Below, in pieces: positions 1 through 64,000 of a stretch of 64,000 nt of DNA. The stretch is taken from NCBI GenBank assembly GCA_964017145.1, contig OZ024841.1, forward strand, positions 3,968,001 to 4,032,000, written 5' to 3'. This stretch comes from Agrocybe praecox (taxonomy: Eukaryota > Basidiomycota > Agaricomycetes > Agaricales > Agrocybaceae). Positions within the stretch are counted from its first letter, which is position 1. Every line of letters begins with the position of its first letter. The translations under genes were made by a program, and so were the position numbers. The notes below the pieces were generated by a model. That model did not search any database, was not told where the DNA came from, and saw nothing but the letters and a program-made list of their open reading frames with translations.

Positions 1-2
1 GG

Positions 3-173
3 ATTTCCTGCCAGAAAAAGGACTTCTTGAAGCAACGCATTCCCAAACTAATGGGCATCCCTGGTGACATTGGACACGCGAAAGTTGTTCCATTTACAAA
101 CAGTGCTGAAGCAATGCCATGTCCGCCATGGTCACAATGCCATCTTCTCATATTCCAGGCGATGCTACGTTGA
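3..173 (+). CDS. F-box-family protein, 3' end only (runs off left edge)
   Basis: An open frame from base 3 to the TGA at 171-173 encodes 56 residues. They match the last 57 or so residues of the F-box protein encoded at 7708-8763 on the other strand, including shared ISCQK near the start, the EAMPCPPW block and a final FQ-ML-x ending. The visible piece contains no F-box, which would lie beyond the window edge. It could be the end of an intact paralogue or a truncated copy, and the window cannot decide. The relationship to 7708-8763 is seen directly; family membership is inferred from that copy. Confidence 0.6.
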   Translation: MSCQKKDFLKQRIPKLMGIPGDIGHAKVVPFTNSAEAMPCPPWSQCHLLIFQAMLR

Positions 174-351
174 AGTTGAGCATTGTCAAATTTTCCTTCG
201 TCATCCATTTTCTTCATGATTTAGCGCATTTTTGTCTTCTTTATGCATTTGATATACGAGGCGTTATTTAATACACTTCTTTGGTGGTACAATTTAAGGA
301 AATCTTATTTGAAGAGCAGATCACTACTATTTATAAATCACTTGGAGAGCA

Positions 352-1089
<738 letters not shown>

Positions 1090-2099
1090 GTCAAGTTTGA
1101 AAAGATGTCTTATTGGTTGCTTATACTGTTAGTTACAACTCTCTCTTTATATGTTATGTCTGGCAATTATTCGGATACAAGTGGAGCGAGGTTCGGCTCA
1201 ACGCTCACCTTAGTGTTCGGATATTCTATGGTTGAGTCAAACTCTACGAGGAATTGTTACTATGTACATAGAAACATTTTTCATGACTTTGGTCACTCGT
1301 CCAAAGTTTTCGTGGATCTCGATCCGGGTCAACGTGACAACTTGTAGAAGGGGAGACATGTGCCCGGTCGTCACGCGCACGTCTGCACGTCCGAGCCTCT
1401 GGCTTCAAATGAGGAGACCGAAAGAACGGCAATTAATAATAATATAACATCCACCGCATGCTACTACCAGCGGTTGAGCGTATGTGTCGGAGTGTTATCC
1501 CTGTTGCAATGGAAGAGAAGATGATCGCAATCACTCGTACGACTCCACCTTGTGATAATGGTCGAATTGATCGAGGAAAGTTGCGTGTACAGTATTGTAC
1601 TATGTTTACATACGTACTTAGCAAGGTGAAAACGCTGATCGGTGCTGCTATCAGCTGTGACACTTATACACAAAAGTATCCATCATGTGCTCTATTGCAG
1701 GAACTGTATGGTTTATTTATAAGTCAAGCTATTTTCAACGACTTTCTTGGTGAGGGTTTGAAGCGCTGGCAACAGTTGACTGCGAAAAAGCACCGAATCT
1801 CCGAAATAGACAGTTAGAACATGTGATAGAAGTCAGTTAAGCCTAAATTTCTTAACACCGAAATATGATATGTCGGAGAAAGTTCTTCGCTATTCGCCAG
1901 CAACATGGAAAATAATCATCCAGAACGATTTCTTCCTTTATGTAAGATCAAAGCCCAAAAGATCAGAGATTCCTCTGCATCCTATTCGAATTTATAACAA
2001 AGTGCGACAGTCGAAATTCTACTGATCGGATATAGTGGGCTTTGTCCTCAAAGAAAAGGCAGGCTCAGATGTTTGGATGCGCTAAAGGAAAGGGGAAGT
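1090..2099. other. Intergenic, no gene recognised
   Basis: Upstream region of the xylanase gene. A 119-codon plus-strand open frame (1458-1817) shows no recognisable family or splice context. Nothing else was seen. Confidence 0.5.
1145..1152 (-). promoter_or_regulatory. TATA box of the GH11 xylanase gene
   Basis: ATATAAAG on the minus strand, about 56-63 bases before the xylanase ATG, a normal distance for a highly expressed fungal secreted-enzyme gene. Confidence 0.5.
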
Positions 2100-3715
2100 G
2101 GGTAGGCCAGGTTGCATGGAGAAGACGACGCCGAAGAAGAAAGGGAGCTTCGAGATATATTGAATCGATAGTTGCTGGCCCCATTTGAATCTGCCAGCAT
2201 CGGCCTCCGATGGATTTTGCGTACAAGTACATATGTGATGCAGACGGCTCATACGGTCCTCCCTTAGGCATACCTACCCAAGCCCATACACATATGGCCA
2301 GATTGAAGCTGATTCATGTCAACCGGCTCTTTCGCCTCGCCTATCAGAAGCAATAATGTCGGATTTTTCGAGGGTGAAATTGAGTGGCGAGACAAGGAAG
2401 GATCCAATGGGTGCTTTTCGGATCGTTCCGCAATGTTCAAGTAGACCACAAGATAGTTTGCAATTCAGTCGGATTGCATTTCACCAACTACCCTACGGAA
2501 AATAAGCATCGGCGCCCGAGGTAGGACGGAACCTGGTTCTATGGGGAAGGACTCGAGCATCGATGCTACATATGTAGCACAGTTGCTTACATGCCTTCGT
2601 TCTTTGGTATGTCTGAGGAATCGCGATGCAACTTTGCAGATCTTAATGAGGAGAAACCAGTTTTGGATTATTCATATACTTACACTTTACACAGTCCAAC
2701 ATTACATCCTACACCAGCAACTTCCGTTGGCTGAAAAAAAGAAAAAAGAAACCGAGGGGATCAGAACAAAATCAAGGCGATGCGATGCGATTGGCAAGAC
2801 TGATAAATCAACTCCAGACATACCTTTTCATGCCATCCCAGAAAAACACTCCCACTGATGTATAGTCACCCCATCCGGGCATCGCCATGTCCTTGTGCAG
2901 ATAGTACTCCATCAGCGTATCCTGCGTGTCTAACGATTGACTTGATGACTCCGGGAATACCAGCAGCCTTAATAGTATTAAGGATCATTAGCAGCGTTTG
3001 AAGAGTTATGATCTATATCTATGTTCCAGGTTTCTGATCAGCACAGAAACGACAGAGTAGTGGAGCGTCTATGTACCTTTGCATCGTCGACGTTGGGCCT
3101 GTATGGAGCGTTTTCTAGAATCACGGTCAGGGCTCCAGAAACATCGCTCCTGGACATAAATGTGTCGGTCTTTTCTGCGCTATTACATGCGTAGCCCGAG
3201 CGCCATTGCGCGAGAGCTGGTTCTTGATGCTCAGAAAGATCCCTCGCGCGCAGGGACTCACTTTGCCAATAAGCTTCTAACCATCCCTGCGCGGTGCTCT
3301 ACATAGCACTTCGGCAGGATCGCGAGGGTCCACTTCGTACAGCTCTAATTTTTGTAGCATGTCTTCGTCATAGATATCGATATCGATCCTGCGAAATGAA
3401 TTATACATGGTGTTCGGGCGTCAGGTTATAATTACCTAGGTGGAAGCTAATTAAGCCGCGTCCAACGTCAGTAACGAAGTTCGCGAATCGCCGCAGTGAA
3501 GTCATGTTTGCATTTGTTGTGCAGAAGCTTTAAGCCCCTAATTTCCGTGATGTTAAATGTACTACAAAATTTGACACTAGACGGGTATTTAAACAAATCT
3601 GTGATTGCAACTTGCGGTCAAACGAGAAAGCACAAAAGGATAATCGTAATATACGTCACATCCCAGAGAAGAAAGAGCAAACCAGAATATTTTACAGTCA
3701 AAAAGGACACCTATG
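2100..3715. repeat. Left copy of a segmental duplication (ARPC5 pseudogene copy)
   Basis: Interrupted but clear similarity to about 9070-10815. Shared stretches include the sequence downstream of ARPC5 (e.g. GTCGGATTTTTCGA, GCAGATCTTAATGAG), the ARPC5 locus itself, and the upstream region including GGGCGTCAGGTTATAAT and ATTTACAGTCAAAAAG. The similarity stops near 3715; the Rheb gene beside the right copy is absent here. Many small indels and substitutions suggest an old duplication. Confidence 0.75.
2687..3408 (-). pseudogene. ARPC5 (Arp2/3 complex p16 subunit) pseudogene
   Basis: Collinear with the intact ARPC5 gene at 9690-10408, with the same exon order and splice positions. Exon 1 still begins with an ATG and an FR-IDID-YDED motif. 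A 5-base deletion after PAEVL then shifts the frame into a stop. Exon 3 has a 2-base deletion at the IKSLSL position and further indels after PGWGD. The last exon has lost roughly 16 bases. Several independent frame breaks make a functional product very unlikely. It could still be transcribed, but nothing here shows that. Confidence 0.85.
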
Positions 3716-6099
3716 TAATTCCGCAAAGCACGGTGTATTTATCACGAGAACTTGGTACCAGTCAAGTAGTCGTTTCGAGTAGGGTGCGTCTCTGCGAGGG
3801 ATAATAACCCTCCTATTCCTTGCGGACTGCGTTACATACGATTTAAGGCTTTAGTTCGAGAAAGAAGGATATCTGAAGATCTTAAGATCATGATTTTGAC
3901 GCGACGAGCCGCGAATGTTGACTGCCCTTGAATGTCTGCTCTTAGCATAGTTATTGATGTGCTTTGGAAGGATGCAGTGTCAAGTGAGATAAATATGCTA
4001 CCACGAGAAAGGGAGTTGATTGCGCCGCTCGATGTTGCTTCAAAGATATCGATAAAGGACCAATTGGCAATGATCGCCAACTTTCCTTCCAGGTGACTAA
4101 GTAAACGGAACGCGCCTGCGCGTCGTTCTGTGAGTGTTTAGCAAAACCAAAGCCTCCGCACCTGAGAATACGTTAATATGCATTGTTTGCTGATAGCCTG
4201 TCTCGATGACGCATGGTCAATTATATATTTTTCAGCGCGTTTACGGTTAACCTCGCGGTAGAGAAATTGCAACAAACTACATCACAGTCGCTGAAACTTG
4301 ACAAATGTAAATGTTACAGAGTTATGAAAATATGATTTGAAGAAGCAACGGCCAATTTGGGTTTAACACCGCATGAAAGATGGAAATATGGCGCCGTAAT
4401 ACATCGTTTCATGGCTAGTACACAATAGATAGCAACTGGAAGCACTGTCTAAATTTGGGGTTCGCTCGTATCAAAGGCTTTCTTAGACTCCAAAAGTTGG
4501 GGTCTTGTTCAAGCTCCGATCCAATTTTTCTATCGTTGTAAACACGGAAATAATGTGGAGAAGTGGTCCGGGAACAATTGTACAATGGATTGCACTCTGA
4601 CTATGATGGAGTCTGGTAAGTGTTTTACGAGTCGGGACACGTACGCCTGTGCGTCACGATTCTCAAATTCGGCTAGTTAAAGGTGATTCACTTGTTTCAT
4701 ACGATGAGTTGTTAGCATAGTCACGACTTACAGGGCCGTGTCAAGATATGTTCTTTGGCTTGCAGCAGGTGAATCCTGCGTTTTCTTTCGTGGTACTTTC
4801 TTTGTATAGAAGCCAAAAATGGACTGATTGGCAGCTAACTGATCTAGGTATCCTTCTGGGCTCTCACGCTACGAATTAGATTGATGCTGACGGCCGCCTA
4901 TGTATCAAAAATCGAACCAAGCCAGATAAAGAATTCACGACTTTGCCGCTGACTTGACTTGACTTGCTGACTTTTATACCCCTCTGTGTAGTCGAGAGTA
5001 CATGGCAGCTATATGATTCTCACGGCACGGATTGCAGACAATAATTTGTGAAATGATCACAATGGCTATAAATTACCATAAGGATGGTGGACATTGTGCC
5101 TGAAGGCTGAGGTGCAGCCGTTTTTTTACTCGATCAACCGTGGGCACGTAATAAACCATCTAGACTATGTTTAGTAAAATCAGATATGTGTGTACTACCT
5201 ATCTCTTGTCAAAAGACACGCTTCTGCATCGAGGAAAACAGAGAACCAGTGTTCGCACAAGAGATCAATTGATATTGATGTCATGATAAGCAATTCTCCT
5301 TATGTCAGGACCGACCGCTTAGCCGATGCAATTATCCGTATACATAAATCTGTGGCCCACCGGAATTTATATGTCTGTGGGTGGCTGATCCTCGTGGTTG
5401 TGCAATTCGCTGCTCCATTTGGAGTACGAATACCCAGGAACTAATCAGGCCGCAGACCTCGCTCGTATATATGCATGCGTATGTTTGTTCTGTACTATGC
5501 ATTAAGAATTAGAATCATGAAGGAAAATTAGCCTCCTGAAGCATGAAGCTGAAGCCTAAGCTCAAGGTAACCGGGTCGAAACGAACATTGACTTTGTTTT
5601 CTTAAATTAGATAACATCACTGATATTTCCCACTGTTATAAATAGACATCATACCGAGCGCCCACAAACGCCCCATTATAGACTAAATCGTTGGTTGCGG
5701 CCATTAGACGGCAAGAATGCTCCAATGACTGGAGGAAACCTTGCACAATTTAATGGGGTTTTTATTGTCAGCCATCAGTGAGAATACTGCGGATACCAAC
5801 AGTTGCAATTTGACACACAGAAACTACAATTAACTTTACTAGTTTCAGCATCGTATATTCGTTTCAGAGCAATCGAAGCAGAGTCTTCTAGAGCAGACGA
5901 CTGACGGAGGCCGGTAAGAAGCACTCCTCGAGGCAAAGTCTCACAGGGCCGATGTCCTACGCGCGCACGCATGTATACGCACACAACACCTGAGGAACAG
6001 GCTACATAACTGGGTCTCTAAATTTTATACATGTAACAAACATTTTCTCGCATTCAGTGATCACACCTCCAGTGTTCTTTCTCTAACCGCTAGAATATA
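3716..6099. other. 2.4-kb gene-poor stretch
   Basis: No recognisable gene. The longest frames (82-85 codons near 3832-4080 and 5190-5444) have no family features and no flanking exons that I could join. Base composition is AT-leaning, as in other intergenic DNA of the window. Probably spacer plus decayed sequence. Confidence 0.4.
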
Positions 6100-7121
6100 A
6101 TGTCTGCTCCTTCTACGAATCTTTCTGGCCGCGAAGTAGTCACCACGACGAAGGCATCTAAGGACACAGGCAAAGATGACGAGCCCCTCACGCAAGATCA
6201 GGATACGACTTGGGTATCTGCTGATCTCCTCAAGCTTGAGGATGAGGAAATTTGGCTGGCTGATGTCAACACAATCATCGATGTCATGGAAAAGGCCTTC
6301 CAAGAACACGATTCCCGTGGTTGGTATCTTTTTAAGCTCCGATTTTATTTTCTCTAAGTTTCTCCGTCAATTTTATAGTGAAGAAACACGATTGCGATGG
6401 CCCTGGAAGCTGCGTGACCAAGTCATTGGACGAGTTCGTCAGCTACAAGCTCATAAAGCAGTCGCTCAGAGAGCGTGTCGGGGACCACATCCTTGCCAGT
6501 ATCGCCTATTCCTACTTCCATATGCACGTTCTGGAGACCAACGAACCTTTGCAAGACCGCGAAATTCGTCTACTCAAACAGTTTAAGGAACAGTTTATTC
6601 TCACTCTTCCCAATCATGCCAAGGTTCCATACAACACTTTTTGTTCAGCGTACGCATCCATACCCTCCCCGCCCCATGTTTTCAGCCATTCCGCCAGGCA
6701 ATCAAACGGAAGGCCAAAAATATCGTCAGAGGATGCCCAGAAGGACAGAAAGTTTCGAATGGCGATGGCATACCCTTCCGTGAGCGTCGATGACCCAGCC
6801 ATCAAATCGCTCTCGCGAACAAAGTCTGTTGTGCACTGTGGCGAATATAAATCTCTATCGTTCCTGGTTAATTGGGCCAAGAAGTACCTCAAACAACCAG
6901 GAAACGAAGGGTGTTCAATATCTATATCTTCCCTGGCTATCACGGGCAATGACAACGCACCACAGACATTCTGCCTCAATTGTGTTTGTTACGTCTGTGT
7001 CACGGTAATGGGGACTAAGGGCCTTCGGATTGTAGACAACGCAGCACAGAGGCTAAGAGTCACCCCTTCTGTTTTTCAATCCAGATATACGGTAATTGCG
7101 TTGACTTATCGGCATGTTTGA
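6100..7121 (+). CDS. Hypothetical protein, unknown function
   Basis: Proposed model join(6100..6319,6379..7121), 320 residues. The ATG at 6100 starts an acidic, Ser/Thr-rich leader. A 59-nt intron (GTTGGT..TTATAG) then leads into a frame with helical, charged sequence containing CDGPGSC and LRERVGDHILASIAYSYF. I recognise no domain. The 3' end is uncertain: GTAATG at about 7006 and CAG at about 7082 could remove another intron, with a further GTAATT..CCCAG intron ending near 7160, giving a different C terminus. Expression is plausible because the frame is long and the codon use resembles neighbouring genes. Confidence 0.5.
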
Positions 7122-7707
7122 AAGGCATGCTAATGATTATTTGATGAAATTCTTTTCCCAGATGGATCACTGGAGTTCCGAGGACAGATCAGGAGAATAT
7201 GTAACCGATGAGATGTTTGAATTCGTGAAAGCGACATGGGGCGGCGCTGGGCTGGTCAGTGGGAACAGAGATGGGGGGGGAGGAAGTTCATGAAGAGGAG
7301 AATGGGAAGGAAAACAAAGGGGGTAATAGGAAATGAACATTGTCGTCATGCTCGTCTGTCTGCAATCTGGAATCAGACGAACATGCGTCGGATGTCGTAT
7401 ATGTACACTCAAGGCTTGAGCTTGACTAGTTTCCGTTTATTACACCTGCTTCGATTTATTTTTTTCAGCAGTACAACTTTCCGTCTCTGGTAATATAAGG
7501 TACCTGGTGTACAAGAGAACCTCTCCAAGTTTGTTTTCTGCGCTTTCGAGGTTCCGTAAGAATATATAACCCAGATACATAGAGAAAACAAAAAGCAAAA
7601 CCTGCATAGAAAACGTGTAACAGAGCTTCAAAGATAAATACTATATTTCCAACCCGTTGAAAGTTCACGAGTGGTACAAACGAAAAGAGATGACGAAGGG
7701 GAAACTT
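7122..7707. other. Intergenic between convergent genes
   Basis: Likely holds the 3' ends of the gene at 6100-7121 and of the F-box gene. A short frame beginning at 7161 may be a terminal exon of the left gene. Nothing else was seen. Confidence 0.35.
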
Positions 7708-8763
7708 CTAGTGTAGCATTGTCTGGAATTCGGGGAGATGGCGTTGTACCCAGGGTGGACATGGCATTGCTTCAGGGCTATTCGAAAATCGATCGACTGT
7801 CGCGCGTCCAATGTCGCGAGGTACGCCTAATAGATCGGGGATACATTGCCTCAAGAATTCCGTTTTTTGGCAGGAAATCCAATCTCGATAGGTCACATAA
7901 TTATCGAGTGCATCGGCATCTGAATCACTCTCATCTGAATCCAGGGCCGGGGAGGGCATGCAGCAAGGAACTTGCCCCTCCCTTGTCGAGGCCTCAAATA
8001 CCATCCCAAAAATATCGGGGTCATCTTCATCAAAAATGAGCCACCTGGTGACTTCACGGTCGCGCCAGATAAGGAGTGCTGGTATGAATTTGGCGTCCGG
8101 TCTTCCCCGCCCGCGAACGATTGCGAGGAGTTGAGGGGAGTCTGGTGTATAACCGAGCCAATTTATGCGAGAGGGCCATTGTAGGTAAACATGGCACGCC
8201 GGCAAGCCAGGCCATGCCCATCCAATCGCAAGACGCTCTGGCCATTCCAGTATCCAGAACAGGAAATCTTCAGGAATGGCGGGATACTGGGAATAGAGAG
8301 TGTCAATGTACGCTTGTCGGTCAAAAGGTTGAAGGTCTCTCAGAATTATGTCCCTGCTTTCCATGAGAAGTGGGGATTTTATCATTTGCCGATAAAAGTT
8401 TAGTAGGCGGCGTCGAATTGGATGGAGGTCGGTTAGTGGGAGGAGTCGGTTCCATTCCTTGCATACACCATGGGAGATAATGTATGATTTGAGTTCTAGG
8501 AACGAGAACATGTGAAGGAGAAGTTCGGCTGGAAGCAAATCCAAGTAATGCTGTGGCTTGGTCTCAACGATTTTCTTTGGCTCGGATTTTTTTGCATAGG
8601 CCCATGCCAGATTTTCAAAGCCCCATGACAAATTTCGGAGTGTGGGGAAAGTATAGCTAAAGTAGCTGAGTAGACTAGAGGCTTTGGATTGTACTTTCCC
8701 CATGATGATGGAGCGTGCTATAAGTTCAAACCGTTGAAAGGAAGGAATTATTGGATTGCTCAA
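7708..8763 (-). CDS. F-box domain protein
   Basis: A single-exon 351-residue frame. The F-box is at about residues 74-112 (DLLPAELLLHMFSFLELK, then HGVCKEWNRLL), so the product should bind Skp1 and act as substrate adaptor of an SCF ubiquitin ligase. The remainder is the long agaric-type C-terminal region with Trp-rich blocks, including LFWILEWPERLAIGWAWPG, and an acidic SDESDSDAD segment. No LRR, WD40 or kelch repeat is visible, so the substrate is unknown. An in-frame Met at position 21 (MGKVQSK) could be the real start. The last ~57 residues have a paralogue at the left edge of the window. Confidence 0.85.
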   Translation of the reverse strand: MSNPIIPSFQRFELIARSIIMGKVQSKASSLLSYFSYTFPTLRNLSWGFENLAWAYAKKSEPKKIVETKPQHYLDLLPAELLLHMFSFLELKSYIISHGVCKEWNRLLPLTDLHPIRRRLLNFYRQMIKSPLLMESRDIILRDLQPFDRQAYIDTLYSQYPAIPEDFLFWILEWPERLAIGWAWPGLPACHVYLQWPSRINWLGYTPDSPQLLAIVRGRGRPDAKFIPALLIWRDREVTRWLIFDEDDPDIFGMVFEASTREGQVPCCMPSPALDSDESDSDADALDNYVTYRDWISCQKTEFLRQCIPDLLGVPRDIGRATVDRFSNSPEAMPCPPWVQRHLPEFQTMLH

Positions 8764-9069
8764 TGTGGGCGTTCAATTATTTGGCATTGTATACTAAGTA
8801 GTGGCCTTGGGACCGACTCATGTGCATGTGACCAGTCATTATAGTTGGTACTGGCGGGTACCTAGCGCTTTTTAAATACAAATTTTAATCGGCTTTCACT
8901 TTTTCACTAATACACAAGTTGCAACCCATAATAAAATGAGTCGTTCAATTGACACTCCCACCCAAAATAGACAAGTTCAGAGGATATCACCTCCCTTTGA
9001 AATTTTGGATGGTATAAAAGGAGCGGGGGCTAAAACGTTAACCAGTTACCGATTAAGCTTCTAAGACCA
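8764..9069. other. Intergenic, upstream of the F-box gene
   Basis: About 300 bases between the F-box start and the duplicated block. A TATAAAAG sequence near 9013-9020 is on the plus strand and has no obvious gene after it. Confidence 0.3.
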
Positions 9070-10815
9070 GTCGGATGAAAAAGAAGACGCCGACGAAGAA
9101 AAAGAGATTAGCGATGCTTTATAATTAGTCGAAGTTGCATAAACCGACGCTATGCACGTCGGAATAGACATCTCCTGGTCCCATTTGAATGTGCCAGCCG
9201 ATAGACTTTGGGTTTAACTACGCAGAACATTATCGTTTAGGGTTCATACGGTCGTCCTTTGCACATACCCGAGCCTACACATATACGACCGGATGGTAAC
9301 TAATTCATCTCGGCCAGCAGTCTTGCCTTGCCTGTCAGAAGCAATAATGTCGGATTTTTCGACGGTGAAACTGAGTGGCGACGCTGCGAGACAAGTAAAG
9401 ATCCAATGAATGTCGTTCGGATCCTTCTGCAATGTTCAGAGTACACCGCTAGATATATATGCCAAGACCGCGAGACTGTGCACTCGAGTCGGAGACCTGA
9501 CATTTGGCCAAATACACCAAGGTAAATAAGCATCGACGCCCCGAGGTAGGATCCTAGTTGTGCGAGGAAGCACTAAGGTATCGATGCTCCATATGTGGCT
9601 TTCGTTCCCTAGTGTCTGAGAAATCGCGGTGCGGCTTTGCAGATCTTAATGAGCAGAAACCAGTTTTAGATTATTCATATACTTATACTTTACACAGTCC
9701 TGCGATCCGTCATCGTTCGAACAATACATCCTACACCAGCGACTTCTGTTAACTAAAGACGAGGGTATCAGAATCAAGGCAGTGCGATGTGATTGACAGG
9801 ACCAATAAAACGACTTCAAACATACCTTTTCGTGCCATCCCAGCAAAACACTTCCACTGATATCACCCCATCCAGGCATCGCCATGCCCTTGTACAGATA
9901 CTTCATCAGCGTATCCTGCGTGTCTAGAGATAACGACTTGATTACTCCGGGAATATCAGCAGCCTTGGTGGTATTGAGGATCGTTAGCAGCGTTTGAAGA
10001 GTTATGATCTATATCCAAATTCTTCTGATCAGCAGAGCAAAGCTGAAGCAGTTAAACCATTTACGTACCTTTGCATCGTCGACGTTAGGCCCGTATGGCG
10101 CACTTTCCAGAACCACAGTTAAGGCTCCAGAAATATCGTTCCTGGACATAAATGTGTCAGTCTTTCCCGTGCCATTACATTCGTAGCTCGGGCACCATTG
10201 CGCGAGAGCTGGTTCTTAAAGATGGTCCCAGAGATCCCTCGCGAGCAGGGACTCACTTTGCCAATAAGCTCCTAACCATCCCTGCGCGCTGCTTCGCGTC
10301 CTCTAGCACTTCAGCAGGGTCGCGAGGGTCCGCTTCGTACAGCTCTGATTCTTGCAGGATGTCTTCGTCATATTTATCGATATCGATCTTGCGAAATGAG
10401 TTATCCATGGTATCCGGGCGTCAGGTTATAATTTCAGATCTAGGTGGAAGCCAATTAGGCCGCATCCAGTGTTAGTGACGTTTACCGCAGCGAAGTCATG
10501 TTTGTATTTATTATGCAGGAGCTTTCAAGCCCCTAATTTCCGCAATGGTCAGACTCGCGCCCGTAAGACAATACACGATTCGTTAAAATAAATTATCAGT
10601 AGTTACTCCCGAGTACAAGTTTATTCTATCTATACACAAAATGTAGTATGAGGTATAGATCTTGCAATAGACGGATATTTAAACAAATATGTGGTTGTGG
10701 TCAAATGGGGAAGCACAAGATAAATGAAAGCACGAAAGGATAGTCGTGATAGACGTCACTAACCAGAAAACAAAGAGGAAACAAGAATAATTTACAGTCA
10801 AAAAGACAAAAAGTA
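9070..10815. repeat. Right copy of the segmental duplication (intact ARPC5 copy)
   Basis: Counterpart of 2100-3715 in the same orientation. It carries the intact ARPC5 gene and ends just before the Rheb stop codon. Its 3' part, 9070-9689, has no coding capacity that I recognise. Confidence 0.75.
9690..10408 (-). CDS. ARPC5: Arp2/3 complex subunit 5 (p16-Arc/ARPC5)
   Basis: Four exons, complement(join(9690..9752,9826..10008,10069..10141,10257..10408)), give 156 residues; the family is about 150. The product is the smallest subunit of the actin-nucleating Arp2/3 complex, acting at endocytic actin patches and the hyphal tip. Diagnostic features are the N-terminal FRKIDIDKYDED, ELYEADPRDP, APYGPNVDDAK, TLQTLLTILN, then MKYLYKGMAMPGWGD and GSVLLGWHEK, ending in VRTMTDRRTV. 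All introns have GT..AG ends and all phases close. The neighbour on its upstream side is Rheb in the same orientation. A degenerate copy sits at 2687-3408. Confidence 0.95.
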
Positions 10816-10821
10816 CGTTTT

Positions 10822-11699
10822 CTACATGATTACACACGACTTGGCCGGTGGTTCTTGTTGGTTGGGTGCTGAGTTCCTTTCAATCTCTTGAAGACAAAGT
10901 TCGAACACTTTGCCTGCAGGAAGAGTAAGAGGAGAGACAGGACAAAGAAAAAGGAGTATACATACCAACGTTAATGTTGTCCTTGGCGCTTGTTTCTATC
11001 CATGCACAATCATTCCTCTTTGCCAACGTTTCTCCATCCTTAGAGTCCACCTGACGTCTAACGTAACGGTATCAAAGATAAGATAACAAGACAGGAAGGC
11101 GTAAACGTACGACATGGACAAATCACTCTTCGACCCCACAACCACACAAGGAATCTTCTCCAAACCGCAGAAATCCCTGATCTTGTCATGAACCACTTGG
11201 ATCATGTTGAACGAATTCCGCGAAGTGATGGAGTAGACGAGTACGTAGCCATGTATCCCAATAGCATGTTGTGAGTTAATCGGAGAATATTCATCCTGTT
11301 TAACATTAGCAATTGAGACGATAAAATTAGCGCTAAATGAACCGAAGGCGCACCTGTCCTGCTGTATCGATGATATGACAGTCATACTCAACACCCTTGT
11401 ACACTACACTCTTCGAAAAGGTCGTCTCGATAGTTGGATAGTAGGAATCAACAAAATTATTCTGTTATTCCGATGAATAACCGTCTAAACTGAGACCGAT
11501 TTATGACATACGTCGATAAACTGCTTGACAAGGGACGATTTTCCTAAAATTGTACTTGGTTAGTTTAAACTCACAAATACACGTGTACCACTATCCAAGA
11601 TACCACCGCCCTCGTGAACAATTAGATAACGAGAAAATACTAACCGACCGACCGAGAGCCCAACACCGCGATTTTTCGTTTCTTCAACGAGGTAGACAT
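10822..11699 (-). CDS. RHB1: Rheb-type small GTPase
   Basis: Six exons, complement(join(10822..10913,10966..11057,11111..11295,11354..11461,11512..11543,11645..11699)), give 187 residues, the usual Rheb size. Rheb activates TORC1 at endomembranes. The P-loop GSRSVGKSS has the Rheb-specific Arg at position 16. The switch I effector is SYYPTIETTFSK, switch II is DTAGQDEYS, and the C terminus is the CaaX box CVIM for farnesylation. The base-recognition motif reads SKSD rather than the usual NKxD, and the ETSAK motif is present. The ATG at 11699 follows from the short, phase-consistent first exon, MSTSLKKRKIAVLG. Confidence 0.95.
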
Positions 11700-13314
11700 G
11701 ACCAAAGACAACGTAGAGAGAAACCGAGGAACCGAGATGACGAAAAGAAAAGAAGACCAGAGAAAAGAAGGAACAGACAAGGCGGTGGAGAAAGATAGGG
11801 TCCTGCTGTCAACACCGGGCTTGTCTTATGTATAGTATATTCCGTCACAACAGTGACATGCCCACAAATTCGAATTACATCAATCTCCAAATAAAGGGTA
11901 TTCCTGTCACAATCTGTGACATAATCCATTCCACGCTTTGCCACAAGCCAACCACAAGCTTACTCCTCTGGCTCCTCCTCCATCTTGCTTTTGTCGGAAT
12001 TCCAACGGGATGTCCCCTGGCAGCTCTATTAAAATGCTCCAAGTAATGATTAGGCCGACTTGTGTCATTTCTGGGGTGATAAATATCCTATGACGAAATT
12101 TATCACCCAGGATTAAAATAAAAGCGATCCTCGACGTCAACTGCTCAACTTGGAGGAACAGTCGTCGAAAGCACCAGCCCAGCGAGTATATGTTCTTCAA
12201 AACTGAATCTATCCGGATGATACATGTTCAAGGCATGACACAACCATTTCGCAATGAATCTATGAAAATTACTGGACATTCTCTGCGACATTCTCGGGCC
12301 CGGTCTCAGGAAATGAGAGCCATTTCTGCGATCCATTCCATATTTAACACGTCGCGGATCTCGTCCCATCATCTTGAAAATGGGAGATAGCGGTTACAAG
12401 CTGCATCGTCCTCAGTACGCATCCAAGATCCGGTCAATAAGTACTTATTCTGCAACTGCTTACTAATGGACTACCACTCACCAAAAGTTCTGATTTGATA
12501 GTGAGCCAACTTTTTACTATTCTACGGAGCGAAATCTATTACAAGCGGGAAAGTTCATCCTCCGGTGATGCGAGCCGCTTCAGAATTGAGGATAAACATT
12601 CTGAAAATTTTCGACATGCGCAGTCGGAATCGCCATATAACTAAACTATCTCATCAAATTTATTCCATCGTTATCACTCTCCAACGTTCAACGACCGGCT
12701 GTGGAGCATGGATCTAATCTCGAACAACTTGTCTTTCGAATTTCCAACGATATCATTTCACATCTATTCACAATCCAACACTATGTAGATCGGGTTTATG
12801 CACGATTATCGATGTGAAGAAGGTTACACACACCCGCTTTTCGATGGTCTACGGTGAAATCTATTTTATTTTTTACAGTACGCTAAGAAAAGCCATATCA
12901 GCTACGTCCGCGACCAACATCCGTAGTAAGGATACTACGTAGCTATACCATACACATTCGTGATACGCAGGGACAGGAACCAATATAACCGTGGTCCACA
13001 ATGGACGCCCCCCAAAAATTAAAACAAAAACATATATATACCAAAACGATGACCGTCCGACAACGATATACAAATACATGGCCTAGTCTATCGACTACGG
13101 ATTACGTTGCAAAAAGGAAACCAATTACCCGAGTATACGTCCATAGAGCACAACGTGCAAAAACAAAAACAATAAACAATAAATAAGAAAGAACGCATAC
13201 GCGTTCCACAAAAAGCTGACAAGCGAGAAAGGCCAGTTTCTTCGACATCATGAAAGGCCCAGCCTCCATGCAAACCACGCTAAACGCGTGCAATCAACCC
13301 AAGAAGAGATGAGT
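11700..13314. other. 1.6-kb intergenic stretch
   Basis: Short frames only (the best is 97 codons, 11907-12200 minus), none recognisable. It contains the perfect inverted repeat at 12074-12108 and probably the 3' UTR of the BAR-SH3 gene near 13200-13314. Confidence 0.4.
12074..12108. repeat. 11-bp perfect inverted repeat
   Basis: GGGTGATAAAT at 12074-12084 and its reverse complement at 12098-12108, separated by 13 bases. It could fold as a hairpin or be a transcription-factor site. No gene context assigns it. Confidence 0.4.
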
Positions 13315-16139
13315 TTAATCATGGAACTGCAAACAATTGCTACACATTCCCTTGGGCTTGAATGGATTCTGTCTGAACTGTTGGCATTTTGCATTGACAG
13401 CTCCACTCCCGCCCTCACGCTCAGAATCCTCCTGCTCCAGATCAATTGCGCTGTCGAACGGCGACCTGTCATACCCTTGCAGACTCTGTTGCTGATGTGC
13501 TGAGGATGTACCATGTCCAAGAGCAGACAACGACCCGGTAGAGGCTCCGCTGCTGGAAAGATAGGATCCCGACGAGGTACCTGGTGCCTTCCTCTCAGGA
13601 ATCGCAGGCGGCGGTCCGGCGGAAGGATTCTGGCTCGCAGCTCGTCGGGGAGGCGGGGGCGGAGGCTGTTTCTTTGTAGGTGTGCTGGAGCCACTAGCAG
13701 CTGCGCTGTTACCGGCACTGTTGCTGCCCATGGAGAAGAACCCAGTCAGACTGCTCGTTAGAGAATTCCCGCCTGTAGCGACTGGATTATCACTGTGTGA
13801 TCGATCTATGAGCGGCGAGTGTGCAGCCTCTCCTGTTCCGGGTGTGGACAGTGCAGATCTGAGTAAATTTCGCTTGGGTTGGACCGGAGGTGGAAGTAGA
13901 GAAACGGCGTTAGAGTTGCTTATGTTGGCGATTGTCGATGGTGGGTGATGTTGCTGCCTAATCTGCGCGGGTGATAACCAATTATTATCATCACTCTCGT
14001 CCTCTAAGCCAAAGACTTGTCTGTTCTTCGTCGTCAGAGTTGCATTCCTCATGGCAGATGCGTCCTGTTCCAGATCATCTGTCATGCTCTCAGTGAAGCT
14101 TGCCGAGTCGTTGAACCCTCCGTAAAATAGAGGGCTCTTGTTTGCAGCCATAGGCACTGCTCGGATGATTTGTTCGTCATCGGCATCGCTTGCTAGGTAA
14201 TGGTCATTGTCGTTGAAGTGATCATGGTCACTGCTACCACCGTCGTCGTCATCGCGGCTACCGTTGCTCTTGCCCGTAGTGTGGACTTGAGGATTAAGGA
14301 AAGTGGGTTGAGGTGTTGAGTTAACACCTTTCTTTGGCCGTACGGGCAAAGCAGGCTTGGTACCCACAACCTCCGTGTAAGAAGAGGGGAATAACCCTTT
14401 GCGACCGTCGGAAAGCTCGCCCAACCACCAATCGTCCAGCACCTCTTGTACTACCACAATGTCATCCCCAGCCTTGAAGTTCAGTTCGTCCGAAGAGCCA
14501 GAGAAGTCGTACAAGGCGCGAACAATCTTCTTATCGTGCAATGATAGAGGTTTTAGAATCTTCGGCGTACTAGACGCAGACGACGATCCATTCTGGACAG
14601 TTTCTTTCGATTTCTTCTTCGACAACCCACGTGTCAGACTGCGGAAGCTGTTCGATTTCTTCAAGCTGCCTGGCGTACCGCCACTGGTACCAGGAATGGT
14701 ATCTGTCGACTTGCGACGTGGGGTGTCGTCTTCGTCATCGCCATGATCATCATCTAGTGTGGCAAAAGATTCCTTGTCTTTGCTCTTCTTGCTCTTGCTC
14801 CCTCCAGTAACGGAGTCAACTGCACTAGAAGCCCATCCCGCTACGCTCAGGCGTCTTGGTTTTTCTCCTTCCTTGATTTTCTCTTTCTCTTCCTTAGCTG
14901 CCGAGCTATTCGTCCGTTTGCGCGACAGTCGCGATGTAGGACGGGAAGGGGGCTTGCCGCTTGAGGAACCTGACCGTGAATGCCTCCTAGGGGTGGATAT
15001 TTCTTCATCGGATGACGCAGTAGACTCCTTCCGGTCCCTGGCTTTCGCCGACAGGCGGCTGGAAGTTGATACACCACTGGAGTAACTTCCTAGTTTCGAG
15101 GTTGGGCTAGAATTTGTTAAAGCGAGGAAAACTTGGAAAAATGGTACTGGCTTACCGTTCTTGCCAATCGGCTTTCACGTCCCTCAATACATCGAGATAT
15201 GACTGAACAAAGTTTGTCTCCAGGTCTAAGAACTGAGATAATTCTCGCAGCTGGCTGTGCTCGTTCTCCTGGATAGCATGCATATGTGCGCGAATATCCT
15301 CCGCAGTTTCCTCACTACAAATAGCTCAGTGAAATAAGTCATGACAACAAAAGAATGACGTACTATCGTTGTCTGGCTCGATCCATCTCGTCCTCTGCCT
15401 CGCGTCGGTCCTTCTCCTTCTTGCTGTTTTGAAGCTTCTCGAACTTATTCGTAGCAACTTGATCATCTAGCCGCCTCGTCTCCAGCTTTTTCTTCAAACC
15501 CTCGTATTCCTTGATCTCATCCTTGAATCGCTCCAGAGACATAATAAAAGTGTCTTTGAACGTCAATGCGAACGCTTCCTGAAGCGTGGCAATCTTGCAA
15601 TGCGCACGACCCATTTTGATCAAGGCATGTCCTTGAAATGCGTATATGAGACTTGAATCCTTCAAGTAGCAAACGAGACATACCAAAGTATGAATCGTCT
15701 CCGAACTGTTCCCCGTGCTGAATCATAACGACGCCTAGGATATCAACAGGCAGAAGTTTATGCACATCCTCGTGCCCATCGAACTCTTTCTTCTTCGATA
15801 ACGCATGTTGATAGGTTTCTGAGGCCAAAATCAACCTAGCACAATGAAACTATCAGCCGAGATCCAACGTCACTGTACAAACACCTACCTTCGTATTCCT
15901 TCTTTCCTCAGTTCTATGTCATTTTCGAGTTCTTTAAACTCTTCATTGACTGCTGCTTTCTCTTTAGAAGATATAACTTCACCGGCCCACTAGAAATGAT
16001 AATATTGAAAGTGGCGTGATTAGCGACGATGTTCCAATATATGCAATGGAAACAATACCTGACGAAGGCGTCCTAGCTACATGCACTTGAGAACATATAA
16101 TTCGCCAATCGATACATAACTTACTTGTTTGCTGGCCAT
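13315..16139 (-). CDS. BAR-domain and SH3-domain protein (endophilin/amphiphysin-like)
   Basis: Seven exons, complement(join(13315..15106,15156..15314,15364..15631,15684..15835,15889..15989,16059..16076,16125..16139)), 834 residues; all phases close. Residues 1 to about 245 form a BAR domain, with coiled segments such as FKDEIKEYEGLKKKLETRR. Such domains bind and curve membranes in endocytosis. A Ser-rich linker with KR-rich patches follows, then an SH3 domain at about 430-485 (ALYDFSGSSDELNF, WWLGEL, GLFPSSYTEVV) that should bind proline-rich partners. Farther on are a KKQPPPPPPRR stretch and a C-terminal Cys motif (C-x14-C-x2-C). Exons 1 and 2 are only 15 and 18 nt. The partner set and exact orthologue are not deducible. 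Confidence 0.9.
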
Positions 16140-16383
16140 CCACGAATTCCAAGAAGTATAAGGTAACAGTGGAGGACAATGAATCACTGCGCTATTTAGG
16201 ACATACTCATTATCGGACTATGCCGAGTGACGAGTGAACCTCGATCAATGTTCCACAAATGGTAAGTATGGCCATGTGGCACGTTATTTCTTATTCACGT
16301 ATCCTGGTCCAACACGTATTGTAACACAATCAAACAATTCAAAGGTAGACTAGTGATTTTTCCGCACATTCGGTAAGCTTCAT

Positions 16384-17905
16384 TCATTCGTTCAAACGAA
16401 GCACCTTCTCAGCCAAACCTCGTTGCAAAGCATTGAAATCCTTCTTGTTCATCGACTTTTCTAGCCCATGAATCCAAGTAGTAGCCTCCGGAATGTCGAC
16501 CTACAGTAATAGTAATTCAGGTATCCGTATAATATAATAAAGTTAAAGCCGGAAGTTCATACTTACAAAAGGATAATCAATAGAAAACATGATTCTATCC
16601 AGCCCGATCTGCCCGATATGGAAATGAAGAAGGTCAGTCGCGAAGTTTCTGGATATCGTTTCGAAGATGTTCGTGCGGAAATAGCTCGTAACAGTTTTCT
16701 TCATCGTTGCATTTGCACCTGCAATGGAAAGACCTATAGAAATTGCTCATAGGCAAAGATGTAAAGATAGATAGTATGTTCAGACTTACGGGTGTCAATA
16801 CGATTCAAATCCGAGGGTATGCGTTCCCCGAGATGTCCGACAATGATCTTCAACTTGGGAAAGCGGCTAGAAATGACCCAATAAACCCAATAAATACATT
16901 TGCCATGAAGACAGAAATGGAGACTTACTCGAATACACCATTGACACACAGACTATACGAGTCATGATAATTTTCAGCCATTCATGACTTATAATTTGGG
17001 AGCAAGAGACGTACCCAAGGATATGTGTAGAAAGAACGGCAGCGAACTCCTGAGGTGGACCTCTCAATAATGGCGTATGTGCGAACATCAATGCTGTGCC
17101 TCGGATGAAAGTAAACGGGTACGTCTAGGTCGCTGACTTTCTGCCAAAAGACATCATATTCGGGTTGGTCGTAATAAAGAAGAGCCTCTGAATCAATAAC
17201 ATCATTATCGATATCAATTTAAACGCAATGTAACTTCAGGTGATATGAGATAGTGCTCACCTCCATCTGGCCCGGGCTGCTGATAGTCATTCACGAGAGC
17301 ACCCAGAAACCCAAGTTCCTTTCCAGTTCCGACGCGGCGACGGTGGCATTGTGCATTGCCAAAGAGACAAATCCTCCGAACCGCTCAGTGTTGTTGGAAA
17401 TTGTAGCGGCGAGGACGTTATTGACATGTACAGCCATCTGTTGAGCTTGGACAGGATCGAATATACCCTGTATACCAGGTTTTGAAGACGATATAACCAT
17501 CTAGATAGTTCCATACGACCAAGGTGAGTACCTAGTAAATTATAATATAAGGAAGACTGACATAGTCGACATGGTTTTCGTCCATTCCTCTCAAGCGCTG
17601 GTTATGAATGTCGAGCAGGTTTATTGAAATCGTGCTGTTCAGACCACCTATTTGTTCAAAGATATTTATTTTGACCGTTTTGGTGAAATAAAAACTCCTA
17701 CAAACCTCTTGAGTCTCTGTGTTGTCCCAAGACGTATGGTTAATAGGAAACCGTGACACAGGAATCACTTGCGTACGGCGAGAGGAGCTCAGGAATACTC
17801 TAGGCTTCTTCCAATGCAATAGACCGGCAAGTATTTTGAATTTTTCTTCCATAAATTGAAAAGAAATTAGAATGCCAGTACAAGGATGCATAAGAAGATA
17901 GCCAT
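16384..17905 (-). pseudogene. Amidohydrolase-2 (decarboxylase-type) pseudogene, copy A
   Basis: Collinear with the intact copies at 27889-29544 and 30811-32379, with the same exon layout. Disabling changes are visible. The Trp of the N-terminal EEAW motif is a TAG stop (near 17804). Exon 4 (17261-17500) is 10 nt shorter than in the intact copies and runs into a TGA. Exon 5 (17015-17187) is 17 nt shorter, so the two lesions together restore the frame. The downstream exons 6-9 remain open, with splice sites and the IDYPF and HLGER motifs. The signal-peptide exon is also degraded. Confidence 0.9.
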
Positions 17906-18253
17906 CTTGTAATCGAAACGCGAGACACGTTGAATGCCATGCTGGAGAAATATTGATTCTTTATATCGCTCATGCAGAAGTGAACCGTCAATACAGAATC
18001 AGCGTGATTTTTCGGTCGCATTATCGAATGGTGACAAGCTGAAAACTCAGACACGCCCAGATATCCAGACGCGTCGCGTCACTGGCACGCTTAATAAACT
18101 GCATCATGTGATGCTTTTTCGTCATTCCAGCGCCGGTCCGACTACCGGCTAATGCTAACCGTCATCTGTGGCTGTATTGGGGTTTCAGCTTCAAGTTCTT
18201 TCCCGATCTAAGGAGATTGGAACAGCACATACTGTTCAGAAAACACTTACACG
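17906..18253. other. Intergenic between divergent loci
   Basis: About 350 bases between the dead amidohydrolase and HEM4. Nothing recognised beyond the presumed HEM4 promoter. Confidence 0.3.
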
Positions 18254-19219
18254 ATGAAGAACATTCTATTACTGAGGGAACCCGCTCGCGATACTCCAGA
18301 TAAATATGAATCGGTCTTTTCGAAGAATAGCTACCATCCACTATCGATCCCAGTTCTTGAAACAGTTCACGACAATGTTGACAAATTCTTGGACATACTT
18401 CTGCATGGACCTACAATGGGGGGATTCTCGGGGCTGATCATAACTAGCAAGAGGTCGTGCGACACGTTAAGAGAGGCTTTGTCTATGGCCAAGCAACGGG
18501 ATATAGGAGGACTAGGTAGGTGAGGAATCGTTTGGTATCTTCGGGACGTTCATAGCCTGATGATGTTTCTCAGGTGGGTGGTGTGATATCCCGTTTTACG
18601 TGGTTGGAGAAGCTACAGCGACTGCGGTATCTGAAGTCTTTGATGAATTCAAAGATTTAGGACTTCGGGCAGCCGATATTCGAGGACAGTCATCGGGTAA
18701 CGCTGCTACTCTCGCGCCGTTCATACTTGAAGATATGAAGGGCAAACCGAAGCCGAAACTTCTATATCTAACAGGAGACAAGAATCGTGATACCATATCT
18801 CGAATTTTCGATGAAGGGGGGATTGAGCTAGAACCTTTGCAGGTTTATAAAACTCGTGGGTCACCCGCCTTTCGTGATAATCTTTCGCAAGCCCTCCAGT
18901 CCTTGCCTACCGGTAGGATTCTCAGTCGGATGTCATGTTCCTTTCTCTTACCATTCTCACAGGTGCTTTGGACTGGTGGATTGTGTACTTTGCACCGTCA
19001 GCAGCAGCCTTCGCAACGCCAATATTGCAAAACTATTTTTCTCTGACTGAATCATCTAGTCAGCAGCCGGTGCCCAAGATAGCTGCCATCGGACCTACGA
19101 CCTACGCGTTTCTGAAGGAAGAACTTCATCTGCGTGTGGATGTACTCGCTCAGAAACCAACCCCAGATGAGGTGGTTCATGCGATCAGGAGCAATGACCA
19201 GTTATCATTGACAAATTAA
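18254..19219 (+). CDS. HEM4: Uroporphyrinogen-III synthase
   Basis: Three exons, join(18254..18515,18574..18912,18963..19219), give 285 residues. The enzyme cyclises hydroxymethylbilane to uroporphyrinogen III with inversion of ring D, the branch-point step of haem synthesis in the cytosol. Family features: LLREPA at the N terminus, GFSGLIITSKRSCDTL, FYVVGEATATAV, LYLTGDKNRDTI, LQVYKTR, a YFAPSAAAF segment, and AIGPTTYAFLKEE followed by AQKPTPDEVVHAI. All three are the standard sparsely conserved HEM4 blocks. Introns are short (58 and 50 nt) and phase-consistent. Confidence 0.93.
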
Positions 19220-19660
19220 AGAAGAAAGAAATTCTCGGAAGGCCTGTGTATATACACTGGCGAGGTCAATGCACGCGAACCTTTTCTTTTTGAAGACGTG
19301 ACTCACGCAGATACCGTTCCTCACGGATTTTCATATCAAAATTCAATCCTCTGCGCGCCGAGTCCAGAGAAACATTTCGAAACCACGCTTCTCTCCAAAC
19401 TTTCGATGTTCAAATTCCATCGTTTCTGGACATTACGATATGTCATCTTGCAAAGGAGTGCCGATTCCAACCATCATCACGATTAACCTGAAACACAGCC
19501 CAGAAGCATCTATGGAAGGTCAATCCGGATTATTCAAAATCGAATCTCATCGGCTCGCAGGGCAAACTTCGTCACCCTTCGTCTTTTGCTTTTCACCCGT
19601 TGGCGGGGGTTAAGAAGACTTTCTTTCTTTTTTTTCATTGGACTCTTACGCAGGCGCAGG

Positions 19661-19969
19661 TCATTTGTTGCGACAATCAAGGTTCCTATCGTAATAGTAT
19701 ATATCTTCATTGTCTTCGCCATCTTCGCCTGACTCTTCGTCATCACCTTTTTTATCAGATGGGTCGCCGTCCTGGCAAGAACACAGGTCCAGCAAATCGA
19801 AGCTCTTCGGCTGAGACTTAGACCGGCAGGAGTTAACTGCGTGTAAATCAGCAGGCTTTCTTGAAATGTTCCTTCCCTCATAGCCAAAAAAATAACCACA
19901 AAAAGCTAAGACTGAAAGGCCCGTCATGTTCATCGTTGACTCCCTAACTCGATTCACTGCCCGCATCAT
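19661..19969 (-). CDS. Possible small acidic membrane or secreted protein
   Basis: A 102-codon frame with a hydrophobic start after the second Met (TGLSVLAFCGYFFGYEG) and a very acidic C-terminal stretch, GDDEESGEDGEDNED. It has no family match that I know. It could be one exon of a longer minus-strand gene ending near 19534, or a chance frame. Confidence 0.25.
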   Translation of the reverse strand: MMRAVNRVRESTMNMTGLSVLAFCGYFFGYEGRNISRKPADLHAVNSCRSKSQPKSFDLLDLCSCQDGDPSDKKGDDEESGEDGEDNEDIYYYDRNLDCRNK

Positions 19970-19991
19970 ACAATCTTTCTCCCCTCAGTCC

Positions 19992-20537
19992 ATGACGACT
20001 GGTAATAGCATGACGAACCAAGATTTACTCATCCAAAAATACGAAGATACCGACCCAAACACGAACTTTATGAGCATTGAAAGTTGGGCGGCTCATGCGC
20101 TTAGGGAGGACAAAATTATTCCGAGAACGTATAATTACTCTATACATGGCGTGGCAGGCTGAACTGGTCTACATCAACGTAAAGAACGAAGGTCCTATAC
20201 GCCGTATCCACCTCCTAATTGACTGCTACATCTTTCAAACAAACCACTCAAGTCTGATGGTGTGATTCGCGTGAAGAATTCCATTGAGCTTAAGGGTGGC
20301 AAGACAGAAACGAGCAAGCTCCTCGTGACGTATGATTTCGAATCGCGTATTTTCTACCTGCACGACTTGGCATTGATGGCCAAAGCTACCACCGAGAAAG
20401 AGAGGTCTTACAGGTCTTTGCAGAGCCAGTGGGACTGGCTCGCATGGACACTTGTGCAGAGTGAACGCAATATATCCTGCCAGGAAGACATTCACTGCTT
20501 CACTGCTTCTTTCGTATGCGCAGGCCATTTGGTGTGA
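19992..20537 (+). CDS. Possible multi-exon hypothetical protein
   Basis: Starting with an MTTGNSMTNQ-type N terminus at about 19992, a frame reads to a stop at about 20162. Other frames that look protein-like (VYINVKNEG; then SRIFYLHDLALMAKA and WDWLAWTLVQSERN) follow to 20537. I could not find a phase-consistent set of introns joining them, so the model is incomplete and the whole locus may be decayed. Confidence 0.25.
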
Positions 20538-21241
20538 AGGGGGTCAATAAGACAAGCTATATTATTCCTCGTAGCTTCTGGGCCTATAGGATTCATGCCG
20601 ACATTTCAAGATTCCCGCTTCCCACTCTTCAAATAGTAGTTCAACCATTGATACCAGCACAATGCAGAAGATGACAATAAACCCAAATAAATTCTATAGC
20701 GTAGCCCTATGTAGCTATGTAGGGAGCGAAATGATTAGAAAATTACAACCCATGAAATAGAAATAATGGTACACAGAGTAACAGGTACCAAAGAAGGATA
20801 TCTCAGTACGTATATTACTTATTGCCTAAATCTTGAGTCTTGACTACGGGAACCTGCAGGAACGTCGAGGACGTCCAATGCAAATCAGGACCGAGGTAAC
20901 TAGTACAATTCTGGTTTCTGACTGGAAGGCGTATGCATTAATTTGTAAACTTCGGGGACACGCAATTCTCTGCGAACCAGGATGAATGTTATGGCGGCGC
21001 GGAACTGACTATAAAGCGACTGGTGGATCCAAGGAGAGGCTTTCATTAGTGGGTGCTGGTGGTTTAAAATTTATTGTCACCATAGTTCAGCTAGTATACG
21101 AGTTGTACTTATATCTATGTATGCAGACACGTTCATGCTTTAAGAGTCTTGGCTTTAATCCCGAAGTTTTGTCGGTAGCATACTGCAGTCTTTGAAAAGT
21201 CTCACATTGTCTACGGTTTTCGGTCGCCGTCCGCAGCATGT
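20538..21241. other. Intergenic, nothing recognised
   Basis: About 700 bases with only short frames (best 69 codons at 20986-21195). No family or repeat recognised. Confidence 0.4.
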
Positions 21242-22010
21242 TCAGCTTCCACGACAGTCATCATAGTTGTTGAGTACAACGCCATATGCGTCAATTAGAA
21301 ACTTCTCTAGCACAGGCCAAAAAACTTGTACACACTGTTCATCTGCATGATTTTTATACACCCATTTGAGGTATTCTGATCTGCGTCTGTCAGGGCCTGC
21401 GAGATCGCATCTCGTCGGGTACAGCCTGTCAATTTCACCTCCGCAAATGTCCATGAGCAATTCCTCGAATTTGAGGGAATAAAGTTTGCGGAGAAGATTG
21501 ACCCGATTCTGGTTGATCGAAGCAGCGGAAGGAAAATCGAATGGACGCGACATGGCGAAATCGAGAACCTTGACAGAGTATTCTCGTGCTCGTGCATCTT
21601 GTATGGAGGATGAGCCGTTGACCTCCTCAACGAAGACGTTCGAGAGACGTATGTAAAACGAGATAATGCCATGCTGGCGGATTGCGTGAACCTTTCGGAG
21701 CAAGTCCAAGCCCTGTATGATGATGGGGTTCGCGCACAATTGGGTACCAGCGGAGATCCGGGTCGTGATCCGAGCCTAACGATTGGCAGATCTCGACTAT
21801 CGGCTTTCCTTTCAAATATGACATAGCAATTGCGAAGCTTTCTTCCGAGTCAAAGTCTGGAGATTTGACCTGTTTGAATAAATATCAGCAGAACGCCCCG
21901 AAAACTTACGAGAAAATCGGTACTATGAATGCATCTATGAACTTTGGAACCACCGCCCCTTGAAGTGATAGTAGCTTCGAGTATGCGTACATTTCTGCTC
22001 AACACATGAG
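21242..22010 (-). pseudogene. Degenerate protein-kinase-like sequence
   Basis: Minus-strand segments resemble the C-lobe half of a fungal protein kinase. They are a YSKLLSLQGAVVPKFI block (about 21940), a MSYLKGKPIVEI hinge-like block after a GTAAGT..AACAG intron, then GLDLLRKVHAIRQHGI, a RLSNVF in place of the catalytic-loop DxxxxN, and KVLDFAMSRP where DFG should be. The hinge block and the catalytic-loop block are in different frames with no obvious intron between them. No glycine-rich loop or VAIK lysine was found upstream. The catalytic Asp is missing (FYIRLSN). Either a pseudogene or a much diverged pseudokinase. Confidence 0.5.
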
Positions 22011-22914
22011 CTCGTTCGTCCACCGATATGAATACACGGCAGGCGCCGATACCGGATGTACTATTTATAGAACATGTGTTATATAATTATAATGTCAACA
22101 CGTGATTCCGGCAAATTTCACAGACGCATAGCCGGAGCCCGGCGTGCTAGCCAAACGCGTTGAACATTGAACAACCTCCTTAACTTGAACTGTCGGTGCT
22201 CGAATGTTCAACGTTCAGCCCCAACTTTCTCATTTGGCTGTATGGCTCTCGTTGGCGCATCAGATTGAAAATCTAGAATATCTCAACGAAAGGAATCGAC
22301 AACCTCTGGAGTTTCAACACGCTATTGGCTTTCTTCCAAAGTCTCTTGTGCTGAAATGCTTTTCCTACTACACTGCGCACGATGAATGAATTCGAACGAA
22401 TATAGCGGAACCCGGGCGAAATATTTACTGAAAAGAAAGATTTGGAGACTATGTACGAGTAAGTATTGTATTTTCAACGTGAACGACAAACAGTCAGAGC
22501 ATGCAAATGATTAAATTGATTTTCCAGGTCTTGACAGAGTTTTCGCAACTTAAACTTGAGAGTTTTTGTCATCAACCAGTACTGTTGTGTAGTCTTGCGT
22601 ACAAATGCGTTGTTCGATGACGAGAATTGAGGCTGTGTCCGTTCAATGTTTCTCAGCCCGAGCAGGTTCGCATCTGGGATACGCTTAGACAGCAAATGAC
22701 AATTTCTGTGTGAATTTTGGCTTTGAAATATTCTCGATGGCGGCTGACAAGACTCGGAACTCGATTAAATATTCGGCATATTCGCGATTTGGTGACCTGC
22801 CAGCCACCAGCTAAAGCATATTTAACCTCCAGTATTGTATCTCCCCCAGAAGCACAACCCATTCCGCGCAAAGCAGGCATTCACGCAGAATATATCTTAT
22901 CGAAGTATACAACC
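22011..22914. other. Intergenic upstream region
   Basis: Short frames only. Likely holds the promoter and 5' UTR of the gene starting at 22915. Confidence 0.35.
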
Positions 22915-24648
22915 ATGTTCTTCCAATTTCTGAAGGACCATTTCACTGGCCTTTGCAATATCGCCAAACCCGCCTTTGCTATCCTCAACGAACGTCTGAA
23001 CGTTACTGCTGGAGGAGGCAACAAGATTTCCACCCCGCCTTTGGTAGCCCTCATAGAACGTCATGGACGTTTCGAAACCGCTGTACTTTGTGCAGTGGTG
23101 GAGAACGTGGCGTGCCTCACCCTCCTCCACAAATACGGCCTCCACGGTGCGGTTCAACATACCCTACCGATCCTAGGATTTCGCGCCCAGGAGACGTTCG
23201 TCGTGGCATATGTCTTCATCGTCAACTACTTTTTCTTCCTTTTCGCGCGGGTTGTCGACCATCTGAAGCACACCGCTATTGGGATGGTCGTCTTCAAGCT
23301 CAAGAACCCTACCCTGAAACTCGCGTCCATTGTGCATTGGATCCTTCGCATACTCTTTGGCGAAGAGTACTTCCTTTCGAGCACCAGCTATACCAAGGAC
23401 TTGGTTGTTCGTTCTGCCGACCACATCAAAGGCGAGGTCATCAAAAGGGTGTATCTACCCTGCAGGGACAGAGTCAAATGCATACAGAATTCCTCCGCCA
23501 TCTTCGCGTTTTTCTGCAGCAGGGTGTTCGAGATCGCTGTCTTCATCACTCTCGGGATCTCCGTCGTATTCGCGTTCCTGTCCATCTACGCTCTGGAGGA
23601 ACACTCCCTCGTCGTTTCTATCAGCGAGGAGTATGCCTTCGTCAATGGCGAATTGAGCGGTGCGGATACCACGGTTACGCCTGCAGAGGGCGATGATAGC
23701 GGCCTCCTGAAGATCATGTGGGCTGACGACGTTGGGGCCCTCGATGACGAACGTTGGGACGACACAGCCAACGGAAACCTTGTTGAAGAAGAGGTGGAGG
23801 AGTGGACTTTGCAGGAGAGTGGCTTAGGGTATGGAGGTGTGAAGGAAGACGAGGAGGCAGAGGAAGGGGAGGCGGTCGAGGAGGAGGGGAGTCCTGAGAA
23901 AGAGGATCAGGACACTGTGGAGGATGTAGTCCGAGATGAAGAGGCGGTTGGCGAAACGGATTCCATCTTTGGCGCCGAACACATTTCAATGGGCTTTGGC
24001 GACAATTTACTGGACGTGGACATCAACGAAGTCCTTTATTCCTCGGACGATATCCCTGAGGAGGACCATTTCGCCTCTGCCAGCGAGACGGACATCCCAC
24101 GCAACGCTATGTCGACTAGTATCAGCACCCTCAGCATCGTCAGCTCCACAATCGAAGAGGGAAATGCAGGTCTAATTACGCTAATCGAGACCCCTTTTGT
24201 CGTGATCAGAATCTCTCGCAGCATCAGTGCCTCGTCGAGTTTCATTGCCGACCATCCTGAACTCTTTAGCCTGGAGGTAACGGCAGACGACAAGCAATAT
24301 GTGGAGGAAGAAGATGTCGTTGAAGAATATTACGAGGTGGTGGTGCAGGAGGAGGAAAGCACTGAAGGGGATGGAGCATCAGAGGAGTGTGGTGAGGACG
24401 TCAATGGAAGAGAGGATGAAGGGGTCGAAGATGATATCACTGGAGTTCGTGGCACGAATCCTTACATCCATCTGATGTCGCCTGCAGACGAGAACGGCGA
24501 GCCTGCAGTTGACGACGTATTTAGAATCTTCCAGGAGGCTACTACAGGACCGGCGATGCATGACAGCCAAAGCTTCGGCCCATTTGTGGGATCTTGCGGG
24601 ATATGCGACGTCGAGGATGCTGGTGATGTGATGACGAACGGAGGCTGA
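22915..24648 (+). CDS. Hypothetical membrane protein with long acidic C-terminal region
   Basis: A single exon of 577 residues from the ATG at 22915 (MFFQFLKDHF). The frame is open farther upstream, but that part is unlike protein and the ATG context ACAACCATG is good. Hydrophobic segments at about residues 94-114 (FVVAYVFIVNYFFFLFARVV) and 203-226 (ending in VVFAFLSIYAL) look like membrane spans. After about residue 230 the protein is strongly acidic with Glu/Asp runs and Ser-rich patches. No known domain. A role at a membrane with a disordered acidic tail is inference only. Confidence 0.7.
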   Translation: MFFQFLKDHFTGLCNIAKPAFAILNERLNVTAGGGNKISTPPLVALIERHGRFETAVLCAVVENVACLTLLHKYGLHGAVQHTLPILGFRAQETFVVAYVFIVNYFFFLFARVVDHLKHTAIGMVVFKLKNPTLKLASIVHWILRILFGEEYFLSSTSYTKDLVVRSADHIKGEVIKRVYLPCRDRVKCIQNSSAIFAFFCSRVFEIAVFITLGISVVFAFLSIYALEEHSLVVSISEEYAFVNGELSGADTTVTPAEGDDSGLLKIMWADDVGALDDERWDDTANGNLVEEEVEEWTLQESGLGYGGVKEDEEAEEGEAVEEEGSPEKEDQDTVEDVVRDEEAVGETDSIFGAEHISMGFGDNLLDVDINEVLYSSDDIPEEDHFASASETDIPRNAMSTSISTLSIVSSTIEEGNAGLITLIETPFVVIRISRSISASSSFIADHPELFSLEVTADDKQYVEEEDVVEEYYEVVVQEEESTEGDGASEECGEDVNGREDEGVEDDITGVRGTNPYIHLMSPADENGEPAVDDVFRIFQEATTGPAMHDSQSFGPFVGSCGICDVEDAGDVMTNGG

Positions 24649-24911
24649 AAGCATTGTCGGGTACATTGGTACGAACATGATTCATTTTGTTTCGCCCAAA
24701 TTTTCTGACTGGGTTTGTTTAATAGACCCATTCTTTCGCCCGTTCAGTTGAACTTGAGTCGGTCAGTGGCTGGCACTTCCCTTTGGTCCTCTGGTATTTA
24801 TTGTTTTACTTTCAGGCAGTCGAGTTCGAAGTTAACTTCCCTGTTCCAGAGAGTACACTTGTTGGAGTGGGTGTGTGTGTGTTCTTTATCTTACCTTGCA
24901 GTTTTAGTTTC

Positions 24912-25722
24912 ATGCTAAGTGATATCCAGCTTTCGCGGGAAGGATTCATCTTCAGCGATAGCCAGGACCTCAACGATATCGAGGTAAGCAAAAATTTAAT
25001 GAATATTCCATTGGTTAAGCTCAAAGACCCGATACAGGACTTGGAAGCGGCACACCGCCGTCGTATAGGACTTGGAAAGCAGAAGAGTCAAAACGAGTAT
25101 CTCAAAGACGAAGGTGACGCTGAATATGCCGCACTCATGGGCGATTCAGAGGATGAAACAAACGTGCGAGAGGTCCGTATTATTTTTTCATATCTCATTT
25201 CAGACCTGACGTTCGACTCGATAGGTCGTAGACAAGTCGAGAGACACTCAGGGCGGTTATCACGTCCTTCCTTCTCTGGGATCGGTGGCTTGTTCTTTGG
25301 ACGAGGGACAAAGAAAGCATGCCACCTACGACGCGGAGGTTGGCAAGGAAATGAAGTTTCACGAGGTAAGTTTCATTCATTTCAATCATCGTTTTGGCAC
25401 AATTCTAATTCGTCGGGTTATATACAGACGCTACCGAAGCTTTGCTCGCACTCCAAGTCCTTTTCTCTCGATGGTATGCGGTCGTTATCGTTCAAGGACC
25501 AGGTAAGTACTCTGTTCCCAATATCCTGCCATTCTATCCAAAAAAAAAATTTCATAGAACTCTGTTCTGGCATCCCCCTTATTCTCGCTCCGTCTTTTTC
25601 CCGGTCGAAGATTTCCAGCTCAGTCTGCCCGTCCTGTACCACAGGGCACTCGAAAAACCAGACACTTGAGTTTAACGGGCATATCACACACCGACCGCTT
25701 GAATACACTGACTTCCAATTGA
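24912..25722 (+). CDS. Hypothetical protein, four exons
   Basis: Model join(24912..25172,25225..25365,25428..25502,25558..25722), 213 residues. All introns are phase 0 with GT..AG ends (GTCCGT, GTAAGT and GTAAGT donors). The N-terminal half is charged and helical, containing LKDPIQDLEAAHRRRIGLG and an acidic GDSEDETNV. The C-terminal part is Ser/Arg-rich. No domain recognised. The start could lie upstream, because the frame is open to about 24783 and two CAG acceptors (about 24817 and 24901) precede it. Confidence 0.5.
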
Positions 25723-26520
25723 GTTCTACCTCCTTGTGGTCATTCCCATTCCACTCTTTTTTTCCTGACACAATCAACTACTCCAGCACATCCTATCCAA
25801 CTACCTAAAACACCCTAAAAAAACATAAAATGGGGCACCTTACAACAAGCACGAAAAATGCAAAAACCGGAGTTCATTAACGGAAGCACTGAGTGGGAGA
25901 TGAAGACGAGAACAACCACTGCTCGAAATTAGAATCGAGGTCAATATGTTTGCGAGCTCAGCTCCGACTGACTCGTCTTTCTCGATGTATGTAGTTCTGC
26001 TCGTTTTCCACCTTCCCTTTCTGTTATCCCTGCGAGCGACCTTCAAAATTTCTCCTCTTTTGGTTGGCCCTTACGCCACCAGCATTGCTCAATTGCAGTA
26101 AGTTTTTCTTCCGTTATAAGACGTGGCTAAAATTGACTTTTTATCTAGATAGTTCCTCAAGTTGCAACCATCGAGATTGAAGATATTAGAAGTACAACTA
26201 CCTAGGTACCTAACACTACTACTCGTGAAAGTTGTATATTACCCAAGATATATATCGTCGTCGTCCGCCCCTACAAAGCGAATCCACTCTTCGGGTACTT
26301 CTCGTGCGTTTAGAAGGATTCTGGAGGAGTTCCAAAGTGCCATAGCGGATAAATATCCTTGGAAGGCCACCAAGGGATGCATGTCGCATACTTGCTTGGT
26401 CTGGTTTGAGACTACGAAAAATGCGCAGAAACCGTTCCTGAGAAGTTGTCAGAAGTTTGACTATTTCCACGCGATCGCTGCGACGGTATAGTTTGTGCGC
26501 ATCGAACAGTGTTTTTGTGT
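25723..26520. other. Intergenic between convergent genes
   Basis: About 800 bases. A 109-codon plus-strand frame (26162-26491) and its antisense show no family features. Nothing else seen. Confidence 0.35.
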
Positions 26521-27653
26521 TCAAATATGCGAAAGCCTCGACGTCTGTTTGTATGAGGTCAAAAACCTATCATGACTCCGTTCAATAATAAAGATAAGCT
26601 TACACATATATGGAATCGTTGCCACAATTTTTTCACTAAACACCCGATAAAAAAAGGCGCATATCGCTAGTTTCTCCACCGTCGTTCCAGAAACAATCGA
26701 GTTCTCAACTTGCTGTTCGAAGTTTTCCCGCGGAAGACTATTAAGTACAGCCTTAAAGTCTTCAGGTTCCTTCAGATCTTCTATTACGTCTACGACAGCC
26801 TTTAACATGGATGAAGAAAACTGCTTCATGAGCATCCAGTTTTGTATGGTCTTCCTGGTCATGAACATGGCTGCATCTGGTACAGCAAAGTGCTCGGAAA
26901 TTGCGTCGGCGTCTATGTCCACGTTTTTCTTCCATTCAGCACGCTTCATTCGTGGATATTGTCCAGATGCCGCAAGAAGGATGTCGTCTAACTTCTGATT
27001 AGGTATGAGGTCGATGTACGATGATCGAGTGGCTCCATCGAAGTGGACAAAAGTTCGGTCATCGATATCGTAAAACTTGAACCGCCCAATGGTAGTCGAT
27101 ATGACAATGCAATTTATTTGGATAGTCCCATCGTGCATTCTGATAGGTACCTCTTGGAGCGTGGCGCTTTGGAAGTACCGACCAACGAGGAACACCAGGC
27201 CATGTCTGGAAATTCGGCAGCAGCAGCAAGTCCCGCGTGTAATGACGGCTTGTAAAGGGACGTCGGTGTCGTATTCCGCTAATGATTCATTTTCTTGTCC
27301 GGGAAGTAGTCCCAACCTATACATAAGATCGAATCCACAGCTTCCCATATTTGTTCCACTGTTGCTACTATCAGGCGGTAGCTCTGAAAGAAGGAGAGAC
27401 TTGGAGAAGCGAGGAATTTTCAGTGTTTCGTTGGAAGAAGAATATCCATTGAGCGCAGCGTCTTTCTCGATAATCTTGCGAATCTCTGCACAAGTTCTTT
27501 AATTTCCAGTAGAACAGGTCAAATATATTTCGTACCAGTATCAGGTTCATTTGTGGTTGAGTGGCCTAAATAAACATTTCCGATAACATTTCCGATCCCA
27601 GTAAATTGACCTCCTCGTATTTCGAATTCCTTTGCCTGTTCAAAGAGGGCCAT
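26521..27653 (-). CDS. Hypothetical agaricomycete protein with an N-terminal FEIRGGQF motif
   Basis: Two exons, complement(join(26521..27485,27536..27653)), 360 residues. The N terminus (LFEQAKEFEIRGGQFTGIGN) is the short leader motif that I associate with large agaricomycete families, where it often precedes NACHT/P-loop or other unknown domains. Here no NTPase motif follows. The body has a CCCCRISRHG Cys cluster, a beta-rich centre (IGRFKFYDIDDRTFVHFDG) and a helical C-terminal part. The function is unknown; recognition of the leader is from memory of the family and is the only clue. Confidence 0.65.
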
Positions 27654-27888
27654 CGAGTTGTGTCGAGATAGAGCCAGTGGTCAACATGGGAATGTCCCGA
27701 GGTGAGCCTCTCTTTAAAGCTTCTCTGTGCAGTGCACATCTTATTATAATAAGTTACTATCAATGTGCAAATGATAATCATGTCCTTGGTAAGCGGGCAA
27801 GTCTTCATGAGCAAGTGTAGGATGACACACCCAAATATCGATCTGTATTTAGGACATAGCAACGTATATATGTATTAGCCTTGTCAAA

Positions 27889-29544
27889 TTAAACATGGAA
27901 CAAAATGACAGGTTCCCTTGAAACATCCATCTTATTTCCCGAATTGTGTTCTCTGGTTATAAACTTGTTGATGATTCGATTATGTTTTTTTTTATCATTC
28001 AGACCAAGGACCTCCTCCGCCAAACCCCTTTGCAAAGCATGGAAGTCGTCCGGGTTCATTGTCTCTGCTAATCCTTGGACCCAGGTCGTACCATCAGGAA
28101 TATTAACCTGCAGCCCAGATGATGTATCAGCCAACTAGCCAACAGTACGTCTATCATGATAACTGAGGACAGAAGATGAGTACGACTTACGAAAGGATAA
28201 TCAATCGAGAACATGATCCTATCCAACCCAATCTGTCCAATATGGAAATTGAGGAGGTCAGTAGCGAAGTTGCCGGACGTGGTCTCAAACAAGTTGGTGT
28301 GAAAGTAAGTAGTAACATTTTGCTTCATTGGCATTCCATTCGCAAGTTGACGGAGGAGTTCTATATATAATTTGGTTGGCAAAAGCGGACGGAGGAGAAG
28401 AGGAACAGAGATGTACGAGTGTCAATACGATTCAAATCCGACGGGATACGTTCTCCCAGATGGCCAACAATGACCTTCAATTTCGGAAAGCGGCTATGTA
28501 TTGCATATAAATCGACAAGAATAGCCGAGAAAAGATTTAAAGCACTTACTCGAAAACACCATTTACGCATAACCTATGAATATTTATGATTGTCAGCAAC
28601 ACGGGCACGGACAAATGCAGCTACGTACCCCAGGATATGAGTGGAAAGCCCAACAGCAAATTCCTGGGCTGGGCCTTTCAGGAAGGTTGCATGCGCATAC
28701 GTCAAATTCAAAATAACAGGAATGTCGGTTCTGGGATGGAAATAGATCGGAACGTTGAGGTCGCTGACTTTCTGCCAGAAAATATCATATGCAGGTTGAT
28801 CGTAATAAAGAAGAGTCTCTGTGTACATGGTTAGTGCTCTCGTGGGTGTATGACTCGAAAAAAATGACACACGTCCATCAGATCCAGATTGCTGATAATC
28901 GTTCAACATAGCACCTAGGAAGCCGAGCTCTGTTACCGTCCTTTCCAATTCCATAGCAGCAACAGTGGCGTTGTGCATTGGCAGCGTAGCGAACCCGCCG
29001 AACCTCAGAGTGTTGTTAGAGATCGAGCTTGCGAGGATGTTATTAACGTTCACCGCCATCTGCAGGGCCTGGTCTGGGTCAGCAATCCCTTGAGCACAGG
29101 GTTGGGCGCAGGAAAGCACCATCTATATTATATCCTTATATTTGAGCGTACGTTGAAGGAATGAGAAGGGAATCAACTGACATAATCGACATTGTTTGCA
29201 TCCATCCCTGCCAAACGCTGGTTGTGGATGTCGAGAAGGTTTGCTCTGAGCTCGGCATTTGTACCGCCTGTAGATTATCGTGCATTAGTATCGAAGAAAC
29301 TAAAGCAGAAATCACATGCACCCAGGGCGGCTACGCCAGCACTATGAGAGACAACAGGGCTCAGTGTGGAAAATACGAAGTTCAAAGAGGTTAGATTTTA
29401 CGGTGCGGCTGTTGCTACAAGCTCTGGGATTGTCCAGGCTTCTTCGAAAGTAATCGATCCTCCAGTATTTTGGATTTGTCTTGCGAGAACTGACCCTATG
29501 ACTGGCGCGATGCACACCAAGAGAGATTGGAAGGACACCAGCAT
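27889..29544 (-). CDS. Secreted amidohydrolase-2 family protein (decarboxylase-type), copy B
   Basis: Nine exons, complement(join(27889..28107,28191..28360,28417..28493,28550..28573,28629..28818,28873..29122,29182..29267,29322..29359,29402..29544)), 398 residues. Residues 1-21 look like a signal peptide. The ACMSD / o-pyrocatechuate and gamma-resorcylate decarboxylase fold is indicated by the N-terminal FEEAW, NLLDIHNQRLAGMDAN, an FHPR histidine, the GHLGER histidine and the SIDYPF aspartate, which are candidate metal and catalytic residues. The substrate is unknown but is probably an aromatic acid. The C terminus runs about 35 residues past the end of copy C, apparently through stop-codon loss. 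A TATA box lies 43 bases upstream of the ATG. Confidence 0.88.
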
Positions 29545-29586
29545 CTTGGAAGAAATTTGCTGCGGATATAGAGACATTCATGTTTT

Positions 29587-29594
29587 CTTTTATA
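29587..29594 (-). promoter_or_regulatory. TATA box of amidohydrolase copy B
   Basis: TATAAAAG on the minus strand, 43 bases upstream of the ATG, the same spacing as in copy C. Confidence 0.55.
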
Positions 29595-29689
29595 TTTCCC
29601 GTGGCCGTGGAATGAACCAACTTCCAGAAATATCTGACCCGTTGATGTAGATTTTGTTGTCACCTAGAAAATAACCAGGGGTGAGTATA

Positions 29690-30313
29690 CCATTCATACA
29701 AGACGGATAGCGGTATCCCACGCGTTATGGTAGTGAACACAAATATAGAGCGGCATCGACGAACGCATGACTTTTTGAAGTCTCCTGCCCAATGATATGT
29801 CGAAAGAAAAAATAGAAAAAAAGAATGTCTTGACTATAGAGGCGATAGTATCCCGGATGTCTGGGTGTTTGAACGACTTCAAGACATCAGGGTGTACTTT
29901 GATGCAGCAAATTGCTTGAAATGATCCCTCAGCTACTAATTCCGGATCGTCCGAAGCTGCGGAGACAATGGGTATTTGTGAGGTGCTTCGAAGTTCTAAG
30001 TTCGTGGCAGAGCGCAGAAAATAATCAAGTGCGAGCGCCCTTTGTCCTGCAAGAAGTAGGTCAGGTTTGAACATCAATCAGGCAGAAAAGACGCACCTTG
30101 GCCACAAATGACATATTTGTTTAATCTTGTGCTCTCGAGTGCTTCATGGTCTGACTGTCGTATCTTGGCAATGTTTACAACAGACGGTCTGGGTTGAGAA
30201 TAATGAAGAGTATCTTTTCGTGTATGCTTCATAAAGCCATTTGTGAACAACACAAAATGAAGTGCCCTGCATGTTGGGTCATCAAAAAGGCGTACACAGA
30301 AAGGGACGAACAT
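29690..30313 (-). CDS. Hypothetical protein upstream of amidohydrolase B (incomplete model)
   Basis: Two coding-like exons can be joined in phase: one ending near 30097 (EALESTRLNKYVICGQG) and one starting at 30048 after a GTGCGT..TTGCAG intron, with EGSFQAICCIKVHPDVLKSF downstream. The 5' and 3' ends are unclear. A related but shorter sequence lies at 32510-32760, upstream of amidohydrolase C, so this unit was apparently duplicated together with the amidohydrolase. I do not recognise the family. Confidence 0.35.
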
Positions 30314-30810
30314 CAGTCATAAATAGAGGCATTTATTGGAAGCATCTAGGCTCTTGATGGTTTCTCAGACTCTCATTGAGAATGTGTTGAGCAACGACTA
30401 TGACTCTGTGCACGGCTGTGGGCTATCTAAGGCACAATTAAATGCTTTTCGTTTTTTTTTTTTGTTTATTGAGAAAAATCACGCACTTGAATCGAGAGTC
30501 TTGGTTGACAACTATTTGAGCGTCCAGATTCGAGTCTATAAGGAGAACATAACAGAATTTAGAAGTCTAATATGACAGATGTATTCCACATACGACATCA
30601 GGTGCAACCGACTAGGCACATGAGACGTGCTTCCTGTGAATTAAAACTACCCATTTTGAGATATCGATATCGAGCAACTTCATGACATGAAAACAAAAAA
30701 AAATCTTATTGCTGACAGATCTGCTTGACATGAATTAGTATTCTTCAGACCACTGTTGTACTGCATTTCCGGAACTGTAAAACTCGTCGTTTCCTCATTT
30801 TTTCCCTTCA
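30314..30810. other. Intergenic, AT-rich
   Basis: About 500 bases. Short frames and poly-A/T tracts only; includes the 3' flank of amidohydrolase C. Confidence 0.3.
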
Positions 30811-32379
30811 TTAATCGAGACGAAGGATCTTCGCCGCCAAACCTCTTTGTAAAGCGTTGAAGTCATTCGGACTCATCGTCTTTGCCAATCCTTGCACCCA
30901 TGAGGTACCGGCTGGAATATTAACCTGCAACGAGCCCAGATCACGTATCAGTCAACAAAGAAGAGTATTTTCATCCATCACGATGACAGATGTGAGAAGA
31001 TATGATGATGCATGTGACGTACGAATGGATAGTCAATTGAGAACATAATCCTATCCAGACCAATCTGTCCGATATGAAAATTGAGAAGGTCAGTCGCAAA
31101 GTTGCCTGAGGTGGTCTCAAACAAATTGGTGTGGAAGTAAGTCGTGATGTTTTGTTCCATCGGTATCCCGTTTGGAATTTGGCGGAGAAGCTCTATAAAG
31201 CATTTGTGGGTCAATTGAGGCAGACAATTGTGACAGCAAAACAGATAAAACATACGATTATCGATGCGGTTTAAGTCTGATGATATGCGTTCTCCGAGAT
31301 GGCCCATTATGATTTTCAATTTTGGGAAACGACTAAGCATTGAACGCAAATCAGTCAAGATAAGGCAAACGAAAAGGAAACTCACTCAAAAACACCATTA
31401 ACACACAGCCTAAAATTGGTGATAATCGTAAGCATAGACGTATAAAGCAAACGAATAGGCAGACGTACCCGAGGATGTGAGTGGAAAGTTCAGCGGCGAA
31501 TTCTTGAGCTGGACCTTCTAAGAAGGGCGCATGTGCATATGACAAATTCAATATGACAGGAACGCTGGTTCTGGGGTGAAAGTAGACCGGAACGTCGAGG
31601 TCGCTGACTTTTTGCCAAAAGACATCATATGCAGGCTGATCGTAATAAAGAAGAGTTTCTGTAGGAATTGTCAAGTAAGCCTTTTTTGCCTGCTTTGTAG
31701 CTGCAAAGAAAACCCCAAAGACTTACGCCCATCAGGTCCGGATTGCTGATAGTCGTTCAGAAGGGCACCTAGGAAGCCGAGTTTCGTTACAGCCCTTTCC
31801 AACTCCACAGCAGCGACAGTGGCGTTGTGCATCGCGAGCGTGGCGAACCCGCCAAATCGCTCAGTGTTGTTGGAGATTGAAGCCGCTAGAATATTATTAA
31901 TGTCCACTGCCAGTCGTTGTGCCTGCTCTGGATCAGCAATTGCTTGAACACAAGGCTGGGCGCATGAAAGGACCATCTATGTTATCATGTGAGCATATGG
32001 TTTAGGACTCAGAAAATAATCAACCAACATAGTCAACGTGGTTCGCATTCATCCCAGCTAGACGCTGGTTATGAATGTCGAGAAGGTTTGCCCTGAGCTC
32101 AGTGTTCGTGCCATCTGTAGTGCAGGATAAGTCAATCAAGAAAATTTTGAGAAACAATTGCACGCACTGAGAGCAGCTATACCGATGCTATGAGAAACGA
32201 GAGGCCTCAGCATTGAGATGCATAATGAGAAAGGTTGGACGTTACGGTGCGGCTGCAGCTACAAGCTCAGGGATTGTCCATGCTTCTTCCAAAGCAATCG
32301 ACCCCCCGGTGTTTTGAATACGTCGCGCGTAAACGGAACCTGCGAACACCGCAGTGCACAAGTAGAAGACCAACATCAT
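30811..32379 (-). CDS. Secreted amidohydrolase-2 family protein (decarboxylase-type), copy C
   Basis: Nine exons, complement(join(30811..30924,31023..31192,31256..31332,31386..31409,31469..31658,31727..31976,32029..32114,32168..32205,32246..32379)), 360 residues; every phase closes. An N-terminal signal peptide is visible. The ACMSD-type decarboxylase/hydrolase motifs are LEEAW, NLLDIHNQRLAGMNAN, YFHPR, MGHLGER and FSIDYPF, in the order expected for a metal-dependent TIM barrel. It is the best preserved of three paralogues; exon lengths 2-8 are identical to copy B. Secretion is unusual for the characterised decarboxylases, so the substrate may be an extracellular phenolic. That is inference. 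Confidence 0.9.
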
Positions 32380-32420
32380 CAAATGGGTTCAGTGAGGACC
32401 TCGAGAGGCTCATGCCCGCT

Positions 32421-32428
32421 CTTTTATA
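32421..32428 (-). promoter_or_regulatory. TATA box of amidohydrolase copy C
   Basis: TATAAAAG on the minus strand, 42 bases upstream of the first ATG; matches copy B in sequence and spacing. Confidence 0.55.
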
Positions 32429-32509
32429 CCTTTCATAAAACGAACCGACGTTCTGGAATGTCTGTCAGGTTGGTCAAGCAGCTAGAAGATAACTAGGGGT
32501 GAGTACAAT

Positions 32510-32973
32510 ACAGAGCACGGCATCCCACACGAGATAGACAAATATAGGGCGGCATCGACGATGAACGTATGGTCCCTTCAACTTGGACCCAATAGGATAC
32601 CAGAAAAATAGAAAAAAAGGGCGAACTTGGTGAATATAGAAACAGTATTCGGGACGCTTGGGTGTTTGAGGGCTTTCAGGGCACCATAGGTATATTTCGG
32701 TGCGTAAAGAGTTCCATTGGAAAAGTATCCCGGTGTCGCGTTACCCCAACCTGCGGGCAATGCATACTGACAAGCTCATGATAGGTCCTAGAGGGAAAAA
32801 CAAAGGGTGAGCTTATGGGCGTACATTTCATAGGTCATCACTCTGTCACCTCGGAACATTGAAATGGCAAGTAAGACCCACCTTGCCGAAAAAACAGGTC
32901 CATTGAGCGTCTCCCGAATTGATTGCCATATTTCCAGAATGTCTATGGCTAACGTGCACACTTTTTGTCCCAA
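32510..32973 (-). pseudogene. Relict of the unknown gene found upstream of amidohydrolase B
   Basis: Nucleotide similarity to 29700-29960 (e.g. GGCATCCCAC, AGCGGCATCGACGA-like and GTCTGGGTGTTTGA-like stretches). A short frame with GALKALKHPSVPNTV parallels DVLKSFKHPDIRDTI in the other copy. Frames are short and not obviously joinable, so this copy looks decayed. Confidence 0.4.
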
Positions 32974-33482
32974 GGCGCGATGGATTGTTTGGATTCGGCT
33001 GATTTTCGGGGGCGTGCATTTCCAAGCGTACGCGATATGCCTGATGCCTTGCTGAGACCCGGTTTCTTGTTTGATAAATTTATGACATTGAGAAGCCTTG
33101 AGTTTTAAGCTTCATGATTTCCGCCGAATTTGACTTGGATTCCGAGAAAGCTTTGAAGCACGTATCGAAAATATATTTGAAGCCTTGAAACGCTCTCGAT
33201 GCAGATAACGGTAAGAAATGAAGGGATGAATCGTGAGAAATTCCTATTCTTGGTTCATACATACGCGTGCGCCGTGCCACGCCGTGCGAGGATGTCACAA
33301 AATGAGCCCGCCGCCTTTTCCTTTTATCTTTGTCTGCCTGATAACTCGCGAGTCGCGACATTAGAGAAAATTTGAGCGAGTCAAAATTTCTTAACTTTGT
33401 CGATTTCTTCAATCTGACATAAAATCAATATTAGGACGCGCCACATTGCCGCTTGAGATACTTTCGTTTCATTACCACTACC
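32974..33482. other. Intergenic / RTT106 upstream region
   Basis: About 500 bases before the RTT106-like ATG. A 110-codon minus-strand frame has no recognisable features. The region presumably contains the RTT106 promoter. Confidence 0.35.
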
Positions 33483-34914
33483 ATGGCGTCGGAATCACAG
33501 TTTCTACGCTCCATAATGCCAACAATACCCACAGGGATTGCGAAACAGATTAGGACTCTATGCACTTCCCCGGCAAACGAAAATATGCTCGAGAACCTTG
33601 TCCGGTTCTTGGTTGGTGCGGAACACGCTCCAGATGCGCCGAAAGACGTACACGATAAATGGTCAGAAAAACAATTGGCCACAAAGAGCGTTGTTTCTGC
33701 GCTTTTGCCTCCTCCTGCTGAGAAGAAACGGGCGAGGGAGGATACACCGGTAAACAACCAACAATCCAAGAAACCCCGACTGGAACAAGCGGCGGCGTCG
33801 AGTACCAGCAATGGAAATGCTACGCCCGTGGATAATGGATTACCCGTATTCACGCTGCACGCTGTCTCAACGACTTCTCCCATCCGCAAGAAAGTGGATA
33901 TCACAATACACAAGAACGGCATAACCTTGACGAACCCAACATCACGCGCGATTGAGGCCGCCATCCCAATTTCCTTCTTACGACGCGCTTTTCTCATCCC
34001 TACGAGGGGAAAATCGAAGCCTCATTGGACAGTAATCATACTCTCTTCCGATGTCCCAGATAACCCGAAAAATAAACCTCAACCAGGCCAAACTCCTTCC
34101 GAAAACCATCAAATTGTTTTTGGGTTAGATGCAACGACCACAACTCCTTCTACGATCACTACGTACGATGCTACGACCGCCCAACCCTCCCCAATCTCCT
34201 TGCCAAAAGGAAGTGCCACCCTAGAACATCTAGAATCATTCCTTAATTACCTAAAACGTAGTGGCGATATCCAAGTAATCCAGAGTGACGGAACCGTATT
34301 CAAAAGCTCATGTCCGGGCATTGGTTCCAACGCATTGGGTTCTTCGGGGATTCCAGGCGTGGAAGCTTACCGAGCCGCTAAACCAGGCAACCTGTGGTTC
34401 TCCAAAGAAGGTATCCTTTGGGGCGAAAGCAAACCTTGCGAATTCTGGGCGGTCGAGGACCTGTACGGAAAGTCTGATGGTGTGAGGATAGTGGGCAGCG
34501 GACGAACTTGTAGCGTCATTTTGGCACGCAAGGTACCTGCTGAAGTGGAAGATGGCGATGGTGAAGTAGAAGACGTAGGCGAGGAAACAGAATTTGGTAT
34601 GGTGGATGGTAAAGAACGCGAAAATATTACCGAATGGGTGAGGAATCACCGACATCTTTTTGGGAAAATTGGAGGCTCCGATTCCAAAGAGGTCGAGGAT
34701 GAGAGCAACAAGAAGGCCCAGCCTAAACCTCAATACGCTGGACCTGTAACCATCCATACTCTTCAGGATGATGAGGACGACGAGGACGACGACTTTTCAG
34801 TCAGTGTCTCCGATCTTGATGGATCAGAACGTTCGTCCCAGGACGGCGACTCATCTGATGAAGAAGGGGGAGGTGAAGAAGGTAGTGATGAAGGAGAAGG
34901 AGAAGAAGAGGGTG

Positions 34915-34948
<34 letters not shown>

Positions 34949-35117
34949 AATCGAAGAATTGAACCCAGCACACCATCCGCTTCTGCGCCCTGGAGCAATG
35001 CCCAAAATGTCCAAGGCAGCTATGGAGATGGCTGTCGGAATTGTGGAAGGAGCTCTCGGTGGTGGAGACGAAGAGGATGAGTTGGAGGACGATGAAGAAG
35101 ACGAGCTGGAAGACTAG
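33483..35117 (+). CDS. RTT106: Rtt106-like histone chaperone
   Basis: A single exon of 544 residues from the ATG at 33483 (context ACCATGGCG); an upstream in-frame ATG at 33453 is less likely. The family deposits H3-H4 and is involved in heterochromatin and replication-coupled nucleosome assembly. Two pleckstrin-like halves are seen: the first at about residues 120-250 (VDITIHKNGITL, RRAFLIPTRG, HWTVIILSSD), the second, the Rttp106 domain, at about 280-365 (GNLWFSKEGILWGESKPCEF). A long acidic tail begins at about 420 and includes an Asp run coded by an (ACG)n tract, as is typical of histone-binding proteins. The gene lacks introns, unlike its neighbours. Confidence 0.88.
34917..34948 (+). 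repeat. Trinucleotide microsatellite coding poly-Asp
   Basis: About ten uninterrupted ACG/GAC triplets inside the acidic tail of the RTT106-like gene; expected to vary in length between strains. Confidence 0.8.
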
Positions 35118-37178
35118 GCAGCTCTATTCGCTTGTTATTTCACTACTAGGCCGCATCGATTCATATATGTATTTATTACCAGTTCGATTCTATTGTAACG
35201 GAGCCCTAGCCATCAACATAAATCCACAAAAACATTCCCTATGACACTCGCTAGCCAGCAAATGGGAATCGCAAAACAAAACCTAGGTTTGGCCTATTTT
35301 CAATCATCTGAATTAAATATTGAATATTGACATTCCACAGGTACTTCTGGGCTGTGTTTCAAAATATTCGCGATGATAGTTTAACGTGTTTAACGTTGAA
35401 GTCGGTGTCTCTCTGCGGGATAGCATATTATTCCATCCAGAACACTCAGGTTACAGCGTCGAGCGACGCTATTGGTTAATTAATTAACAAGTTATTGACC
35501 TTTTCCCGGGCAACGTGACCTGCGGAAAATTCCGAGGCGTTGTCCAATAGGTGGAGACTCCTGCGATTGGACTGCGAACATATGAACGACGTCCGGAACA
35601 CGCAGAAGAGGGAGACCTAGGGAGACAACATAGCTCACCGTATTCTTTGAATGGAAAGGATTAATTTATATCCCAATCAAGGGCATACATATTTCAGATT
35701 AATCCCAGGTTGGCCTTCACCAGGACACAAAGAAATCCTTAATAAAAATGGGCCTCCGCTATACCATATAAAGCTTGCTTTATTCTCACCTAGTCGTTCT
35801 GAGTTTAGTCGGGATGCGCCGATGTTAACTTGTGGAAGGAATATCGTGGTTTTGGTGGTGCCCTCGGTACGGATCTCATTGTAGAGTATATTACCATGAT
35901 CTCGATTACCGCTCAAACAATTTCTGTTGTAAAATATTAATCACTGCTGTCATCCGTTAACGTTTTACTTATGTTCTAGTACGTATACGGCATCAAGCTT
36001 TCAAGCTTCAAAGTCCCTGTAGTATCTGGAAATGGGGCGGAGCTTTAAATTGAATTGTTCCAACCGCCAATAATTATTGTCTGTCATGTACGGCGTCATT
36101 TTCTTTCTTGTGTTTCACTTGCGAACCCTGCTTTTCTCCACGGATGGACACATTATATGTCTGCGACGAGGGTTTACCCGACCCGCAATCGAAGTGCCAC
36201 CATGGAAATTGGTTCGAACTACAGTGAGAGGGTCTGTTTGGGGTGGAATCCCCAACAACAATCTACGCGGCACTTGAAGGTACAAGTACATCGCTTGTTG
36301 GCTTTTTTAGAATGTTTTACAACTTACTTTCAGCTTGAATCTATGACTGTTCGAATATCTAAAATATTTGATTCCACCCATGCCTTTCTCAGAAAGCTTG
36401 GTCAACGCCCACTCGTCCTTTACCTGATACTGCTCGTCCGTGGACCGTGGTTCTTCATTAATTCTCCTATTATGGTACAGATCCTTTGCATCACCAAGCC
36501 CCGCCTGAACTTGCAATGCATTAGCCTCGAGATGGGGTCCAACGTTCGTGGATATAGGACAGGATGGTAAAAACAGACAATCTCTTGATATTTTCTTCAT
36601 ATCCCGTTCCATGATTGGCTACTAAGTGAGCTTCTCTGGCTTTTAGTGTCTGGCAACCGTGCTTATTACACATTCAAACGTCATACATCACTAGCGGCAA
36701 AGTTTCACCGTTCGGGTCCTTTAATAGGTCTTGTCATTTATTTGCGATTAGTTCGACACCTTCGGACTCCTCGAAGTCCTTTGAACCACGCGACCGTGGT
36801 CGGCACACTCCAGGACCCAGGTAAGTCTGGACTTGAAAGAGCCCCATTACCTCATGTTCCAAATGTAATTTCCACCTCGCTGTCAACACCTGCCTTGCTT
36901 ATTCGCTTGACCCGTCGCTGCCGCATTCCTCTTTTTACGTTTTTTGCACCTGGAGCTTATGCATACAACGATGAAGATGACTGTTCGAGCACACTTTACA
37001 TTGCTCTCTTACGATGTTTCCTCAGAAAATACATAGCCTACTACGACGATCTGATGAGTTTATAAATATCTGTCCTAATTTTAGAAAACGTCGGAAAACG
37101 TCCTGTCAACGTTTTGCGGGATTGGAACAATGCAGAATGATTAATGATTCTTGAAATGAATAGGGCCGTGCACTGGAG
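35118..37178. other. 2-kb intergenic stretch
   Basis: The longest frame (171 codons, 36055-36570) has no recognisable features, and its antisense is open as well, so I do not call it. Nothing else recognised. Confidence 0.4.
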
Positions 37179-37186
37179 TATAAAAG
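37179..37186 (+). promoter_or_regulatory. TATA box of the GPI-anchored protein gene
   Basis: TATAAAAG about 114 bases before the ATG at 37300, giving a 5' UTR of roughly 85 bases. Confidence 0.55.
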
Positions 37187-37299
37187 AAGGCGAGTCTACG
37201 ACGTTTTATGTCCCACTGCTAAGTTCCCACTGCCGGCGTTCTGCGTAGCGTTTTTCAAGTCGACCAACACATCCATCAACGTCAAAGCCAATTCGCATA

Positions 37300-37883
37300 A
37301 TGCGCTTCGCCTTTACCATCATCCTTTGTTCCCTTCTTGGAGCGGCCACCGGCGCTTTAGGAAATTTCACGACTGTCACGGTCACTGTTCCACCAGCAAT
37401 CACGAGCGCAGCGAGTGTAACTAGTCGCATAAGACCTAGCGGAGAACCCCAGTACGTATTCGGTTTAACAATTATGCTTGTAGTTCACAACCTTTACACT
37501 ATTCGTTCAGCACCGCTTCGACCAGCATTCCAATAATACCTGGCGGTCCAGTTTCGTCTGTCTCAAGCTCTGCCAGCGCGTCGTCTGGCTCGACCGTGTC
37601 AACTATCATATCATCACCTTCGACATCTATCACAGATACAGGAATTCCGCCTGTGTCCTCACCCACTTCATTGAGCTTCAGTGCAAGTGGCGGCCTCACA
37701 GTTTCAAGTACTACGGTCACTATTCCTAGCAGCTCAGGAGCAAGTGATACTTCGGGTACGAGTGCGAGTGTCACAGCGCCCACCACCTCCACCACCCAGC
37801 CGAGTAGTGGAATGAAGGCCAACGTAGGGCTTGGTGGAGTTACGGTCGCCGTAATTCTTATGATGGTTCCCGTTTTTCTGTAA
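37300..37883 (+). CDS. Ser/Thr-rich GPI-anchored cell-surface protein
   Basis: Two exons, join(37300..37451,37511..37883), 174 residues. The signal peptide covers about residues 1-19 (FAFTIILCSLLGAATG). A long Ser/Thr/Pro region follows, likely heavily O-mannosylated, with no globular domain. The C terminus is a hydrophobic tail (VTVAVILMMVPVFL) after a small-residue segment (SSGMKANVGLGG), the pattern of a GPI attachment signal. Joining the exons keeps one continuous Ser/Thr frame. Expected at the plasma membrane or cell wall; the specific role is unknown. Confidence 0.8.
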
Positions 37884-39411
37884 AAAGCATGTTAGATATT
37901 GTGGGTTTCGATGAAGGAGCACTGAGCACGTCTTTCTTGTCTGATAAGTTTGGCATTCTCTCAACATTAATGTTGCCCGTGTTCAGTGATGTTGATTAGG
38001 AAGTCCACAGAATTTCTTGTATATAGTTTAACTACCTTTCTTGTCTGACGGTTCACTATTTGAATGTATCTTGAACCATCCATTCCTGTACTTGTGTCGA
38101 GATTCTCTTCACGAAGTATAATTAGCTGCGCCTCAGTCTTTTCTCTACGTTGTTCGGTCGAAATGGAACTTCAAATCGGCGTAAGCATAGAAAACTACCT
38201 ATCCAAAGCTTTCACTGTGTCGACTTTTCCTTATCGCTGAGTGTATAATCACTGTCAGCGTTGACCTCGGCCAAATTGATATATATCCTAAAGCACAAGC
38301 GATGATGAAACGACGTCCTTCCTCTGTAGTGCGAGCCAAGGCCTTCTCCATTGCCCATATCACGTACCTTACCAATACCGAGTAACCCTCACGCGGACTG
38401 GAGTAACAAAGCCCAGGGTTGGCGTAGTTGACTATTAGCGGTGATTTGCGTGTTGTGATAACCTCTCGTTTAGAGCACGGGCGAATAACACATTCATTGC
38501 TTTGGTGGGGAATTCCATTGAGATTGAGGCTCCGTCAGACTCGAGACGATGGGATAGTTAGTGATTACTTACAATTTATCTGAATGTATCTGTCCATGGT
38601 CAATATAACGAATGGAAATCAGTTATAAATGTGGAATCAGGTCTTATCCATGGTAACTTACTGTTCTGACTCCTTTGACCGAATATTTCTGTCCGTATGC
38701 TTTAAGGGAATAGGGCGATTCAACCCGTTTTAAAGGTTTGTGTCCGAAATGTGTTGTGGTGCAACACGCATCCAGGTACAATCCCGGTAATATAGCAAAT
38801 TGAGTTCGCTGTATCATGAGACATGGTGCGCTCTGTGTATTCCAAAAAAACTCAATTCAATCCTATCTATACATCATGACGAAACTCTTTTTCGATGATT
38901 CCAACCAAATTCCAAGGTTGGAATAGTTATCGATGACGGCGGTATGCAATTTTCATTGGTCGATCACTATTTGCCAAATTTAGCATCAGACCGTCGTCGG
39001 CCGAATAGCAAGCACTGGGAGGGGCACACGATGGGGCAGACCGTGCTTTGGTTCGCAGATTCCAGACGTTCACGTGTCAATATATCACGTGTAGTTTAAA
39101 TGTACCATGCTGTAGCTTGGCGGTATGTAGTGGTCAAAGGATGATGCATTCGGCTATGGATGGAGTCTGAGCGCTGAGCGCCTGTCGAACTGTAAATAAT
39201 GTAGACTCCACACGTCTGTTCGACCACGCTGGCGTCTAGTATAATTGTCATATAAGATTTACATTCAAGTACAAGGTCACGAATCATCATATGTATATTT
39301 ATAGAGATATTTTTCCAAAATCCAAACGCGTTATACCAAAGTGAGAAACGAGAACTGAGTAGGAGATACTACCTTGACGGACTTCAAAAGAAATCTAATA
39401 TGTATGGAGAA
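37884..39411. other. 1.5-kb intergenic stretch
   Basis: Between two genes with facing 3' ends. Only short frames and AT-rich spacer; nothing recognised. Confidence 0.4.
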
Positions 39412-41169
39412 CTACGCCGCTTTGGTTGAAATAGCGGCCTTGGCTTCGTTAACCATAGATTGGACTCTGAAGCGGTGCTGAGCAACGTCCATCTTTACGA
39501 GCGGGGTAAAGCCAGCCACATTCGAAGGAGGTGGGATTCCAGAGCCGGCTATTCCATTGGCGTACTACAGCAGTCAATGTGTCAGAAGTGTTAACTCGAA
39601 ATAAAGAGGCATCGAGATAATACATTAGTAAGGGCTGGAATTATTGCATCATATACACATGGAGCCCTCTCAAAGGTGGACCAGAAAATCATTGGCTGAA
39701 GGTCCATTGTGAGTATTCTATCTTGCGGGTACTGACGGCACATAACATACCTCTATGATCGTTATACCGGAGTTTTCTGTATCGCTAGCTTGCGTTAGGT
39801 AGCTGATAGTCGCTTCGCAGTCGGTATTTATGGTGGTCCAGAAACTGCTGATTGTGCCAAGCTGATCAATCATATTCGGAATGGTCGTGTTCTGTATGAC
39901 CCCTAAGGTAGACCGGGCCGCTGCAATTGCAGCTTCCTGTCGCTGGAGTATGGTGATCTGTCCATTTAGCGAATTAATTTTGGACCTGTCGTCTAAAATT
40001 AGGATTATAGCAGGATAAATATATTGCACGTAAAGCATCCATAAAATCACTTACCGCCTGCTTTGGCTGCCAGAGCAACTAATGTCGCAGCTTCTCCAAG
40101 AAAGGATGCTCCTCCAATAGCCTATGTACATTGAATGTTATCTGTGGGAAAAATCTACTCATTTTATCATCCACTCACGATAATCAAAAATGAAAACTCC
40201 GGAAAAGCCAAGGCGAAGCCAGCCGTCGCAGCAACTGTGACGCCCAAAGAAACGCCCAAAGCAACCATAGCATTGTTGAGACTAACAAGAATATGAGCAG
40301 TTTTATATCATAATAATCAATATATATACAGAGAAACTCACGAAGAAATGTCTATTTCAAGAGATTGAATCTGAGACTGCAGACTGGTGATTGTCGAATT
40401 ATCTGCTATGTCTTGCTCCTGAGCAAAGTTAGCGAAGGAAAGGGCGAAGGCCTTTAGTCCCATTTGTAGGTCTCCGAAATTATCGGCAGTCGTGGCTGCA
40501 TTGTCCCGCAGCGGAGTGAGTTCCTGATGATCTGATGAATGGACATACTCAAGAGATTAAGAGAGCTGTGACGTACATTAAGGAACACATTCAACACGGG
40601 TATCACGGCTGTATCGTTCTGTGAGACGACAAATGGCATTATGATGTTAACAAACGAATCAAGCGTAGCAGAGGTATCAGTTGCTGAGTCGCGGGACGCC
40701 CATAAAATGTTGGTCCATTGCTTGTAGAAAAAGCTGATGTAAGTCCAGTGTAATACATTGTCTCGGCGCACTTAAAACACATACCTGAGTGAGATTCTTC
40801 CATCCAGGGCTAAAGACATTACTTCCATCCAACTTCTGGCTATCGATAAACGAGAGTTGGGCACCAATGTTTTGAAAGGCCATCTACACATCGGTATGTC
40901 AGCAGTGAGAATGGATGTATAGATAATGTACACACCTGTATCGCAACAGAGTTTATGGTGAGATTATTGACATCTGCCTGAAGGCTGTCCGTACCCAACA
41001 CAGACGCAGCCATCATGCAGACATTCTTGTAGGCTGCAATAGCCTCATCTGGAGTTAGCTTAGGAGGTGGCACAGGGAGATCCTGGCGACGATGGAGAAT
41101 ATCCTCAGCAGATGGAATGTAGTCAGCTACACCTGGTCCACATAGCACCACTATACTGTACCATACCAT
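39412..41169 (-). CDS. HBL/Nhe-like alpha-pore-forming toxin family protein
   Basis: Nine short exons between 39412 and 41169 (introns of about 50-60 nt, GT..AG, all phases closing) predict about 431 residues, the size of the family. The layout is that of ClyA/HBL-type alpha-helical pore formers (Bacillus_HBL family): a long amphipathic helical N-terminal half, a strongly hydrophobic Ala/Gly/Leu-rich hairpin coded by the exons at about 40055-40281, then a second long helical stretch with heptad-like pattern coded at 39751-39992. No convincing signal peptide is seen. Assignment rests on architecture and composition rather than on a catalytic signature. Alternative: a fungal coiled-coil membrane protein of another family. 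Target and activity are unknown. Confidence 0.6.
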
Positions 41170-41499
41170 ACAGTCCTGCGGACAGTGGCATTGCTTCGTG
41201 TGATACGAGGTCAGAGTGCGCCTTTGGCCTTTGGCAAATGGTAACCGAATATGGAAATCTCTTACGCGCCGAATCCTACGCTCTGATTGGCTCTCGCAAC
41301 GGACTTGTACTTTTCGACTTCGTACTTTCGAGGTCAGTAATCCTGGCGTCGCCGACCTGACCGAATCTTTATCCGACACGACCTTTAATTACACATGTCT
41401 TTTATATGATAGAACTTATGTTTAAATTGTTCTCTGACTTAATTTGATATGAATTACATTGCATTAACATATATCTACGAATCTACGAACATTTGCGAA
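41170..41499. other. Intergenic, upstream of the pore-former-like gene
   Basis: About 330 bases that should hold the promoter of the gene at 39412-41169 and the 3' flank of the gene at 41500-42180. The frame of the first exon is open upstream without an obvious better ATG. Confidence 0.35.
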
Positions 41500-42180
41500 C
41501 TATATGACGTCGGCAGAATCAGGATGGGCGTTAGAAATGAGCTCGAGTGCCAGCTCAATGCGTGCCTCAAGCTCTTCAAAAGCGAGAAGTGCTTGTAGTT
41601 CAGTTTTATATTTCTCTATTTCAGTCACGTAGAGTCGATGAGATGCATCGAGATATGAGATCCCCATTTGCTCGCATAGCGCGAGCACCTCAGCGTGTTG
41701 GTTCAGTCGGTCGTGGTTACTGAGCAGCTGCATAAAATAAATTCGATGAGCTCCAAATTCTTTTACATAACATGAGAACCTACAGGATTTGGTGGGTAGT
41801 TCAAGCTCATCTCCGTAATCCGATCGGATATGTCGTGAACGTGGCTGATACCGTTCTAATAAAGATTCGTAAATCGGTGGGATCGGGGTCGGCTATTATT
41901 TGTCAAGAACACTTACCCCGTTTCGTTGTTTCTGGGCCTGAACCTCTAGCTTCTTCCTAAATGCACCGCGTGCTTGCTGATAGTGTCCAAGGAAGTGGTT
42001 GGGCATAATTACATCGTCTTTGTCGTCTACTGTCCCTTGGAAAAAACCTTCCGGGATGCTACTAGGATTTTTGGCGGTCCAATTACTCGGCGTCTTCGCG
42101 GCTTCGACAGGTCGTGTATCGCGGGAGCCTTCCGCTGGGATATTGGCGGTTTTACGAGTAGCTCTCTTTGATTGTGCCAT
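41500..42180 (-). CDS. Hypothetical protein, three exons
   Basis: Model complement(join(41500..41727,41784..41855,41917..42180)), 187 residues, all introns phase 0 with GTAAGT and GTAGGT donors. The N terminus is basic and Ser/Thr-rich. The middle contains NHFLGHYQQARGAFRKKLE and the C-terminal part is helical (RLYVTEIEKYKTELQALLAF). I recognise no family. The start at 42180 (MAQSKRATRK) is preferred over an upstream in-frame ATG. It is divergent with the gene at 42380. Confidence 0.6.
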
Positions 42181-42379
42181 TGAAACTTCGAATGATACTA
42201 AGTTGATCTTTTGGGAGGTGAACAAATGTGGCAAGTTTTCGACGCGGACACGTGTGACGTGACGTTCCCGCTTTAGGCATCGCCTCTTTTTTTTTGCACA
42301 CCTTGACCAACTCTTTCACGGCTTTCACTGACAACCTTTCTTGTCGAAACCTATTTATTTCTACCTTATACTCGCTATA
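42181..42379. promoter_or_regulatory. Short bidirectional promoter region
   Basis: 199 bases separate two divergent start codons (42180 minus, 42380 plus). No clear TATA box on either strand. Confidence 0.4.
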
Positions 42380-44025
42380 ATGACTTCTACTACGGTCTTT
42401 ACTATGGAAAGCATCAAAACTACCCTGGCAAACTTTGAACACGAAATCAAGGCGGCCATGAGCACAGAGAATCTGGTCAAACAAATGGAGCAGGTCGATT
42501 ATACCTTGGTAAGTTTGCTCACTGTTTATCAAATCATGTGTACTAACTACAATTTTTAATACTACTGCTAGAGCGATATCTTCTCCTACCAGCATCGTGC
42601 CAAATTAGGCAAGCTTCCCCCGATTCCCGGTCTTGTCTGGGCGTTGCTCAGGCCGTATAAAGAGGCCGTCGGGGCAGGCAACCTTGATGATCTCGAAGAT
42701 CAATTGTATAACGTGGCCCTCGCTTACCTCTATGCCCATGAGTACAAGAATCCCAGCCTCCATGGAGATGCCATCGAAGCCGACGCCCCCGACGATGACG
42801 CACCGAGCAGCACAAAAAAGCGCTCGGCTCAGGCATTGAGTAAAGATGTGCGTGAGGATGCCTACCAACCCAAAAAAAACAAACCAGCAGGACTCTGGGA
42901 AGAAAAATGTCAAGTGGGTAGTACCAACGGCAGCGGCGGAGGCGGAGGTACAGACAGGACAAAAGAGAAAGAGTGATGCGAAGAAGAGGAAGACCTCGGA
43001 GGTGTCGGAAGCATCGGACAACGAAGTGCTGGAGCCAGTGATGAAGGCAGAGAAAAAGCAAAAGGTGGTTGAGGCGGAAGTGGAAACCTCTCGCAAGGAT
43101 GGAGGGAGACGGGGGAAACCAAAGGAACCCACCGCGGCTGACTTGAGGAAGAGGAAGGCTACGGAGAGGTCGGACGAAGAGGACGAGGACGAGGACGAGG
43201 ACGAGGAAGTGCTGCAACCGGTGGTGAAGACAGAGAAAACGCAAAAGGTGGCGCAGGTAGAGGTTTCTCGCAAGGATGGAGAAAGACGAGGTAAACCGAA
43301 GGACATCGCCGTGGCCAGGGAGACGCCTTCTTCCTCCAAGCGAAAGAGGGATATCAAGGTCGATTCGGACAGCGAGGTCGAGGTATTAGAAGGTCCCTCA
43401 AGGAAGTCCCGCCACTTTACCAAAACACCGCTCGCACCTGTCAAGAAGCCTCAACCATCACAAGAAGCTCAGCAAAAAGCATCGAGGCAGCAGGACACCT
43501 TGTCAGGCAAGAAAGTGCCAAATCCTGCAGATGAATCTGGAAGGTCGACCAGGATGCGAAGAAGTCGGATGGGTCGGAACAAAGACGACGAGGACGAGGA
43601 CGAGGATGACAGCGAGAACAATGTGGAAAGCGAAAGCGCTGCCGACGAGGACAACGACAACGATCCTGATGGTCGATTTACCGAGTACGACAACAACGAT
43701 CCTGATGGTCGACTTGCCGAGTTGCTTGGTTTAGCGACACCCACAAAATGCAATAGGTGCCGAAAGATACGACAGAAATGTACATATTCGTACCCTACAC
43801 CGCCCAAGTTCATCATAGGCGACAATGGTTTGAAATTCGTGTGCGATGTCTGCAAGAAGATGAAGAAGAAATGTGTGTGGACCGGTATCCCCACCCTTCC
43901 CAAGAACTCCACCTTCACCGTGCTCGATCCCAAGGACCCAGAGTCTCCAACGCCACACTCGACTTCTGTCTCTGTGAAAGTGGAGGAAGCGCCAGACTCG
44001 TTGAACGTGAAGCCTACGCGCAGAG

Positions 44026-44420
44026 GAAAGCAAAACAAGCACGAAAATGACGACTCAGGAGGGGATGCCAGTGGAGCGTTGAACGTGAAGCCTACGCGCA
44101 GAGGAAAGCAAACCAAGCACGAAAATGACGACTCGGGAGGGGATGGAGGAAACAGTAAGTTTAATTTCTATCTTACCTTTTCTGCAGCTCCTGACTGAAT
44201 ATTGTAACCCTTAGAATTTGATAGCGAGATAAGGAAACTCCGTGCAGAGGTTTCCTCGCTCTCCGCTAAAATCAAGTCACTTGAAGGAAACGGTGAGTTT
44301 ATTTTCTATCTTACCTCTTCTGCAGCTTCTGACTGAATATTGTATCCCTTAGAACTCGATGAGGGGATGGGGAAACTCCGTCAAGAAGTTTCCTCGCTCT
44401 CCACTGAAATCAAGTCGGTC
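44026..44420 (+). repeat. Tandem duplications inside the split host gene
   Basis: Two direct duplications are visible. The coding unit LNVKPTRRGKQ-KHENDDSGGD occurs twice (about 44001-44150). The next intron plus exon (44155-44292) is followed by a near copy (44293-44420 onward), sharing TTTCTATCTTACC, CTGACTGAATATTGTA and GTTTCCTCGCTCTCC. So an intron-exon pair has been duplicated in tandem. Confidence 0.75.
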
Positions 44421-44603
44421 GAAGAAGGCTGGAAAGTCAAACACCAGTCCTGGGTAAACACGGTTACCAGATTCACCAACAACTATCAAGAATTCGAGAA
44501 GTCGCAGAAAAAGCAAAATAAGAAAACAGTAACTAAAATCGAGTTAGAAGCACTGCGATTCCAGGTCGACCTCCAGGCGAACAAGATCACCCATCTCGAG
44601 CTC

Positions 44604-44608
44604 ACCGT
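44604..44608 (+). repeat. Target-site duplication, left copy (ACCGT)
   Basis: ACCGT immediately before the 5' LTR. It is repeated immediately after the 3' LTR at 60481-60485. Confidence 0.85.
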
Positions 44609-45562
44609 TGATACGACTGGTGTTCGGCTGTGACTGAACTGTAACCAAGTATCTATCCTACTTAATTTTCGGCATAATAAACACGTTTATTATTAAGTCT
44701 ACATAAGTACAGAGCGAGGATAGCTACATGTTTGGCTAGGGGAAACCATTCTACGAACCCTAGGACGAACCTTACGAATGCTAGAGTTAGTTATAGTAGT
44801 TCCTCGGAAATGCGTGGAACGCTTTAACAGCGATGCAGCAGGATCGAAGGCTCCTAGGATAATATTCAACCATCAGGAATGTAAGCTAGAGCCTGCTGAT
44901 AATAAGCTTAAACGGCGCTATAGCCACTTATTATTACGCAGTGCGCGATGCGTCCACATCTACCTAATATGGAAACGGAAAGTTCCCACCATATGAAAGT
45001 ACATGTAAACTACTGCCAACGTTCCTAGGAACGCTAACTCAAGGCGGTAGGACTGATCCTAGCATTAACAAAGTACATTACTGGTCCCTAGGAACATAGT
45101 GGGCACTATGCAAACGACGAGACAAGCACTAGTAATGTCAATTAGGACTTGCCGACGTCTGCTCGAGTCAGATCGCTGATAAACCTAAAAGGAGAAGCTC
45201 CTAGGAACGCTTACACATGGTCTTAAGACCCTCGGATATGCGCAGTTACCTTAAACGGCAGTTGTGGAGCCGAGGATTATAGATCCATACGATACCACGG
45301 TACTCCGATGCTTCGGACCCTACGACGTCGATCAATGATCGTCGGCTAATGCGAATAAGCGCCCTCGGGGCGTCATGCTCGAGTCAGTGACTTGCCCAAC
45401 CATACGAACCCTTCCGAGGGTATACAAAAACACGCATGGTACCTACTGGTTGCTTATGCATCGAGTGGAGCTACCTAGCGTTAACCAATAATATTATTTC
45501 CTGTATTTTCCGAGCATTTCCGATCCGCTCCAAGTATTCCTGTATTTTCCGAAACCTAGCAG

Positions 45563-45570
45563 TATATAAG
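45563..45570 (+). promoter_or_regulatory. LTR TATA box (5' LTR)
   Basis: TATATAAG. It places the genomic RNA start near 45590-45600 and implies a long R-U5 leader of about 750 bases. The same sequence in the 3' LTR is at 59687-59694. Confidence 0.6.
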
Positions 45571-45841
45571 CAGCCTGTAAATTACCGTAGCACCCCAGAT
45601 AAACTAGAACCCAGTTGTCCACATTCGAGGAACGCGCATTGAGTTGCAAACTCCTAGGATCGACCTTTGGTACCTAATAAATCTCCGCGAGAGTTGGTTT
45701 TATTGAACAGACTACCTACCGTGTCATTTGAGCATCTTGGCGTTAGTTGAGCGACTTGAGTTAACTTGCAGAGTTCTCGAGGAACCTAAATAAACGTATT
45801 GGGATAAAGTTTCCTCTGTCTTAAGTGACATAAAGCTTAAT

Positions 45842-46035
45842 ACCCGCCTAAGTGGCAAGAATTGTCTAAGTGACGCCTAAGTGGCCCGTTCCTAGGGATA
45901 AGTTCCCTGCCTAAGTGGCAAATTGTCTAAGTGACGCCTAAGTGGCCCGTTCCAAGGGATAAGTTCCCTGCCTAAGTGGCAAATAGTCTAAGTGACGCCT
46001 AAGTGGCCCGTTTAGGATTGAGTCCCCTTTCTAAG
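45842..46035 (+). repeat. Tandem repeat in the LTR leader, about 62-bp unit, three copies
   Basis: The units contain GCCTAAGTGGC, GTCTAAGTGACGCCTAAGTGG and GTTCC(T/A)AGGGATAAGTTCCC. They lie downstream of the TATA box, so they are in the transcribed leader. The same block in the 3' LTR is at about 59966-60159. Confidence 0.85.
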
Positions 46036-46170
46036 TGATTAAAAGACTTTGGATTAAGTATCCAGCCTAAGTGGCGAACTACCTACACACTACATCTTGT
46101 GGAAACACATTAAATCTACGTTTACACTTTCCGAGGAACTTCGCTTTGTGCGTAAGCTACTCAAACACTT

Positions 46171-46452
46171 GTGATCTTCGATCCTAGGAAACGTTCTGTT
46201 GCATTAGAGAGCGTATCTTTAGAGAGAAAACATAATCAACGACGCGTATCGCGTATCCCTCCCACGAAAGAACTAATCACATTGATTGGGTTTTGTTTCG
46301 GAGTATATACAAAGTACAAATCGTACATACACACTCAACCCCGCAGCAAGCACCTTATCTGGAGCCCACCGCGAGGGAGGGTGTTTTCTTTCACTAAAGT
46401 TACGAGTCTCGAAGTGAGAGATTGCATCTTGGTGTCCAGATTAAACGAGTGA
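46171..46452 (+). CDS. Short leader frame starting in the 5' LTR
   Basis: A 93-codon ATG-initiated frame, basic, with no known domain. Its first 62 codons lie within the LTR and the rest in the leader. It ends before gag and is in the same frame as neither protease nor gag without splicing. It may be a uORF or, if spliced, a gag leader exon. The LTR part is duplicated at 60295-60480, where it fuses to host coding sequence. Confidence 0.3.
   Translation: MIFDPRKRSVALESVSLERKHNQRRVSRIPPTKELITLIGFCFGVYTKYKSYIHTQPRSKHLIWSPPRGRVFSFTKVTSLEVRDCILVSRLNE
46360..46377 (+). promoter_or_regulatory. Probable tRNA primer-binding site
   Basis: TGGAGCCCACCGCGAGGG begins three bases after the LTR end. TGG complements the CCA tail. 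The rest would need a tRNA with acceptor 5' strand GCCCACC, which I cannot assign to an amino acid. Confidence 0.5.
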
Positions 46453-46526
46453 ATAAACCTTGACGAGGTTTATTAAAAACAAAAACACAAAAATATTTGG
46501 CTGAAGCTCAATTAAATCGGTTCTAA

Positions 46527-48275
46527 AGTTCCGAGGAAGCTAAAGTGGATAATCAACCGGCAGGACAAGCTAAACGAGTTAGGCAAACGAATAACTCGAG
46601 ACAAGCAGGTTTCGCGGAATTACCTACTAGGGTTCCTAGGAAAAGACAAACCAGAGCGAGTACGCCCTCCCAAAGAGTTCCAGGAGACTTTCCAGCTGAA
46701 CCAAGCAGAGAGCGACCTACAACTCCAGAAAATAGGCAGTTAATCAGACCTCCGAGTGCGCCTCAGAGACCGGTTAATCGACCTACTATCGATACAAGTT
46801 CTCTCGAAGATCCTAGGGAGACAACTTCAGAATCAGATAGCTTAGAAGTCATCGCTAGTCTATTAGACAAGTTGAATCTAGCTCCTAATTCACCAACACA
46901 ACCTACTACAAGTAGACCAACTACTCCGGTATCACCAAAGATGGGTTTCCCTTCTCCTATGAGCAGAGATGCGCCGAAGTTCGATGAAAAGAGTCCCGAG
47001 GAACTCCTCCGCTTCATACAGCGAATGGAAGATCTCTGGGTTCAATATCCTACTGAAGCTGATACGGATGAAAAGAAAATTATTATGTTAGGGAAATATG
47101 CTTCGCCAGTATGCGAGGATGATTGGAAGTCTTTTAACGCATATACCGGGAAAGACTGGTCAAAGTTTAAAGACGAATTGATCGCTTCGTATCCAGCGGC
47201 AATGCGCCTACAAAAAGGATCTCTACACGACCTTGATAAACTATGCTCGAGATATGTAGACAGGAATAGCTTGATGAAAACAGACCTAGAGGAAATCATG
47301 GCGCTGAAACTCAAGTTTACCACTCTATCTCGAAAGCTAGCGGGTCAAGTGTCTGAAAGGGATCTAATACAACGATTCTTGAGCTGTTTAGAAAGAGGTT
47401 TCAGAGACGAAATCTCGCAGGCACTACATGTCATCGACATGGCGCAAAATAAAGATAGTCTAGGTCTAGGAACCGATTTCAAAGTCGCCAAAGTCATGGA
47501 AATTGTTGTAAACATGGCTTTGAGAAGGTCACAATCTATTTTGAACGAAGGGGATAAAGAAACTCGTTCTGAAAAACCTTCCTCGAGAAGGAGAACGATG
47601 GAAACTCAACCCGAGGAAACTCCTGAGTTCTTCCCTAAAATAGAGGAGACCGTGGCTAGGCTCTCTGATGGCTTAAATCTTCTATTAAAGAAGTCAGAGG
47701 TACAGGAAAAGCGAGCAGAAGCTGCGGAGAGGAAGTTTGAAAGCCTACAATCTACCCTAGTAAGTTGGAAGCAATCAGCTGTGGCCCCTCAACCAACGCA
47801 ACCGTCTTCTATGTACCCTAGGCCTTATGATAGGTCTTCCTACAATAATTCAAATGGGTTCCAACCCAGTCACTGCTATTATTGTAGAGAGCCTGGACAT
47901 CGTCTAGCTGACTGTGCGGCAGCAGATAAACATGTAAAGTCGAATTGGATCAAAAGGAATTCCGAGGGAAAGTATGCGCTAGCGTCTGGACAGCCCATAC
48001 CTCTCCAAGGATTCAGGTCTATGAGAGAAGCAGTAGAAAACATGTACCGTAATAAACCAGGGATTATTCCCAACGCCAAAATCCAAGCCATGCAAGGGTA
48101 TTATCCTGAGTATGAAGAAGATTGTGAGATGTTCGTTCAATCCGAGGAAGTTTGCCCTCCCGCGGAAGACATCTCTAGGCGCTTAGACGACTTAGTAAGA
48201 GAGCATGGAAAAGAAGCTCTCGAACGAGTACTCTTTGGCGAAGGTGCGGTAGATGCTTTCGAAAATTTTCCTTAA
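46527..48275 (+). CDS. gag: Gag polyprotein of the retrotransposon
   Basis: Open from 46527 (after a TAA at 46524) to the TAA at 48273-48275. The usual ATG is absent until 46941; GTG at 46545 is the first alternative start and gives 576 residues. The N-terminal ~130 residues are basic and Pro/Arg-rich. The capsid-like part contains PEELLRFIQRMEDLW, WSKFKDELIASYP and LIQRFLSCL. A CX2CX4HX4C knuckle (C444, C447, H452, C457) follows for RNA binding. Gag forms the virus-like particle. The stop codon lies directly behind a -1 slippery site leading to protease. Confidence 0.88.
   Translation, partial: SSEEAKVDNQPAGQAKRVRQTNNSRQAGFAELPTRVPRKRQTRASTPSQRVPGDFPAEPSRERPTTPENRQLIRPPSAPQRPVNRPTIDTSSLEDPRETTSESDSLEVIASLLDKLNLAPNSPTQPTTSRPTTPVSPKMGFPSPMSRDAPKFDEKSPEELLRFIQRMEDLWVQYPTEADTDEKKIIMLGKYASPVCEDDWKSFNAYTGKDWSKFKDELIASYPAAMRLQKGSLHDLDKLCSRYVDRNSLMKTDLEEIMALKLKFTTLSRKLAGQVSERDLIQRFLSCLERGFRDEISQALHVIDMAQNKDSLGLGTDFKVAKVMEIVVNMALRRSQSILNEGDKETRSEKPSSRRRTMETQPEETPEFFPKIEETVARLSDGLNLLLKKSEVQEKRAEAAERKFESLQSTLVSWKQSAVAPQPTQPSSMYPRPYDRSSYNNSNGFQPSHCYYCREPGHRLADCAAADKHVKSNWIKRNSEGKYALASGQPIPLQGFRSMREAVENMYRNKPGIIPNAKIQAMQGYYPEYEEDCEMFVQSEEVCPPAEDISRRLDDLVREHGKEALERVLFGEGAVDAFENFP
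48263..48269 (+). promoter_or_regulatory. Gag-pro -1 ribosomal frameshift site A_AAT_TTT
   Basis: The heptamer AAATTTT, read A AAT TTT in the gag frame, fits X_XXY_YYZ. Gag stops two codons later. The -1 frame is open without any stop from here into the protease frame at 48368. Confidence 0.8.
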
Positions 48276-49474
48276 GTTCAAGGATAGGACCACCTGCAGC
48301 TGGGGCTAAGAGAATAAGTCCGAGAACAGCTACGAACCTTGAGAACAATAACAGCAGGAGTAAAGGGATGTTTAGTAAAGAAAAGAAAAGTGTCAGATTC
48401 GATAAAGAACCAGAAGTTCCTAGAGAAGAGACACAACCAGAAAATAGTAAAAAGAGCGAGACCAAAAGACCGTTGTTACCTTACATAGATGTACCGCCTA
48501 TGTCTAGAGTATCGAGGCCTACGAATACTTCCTCGGACGAGAAGAAAGAGGAAAGACCCGTGCCTGCGTACCGTACTAGGGCACCTGTGGAAGATAGCAC
48601 GGACGGAAATAAAATGGTGGACGACATATTGGATATGTCCATATCAGTACCATTAAAACACTTAGTGGGAAGTGCGCCACACATACGAGAGGCGTTAAGA
48701 AAGAATTTTACGAAAACTAGACAAGCAGTGCTTATGGAGGAGATCCTAGAAGATGATCATGAAACAGAGATGTGTTCCAAGGGACACGAGGAACTTCCCC
48801 TGTATCATGAAATCGAGACAGGCTTAGCTGTAGAACAGTTGCCGGTTTCTCAATTCCTCCTAGCAAAAGATTGTCCAAGCTTGAGTAACCTTCCTGCAGA
48901 CGCCATTGTAGCCAGTGACCCTTATTATCAGTTTGCGCTCGAACATAACGGAGCCGTACCCAAGGAACCTTATAGGGACCGTGCTAGGAACGCTGAAAGT
49001 CTTCGGGAGATTCAAGTGCAAATTAATAATGTAGGATTCGAAAATGCTATCTTAGACAGTGGATCTCAGATTGTATCTATGTCACAACAAGTCGCTGTAG
49101 AGATGGGATTATCCTGGAACCCTTCCCTTAGCATAAATATGCAAAGTGCCAACAACCAGTTAGAACGGACTCTAGGAATCGCAGAGAACGTAAAAATAAT
49201 GGTTGGAGGGATAGTGGTCTATCTACAGATACATATCGTCAGGAACCCGCCTTACAGGGTGCTCCTAGGAAAGCCTTTTGACACGGTTACGACGAGTGTA
49301 GTAAAGACTATGACGGACGGATATGTGGAGGTTCTCTTGACTGATCCTAACTCCAAGAGGCGAGTAGTAATTCCTACTTATGCTCGAGGAAAGGGACCGA
49401 TTGAGCTGCAAAAAGAAAAGTTTGACGAGAAAGTGGTGGAACTACCGCCTAAGTCTCCAGACGACCCTTTTTAA
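48266..49474 (+). CDS. pro: Retrotransposon aspartic protease
   Basis: Lies in the -1 frame relative to gag. The first ATG is at 48368 but the frame is open from the slippery site, so it is most likely made as a Gag-Pro fusion. The N-terminal ~200 residues are charged and linker-like. The catalytic flap domain has AILDSGSQIV (active-site Asp230 counted from 48368; DSG instead of DTG) and the closing VLLGKPFD motif. It acts as a homodimer to process Gag and Pol. The stop TAA at 49472-49474 directly abuts the second slippery heptamer. Confidence 0.85.
   Translation, partial: FSLSSRIGPPAAGAKRISPRTATNLENNNSRSKGMFSKEKKSVRFDKEPEVPREETQPENSKKSETKRPLLPYIDVPPMSRVSRPTNTSSDEKKEERPVPAYRTRAPVEDSTDGNKMVDDILDMSISVPLKHLVGSAPHIREALRKNFTKTRQAVLMEEILEDDHETEMCSKGHEELPLYHEIETGLAVEQLPVSQFLLAKDCPSLSNLPADAIVASDPYYQFALEHNGAVPKEPYRDRARNAESLREIQVQINNVGFENAILDSGSQIVSMSQQVAVEMGLSWNPSLSINMQSANNQLERTLGIAENVKIMVGGIVVYLQIHIVRNPPYRVLLGKPFDTVTTSVVKTMTDGYVEVLLTDPNSKRRVVIPTYARGKGPIELQKEKFDEKVVELPPKSPDDPF
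49465..49471 (+). promoter_or_regulatory. Pro-pol -1 ribosomal frameshift site C_CCT_TTT
   Basis: CCCTTTT, read C CCT TTT in the protease frame, fits X_XXY_YYZ and is followed at once by TAA. The -1 frame is open from 49468 through to 49573 and the whole pol frame, which has no ATG at its own start (GTG at 49573). Confidence 0.8.
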
Positions 49475-52400
49475 ATTGCCTTAATGAACTGGAAGACCAG
49501 GGAGAGGCGGCAGTTGTTTTTGAATATGATCATAAAACCGGAGAAATAAAAATAGAATCGTATACGACACAGGTGGATAAGAAAGCATTTTCCAAGGATG
49601 GCCTAAGAAATGTTTTCTTGTCAAGAGCAGTAGATAGCGAGCATGTAGAGACTGCGGACAAAAGAAAGTTCCAGATTTATCTACAAGATATTAAACCAGA
49701 GGTTAAAGAGAATGAACCTTCCGCTTCAGTTTTCCTAGGAAAAAAGTACAAACCGGTAGACAAGAAAGTCCGACCGGTTTACACTGAACTTCCAGAAAAC
49801 TTGAGAATCCATCGAAATATTAAAGGGGATCCATTGCAGGATATGCCACCCTTAAGTGTTAATCCACCAGACTTCCAACCAACAGGAAGGTACACCGAGG
49901 AACGCATGAAAGCCTTTGACGCTAAGCACGAAGGGGACTTTCTGTGGTCCGAGGAACGGAAATCAATACACGAGCTACTTATGAACCAGAACGAAGCTTT
50001 CGCTTGGGATGATTCGGAAAGAGGAAAATTCAAGGAGGAGTTCTTTCCACCGGTCATTATGCCTACGGTAGAACACACTCCTTGGGTGTTTAAAAACATT
50101 CCAATTTCACCAGGATTGTACGAACCATTGTGCGAGTTAATCCGATCTAAGCTAAAAAGTGGAGTAATGGAACCTTCATGCTCGTCCTATCGCTCGAGAT
50201 GGTTTGCTGTATTAAAGAAAGATGGGAAAAGTCTTCGAATAGTCCAAAGCTTGGAACCTTTGAACGCTGTTACTATAGCACACTCAGGTGTTCCACCAGC
50301 TGCGGAAGAGCTCGCTATTCACTTCTGTGGACGTGCTTGTGTTGGAATGGGAGATTTGTACGTTGGATATGATGAGAGAACTTTAGCTGAAAGCTCTAGG
50401 GATCTTACCACTTTCCAATCACCCTTTGGAGCGCTTAGGTTAACCACCTTACCAATGGGTTGGACAAACTCAGTACCTATATTCCATGACGATGTAACCC
50501 ATATCTTACAGGATGAAATTCCTGAGTACACAAGTCCATATATCGACGACGTAGGTTTCCGAGGACCGGCCTCTCGTTACCAAAATGAGGATGGGACCTA
50601 TGAAGTGTTACCCGAGAACCCTGGCATTAGGAAATTCGTTTGGGAACACTTACAAAATGTAAATCGAATTATACAACGGATGAAATACTCTGGAGGAACT
50701 TTCTCCGGGTATAAAACTGTCATATGCGCAGATGCTGTAGAAGTAGTAGGACATTTATGTTCCTCGGATGGACGTAAGCCTACTGAGAGTCGAGTTAAGG
50801 TTATCCTCGATTGGGGACCTTTGAAAAATGTGTCGGATGTGCGCTCCTTCTATGGAACTTGCGGAGTATTGAGAGCATATATTCCTAGGTTTGCAGATCG
50901 TGCAAAACACATCCACAAGCTAATGCGAGCAGGAGTACCTTTCGAATGGGGTCCTGATCAAGAAAAGAGTATGCAGTTAATGAAGGAAGGGGTCCGAGAT
51001 GCTCAGTGCTTAAAGCCTATAGACTATCATGGTCAGGGAGATATAGTACTAGCAGTGGACACTTCTTATATTGCAGCAGGCTGGTACATCTACCAAGAGG
51101 ATAGTCAAGATCCTAGGAAACGCTACTATGTTACCTTTGGATCTCAGTCCTTGGAAGAACACGAAGCTAGATACTCTCAGCCTAAACGAGAACTCTACGG
51201 ACTCAAATTAGCACTTGAGAAAAATAGAAAACATTTAATTGGAGTCCGAAAGTTGATTGTCGAGACGGATGCTAAGTATATCGCTGGAATGCTTCGCAAT
51301 CCCGATCTTATGCCTAATGCTACAATCAATCGCTGGATCGATCAAATTGGGATGTATCATTTTACTCTAAGGCATGTACCAGGAAAGACATTCGGGCCTG
51401 ACGGACTCTCTAGGAGGCCAAGGCAGCCCAATGATCCACCCTTAAGGGAGGCTGGTTCCGAGGAAATGGAGCCAGAAGCGCCCATCAAAATAGAGTTTGC
51501 GGATCCTAATGGGCCTATGCCGTTGGAAACCGAGACCTTCAAAGATAAGATAGATTCCCGAGGAGGATATCTACAGGAGGTTTCTGAACCATTACCATTA
51601 GAATCTTTCATTAGTCTAATAGAAAAAGACGATGAGTACGAGGGCATTGCTAGAGACGTCGAAGACTTTTCAGAAGAGCTTGCTAAAGCAGATGAGTTTC
51701 GTATGTCGGAAAAAGCTTTCCTAGAAGAACACATCAGTCGAAATAAAGAGGCTCTAGGAGAAGAGAGATGTGCTTATGTGCAACAGCTAGTATCTACACT
51801 TATGTTACCCGAGGAAAACGAATTTAAGAAAATACGATATCCCGAGGAACATAGGTCGGACACAGCTAAAGCACAAGACCACAAGTTAGATTGGGTGATG
51901 GAATGGCACAAGGATCGATCCTTCAGACCGATAGGGATGTCCGAGAAACAGTATAAACGTTTTATAACATTAGCAAAACGATTCATACTATTCGAGGAAC
52001 GTTTGTATCGAAGGGGAGATGGAACCAAGCACCGATTAGTGGTCTCCAAAGATAAAAGGATGTACATGTTGACGGCTGCGCATGATCATGTGGGGCACCG
52101 AGGATTCTATGCGACTAATCAGTTGCTAGTGGAACGATTTTGGTGGCCAGAAATGGAGAAAGATGTGAACTGGTTCGTTAAGACATGTCATAATTGTCAG
52201 GAAAGACAAAAGACATTAATAAGAATAAAACCATCTATTACACATACCCCTTCTATTTTTCAAAGTATGCATGCGGACTGTATCAACATGACTCCTCCAT
52301 CGAACGGTTGCTCGTATATTGTCCATGGAAGGTGCGCTCTATCTTCTTATATGGAAGGGCGACCCTTAAAAAAGGAAAATGGCAAGTCAATCGGTCAATG

Positions 52401-53289
52401 GATCTGGGAAGACATCATTTGTAGATGGGCTTGTATGGTGGAGTTCATAACAGACAATGGGGGACCATTTTTAGCTGCTGCACGATGGCTCGAGGAAAAA
52501 TATGGGATTAAGGGAATTCGTATTTCACCCTATAACTCGAAGGCCAATGGCGCTATAGAAAGACCACATTGGGATGTCAGACAAATGCTGTACAAAATGC
52601 TAGGAAAAGACGATGTGAACAAGTGGTTCTGGTTCTTTCCTTACATTAAGTGGGCAGATAGAGTAACGGTCAGGAAACGTCTAGGATGTTCACCTTTCTT
52701 CATGGTAACAGGGGCATCACCAATTCTACCTTTAGACGCCCAAGAAGCTACTTGGTTGGTTAAACCTCCTGAGCGAATTTTATCAGATGAAGAGTTAATT
52801 GGATTCCGAGCAAAAGCGCTCGCCAAACATAAACTTCATGTGGATGAGATGCGCAAAAGGGTAGACCAAGATAAATACGAGCGTCTATTGAAATATGAGC
52901 AAGACCACAAAGCTGTCATCAAGGACTACGTTTTTAAACCAGGAGATTTGGTTTTGATACGGAATACTACCATAGAAAAATCCTTGGATAAGAAAATGAA
53001 ACCTAGGTACCTAGGACCGATGATTGTCATACGACGAACTCGGGGAGGGTCCTATATAGTCGCTGAAATGAATGGAGCGGTCTTACAAAATAAAATTGGA
53101 GCCTTCAGAGTAGTACCATACTATGCTAGAGAACATCTAGAACTACCTGAGTCGATTCAGACTCTGATAGATATGCCAACTTCGGCACTAGATTTGATTG
53201 AGAATGGACCCGAGGATGTGTACGACCCGATACTAGGAGAAGTGACTCTCCGAGGATCGACTTCAGAAAACGAAAATGAAAATGAGTAA
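49468..53289 (+). CDS. pol: Retrotransposon Pol: reverse transcriptase, RNase H, integrase
   Basis: 1238 residues counted from 49573, plus about 35 from the slippery site. RT: LPMGWTNSVPIFHDD and YIDD at residues 323-326. RNase H at about 490-620: VLAVDTSYIAAG, KRELYGLKLALEK, ETDAKYIAGML. Integrase: an H2C2 zinc finger (about 838-880, HVGHRGFY ... CHNCQ) and the catalytic triad D902, D961, E996 with the usual 34-residue D-E gap. A GPY/F-like YLGPMIVIRRTRGGSYIV module follows near the C terminus. No chromodomain is seen. RT-RH-IN order defines Ty3/gypsy. The frame is intact throughout. Confidence 0.93.
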   Translation, partial: FLNCLNELEDQGEAAVVFEYDHKTGEIKIESYTTQVDKKAFSKDGLRNVFLSRAVDSEHVETADKRKFQIYLQDIKPEVKENEPSASVFLGKKYKPVDKKVRPVYTELPENLRIHRNIKGDPLQDMPPLSVNPPDFQPTGRYTEERMKAFDAKHEGDFLWSEERKSIHELLMNQNEAFAWDDSERGKFKEEFFPPVIMPTVEHTPWVFKNIPISPGLYEPLCELIRSKLKSGVMEPSCSSYRSRWFAVLKKDGKSLRIVQSLEPLNAVTIAHSGVPPAAEELAIHFCGRACVGMGDLYVGYDERTLAESSRDLTTFQSPFGALRLTTLPMGWTNSVPIFHDDVTHILQDEIPEYTSPYIDDVGFRGPASRYQNEDGTYEVLPENPGIRKFVWEHLQNVNRIIQRMKYSGGTFSGYKTVICADAVEVVGHLCSSDGRKPTESRVKVILDWGPLKNVSDVRSFYGTCGVLRAYIPRFADRAKHIHKLMRAGVPFEWGPDQEKSMQLMKEGVRDAQCLKPIDYHGQGDIVLAVDTSYIAAGWYIYQEDSQDPRKRYYVTFGSQSLEEHEARYSQPKRELYGLKLALEKNRKHLIGVRKLIVETDAKYIAGMLRNPDLMPNATINRWIDQIGMYHFTLRHVPGKTFGPDGLSRRPRQPNDPPLREAGSEEMEPEAPIKIEFADPNGPMPLETETFKDKIDSRGGYLQEVSEPLPLESFISLIEKDDEYEGIARDVEDFSEELAKADEFRMSEKAFLEEHISRNKEALGEERCAYVQQLVSTLMLPEENEFKKIRYPEEHRSDTAKAQDHKLDWVMEWHKDRSFRPIGMSEKQYKRFITLAKRFILFEERLYRRGDGTKHRLVVSKDKRMYMLTAAHDHVGHRGFYATNQLLVERFWWPEMEKDVNWFVKTCHNCQERQKTLIRIKPSITHTPSIFQSMHADCINMTPPSNGCSYIVHGRCALSSYMEGRPLKKENGKSIGQWIWEDIICRWACMVEFITDNGGPFLAAARWLEEKYGIKGIRISPYNSKANGAIERPHWDVRQMLYKMLGKDDVNKWFWFFPYIKWADRVTVRKRLGCSPFFMVTGASPILPLDAQEATWLVKPPERILSDEELIGFRAKALAKHKLHVDEMRKRVDQDKYERLLKYEQDHKAVIKDYVFKPGDLVLIRNTTIEKSLDKKMKPRYLGPMIVIRRTRGGSYIVAEMNGAVLQNKIGAFRVVPYYAREHLELPESIQTLIDMPTSALDLIENGPEDVYDPILGEVTLRGSTSENENENE

Positions 53290-53347
53290 AAAGACAAATA
53301 TATTATGAGTCTACTCGAATATAGCTTGTACCCTAGGAAGGATAAGA

Positions 53348-54708
53348 CTAGTCCTTTTTAGCGTCAACCTGAGCTTTCTCGAGGGAGACGATTTGGCGCT
53401 GAATGAATTGACGCTGCCCAACAGACTGCCAGATCTGGTAGTCAACATCCTGAGCACTGTCCCGGAGACACCTAAGGTGACGCTCAAGTGCAGCGACATC
53501 GCGGTTTTGAGGGAACTTCGCAGTGATGCTCTCAGCAATGTTCATAGCGACGGCTGTAGATTGAGGCGAGAAGGTGTTTGGAAGAATAGTGTTCTCGAGG
53601 GTAACTAAAGCAAGAAAATTAGTATCCGAGGAACAAAACACATAAGAGAAAATCAAAACGTACTGTCCACAGTATCCTTGGTTTTGCTCTTCTTGACCGA
53701 CTTGGACGCTTTCTTGTAAGATCCAGAGTCTGTAGCAATTCCAGGAACGTCCTCGAACTCGAGCATGCGAGTTTCAGCACGTTTCTCGGCCTTGGAAGGT
53801 TTCGAGGAAGAGGAAGCCTCCGGCTGGTACGAGTAATGAATCAGTCCCAATTTCCTAGGAAGAGAAATAAGGTACTTGCCTTGGGAGAGAGGACCTCTCT
53901 TTTAGATCCTTTACCTTTGCGGCTCTGCGACGCGGGGGGAGCGCTGACAATAGAAGCCACCTCCACCATGTCGTCGTCGACTTGCATAGCCTGCACCGCG
54001 TGAATAAGGTTCATAAGGAAAGGGGATAGGGTTTTCATTACCTCGTCAGAAGTCAGCTCAAAATTAGAGGTAGTAGAAGATACGACCTCTACCTCTTCCG
54101 AGTCAACCTTCTCTTTATACAAACGACCAGAGCGTTGTTTGTTCTAACGAAAAGCGTCAGTCAAAACGATCCGAGGAAGTAAAAGGAATGGACATACCGC
54201 GGTGTGTGCTCCATTATCTGCAACCTCAGGGTCCGCAGTTGTGGCTTTTTCGACAGTTTCGGACGAAGTCTTCTTCTTCAGATTCATGAATGGAGGACCG
54301 CCGGGGCAGTAGAGACCAGTAGAAGTGCGCTTGGCATAGATGAACTTGATGAGAAGGCTAACGGACTGGGCCTCCTTGGAGAACCTCCTGGAATACTCGC
54401 TGCCTAAGCGTACGAGTGCTGCAAGAGAATCTCGGAGATTGAACACCAAGTCAAACGCCTCTTGTCCAGCGAGCCAGACGTTGTCTGACTGTTCGAACCA
54501 GGGAGCCTGAGCGATGTCGAGGGAAGCGTGTTAAGCAGAGAAGAGCGGTCCTAGGAAGGTCACTTACAAGTTTCTCGCAGATGAGAGCCAAGTGAGCGGA
54601 GGCTGACTCGCCATTTTTCTCCGAGGAAATGGTTTCGGCTTTGGCAAGGTGGTATTGCACACCTACCGCAGCTTTTACCTCGAGGACGCTGGGAGAAAGG
54701 TCGGGCAT
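53348..54708 (-). CDS. Antisense cargo gene C of the retrotransposon, unknown function
   Basis: Five exons, complement(join(53348..53604,53664..53823,53880..54143,54198..54506,54568..54708)), 376 residues; phases close. One intron uses a GC donor (GCAAGT at 53879). The product is helical and acidic: an N-terminal domain with GVQYHLAKAETIS and LVRLGSEYSRRFSKEAQS, a conserved-looking GLYCPGGPPFMNL, Lys/Ser-rich linkers and a C-terminal QRQFIQRQIVSLEKAQ helix. No known domain. Its stop lies 58 bases from the pol stop, tail to tail. TATAAAG is at 54779-54785, 71 bases before the ATG. Confidence 0.7.
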
Positions 54709-54778
54709 GCAAGAAAAAGCGTGTACCGGGAAGATAGCACCTTGGTGTTGAATCCTAGGACCTCGAAAATCGACCCGC

Positions 54779-54785
54779 CTTTATA
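54779..54785 (-). promoter_or_regulatory. TATA box of antisense gene C
   Basis: TATAAAG on the minus strand. The 12-mer GAAAATCGACCC (54765-54776, plus-strand reading) and CCTAGG lie beside it and recur at gene A. Confidence 0.5.
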
Positions 54786-55078
54786 GTGCTGTGGTAAAAT
54801 TTAACAGAGTCGTCATTCCGAGGAACCATGTGGCCCCGCTCGGGAGGACATGTGCGCGAGGAGACACAACAATGAAAATTTTACTCGGACTACGAGAGCG
54901 GAAGTGCAAATTGTATTGAGGAGCGAGTTGGAGCATAATGGCTGCATATGGGCAACGGTGGATCGATCAAAAAAGGGGTACAGTACAAATACTACTCTAC
55001 TGATCGAATGAAAACTTCACCATTCCGGTGAAGCGCATTTGGAACCCTAGGAATGAAGCCCGCTCTGGAAAAACTCTT

Positions 55079-55897
55079 CTAAGATATTTGGCCTTGGTGC
55101 CACATGCGAAACTTGAAAATGCGCTGAAGTTTGCTGGTTAGTGCGAGTGGAGCGTTGGATGCGAGGAACGATTCAAGGCGATCCCCCCACGAACCGCCGC
55201 GCGACTGAAACCCAGTTGCATTAATAATTTAATCCGAGGACAGTTCTTGCGATCATAACGTACCATTACAGTACGCTCGGAACACCTAGGAAGTGTGTGG
55301 TCGAATAAAACACGACATATCCAGGCGTTCATCGGCGAGGCAGTGAAATTCATGTACCATATGACCACCCAGTGAAAGCTAATGTCAATGAATATGTGTC
55401 CAAGCTCTGTGCCGTACTTGATGTCGTCGGGATGGAATTGCATCTAAGAGGAGTGAGTTCTCCTCGCATACAACATAAGGACGACGAGTTGGTCTTACCA
55501 AGGCAGCGGTTACCTTGAGTATGAGCTCCAGGGGAGGCAAGTTACGCTCCTTTTGGGGTTCCTCGGTACCGTTGGCAGGATTGGAAAGTGCTTCGTCCAG
55601 GCGTTGTTTGGCGCTGACAAGTGCGAACCATCGTTGATCAGTTCCTAGGAACGTTACTCGAGCAGGATTAGCCTGGATAGGCGTCTCTAGCAAATCGTCA
55701 AGTATGTCCAGATACAACATAGCCTCAGTTTGATACTGGTCCATGGTATCTGACAATGCTTGGGGGTTGAAGATGACTCCTAGGGGTGGGTAGACGGACA
55801 TAGCCAAGGAGCCGTCGAGGTTCAGCCTTTCGTTTGTCGCACCTTTTATGGGCCCCTGGAAGATCGCGCTGGATACTTTTGTTGCACGCGGCCACAC
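55079..55897 (-). CDS. Antisense cargo gene B of the retrotransposon, unknown function
   Basis: Three exons, complement(join(55079..55204,55264..55443,55499..55897)), 234 residues, all introns phase 0. The N-terminal part is ordinary soluble-protein-like (VYPPLGVIFNPQALSD, YLDILDDLLETPIQ); the middle exon is aromatic and Cys-containing (DISFHWVVIWYMNFT). No domain recognised. It sits between genes C and A in the same orientation. The upstream region has GATTTTCCTAGGTCGACC near 55991-56008 but no clear TATA box. Confidence 0.6.
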
Positions 55898-56034
55898 GGA
55901 ATTAGGCCATCATTTTTTTCCAATCTGGGAAGATGATTAGCCGTTTTTGGTTGTGCTGCTAAGCGAAACACGGGCATCTCCGGCATATCAGATTTTCCTA
56001 GGTCGACCGGGAGGTCGCTTCTTTAAGTTGGGGG

Positions 56035-56047
56035 GAGCCGGCCTACC
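56035..56047 (+). promoter_or_regulatory. Internal second polypurine tract
   Basis: AAGTTGGGGGGAG, identical to the 13-mer that abuts the 3' LTR (58719-58731). It lies between antisense genes B and A. It may act as a central plus-strand primer or mark the former end of a shorter element. Confidence 0.6.
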
Positions 56048-56330
56048 AGCCAACAGAGATATCCTAGCAACTTGGAAGAGCCGTCTTCTTTTAAGTTTCT
56101 CAAGGGCTTATAAGTTTTCTTGAAATACTTAAGGGAGATTCTTAGAAATGTTGTGCAAAGTAAACGAACAAGAAAAAAGATTATAAATTTCGTTGGGGCA
56201 AAGAACCCGCAAAAAGGGATATACGTTGTACAAAAATATAAAGAACCCCGACCTACGAAAACGCTACTCTAGAAAATGAATAAGACATAGTGTTCTAATT
56301 TAATAGAACCGAAAAGATTTTCTAGGAGAG

Positions 56331-58362
56331 TTAAGCAGGGGGGGCGCTTGCGTCATCATTCGCAACGACTGGCTCCATGACCACGTCCTCTTCCGCCCGA
56401 GGAACCTCTATAACCAAGTCATCCTGATCCGGAGGCAACCCGGCGGTGCTAGCAGAGGTATTGACGATGGTAGAAGGTGCGTCAACGGGGATGTGGAAGA
56501 AGGGGAGAGACGAGTCGAGCAGGGTGCGAAGACGAGGTGGAAAGCGAGCCTTGATCGCATCAGGCATGCGGCGAAGAAGAAGTTCGAGCGTTTGGATACG
56601 GTCGTCCGCGTCGGAAGGAGGAAAGTTCAGTGCAGAGAGTTGACGGCAGAACGCCTGAAAGACGTGCACGTCCTCGAAAGCGGAGCGGATGATAGCGCCG
56701 GGACCTTCTGGGAAAAGAACGACCGTGTCACGAATGAACTGCTGCATTTGGATCTCGAGATCGATGGATATGGCCTGCTGGGACCTAAAGAGGTCCAAGA
56801 GGCGACGTTCCTGTTCGCGAGATTCGCGGGCACGCTCGACAAGGTCCTTGAGATCTAAAAAGAAGACGTTTAGTAATAGATTTTTGAGAAAGACAAAGAA
56901 ATATGGGACTTACGATGAATGGAAAAAGTACCGCGCTCGTAGGCAGCGTTGCGGTGAGCGAGTCGGACTGTGTCCTCCGCCTTGTGATCACAGCACGTAA
57001 TGTGGCGGGTGTCACAAGTACCGCAGAGTTGTCCGAAGACGGCAGGGGTACATTCGAGGAGTTGACCAACGCACACGCTGCATTCCGTTGCATGCTATGA
57101 AAAGAAACGTTTAGCATAAAGGAAAAAGATTGCGGAAGCAGAGACTTACAGGTTCGACGTGCGGAGTGAACCCTAGGACGTCGTCCCATCGAATGACGGA
57201 CGACAGGGGAGCAGAATAGGCGGAAAGGTTGGCGGCACGCTGCTCAGCGGCTGCCTTCTTGCCCGACTAAGAAATAAAAAGTCAGCTCATAAGGAGCAAG
57301 GACTGGAAAAATAAAATAAAATAGAAAACATACCTTATGAGTCGTATGGGGCTCAGTCTTGACGAAGTCCTGAGTAGCCTTGATACTACCTCGTTTGGGA
57401 TGCTTCGCGGAGGGGTCGTCGTCGGCCACTTCCGAGGAAGTGTGGACGCGTTTGTTGCGAAGAGTGCCAATACGAGAAGGTGGTGGAAGCAAGACTTCCG
57501 AGACGAGCTTTCGAGTAGAAGAGCGAGTGGAATGAACGGGCGTGAGAGTCGCGATAGAAGGGAGAAGAGAGCCACTAACTTCGACACCATCGGAGCTGGG
57601 AGCAGGGACAGGCGTCGCGCCGTCCTCCGATACCCCCTCGAGCTCGTCGATGTCCGGCTGGACTAGAGGTGCGTCTTCGTCCTCGGAACTGGAATCGACG
57701 ACGTGCGTTGCAGCTTTCGAAGAGGATGGACGCTCGGGCTTAGGGCGCGGGTTTTTGGACGAGGTTTTCTTCGCACCCTTCGCGTTCTTCGTGTTCTTCG
57801 TGTTCTTCGTGTTCTTCGCGTTCCTTGTTGCAATCTGCTTTTGAATCTTGGCATACTGGTTCAAGAATTCATCGGCGTCGGATCCAACGTCGCACTGGTT
57901 CCATAATTCGGCAGTCGTGGCCAGAGAGGGGGTACCGTTAACGTAGAATTCGTCGAAAACCTCCACTACTGGTTCCGATGGAGGACAAAACATGAGACAA
58001 AGAGTCGCCACAGTAGCCCATCGAAGGCGAAACCGGCATAGGAGCTTATGAGCTTCGGGACGAGTCCAAGAACCGCTCTAAGGATGAGGGCGGTGTAAGG
58101 ACATGGTAACATAAGAAAAAGAATGTGAGGGACGTACGATGTGGGGTTGCATGGCCTCTAGCACAGGGACCGCATACCCGGCGATGGTCAAAGCCCTTTG
58201 TTTTGAACGGACCGAGGCAAGGAAAGGCTTCACAAGGTCGTTCAGAGTATCAAACTCGGATTTGAGAAGCAAGTAGGCCTTCTCGGCGTCGAGAGAAGAC
58301 AAGGAGTCAACGTCGTACTCGATAAAGCCGGCCGGGTACGAGGCCTTACCAAAGGTAGACAT
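56331..58362 (-). CDS. Antisense cargo gene A of the retrotransposon: Cys/His-rich protein
   Basis: Five exons, complement(join(56331..56854,56914..57094,57150..57266,57334..58077,58138..58362)), 596 residues with closed phases. N-terminal domain (GKASYPAGFIEYDVDSLSS) of unknown fold. A Lys/Asn repeat (NTK units) and a Ser/Asp/Pro-rich disordered middle follow. Then comes a compact Cys/His cluster starting CSVC and containing CGTCDTRHITCCDHK, which looks zinc-binding. A coiled stretch (LVERARESREQERRLLDLF) and an acidic tail end the protein. A nucleic-acid or chromatin role is only a guess. TATA-like ATATAAG lies 58 bases upstream of the ATG. The gene ends 361 bp from the polypurine tract. 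Confidence 0.75.
57785..57832 (-). repeat. 9/12-bp minisatellite coding Lys-Asn-Thr repeats
   Basis: Repeated GTGTTCTTC units (plus-strand reading) inside antisense gene A, coding successive KNT units; four near-perfect copies. Confidence 0.75.
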
Positions 58363-58419
58363 AGGGATAAAGGGAAGGAAAGAAAAGGGGGACTTAGCGA
58401 ATAAACCCTACCAGACCTC

Positions 58420-58426
58420 CTTATAT
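58420..58426 (-). promoter_or_regulatory. TATA-like box of antisense gene A
   Basis: ATATAAG on the minus strand, 58 bases upstream of the ATG, beside CCTAGG and the 12-mer GAAAATCGACCC at 58434-58445 that is shared with gene C. Confidence 0.5.
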
Positions 58427-58723
58427 CCTAGGGGAAAATCGACCCTGAACCAGAAGCGATTACGACGTGACTCGTATCAAACTTCTCAAGAGTTTATTTC
58501 GTTATTCGCAAAGGCCTTAAGGCACGGAGAACTCGAAACTAAAAATAGCATGAGCTTGTAATTAATAAAGAAAAGCTTACAAGTAATATGGCTAAGTCCG
58601 ATAGTAAAAGACCTGTCAAAGAGAAAGATAAGACGAGAGTTTTTATCTGATAGGCAAGCAAAAACCAGAAAACGGCAGAGGCCTAACTCGAAGTATGACT
58701 GAGGACAGTCCGAATTATAAGTT

Positions 58724-58732
58724 GGGGGGAGA
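58724..58732 (+). promoter_or_regulatory. Polypurine tract for plus-strand priming
   Basis: GGGGGGAGA directly abutting the TG of the 3' LTR. Confidence 0.85.
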
Positions 58733-60480
58733 TGATACGACTGGTGTTCGGCTGTGACTGAACTGTAACCAAGTATCTATCCTACTTAATTTTCGGCATA
58801 ATAAACACGTTTATTATTAAGTCTACATAAGTACAGAGCGAGGATAGCTACATGTTTGGCTAGGGGAAACCATTCTACGAACCCTAGGACGAACCTTACG
58901 AATGCTAGAGTTAGTTATAGTAGTTTCTCGGAAATGCGTGGAACGCTTTAACAGCGATGCAGCAGGATCGAAGGCTCCTAGGATAATATTCAACCATCAG
59001 GAATGTAAGCTAGAGCCTGCTGATAATAAGCTTAAACGGCGCTATAGCCACTTATTATTACGCAGTGCGCGATGCGTCCACATCTACCTAATATGGAAAC
59101 GGAAAGTTCCCACCATATGAAAGTACATGTAAACTACTGCCAACGTTCCTAGGAACGCTAACTCAAGGCGGTAGGACTGATCCTAGCATTAACAAAGTAC
59201 ATTACTGGTCCCTAGGAACATAGTGGGCACTATGCAAACGACGAGACAAGCACTAGTAATGTCAATTAGGACTTGCCGACGTCTGCTCGAGTCAGATCGC
59301 TGATAAACCTAAAAGGAGAAGCTCCTAGGAACGCTTACACATGGTCTTAAGACCCTCGGATATGCGCAGTTACCTTAAACGGCAGTTGTGGAGCCGAGGA
59401 TTATAGATCCATACGATACCACGGTACTCCGATGCTTCGGACCCTACGACGTCGATCAATGATCGTCGGCTAATGCGAATAAGCGCCCTCGGGGCGTCAT
59501 GCTCGAGTCAGTGACTTGCCCAACCATACGAACCCTTCCGAGGGTATACAAAAACACGCATGGTACCTACTGGTTGCTTATGCATCGAGTGGAGCTACCT
59601 AGCGTTAACCAATAATATTATTTCCTGTATTTTCCGAGCATTTCCGATCCGCTCCAAGTATTCCTGTATTTTCCGAAACCTAGCAGTATATAAGCAGCCT
59701 GTAAATTACCGTAGCACCCCAGATAAACTAGAACCCAGTTGTCCACATTCGAGGAACGCGCATTGAGTTGCAAACTCCTAGGATCGACCTTTGGTACCTA
59801 ATAAATCTCCGCGAGAGTTGGTTTTATTGAACAGACTACCTACCGTGTCATTTGAGCATCTTGGCGTTAGTTGAGCGACTTGAGTTAACTTGCAGAGTTC
59901 TCGAGGAACCTAAATAAACGTATTGGGATAAAGTTTCCTCTGTCTTAAGTGACATAAAGCTTAATACCCGCCTAAGTGGCAAGAATTGTCTAAGTGACGC
60001 CTAAGTGGCCCGTTCCTAGGGATAAGTTCCCTGCCTAAGTGGCAAATTGTCTAAGTGACGCCTAAGTGGCCCGTTCCAAGGGATAAGTTCCCTGCCTAAG
60101 TGGCAAATAGTCTAAGTGACGCCTAAGTGGCCCGTTTAGGATTGAGTCCCCTTTCTAAGTGATTAAAAGACTTTGGATTAAGTATCCAGCCTAAGTGGCG
60201 AACTACCTACACACTACATCTTGTGGAAACACATTAAATCTACGTTTACACTTTCCGAGGAACTTCGCTTTGTGCGTAAGCTACTCAAACACTTGTGATC
60301 TTCGATCCTAGGAAACGTTCTGTTGCATTAGAGAGCGTATCTTTAGAGAGAAAACATAATCAACGACGCGTATCGCGTATCCCTCCCACGAAAGAACTAA
60401 TCACATTGATTGGGTTTTGTTTCGGAGTATATACAAAGTACAAATCGTACATACACACTCAACCCCGCAGCAAGCACCTT
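58733..60480 (+). repeat. 3' LTR
   Basis: Same length as the 5' LTR. The one difference that I found is C at 44802 versus T at 58926. It carries the same TATA box (59687-59694), tandem repeat block and the ATG at 60295. Confidence 0.93.
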
Positions 60481-61056
60481 ACCGTCAAGAACCTGGAGGA
60501 CGATATGGACGATCTGGCAGCAGCGAGGGTTGCGGAAGCGGCATTGAATTCTCGACTTAAAGGGGTCAACCAGGAGACAGCGACGGCGGATGTCCAGCAG
60601 GATAAAATTGCTGTAGGCAATGACAAAATTCCGGAGTCTTCAGTTGCGTTCGAATCTTCCGAGGAAGATTTTCGTGTGTCTGCACCCCCCGCCCCGACTG
60701 ACCCTACCCTGGCGACCGAAAACGCTGATGCCTGCGCTAACACATCCAACATCCTTACCGAAGATCTGTCCACTGCGCTCACCGACCCTACCGAGTCCAC
60801 CGAGTCCGCTGCTGCCTATGCTAACTCATCCAACATCCTTACTGCCGATCTGTCCACTGCGTTCACCGACCTCACCGACCCCACCACGTCCACTGAGTCT
60901 GCTGCTGCCTACGCTAACCCATCTAACATCCCAATTTCAGAGGAACTGGGTATCAATACCATCCCGATGTCTCAAGCAGCACCCGAATTACGTCTCGACG
61001 AACTTGTGGATTATGGTGACGATGACGATGGTGAGATATATAAGTCGGCATCGTAA
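60295..61056 (+). CDS. LTR-initiated chimeric frame fused to the host gene 3' half
   Basis: An ATG at 60295 in the 3' LTR opens 62 LTR codons that pass through the junction in frame into ACC GTC AAG and the 191 remaining host codons, 253 residues in all. The LTR TATA box lies about 600 bases upstream, so an LTR-driven transcript could make it. The host part is acidic, Ser/Thr-rich and contains two or three diverged repeats of a SNIL-x3-LSTA-x-TD unit. Translation is unproven: several short upstream frames precede this ATG in the leader. Confidence 0.45.
   Translation: MIFDPRKRSVALESVSLERKHNQRRVSRIPPTKELITLIGFCFGVYTKYKSYIHTQPRSKHLTVKNLEDDMDDLAAARVAEAALNSRLKGVNQETATADVQQDKIAVGNDKIPESSVAFESSEEDFRVSAPPAPTDPTLATENADACANTSNILTEDLSTALTDPTESTESAAAYANSSNILTADLSTAFTDLTDPTTSTESAAAYANPSNIPISEELGINTIPMSQAAPELRLDELVDYGDDDDGEIYKSAS
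60481..60485 (+). repeat. Target-site duplication, right copy (ACCGT)
   Basis: ACCGT directly following the 3' LTR, matching 44604-44608. Confidence 0.85.
60486..61056 (+). pseudogene. 3' part of the host gene split by the retrotransposon
   Basis: Continues the exon begun at 44353. The codon GT|C at the junction and the frame agree exactly with the 5' part after removal of the element and one ACCGT. It begins with a helical VKNLEDDMDDLAAARVAEA stretch, then an internal repeat (SNILTEDLSTALTDP and SNILTADLSTAFTDL), ending in an acidic DYGDDDDGE tail and TAA. Confidence 0.75.
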
Positions 61057-61210
61057 TTTACTTTATTACTCTTCCCTATGACATCAATTCATGTATAATA
61101 CAATGTAAATTAGACAATGTATGCGCACATGAAAAGTAGAAAAATCTAAAATTTATTGAGATCTTTGTTGAGATGAGTTCTGAGATACCAACGACTAGTA
61201 ATAATTATAT

Positions 61211-63704
61211 CTAACTGTCCCTCACACGTTTCTTTCTCACACGTTTCTCGGGCAGCGTAATTAATGCTGCCTCACTCTGCGCTAAATCATCACCTCGTTT
61301 CCTACGTTTACGTGCTTTCTTCTGCGCTGATTCGGCTGGTCTCGAAGTATCCTCTTTGTTTGCTTCAATCTGGCCAGACTGGACTTGAACATGGATATCT
61401 TGTAATGCAAGCGAGTTCGACTCGGAGTGTGCAGCAGTCGGCTCGAGAGGTGCAAGCGGCGATGAAGGCGGGACAATCGGTGGTGGGTGAAGTGTTCCGT
61501 GAGTCGGAGGTGATTCATTTCTGGGACCTTGAAGTAGTGCAGGGTCTATCTCTGCGTTTGTAGTCTGTGGGATGTGGGCAATTTCGTGTGGTACTGAACT
61601 TGGTACCATGAGATTGGTACCTTTATTAGTTGAATTCAAGTTCAGGCTCCCACTGGCTACGAACTGATCATTAGGAGTCGGCCAATGCGTGGCGATGTTC
61701 GGTTGAGGTACTGTGTAATCGTTATATTCGGGTCGTTGCTGGGTGCTTTCAAGTTGCAGCCAATTATTTCCAGGGAGAGCTTGTGGAACCTGAGGTAGAT
61801 TCATGGCTCCAGCATTAATACCAGATTCAACAAGGTTTGGTACCTCTGCTATAGATCCAGGTGTACTAGATGACTGATTGATACTTCCTTCAGGCTGTGA
61901 CGACATGCGATACATTGAAGTGAAGTCCAGAGTTATTTCATTTGGCACTGAAGCTGTATTATCCCGTCCCCTTCTCTGACGCTTGCGATTAGATTCGGTG
62001 CCAACATTATCAGGTTGACTGCGATCGGGAGGAGCGGCAGTAATGGTGGGAGCGGCAGTGACAGCGAGAACACTTCCGTATGGAGGATAGGGTGCAGGAA
62101 TAGTTTCGCCTTCATTACGGGTACTTGTTACCTTTTTGAACCTAAAAACTTGGTCGAGGGGAAGAAATTGTTGTCTTTCGTAGACATGTTCAAAGAATGA
62201 CTGAATTTCAGCAGCGGTGACATTCCTGGGGTCTCGAAATTGGAAATCTTTTGGTAGGTATTCGCTTCCAATGAATGCTGAGATATTGTTTAAAACTTTG
62301 GTGTAAGGAACAGAATTTTTTCTTCCTGTGGCAATGTCTGAAATTGCAACTAATTAATATTATATTTAGGGATGAAGAAACCCAGGGAACTCACGGTACT
62401 GGTGCGTCAAATACTTCCTGAATAATTTTTCCACCTGTTTCTTTGGTTTCAAAAACGACCTAAATGTGTCTTTTAGTCGAGGAAATCCTGTGGCACGGTC
62501 GACATCGATATATTTTTCGAAGCCTTCACCAGCTGAATTGTCATCAGGTAAGATAGATTTTCGACCTTCTTTTCTTGCGAGTGTTTGATCAAGATATACA
62601 AGCATCTGTCTTTTCCAGCTTGCGACGGTGTTCATGTTCCGTTCTTCAAAGCTGGATCCAGTTTCCTCGAGGATTGCAGATACCCCATCGTGCCTTCAAA
62701 TCCGGCGTGAGCATATTTCTGTGAGTAGAACATGATACTCTTACATTTCTATTCCCCAAACCCCGTCTTCATCTTGCCACGCAACAAAATTAAAAGAGAG
62801 TATACCCATTTCAAGGTAATTACGCGTGTTAGCATCTGATACACGCGCAAACCTGTATTTTGCAGCCAGCCTAGACAAAAATACATAGAGATTTACGGTG
62901 AGTCCATGTGATTTAGTGGCTGATGTCGGCAGCGGCGGCAAAATAAGCGCTCACTTTCGCTTCAGGTGCTCTGGATTTCCTTCAGTAATCCTTCTTCGGA
63001 CTTCTGCATCGAGAGCAGTGAGTTCGTCTTCATCCATCGCTTTGATTACATTTCCTATTGCCGTTGAGCGATGGTTAATCCATCCACGCGTGGATGTAGT
63101 TGCACTTTCGACTCCCATCAGCCGAGCAATTTCAATCATGACTTCGTCGTTCATAGTATCCCACACAACATCTGGCCTTTTGACAACGAACGAAGGTTGA
63201 TATTGTCTTGTAGATTTTGTAGGTCTCCAGTAGTTACGAACGTAGGCAAGTATGTCCTATTCATTGGTGGGTAAAATTGTCACTCCATATTTCATATCAG
63301 AGTACTCACATTTACACGCTTTGATTCTTCAATATCGTTCATCGTTATTCCACATTCGATCACCCAGTAATTAAACAGCTCGGGGCATAGCTCTGCCACT
63401 ACTACGTGACGCCTAGATAGAGGGGTTGTTGCAGCACGATATCCTTCTTCATATTTGTCTATAATCGCTTTTTCATGTTTGTCATAGGGTGAATTGTGTG
63501 CGTTTTTGGACGGCCGAAGGTATTGCTCTGGATTAAACATCAAGGAGAGATGCAAGTAATCGCACTCAAGAAAATGAACGGCTACTAAGGATAAATGGTA
63601 TATCCATTACCCGTCGGAATAGGGATTTGCCGAGAATTAATCTTCGCAAGTTCCCCCAGCCTTTCTCTTTCGCTCTTTCGAACCCTATCCTCCAGTTGTT
63701 TCAC
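61211..63704 (-). CDS. Hypothetical agaricomycete protein, at least six exons
   Basis: Exons complement(join(61211..62337,62395..62693,62745..62870,62955..63256,63310..63527,63611..about 63704)); phases close from the last exon back to 63527. The 5' end is unresolved because the first visible exon lacks an ATG and abuts the divergent gene at 63724. The N-terminal coiled RVRKSERERLGELAKINSR leads into EQYLRPSKNAHNSPYDKHEK. A central domain has YWVIECGITMNDIEE and RLMGVESATTSTRGW. The C-terminal third is Pro/Ser/Gln-rich with basic patches such as KKARKRRKRGDD that could be nuclear localisation signals. It resembles unknown nuclear-type agaric proteins; no function assigned. Confidence 0.6.
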
Positions 63705-63723
63705 TCTAACACACACATTTAAA

Positions 63724-64000
63724 ATGGGCAGATTGAAGAAACCGAAGACTATGAAAATGGGCAATGAAGAATCTCAATCCTTTGTCGGGTTTCGATACGC
63801 AACTGAGACCAAAAATAATGGAGAAAGCATAACCAAGAAGATCAAGCAGAATCTCTTTGGGCGCTCCAGCTCCGTGAAGAAACGCAAATTATTTCCAAAT
63901 CCAACACAGGATAATATCGATCCTGACTCAGATAGTTGCATAGCGCATGATGATAATGATAGTAATTGGCAAGATATTGATGAACCAGAGCCGGCGCCAC
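63724..64000 (+). CDS. N-terminal part of a hypothetical protein (runs off right edge)
   Basis: The frame is open from the ATG at 63724 (MGRLKKPKTMKMG) to the window end, 92 residues. Basic N terminus, a KKIKQNLFGRSSSVKKRK segment like a nuclear localisation signal, then an acidic DNIDPDSDSC / DDNDSNWQDIDEPEP stretch. Such leaders occur in basidiomycete transposon-related proteins (for example KDZ families), but the diagnostic part would lie outside the window. Confidence 0.45.
   Translation, partial: MGRLKKPKTMKMGNEESQSFVGFRYATETKNNGESITKKIKQNLFGRSSSVKKRKLFPNPTQDNIDPDSDSCIAHDDNDSNWQDIDEPEPAP

What the first reader, a model, noticed from the sequence alone, without database searches (positions are those of the whole stretch)
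53348..58362. Three antisense, intron-containing genes carried inside an LTR retrotransposon
Between pol and the 3' LTR, three minus-strand genes (376, 234 and 596 aa) can be modelled with 10 introns whose phases all close. They are inside the LTRs and share the element's dispersed motif, so they are part of it and not a neighbouring locus. Because the introns are antisense to the genomic RNA, they would not be spliced out during retrotransposition, which explains how spliced cargo can persist. Antisense frames are known in some plant gypsy elements; three spliced genes of unknown families would be unusual.
Basis: partly seen in the sequence, partly recalled or inferred. Interest (0 to 1): 0.9.

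Follow-up and report, generated by a model that had tools for sequence, protein, structure and literature searches.

The report
Retrotransposon carrying three antisense intron-bearing genes
A retrotransposon in a likely fungal genome carries, on the strand opposite its own genes, three predicted intron-containing genes that move with it; selection preserves the proteins of at least two of them, and the largest would encode a protein that regulates the element.

Summary
Three minus-strand genes lie between pol and the 3' LTR of a Ty3/gypsy element (44609-60481): A (376 aa), B (202 aa, not 234) and C (596 aa), with 10 introns that close in phase. They belong to the element: 11 of 11 pol copies of the family in the genome carry the block (8 uninterrupted), and 4 of 4 copies checked have their own target-site duplication. 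Intron ends are kept in 113 of 113 intron-copies examined. C is under strong purifying selection (Ka/Ks 0.13 at Ks 0.96), B too; A is only suggestive. C exists as divergent alleles (66-82% nucleotide identity) swapped between elements 91-100% alike on either side. A motif, TTCC(T/G)AGGAA, is spread over the element far beyond codon-use expectation. C has a conserved cysteine cluster with Zn2Cys6 spacing but no profile match. Best reading: antisense accessory genes with their own promoters, C being a DNA-binding regulator acting on the motif (inferred). Antisense ORFs at this place are known in plant elements and fungal Boty; three multi-intron genes are a new variant. Transcription and splicing are untested.

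The parts
44605..44608 (.). target-site duplication CCGT, left
44609..46357 (+). 5' LTR, 1749 bp, TG...TA
46360..46377 (+). primer binding site
   Evidence: the 18-mer is also beside the other family copies and many sister elements
46527..48275 (+). gag-like ORF (stop to stop), CCHC knuckle-like match below the Pfam cut-off
48179..49474 (+). ORF with DUF4100 and aspartyl protease matches above cut-off
49453..53289 (+). pol ORF, 1278 aa (RT-RNase H-integrase)
53348..54708 (-). gene A, 376 aa; exons 54708-54568, 54506-54198, 54143-53880, 53823-53664, 53604-53348
   Evidence: coding evidence suggestive only
55079..55801 (-). gene B, 202 aa; exons 55801-55499, 55443-55264, 55204-55079
56331..58362 (-). 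gene C, 596 aa; exons 58362-58138, 58077-57334, 57266-57150, 57094-56914, 56854-56331
56914..57094 (-). C exon 4 with cysteine cluster CX2CX6CX8CX2CX6C
54779..54785 (-). TATA-like box 77 nt before the ATG of A
   Evidence: function inferred
55843..55850 (-). TATA-like box 49 nt before the ATG of B
   Evidence: function inferred
58419..58427 (-). TATA-like box 65 nt before the ATG of C, overlapping a CCTAGG motif
   Evidence: function inferred
56025..56037 (+). internal copy of the polypurine tract core AAGTTGGGGGGAG
   Evidence: also in L027 where the surrounding spacer has diverged
58719..58732 (+). polypurine tract before the 3' LTR
44759..60312. dispersed motif CCTAGG / CCGAGGA (TTCC(T/G)AGGAA), sites listed
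58733..60481 (+). 3' LTR
60482..60485 (.). target-site duplication CCGT, right

Best explanation
This is a Ty3/gypsy-type LTR retrotransposon that carries three predicted intron-containing genes on its minus strand between pol and the 3' LTR; they are likely expressed from their own promoters, and the largest, C, would encode a nuclear DNA-binding protein that acts on a short motif repeated along the element. Shown by sequence: the block is a fixed part of the element, it has been copied to new sites with its introns, and the frames of C and B are under purifying selection. Inferred: the genes are transcribed from TATA-like boxes 49-77 nt before each ATG and spliced; because the introns are in the wrong orientation for splicing in the sense genomic RNA, they pass through reverse transcription intact. 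C (cysteine cluster followed by a predicted long helix) would bind the TTCC(T/G)AGGAA sites in LTRs, coding regions and introns and keep its own family expressed or regulated. C alleles are exchanged between elements as a module. A and B would be accessory proteins whose activity I cannot name.
For: Block in 11 of 11 family pol copies; own target-site duplication in 4 of 4 copies checked; 113 of 113 intron-copies keep GT/GC-AG ends; C Ka/Ks 0.129, B 0.122 over 108 codons; C exon indels between alleles are multiples of three in 5 of 5, intron indels in 1 of 9 (L024); TATA-like boxes before 3 of 3 genes, 6 matches in the block against 2.3 in shuffles; motif 4.0 per kb in the element against 0.29 outside, and above synonymous-codon shuffles in gag, pol and B with 0 of 1000; motif in 4 of 4 introns of A; cysteines of C kept in 3 of 3 alleles; C allele swap.
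Against: No RNA or binding data. Pfam gives no Zn2Cys6 match to C at E up to 5, and the loop between the cysteines is not basic as in that family (recalled). AlphaFold models of C exons 4 and 5 are poor (pLDDT 43 and 51). The motif is absent from 4 of 4 introns of C, and only 2 of 4 motif sites inside the swapped C module are kept in the L024 allele. The excess of CCGAGGA on the sense strand (23 to 5; 9 to 3 outside gag-pol, p 0.15) could mean an RNA signal. Selection on A is not significant among copies (199 of 2000). One copy (L023) has a stop in B.
Confidence: 0.45

Rival explanations
1. The genes are real accessory genes, but the dispersed motif is unrelated to C: it works in the genomic RNA (self-pairing or packaging) or binds a host factor, and C, A and B would do other nuclear jobs such as import or integration help.
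For: CCGAGGA lies on the sense strand in 23 of 28 cases; UUCCUAGGAA and UUCCGAGGAA pair with themselves better than the reverse complement form UUCCUCGGAA (-13.8, -9.0, -6.9 kcal/mol); no DNA-binding profile matches C.
Against: The bias outside gag-pol is 9 to 3 and not significant, and within gag-pol codon choice may cause it; the motif is also in the LTRs and in the promoter regions of the antisense genes.
Confidence: 0.25
2. The minus-strand transcription itself is the function: antisense RNA against the element's 3' region tunes its activity, and the proteins are secondary.
For: Proposed for plant elements (PMC7264820); gene A ends 58 bp from the pol stop, tail to tail.
Against: Purifying selection on the C and B proteins and frame-keeping exon indels show that the proteins matter.
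Confidence: 0.15
3. Host genes captured once in antisense and carried as passive cargo.
For: Normal-looking short introns; two C-like places, C4:377549 and C8:2458987, with no family RT match near them, C4 with a 50-nt gap at the exon 4/5 boundary.
Against: A and B match only copies of this family in the genome; C stays under selection at Ks near 1; the motif of the element fills the introns of A.
Confidence: 0.1
4. The frames are chance open reading frames joined by chance splice signals.
For: No transcript evidence, no known domains; A does not pass the pooled variant test (199 of 2000).
Against: Ka/Ks, codon-position pattern, frame-keeping indels and splice-site retention for C and B.
Confidence: 0.03

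Closest known systems
Plant Ty3/gypsy elements with antisense ORFs between pol and 3' LTR (maize Grande gene23, rice RIRE2, Silene Retand)
   Same: Position, antisense orientation, presence across copies, proposed nuclear or DNA-binding role, own promoter in Grande (PMC7264820 parts 1-2 of 3 read; PMC11963269 passages)
   Different: Here three genes with 10 introns; no TRP28 (PF04195) match in A, B or C; the word intron does not occur in the main text of PMC11963269
Boty, fungal gypsy element with an antisense ORF
   Same: Fungal LTR element with an antisense ORF between pol and 3' LTR (as told in PMC7264820)
   Different: One ORF is described there; I did not compare sequences
HTLV-1 HBZ
   Same: Minus-strand protein gene in a retroelement (search listing only)
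   Different: One gene against three with 10 introns; HBZ is a bZIP factor, and its splicing from a 3' LTR start is recalled; no relation by sequence was tested
VANDAL/VANC anti-silencing system of Arabidopsis
   Same: An element-encoded protein and a short motif dense in the same element, also in introns (PMC5735166 passages); C here would work in a similar way
   Different: VANDAL is a DNA transposon; its motif is mainly non-coding and grows by tandem repeats; here the motif is also in coding sequence and binding is not shown

Membership tests
Ty3/gypsy LTR retrotransposon | LTRs, target-site duplication, PBS, PPT | tested here: met
Ty3/gypsy LTR retrotransposon | gag, protease and RT-RNase H-integrase order | tested here: met
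   (protease, RNase H, integrase zinc domain in order; the RT and integrase core profiles themselves do not match the window protein but match several of its relatives)
Elements with conserved antisense ORFs between pol and 3' LTR | antisense ORF in all or most copies of the family | tested here: met
   11 of 11 family RT copies
Retand lineage | TRP28 (PF04195) domain in the antisense ORF | tested here: not met
Zn2Cys6 fungal transcription factors | six cysteines with CX2CX6C...CX2CX6C spacing (spacing recalled) | tested here: met
Zn2Cys6 fungal transcription factors | match to the family profile PF00172 | tested here: not met
   E up to 5
VANC-like sequence-specific anti-silencing system | short motif dense in the element and rare elsewhere | tested here: met
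   against the rest of the window; genome-wide only TCCGAGGAA counts, 367+433 against 180+193 for the reversed pattern
VANC-like sequence-specific anti-silencing system | encoded protein binds the motif and lifts silencing | not testable with these tools
   needs binding and methylation data

The most novel reading that the evidence does not exclude
A retrotransposon runs its own antisense operating system: three spliced minus-strand genes, shielded from intron loss by their orientation, of which C is a sequence-specific DNA-binding factor that recognises TTCC(T/G)AGGAA sites sown through LTRs, coding regions and introns and protects or controls copies of its own family, with C alleles swapped between elements like phage immunity modules.
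Probability: 0.2. Interest if true: 0.85.

Novelty: new variant of a known kind. Interest (0 to 1): 0.62.

Why it matters
LTR elements copy through RNA, so intron-bearing cargo should be stripped. Here 10 introns persist in the copies, which fits the idea that antisense orientation lets a retroelement own normal intron-bearing genes. Divergent, selected C alleles on near-identical backbones, together with an element-wide motif, make a testable case for a retrotransposon-encoded regulatory or self-recognition system, and bear on the open question of what antisense ORFs of gypsy elements do.

Tried and rejected
Chance ORFs: rejected for C and B, not fully for A. One-off insertion or neighbouring locus: rejected. 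Viral contigs scanned with pol: no relative. AlphaFold of C exons 4 and 5 from three-row alignments was too poor to compare with known folds, so no fold search was run. My first copy alignment had minus-strand loci unturned and was dropped; one search replaces it. Motif conservation inside the swapped C module: 2 of 4 kept, inconclusive. RNA self-pairing of the motif: possible, not decisive. Literature: searches returned 0 papers; others returned 6, 6, 19 (12 listed) and 33 (10 listed); in the titles and abstract starts shown I saw no fungal LTR element with spliced antisense genes. These cover open-licence PMC papers only.
Full report
What is there. The window (C2:3968001-4032000 of a 59 Mb genome in 347 contigs) holds an LTR retrotransposon at 44609-60481. 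The LTRs are 1749 bp (TG...TA) with 1 mismatch between them and a 4-bp target-site duplication CCGT. The PBS is at 46360-46377 and the PPT at 58719-58732. Plus-strand ORFs are gag-like (46527-48275), DUF4100 plus protease (48179-49474) and pol (49453-53289).

The block. Between pol and the 3' LTR lie three minus-strand genes: A, 376 aa, 4 introns; B, 202 aa, 2 introns; C, 596 aa, 4 introns. All phases close; nine introns are GT-AG and A intron 3 is GC-AG. A ends 58 bp from the pol stop, tail to tail. C starts 370 bp before the 3' LTR. TATA-like boxes lie 77, 49 and 65 nt before the ATGs of A, B and C; the minus strand of the block has 6 such matches (two of them overlapping) against 2.3 in shuffles. 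Expression from them is inferred.

It belongs to the element. Searching the genome with the 5443-bp block (17 of 17 candidates scored, 20 matches) and with the RT region (49 matches, 95 of 212 candidates scored) gives 11 RT copies at 98% identity or more, each with the block beside it: 8 uninterrupted (window, L018-L024), one with an insertion near its end (L025/L034), one with an insertion of about 860 bp (L026/L029), one split by about 30 kb (L027/L028). The 9 LTR pairs at element spacing (49 matches, 40 of 116 candidates scored) all carry it. In the 4 copies whose outer flanks I held, each has its own duplication: CCGT, ACGT, GCGT, CCGC. So the block has been copied to new places together with the element. 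The LTR pairs of these four differ by 1, 0, 0 and 0 bases, so the insertions are recent.

The genes are real proteins, with unequal strength of evidence. L024 and L025 carry a divergent C allele. Against L024, C has Ks 0.956, Ka 0.123 and Ka/Ks 0.129 over 592 codons, with changes by codon position 79/60/248; aligned codons 401-500 give Ka/Ks 0.027. Exon indels between the alleles are multiples of three in 5 of 5 (12, 6, 36, 6, 6 nt), intron indels in 1 of 9. B against L027 has Ka/Ks 0.122 over 108 codons. Distinct variants among 12 copies are synonymous more often than in a same-spectrum null: C without L024 and L025 55 of 107 (null 35.2, 0 of 2000), with them 280 of 484 (null 145.3, 0 of 2000); B 25 of 43 (null 14.3, 1 of 2000; one copy, L023, has a stop in B); A 14 of 30 (null 10.2, 199 of 2000). 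A against the decayed copy L030 gives 19 of 39 (null 12.5, 38 of 2000). A is therefore suggestive only.

Introns persist. Over the window and 13 copies, 113 of 113 intron-copies longer than 30 nt keep their GT/GC-AG ends; an intron is missing or cut only where a neighbouring exon is missing or cut too. This is what antisense orientation predicts. That the minus-strand transcript is made and spliced is not shown.

C is a swapped module. Between about 56484 and 58500 L024 and L025 are 66-82% identical to the window in 200-bp windows, while the rest of the block is 91-100%; the pol-side flank is 99% and the LTR side 98-99%. L027 shows another breakpoint: its B-C spacer and the 3' end of C differ (63-81%) while the rest of C is 96-100%. 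An older relative, L031, has LTR and leader DNA 92-94% alike but a decayed C of 35-45% protein identity, at 371 bp from the LTR against 370 here, with the cysteine exon 78% identical over 60 columns and its cysteines kept. Two short elements at C5 keep a C relic next to the LTR. Two weaker C-like places (38%) at C8:2458987 and C4:377549 were not read. P0121, from a metagenome, is 81% identical over 80% of C exon 5.

The dispersed motif. CCTAGG and CCGAGGA, extended to TTCC(T/G)AGGAA, occur 4.0 per kb in the LTR plus internal region and 0.29 per kb in the rest of the window. Given protein and codon use, CC(T/G)AGGAA is still in excess: gag 6 against 0.36, protease ORF 2 against 0.08, pol 10 against 0.75, B 4 against 0.42 (each 0 of 1000); C 2 against 0.20 (13 of 1000); A 1 against 0.10 (97 of 1000). 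It is in 4 of 4 introns of A, 1 of 2 of B and 0 of 4 of C. CCGAGGA is oriented 23 to 5 with the sense strand, 9 to 3 outside gag-pol. Selection on this motif as a nucleic-acid signal is therefore likely; what reads it is unknown.

What C may do. Exon 4 of C has CX2CX6CX8CX2CX6C, the spacing of fungal Zn2Cys6 clusters (spacing recalled), with all cysteines kept in 3 of 3 alleles compared. It is followed by a stretch predicted as a long helix (first 20 residues pLDDT about 75, whole model 51). C and A have basic low-complexity stretches, as nuclear proteins often do (read from the sequence). Pfam does not find PF00172, so membership is not claimed. A dimer on a near-palindromic site is the reading I commit to, as an inference.

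Relation to known systems. Antisense ORFs between pol and the 3' LTR are known in Grande, RIRE2, Retand and fungal Boty (PMC7264820, parts 1 and 2 of 3 read). In Retand 97% of clusters have a TRP28 antisense ORF, proposed to bind DNA (PMC11963269, passages). Grande's protein is nuclear and has its own promoter (as told in PMC7264820). HTLV-1 HBZ is a minus-strand gene (listing only). VANC proteins bind motifs dense in their own transposon (PMC5735166, passages). New here, within the searches made (listings only), are three multi-intron antisense genes in one element, the module swapping of C, and a motif that reaches into gag-pol coding sequence.

Limits. Five sister pol copies at 61-62% have no A, B or C match near them, so the cassette may be confined to this family or may have diverged beyond reach.

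Noticed in passing
window 56025-56037: A second copy of the polypurine tract core AAGTTGGGGGGAG lies between B and C, so the C gene sits between two such tracts; it is also present in L027 although the spacer around it has diverged. It may be an internal priming site or a trace of how C was gained.
   Followed up: partly
window 44561-44608 and 60486-60560: The element sits in an exon of a host gene: reading across the empty site gives an open frame (...LQANKITHLELTVKNLEDDMDDLAAARV...).
   Followed up: partly
G000 C5:3016566-3028619 (L032, L033, L035, L036): Two short elements 6149 bp apart with LTRs about 92% like this one, a piece of the protease/pol region and a C relic; PBS sites at 3022453 and 3028602 suggest short internal regions of about 4.4 kb, probably deletion derivatives in tandem.
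   Followed up: partly
G000 C4:377549-378171: A C-like sequence (38% and 31%) without stops, in two pieces separated by 50 nt exactly at the exon 4/5 boundary, with no family LTR or RT match near it: a possible host or older relative of C.
   Followed up: partly
window 55264-55443 (gene B exon 2): Hydrophobic stretch (GHIFIDISFHWVVIWYMNF) that could be a membrane segment.
   Followed up: no
window 16782-17622, 28409-29242, 31248-32089: Three diverged copies of one gene region (73-85% identity in ungapped pieces); 2272-3298 and 9263-10293 are another duplicated pair (80-90%).
   Followed up: no
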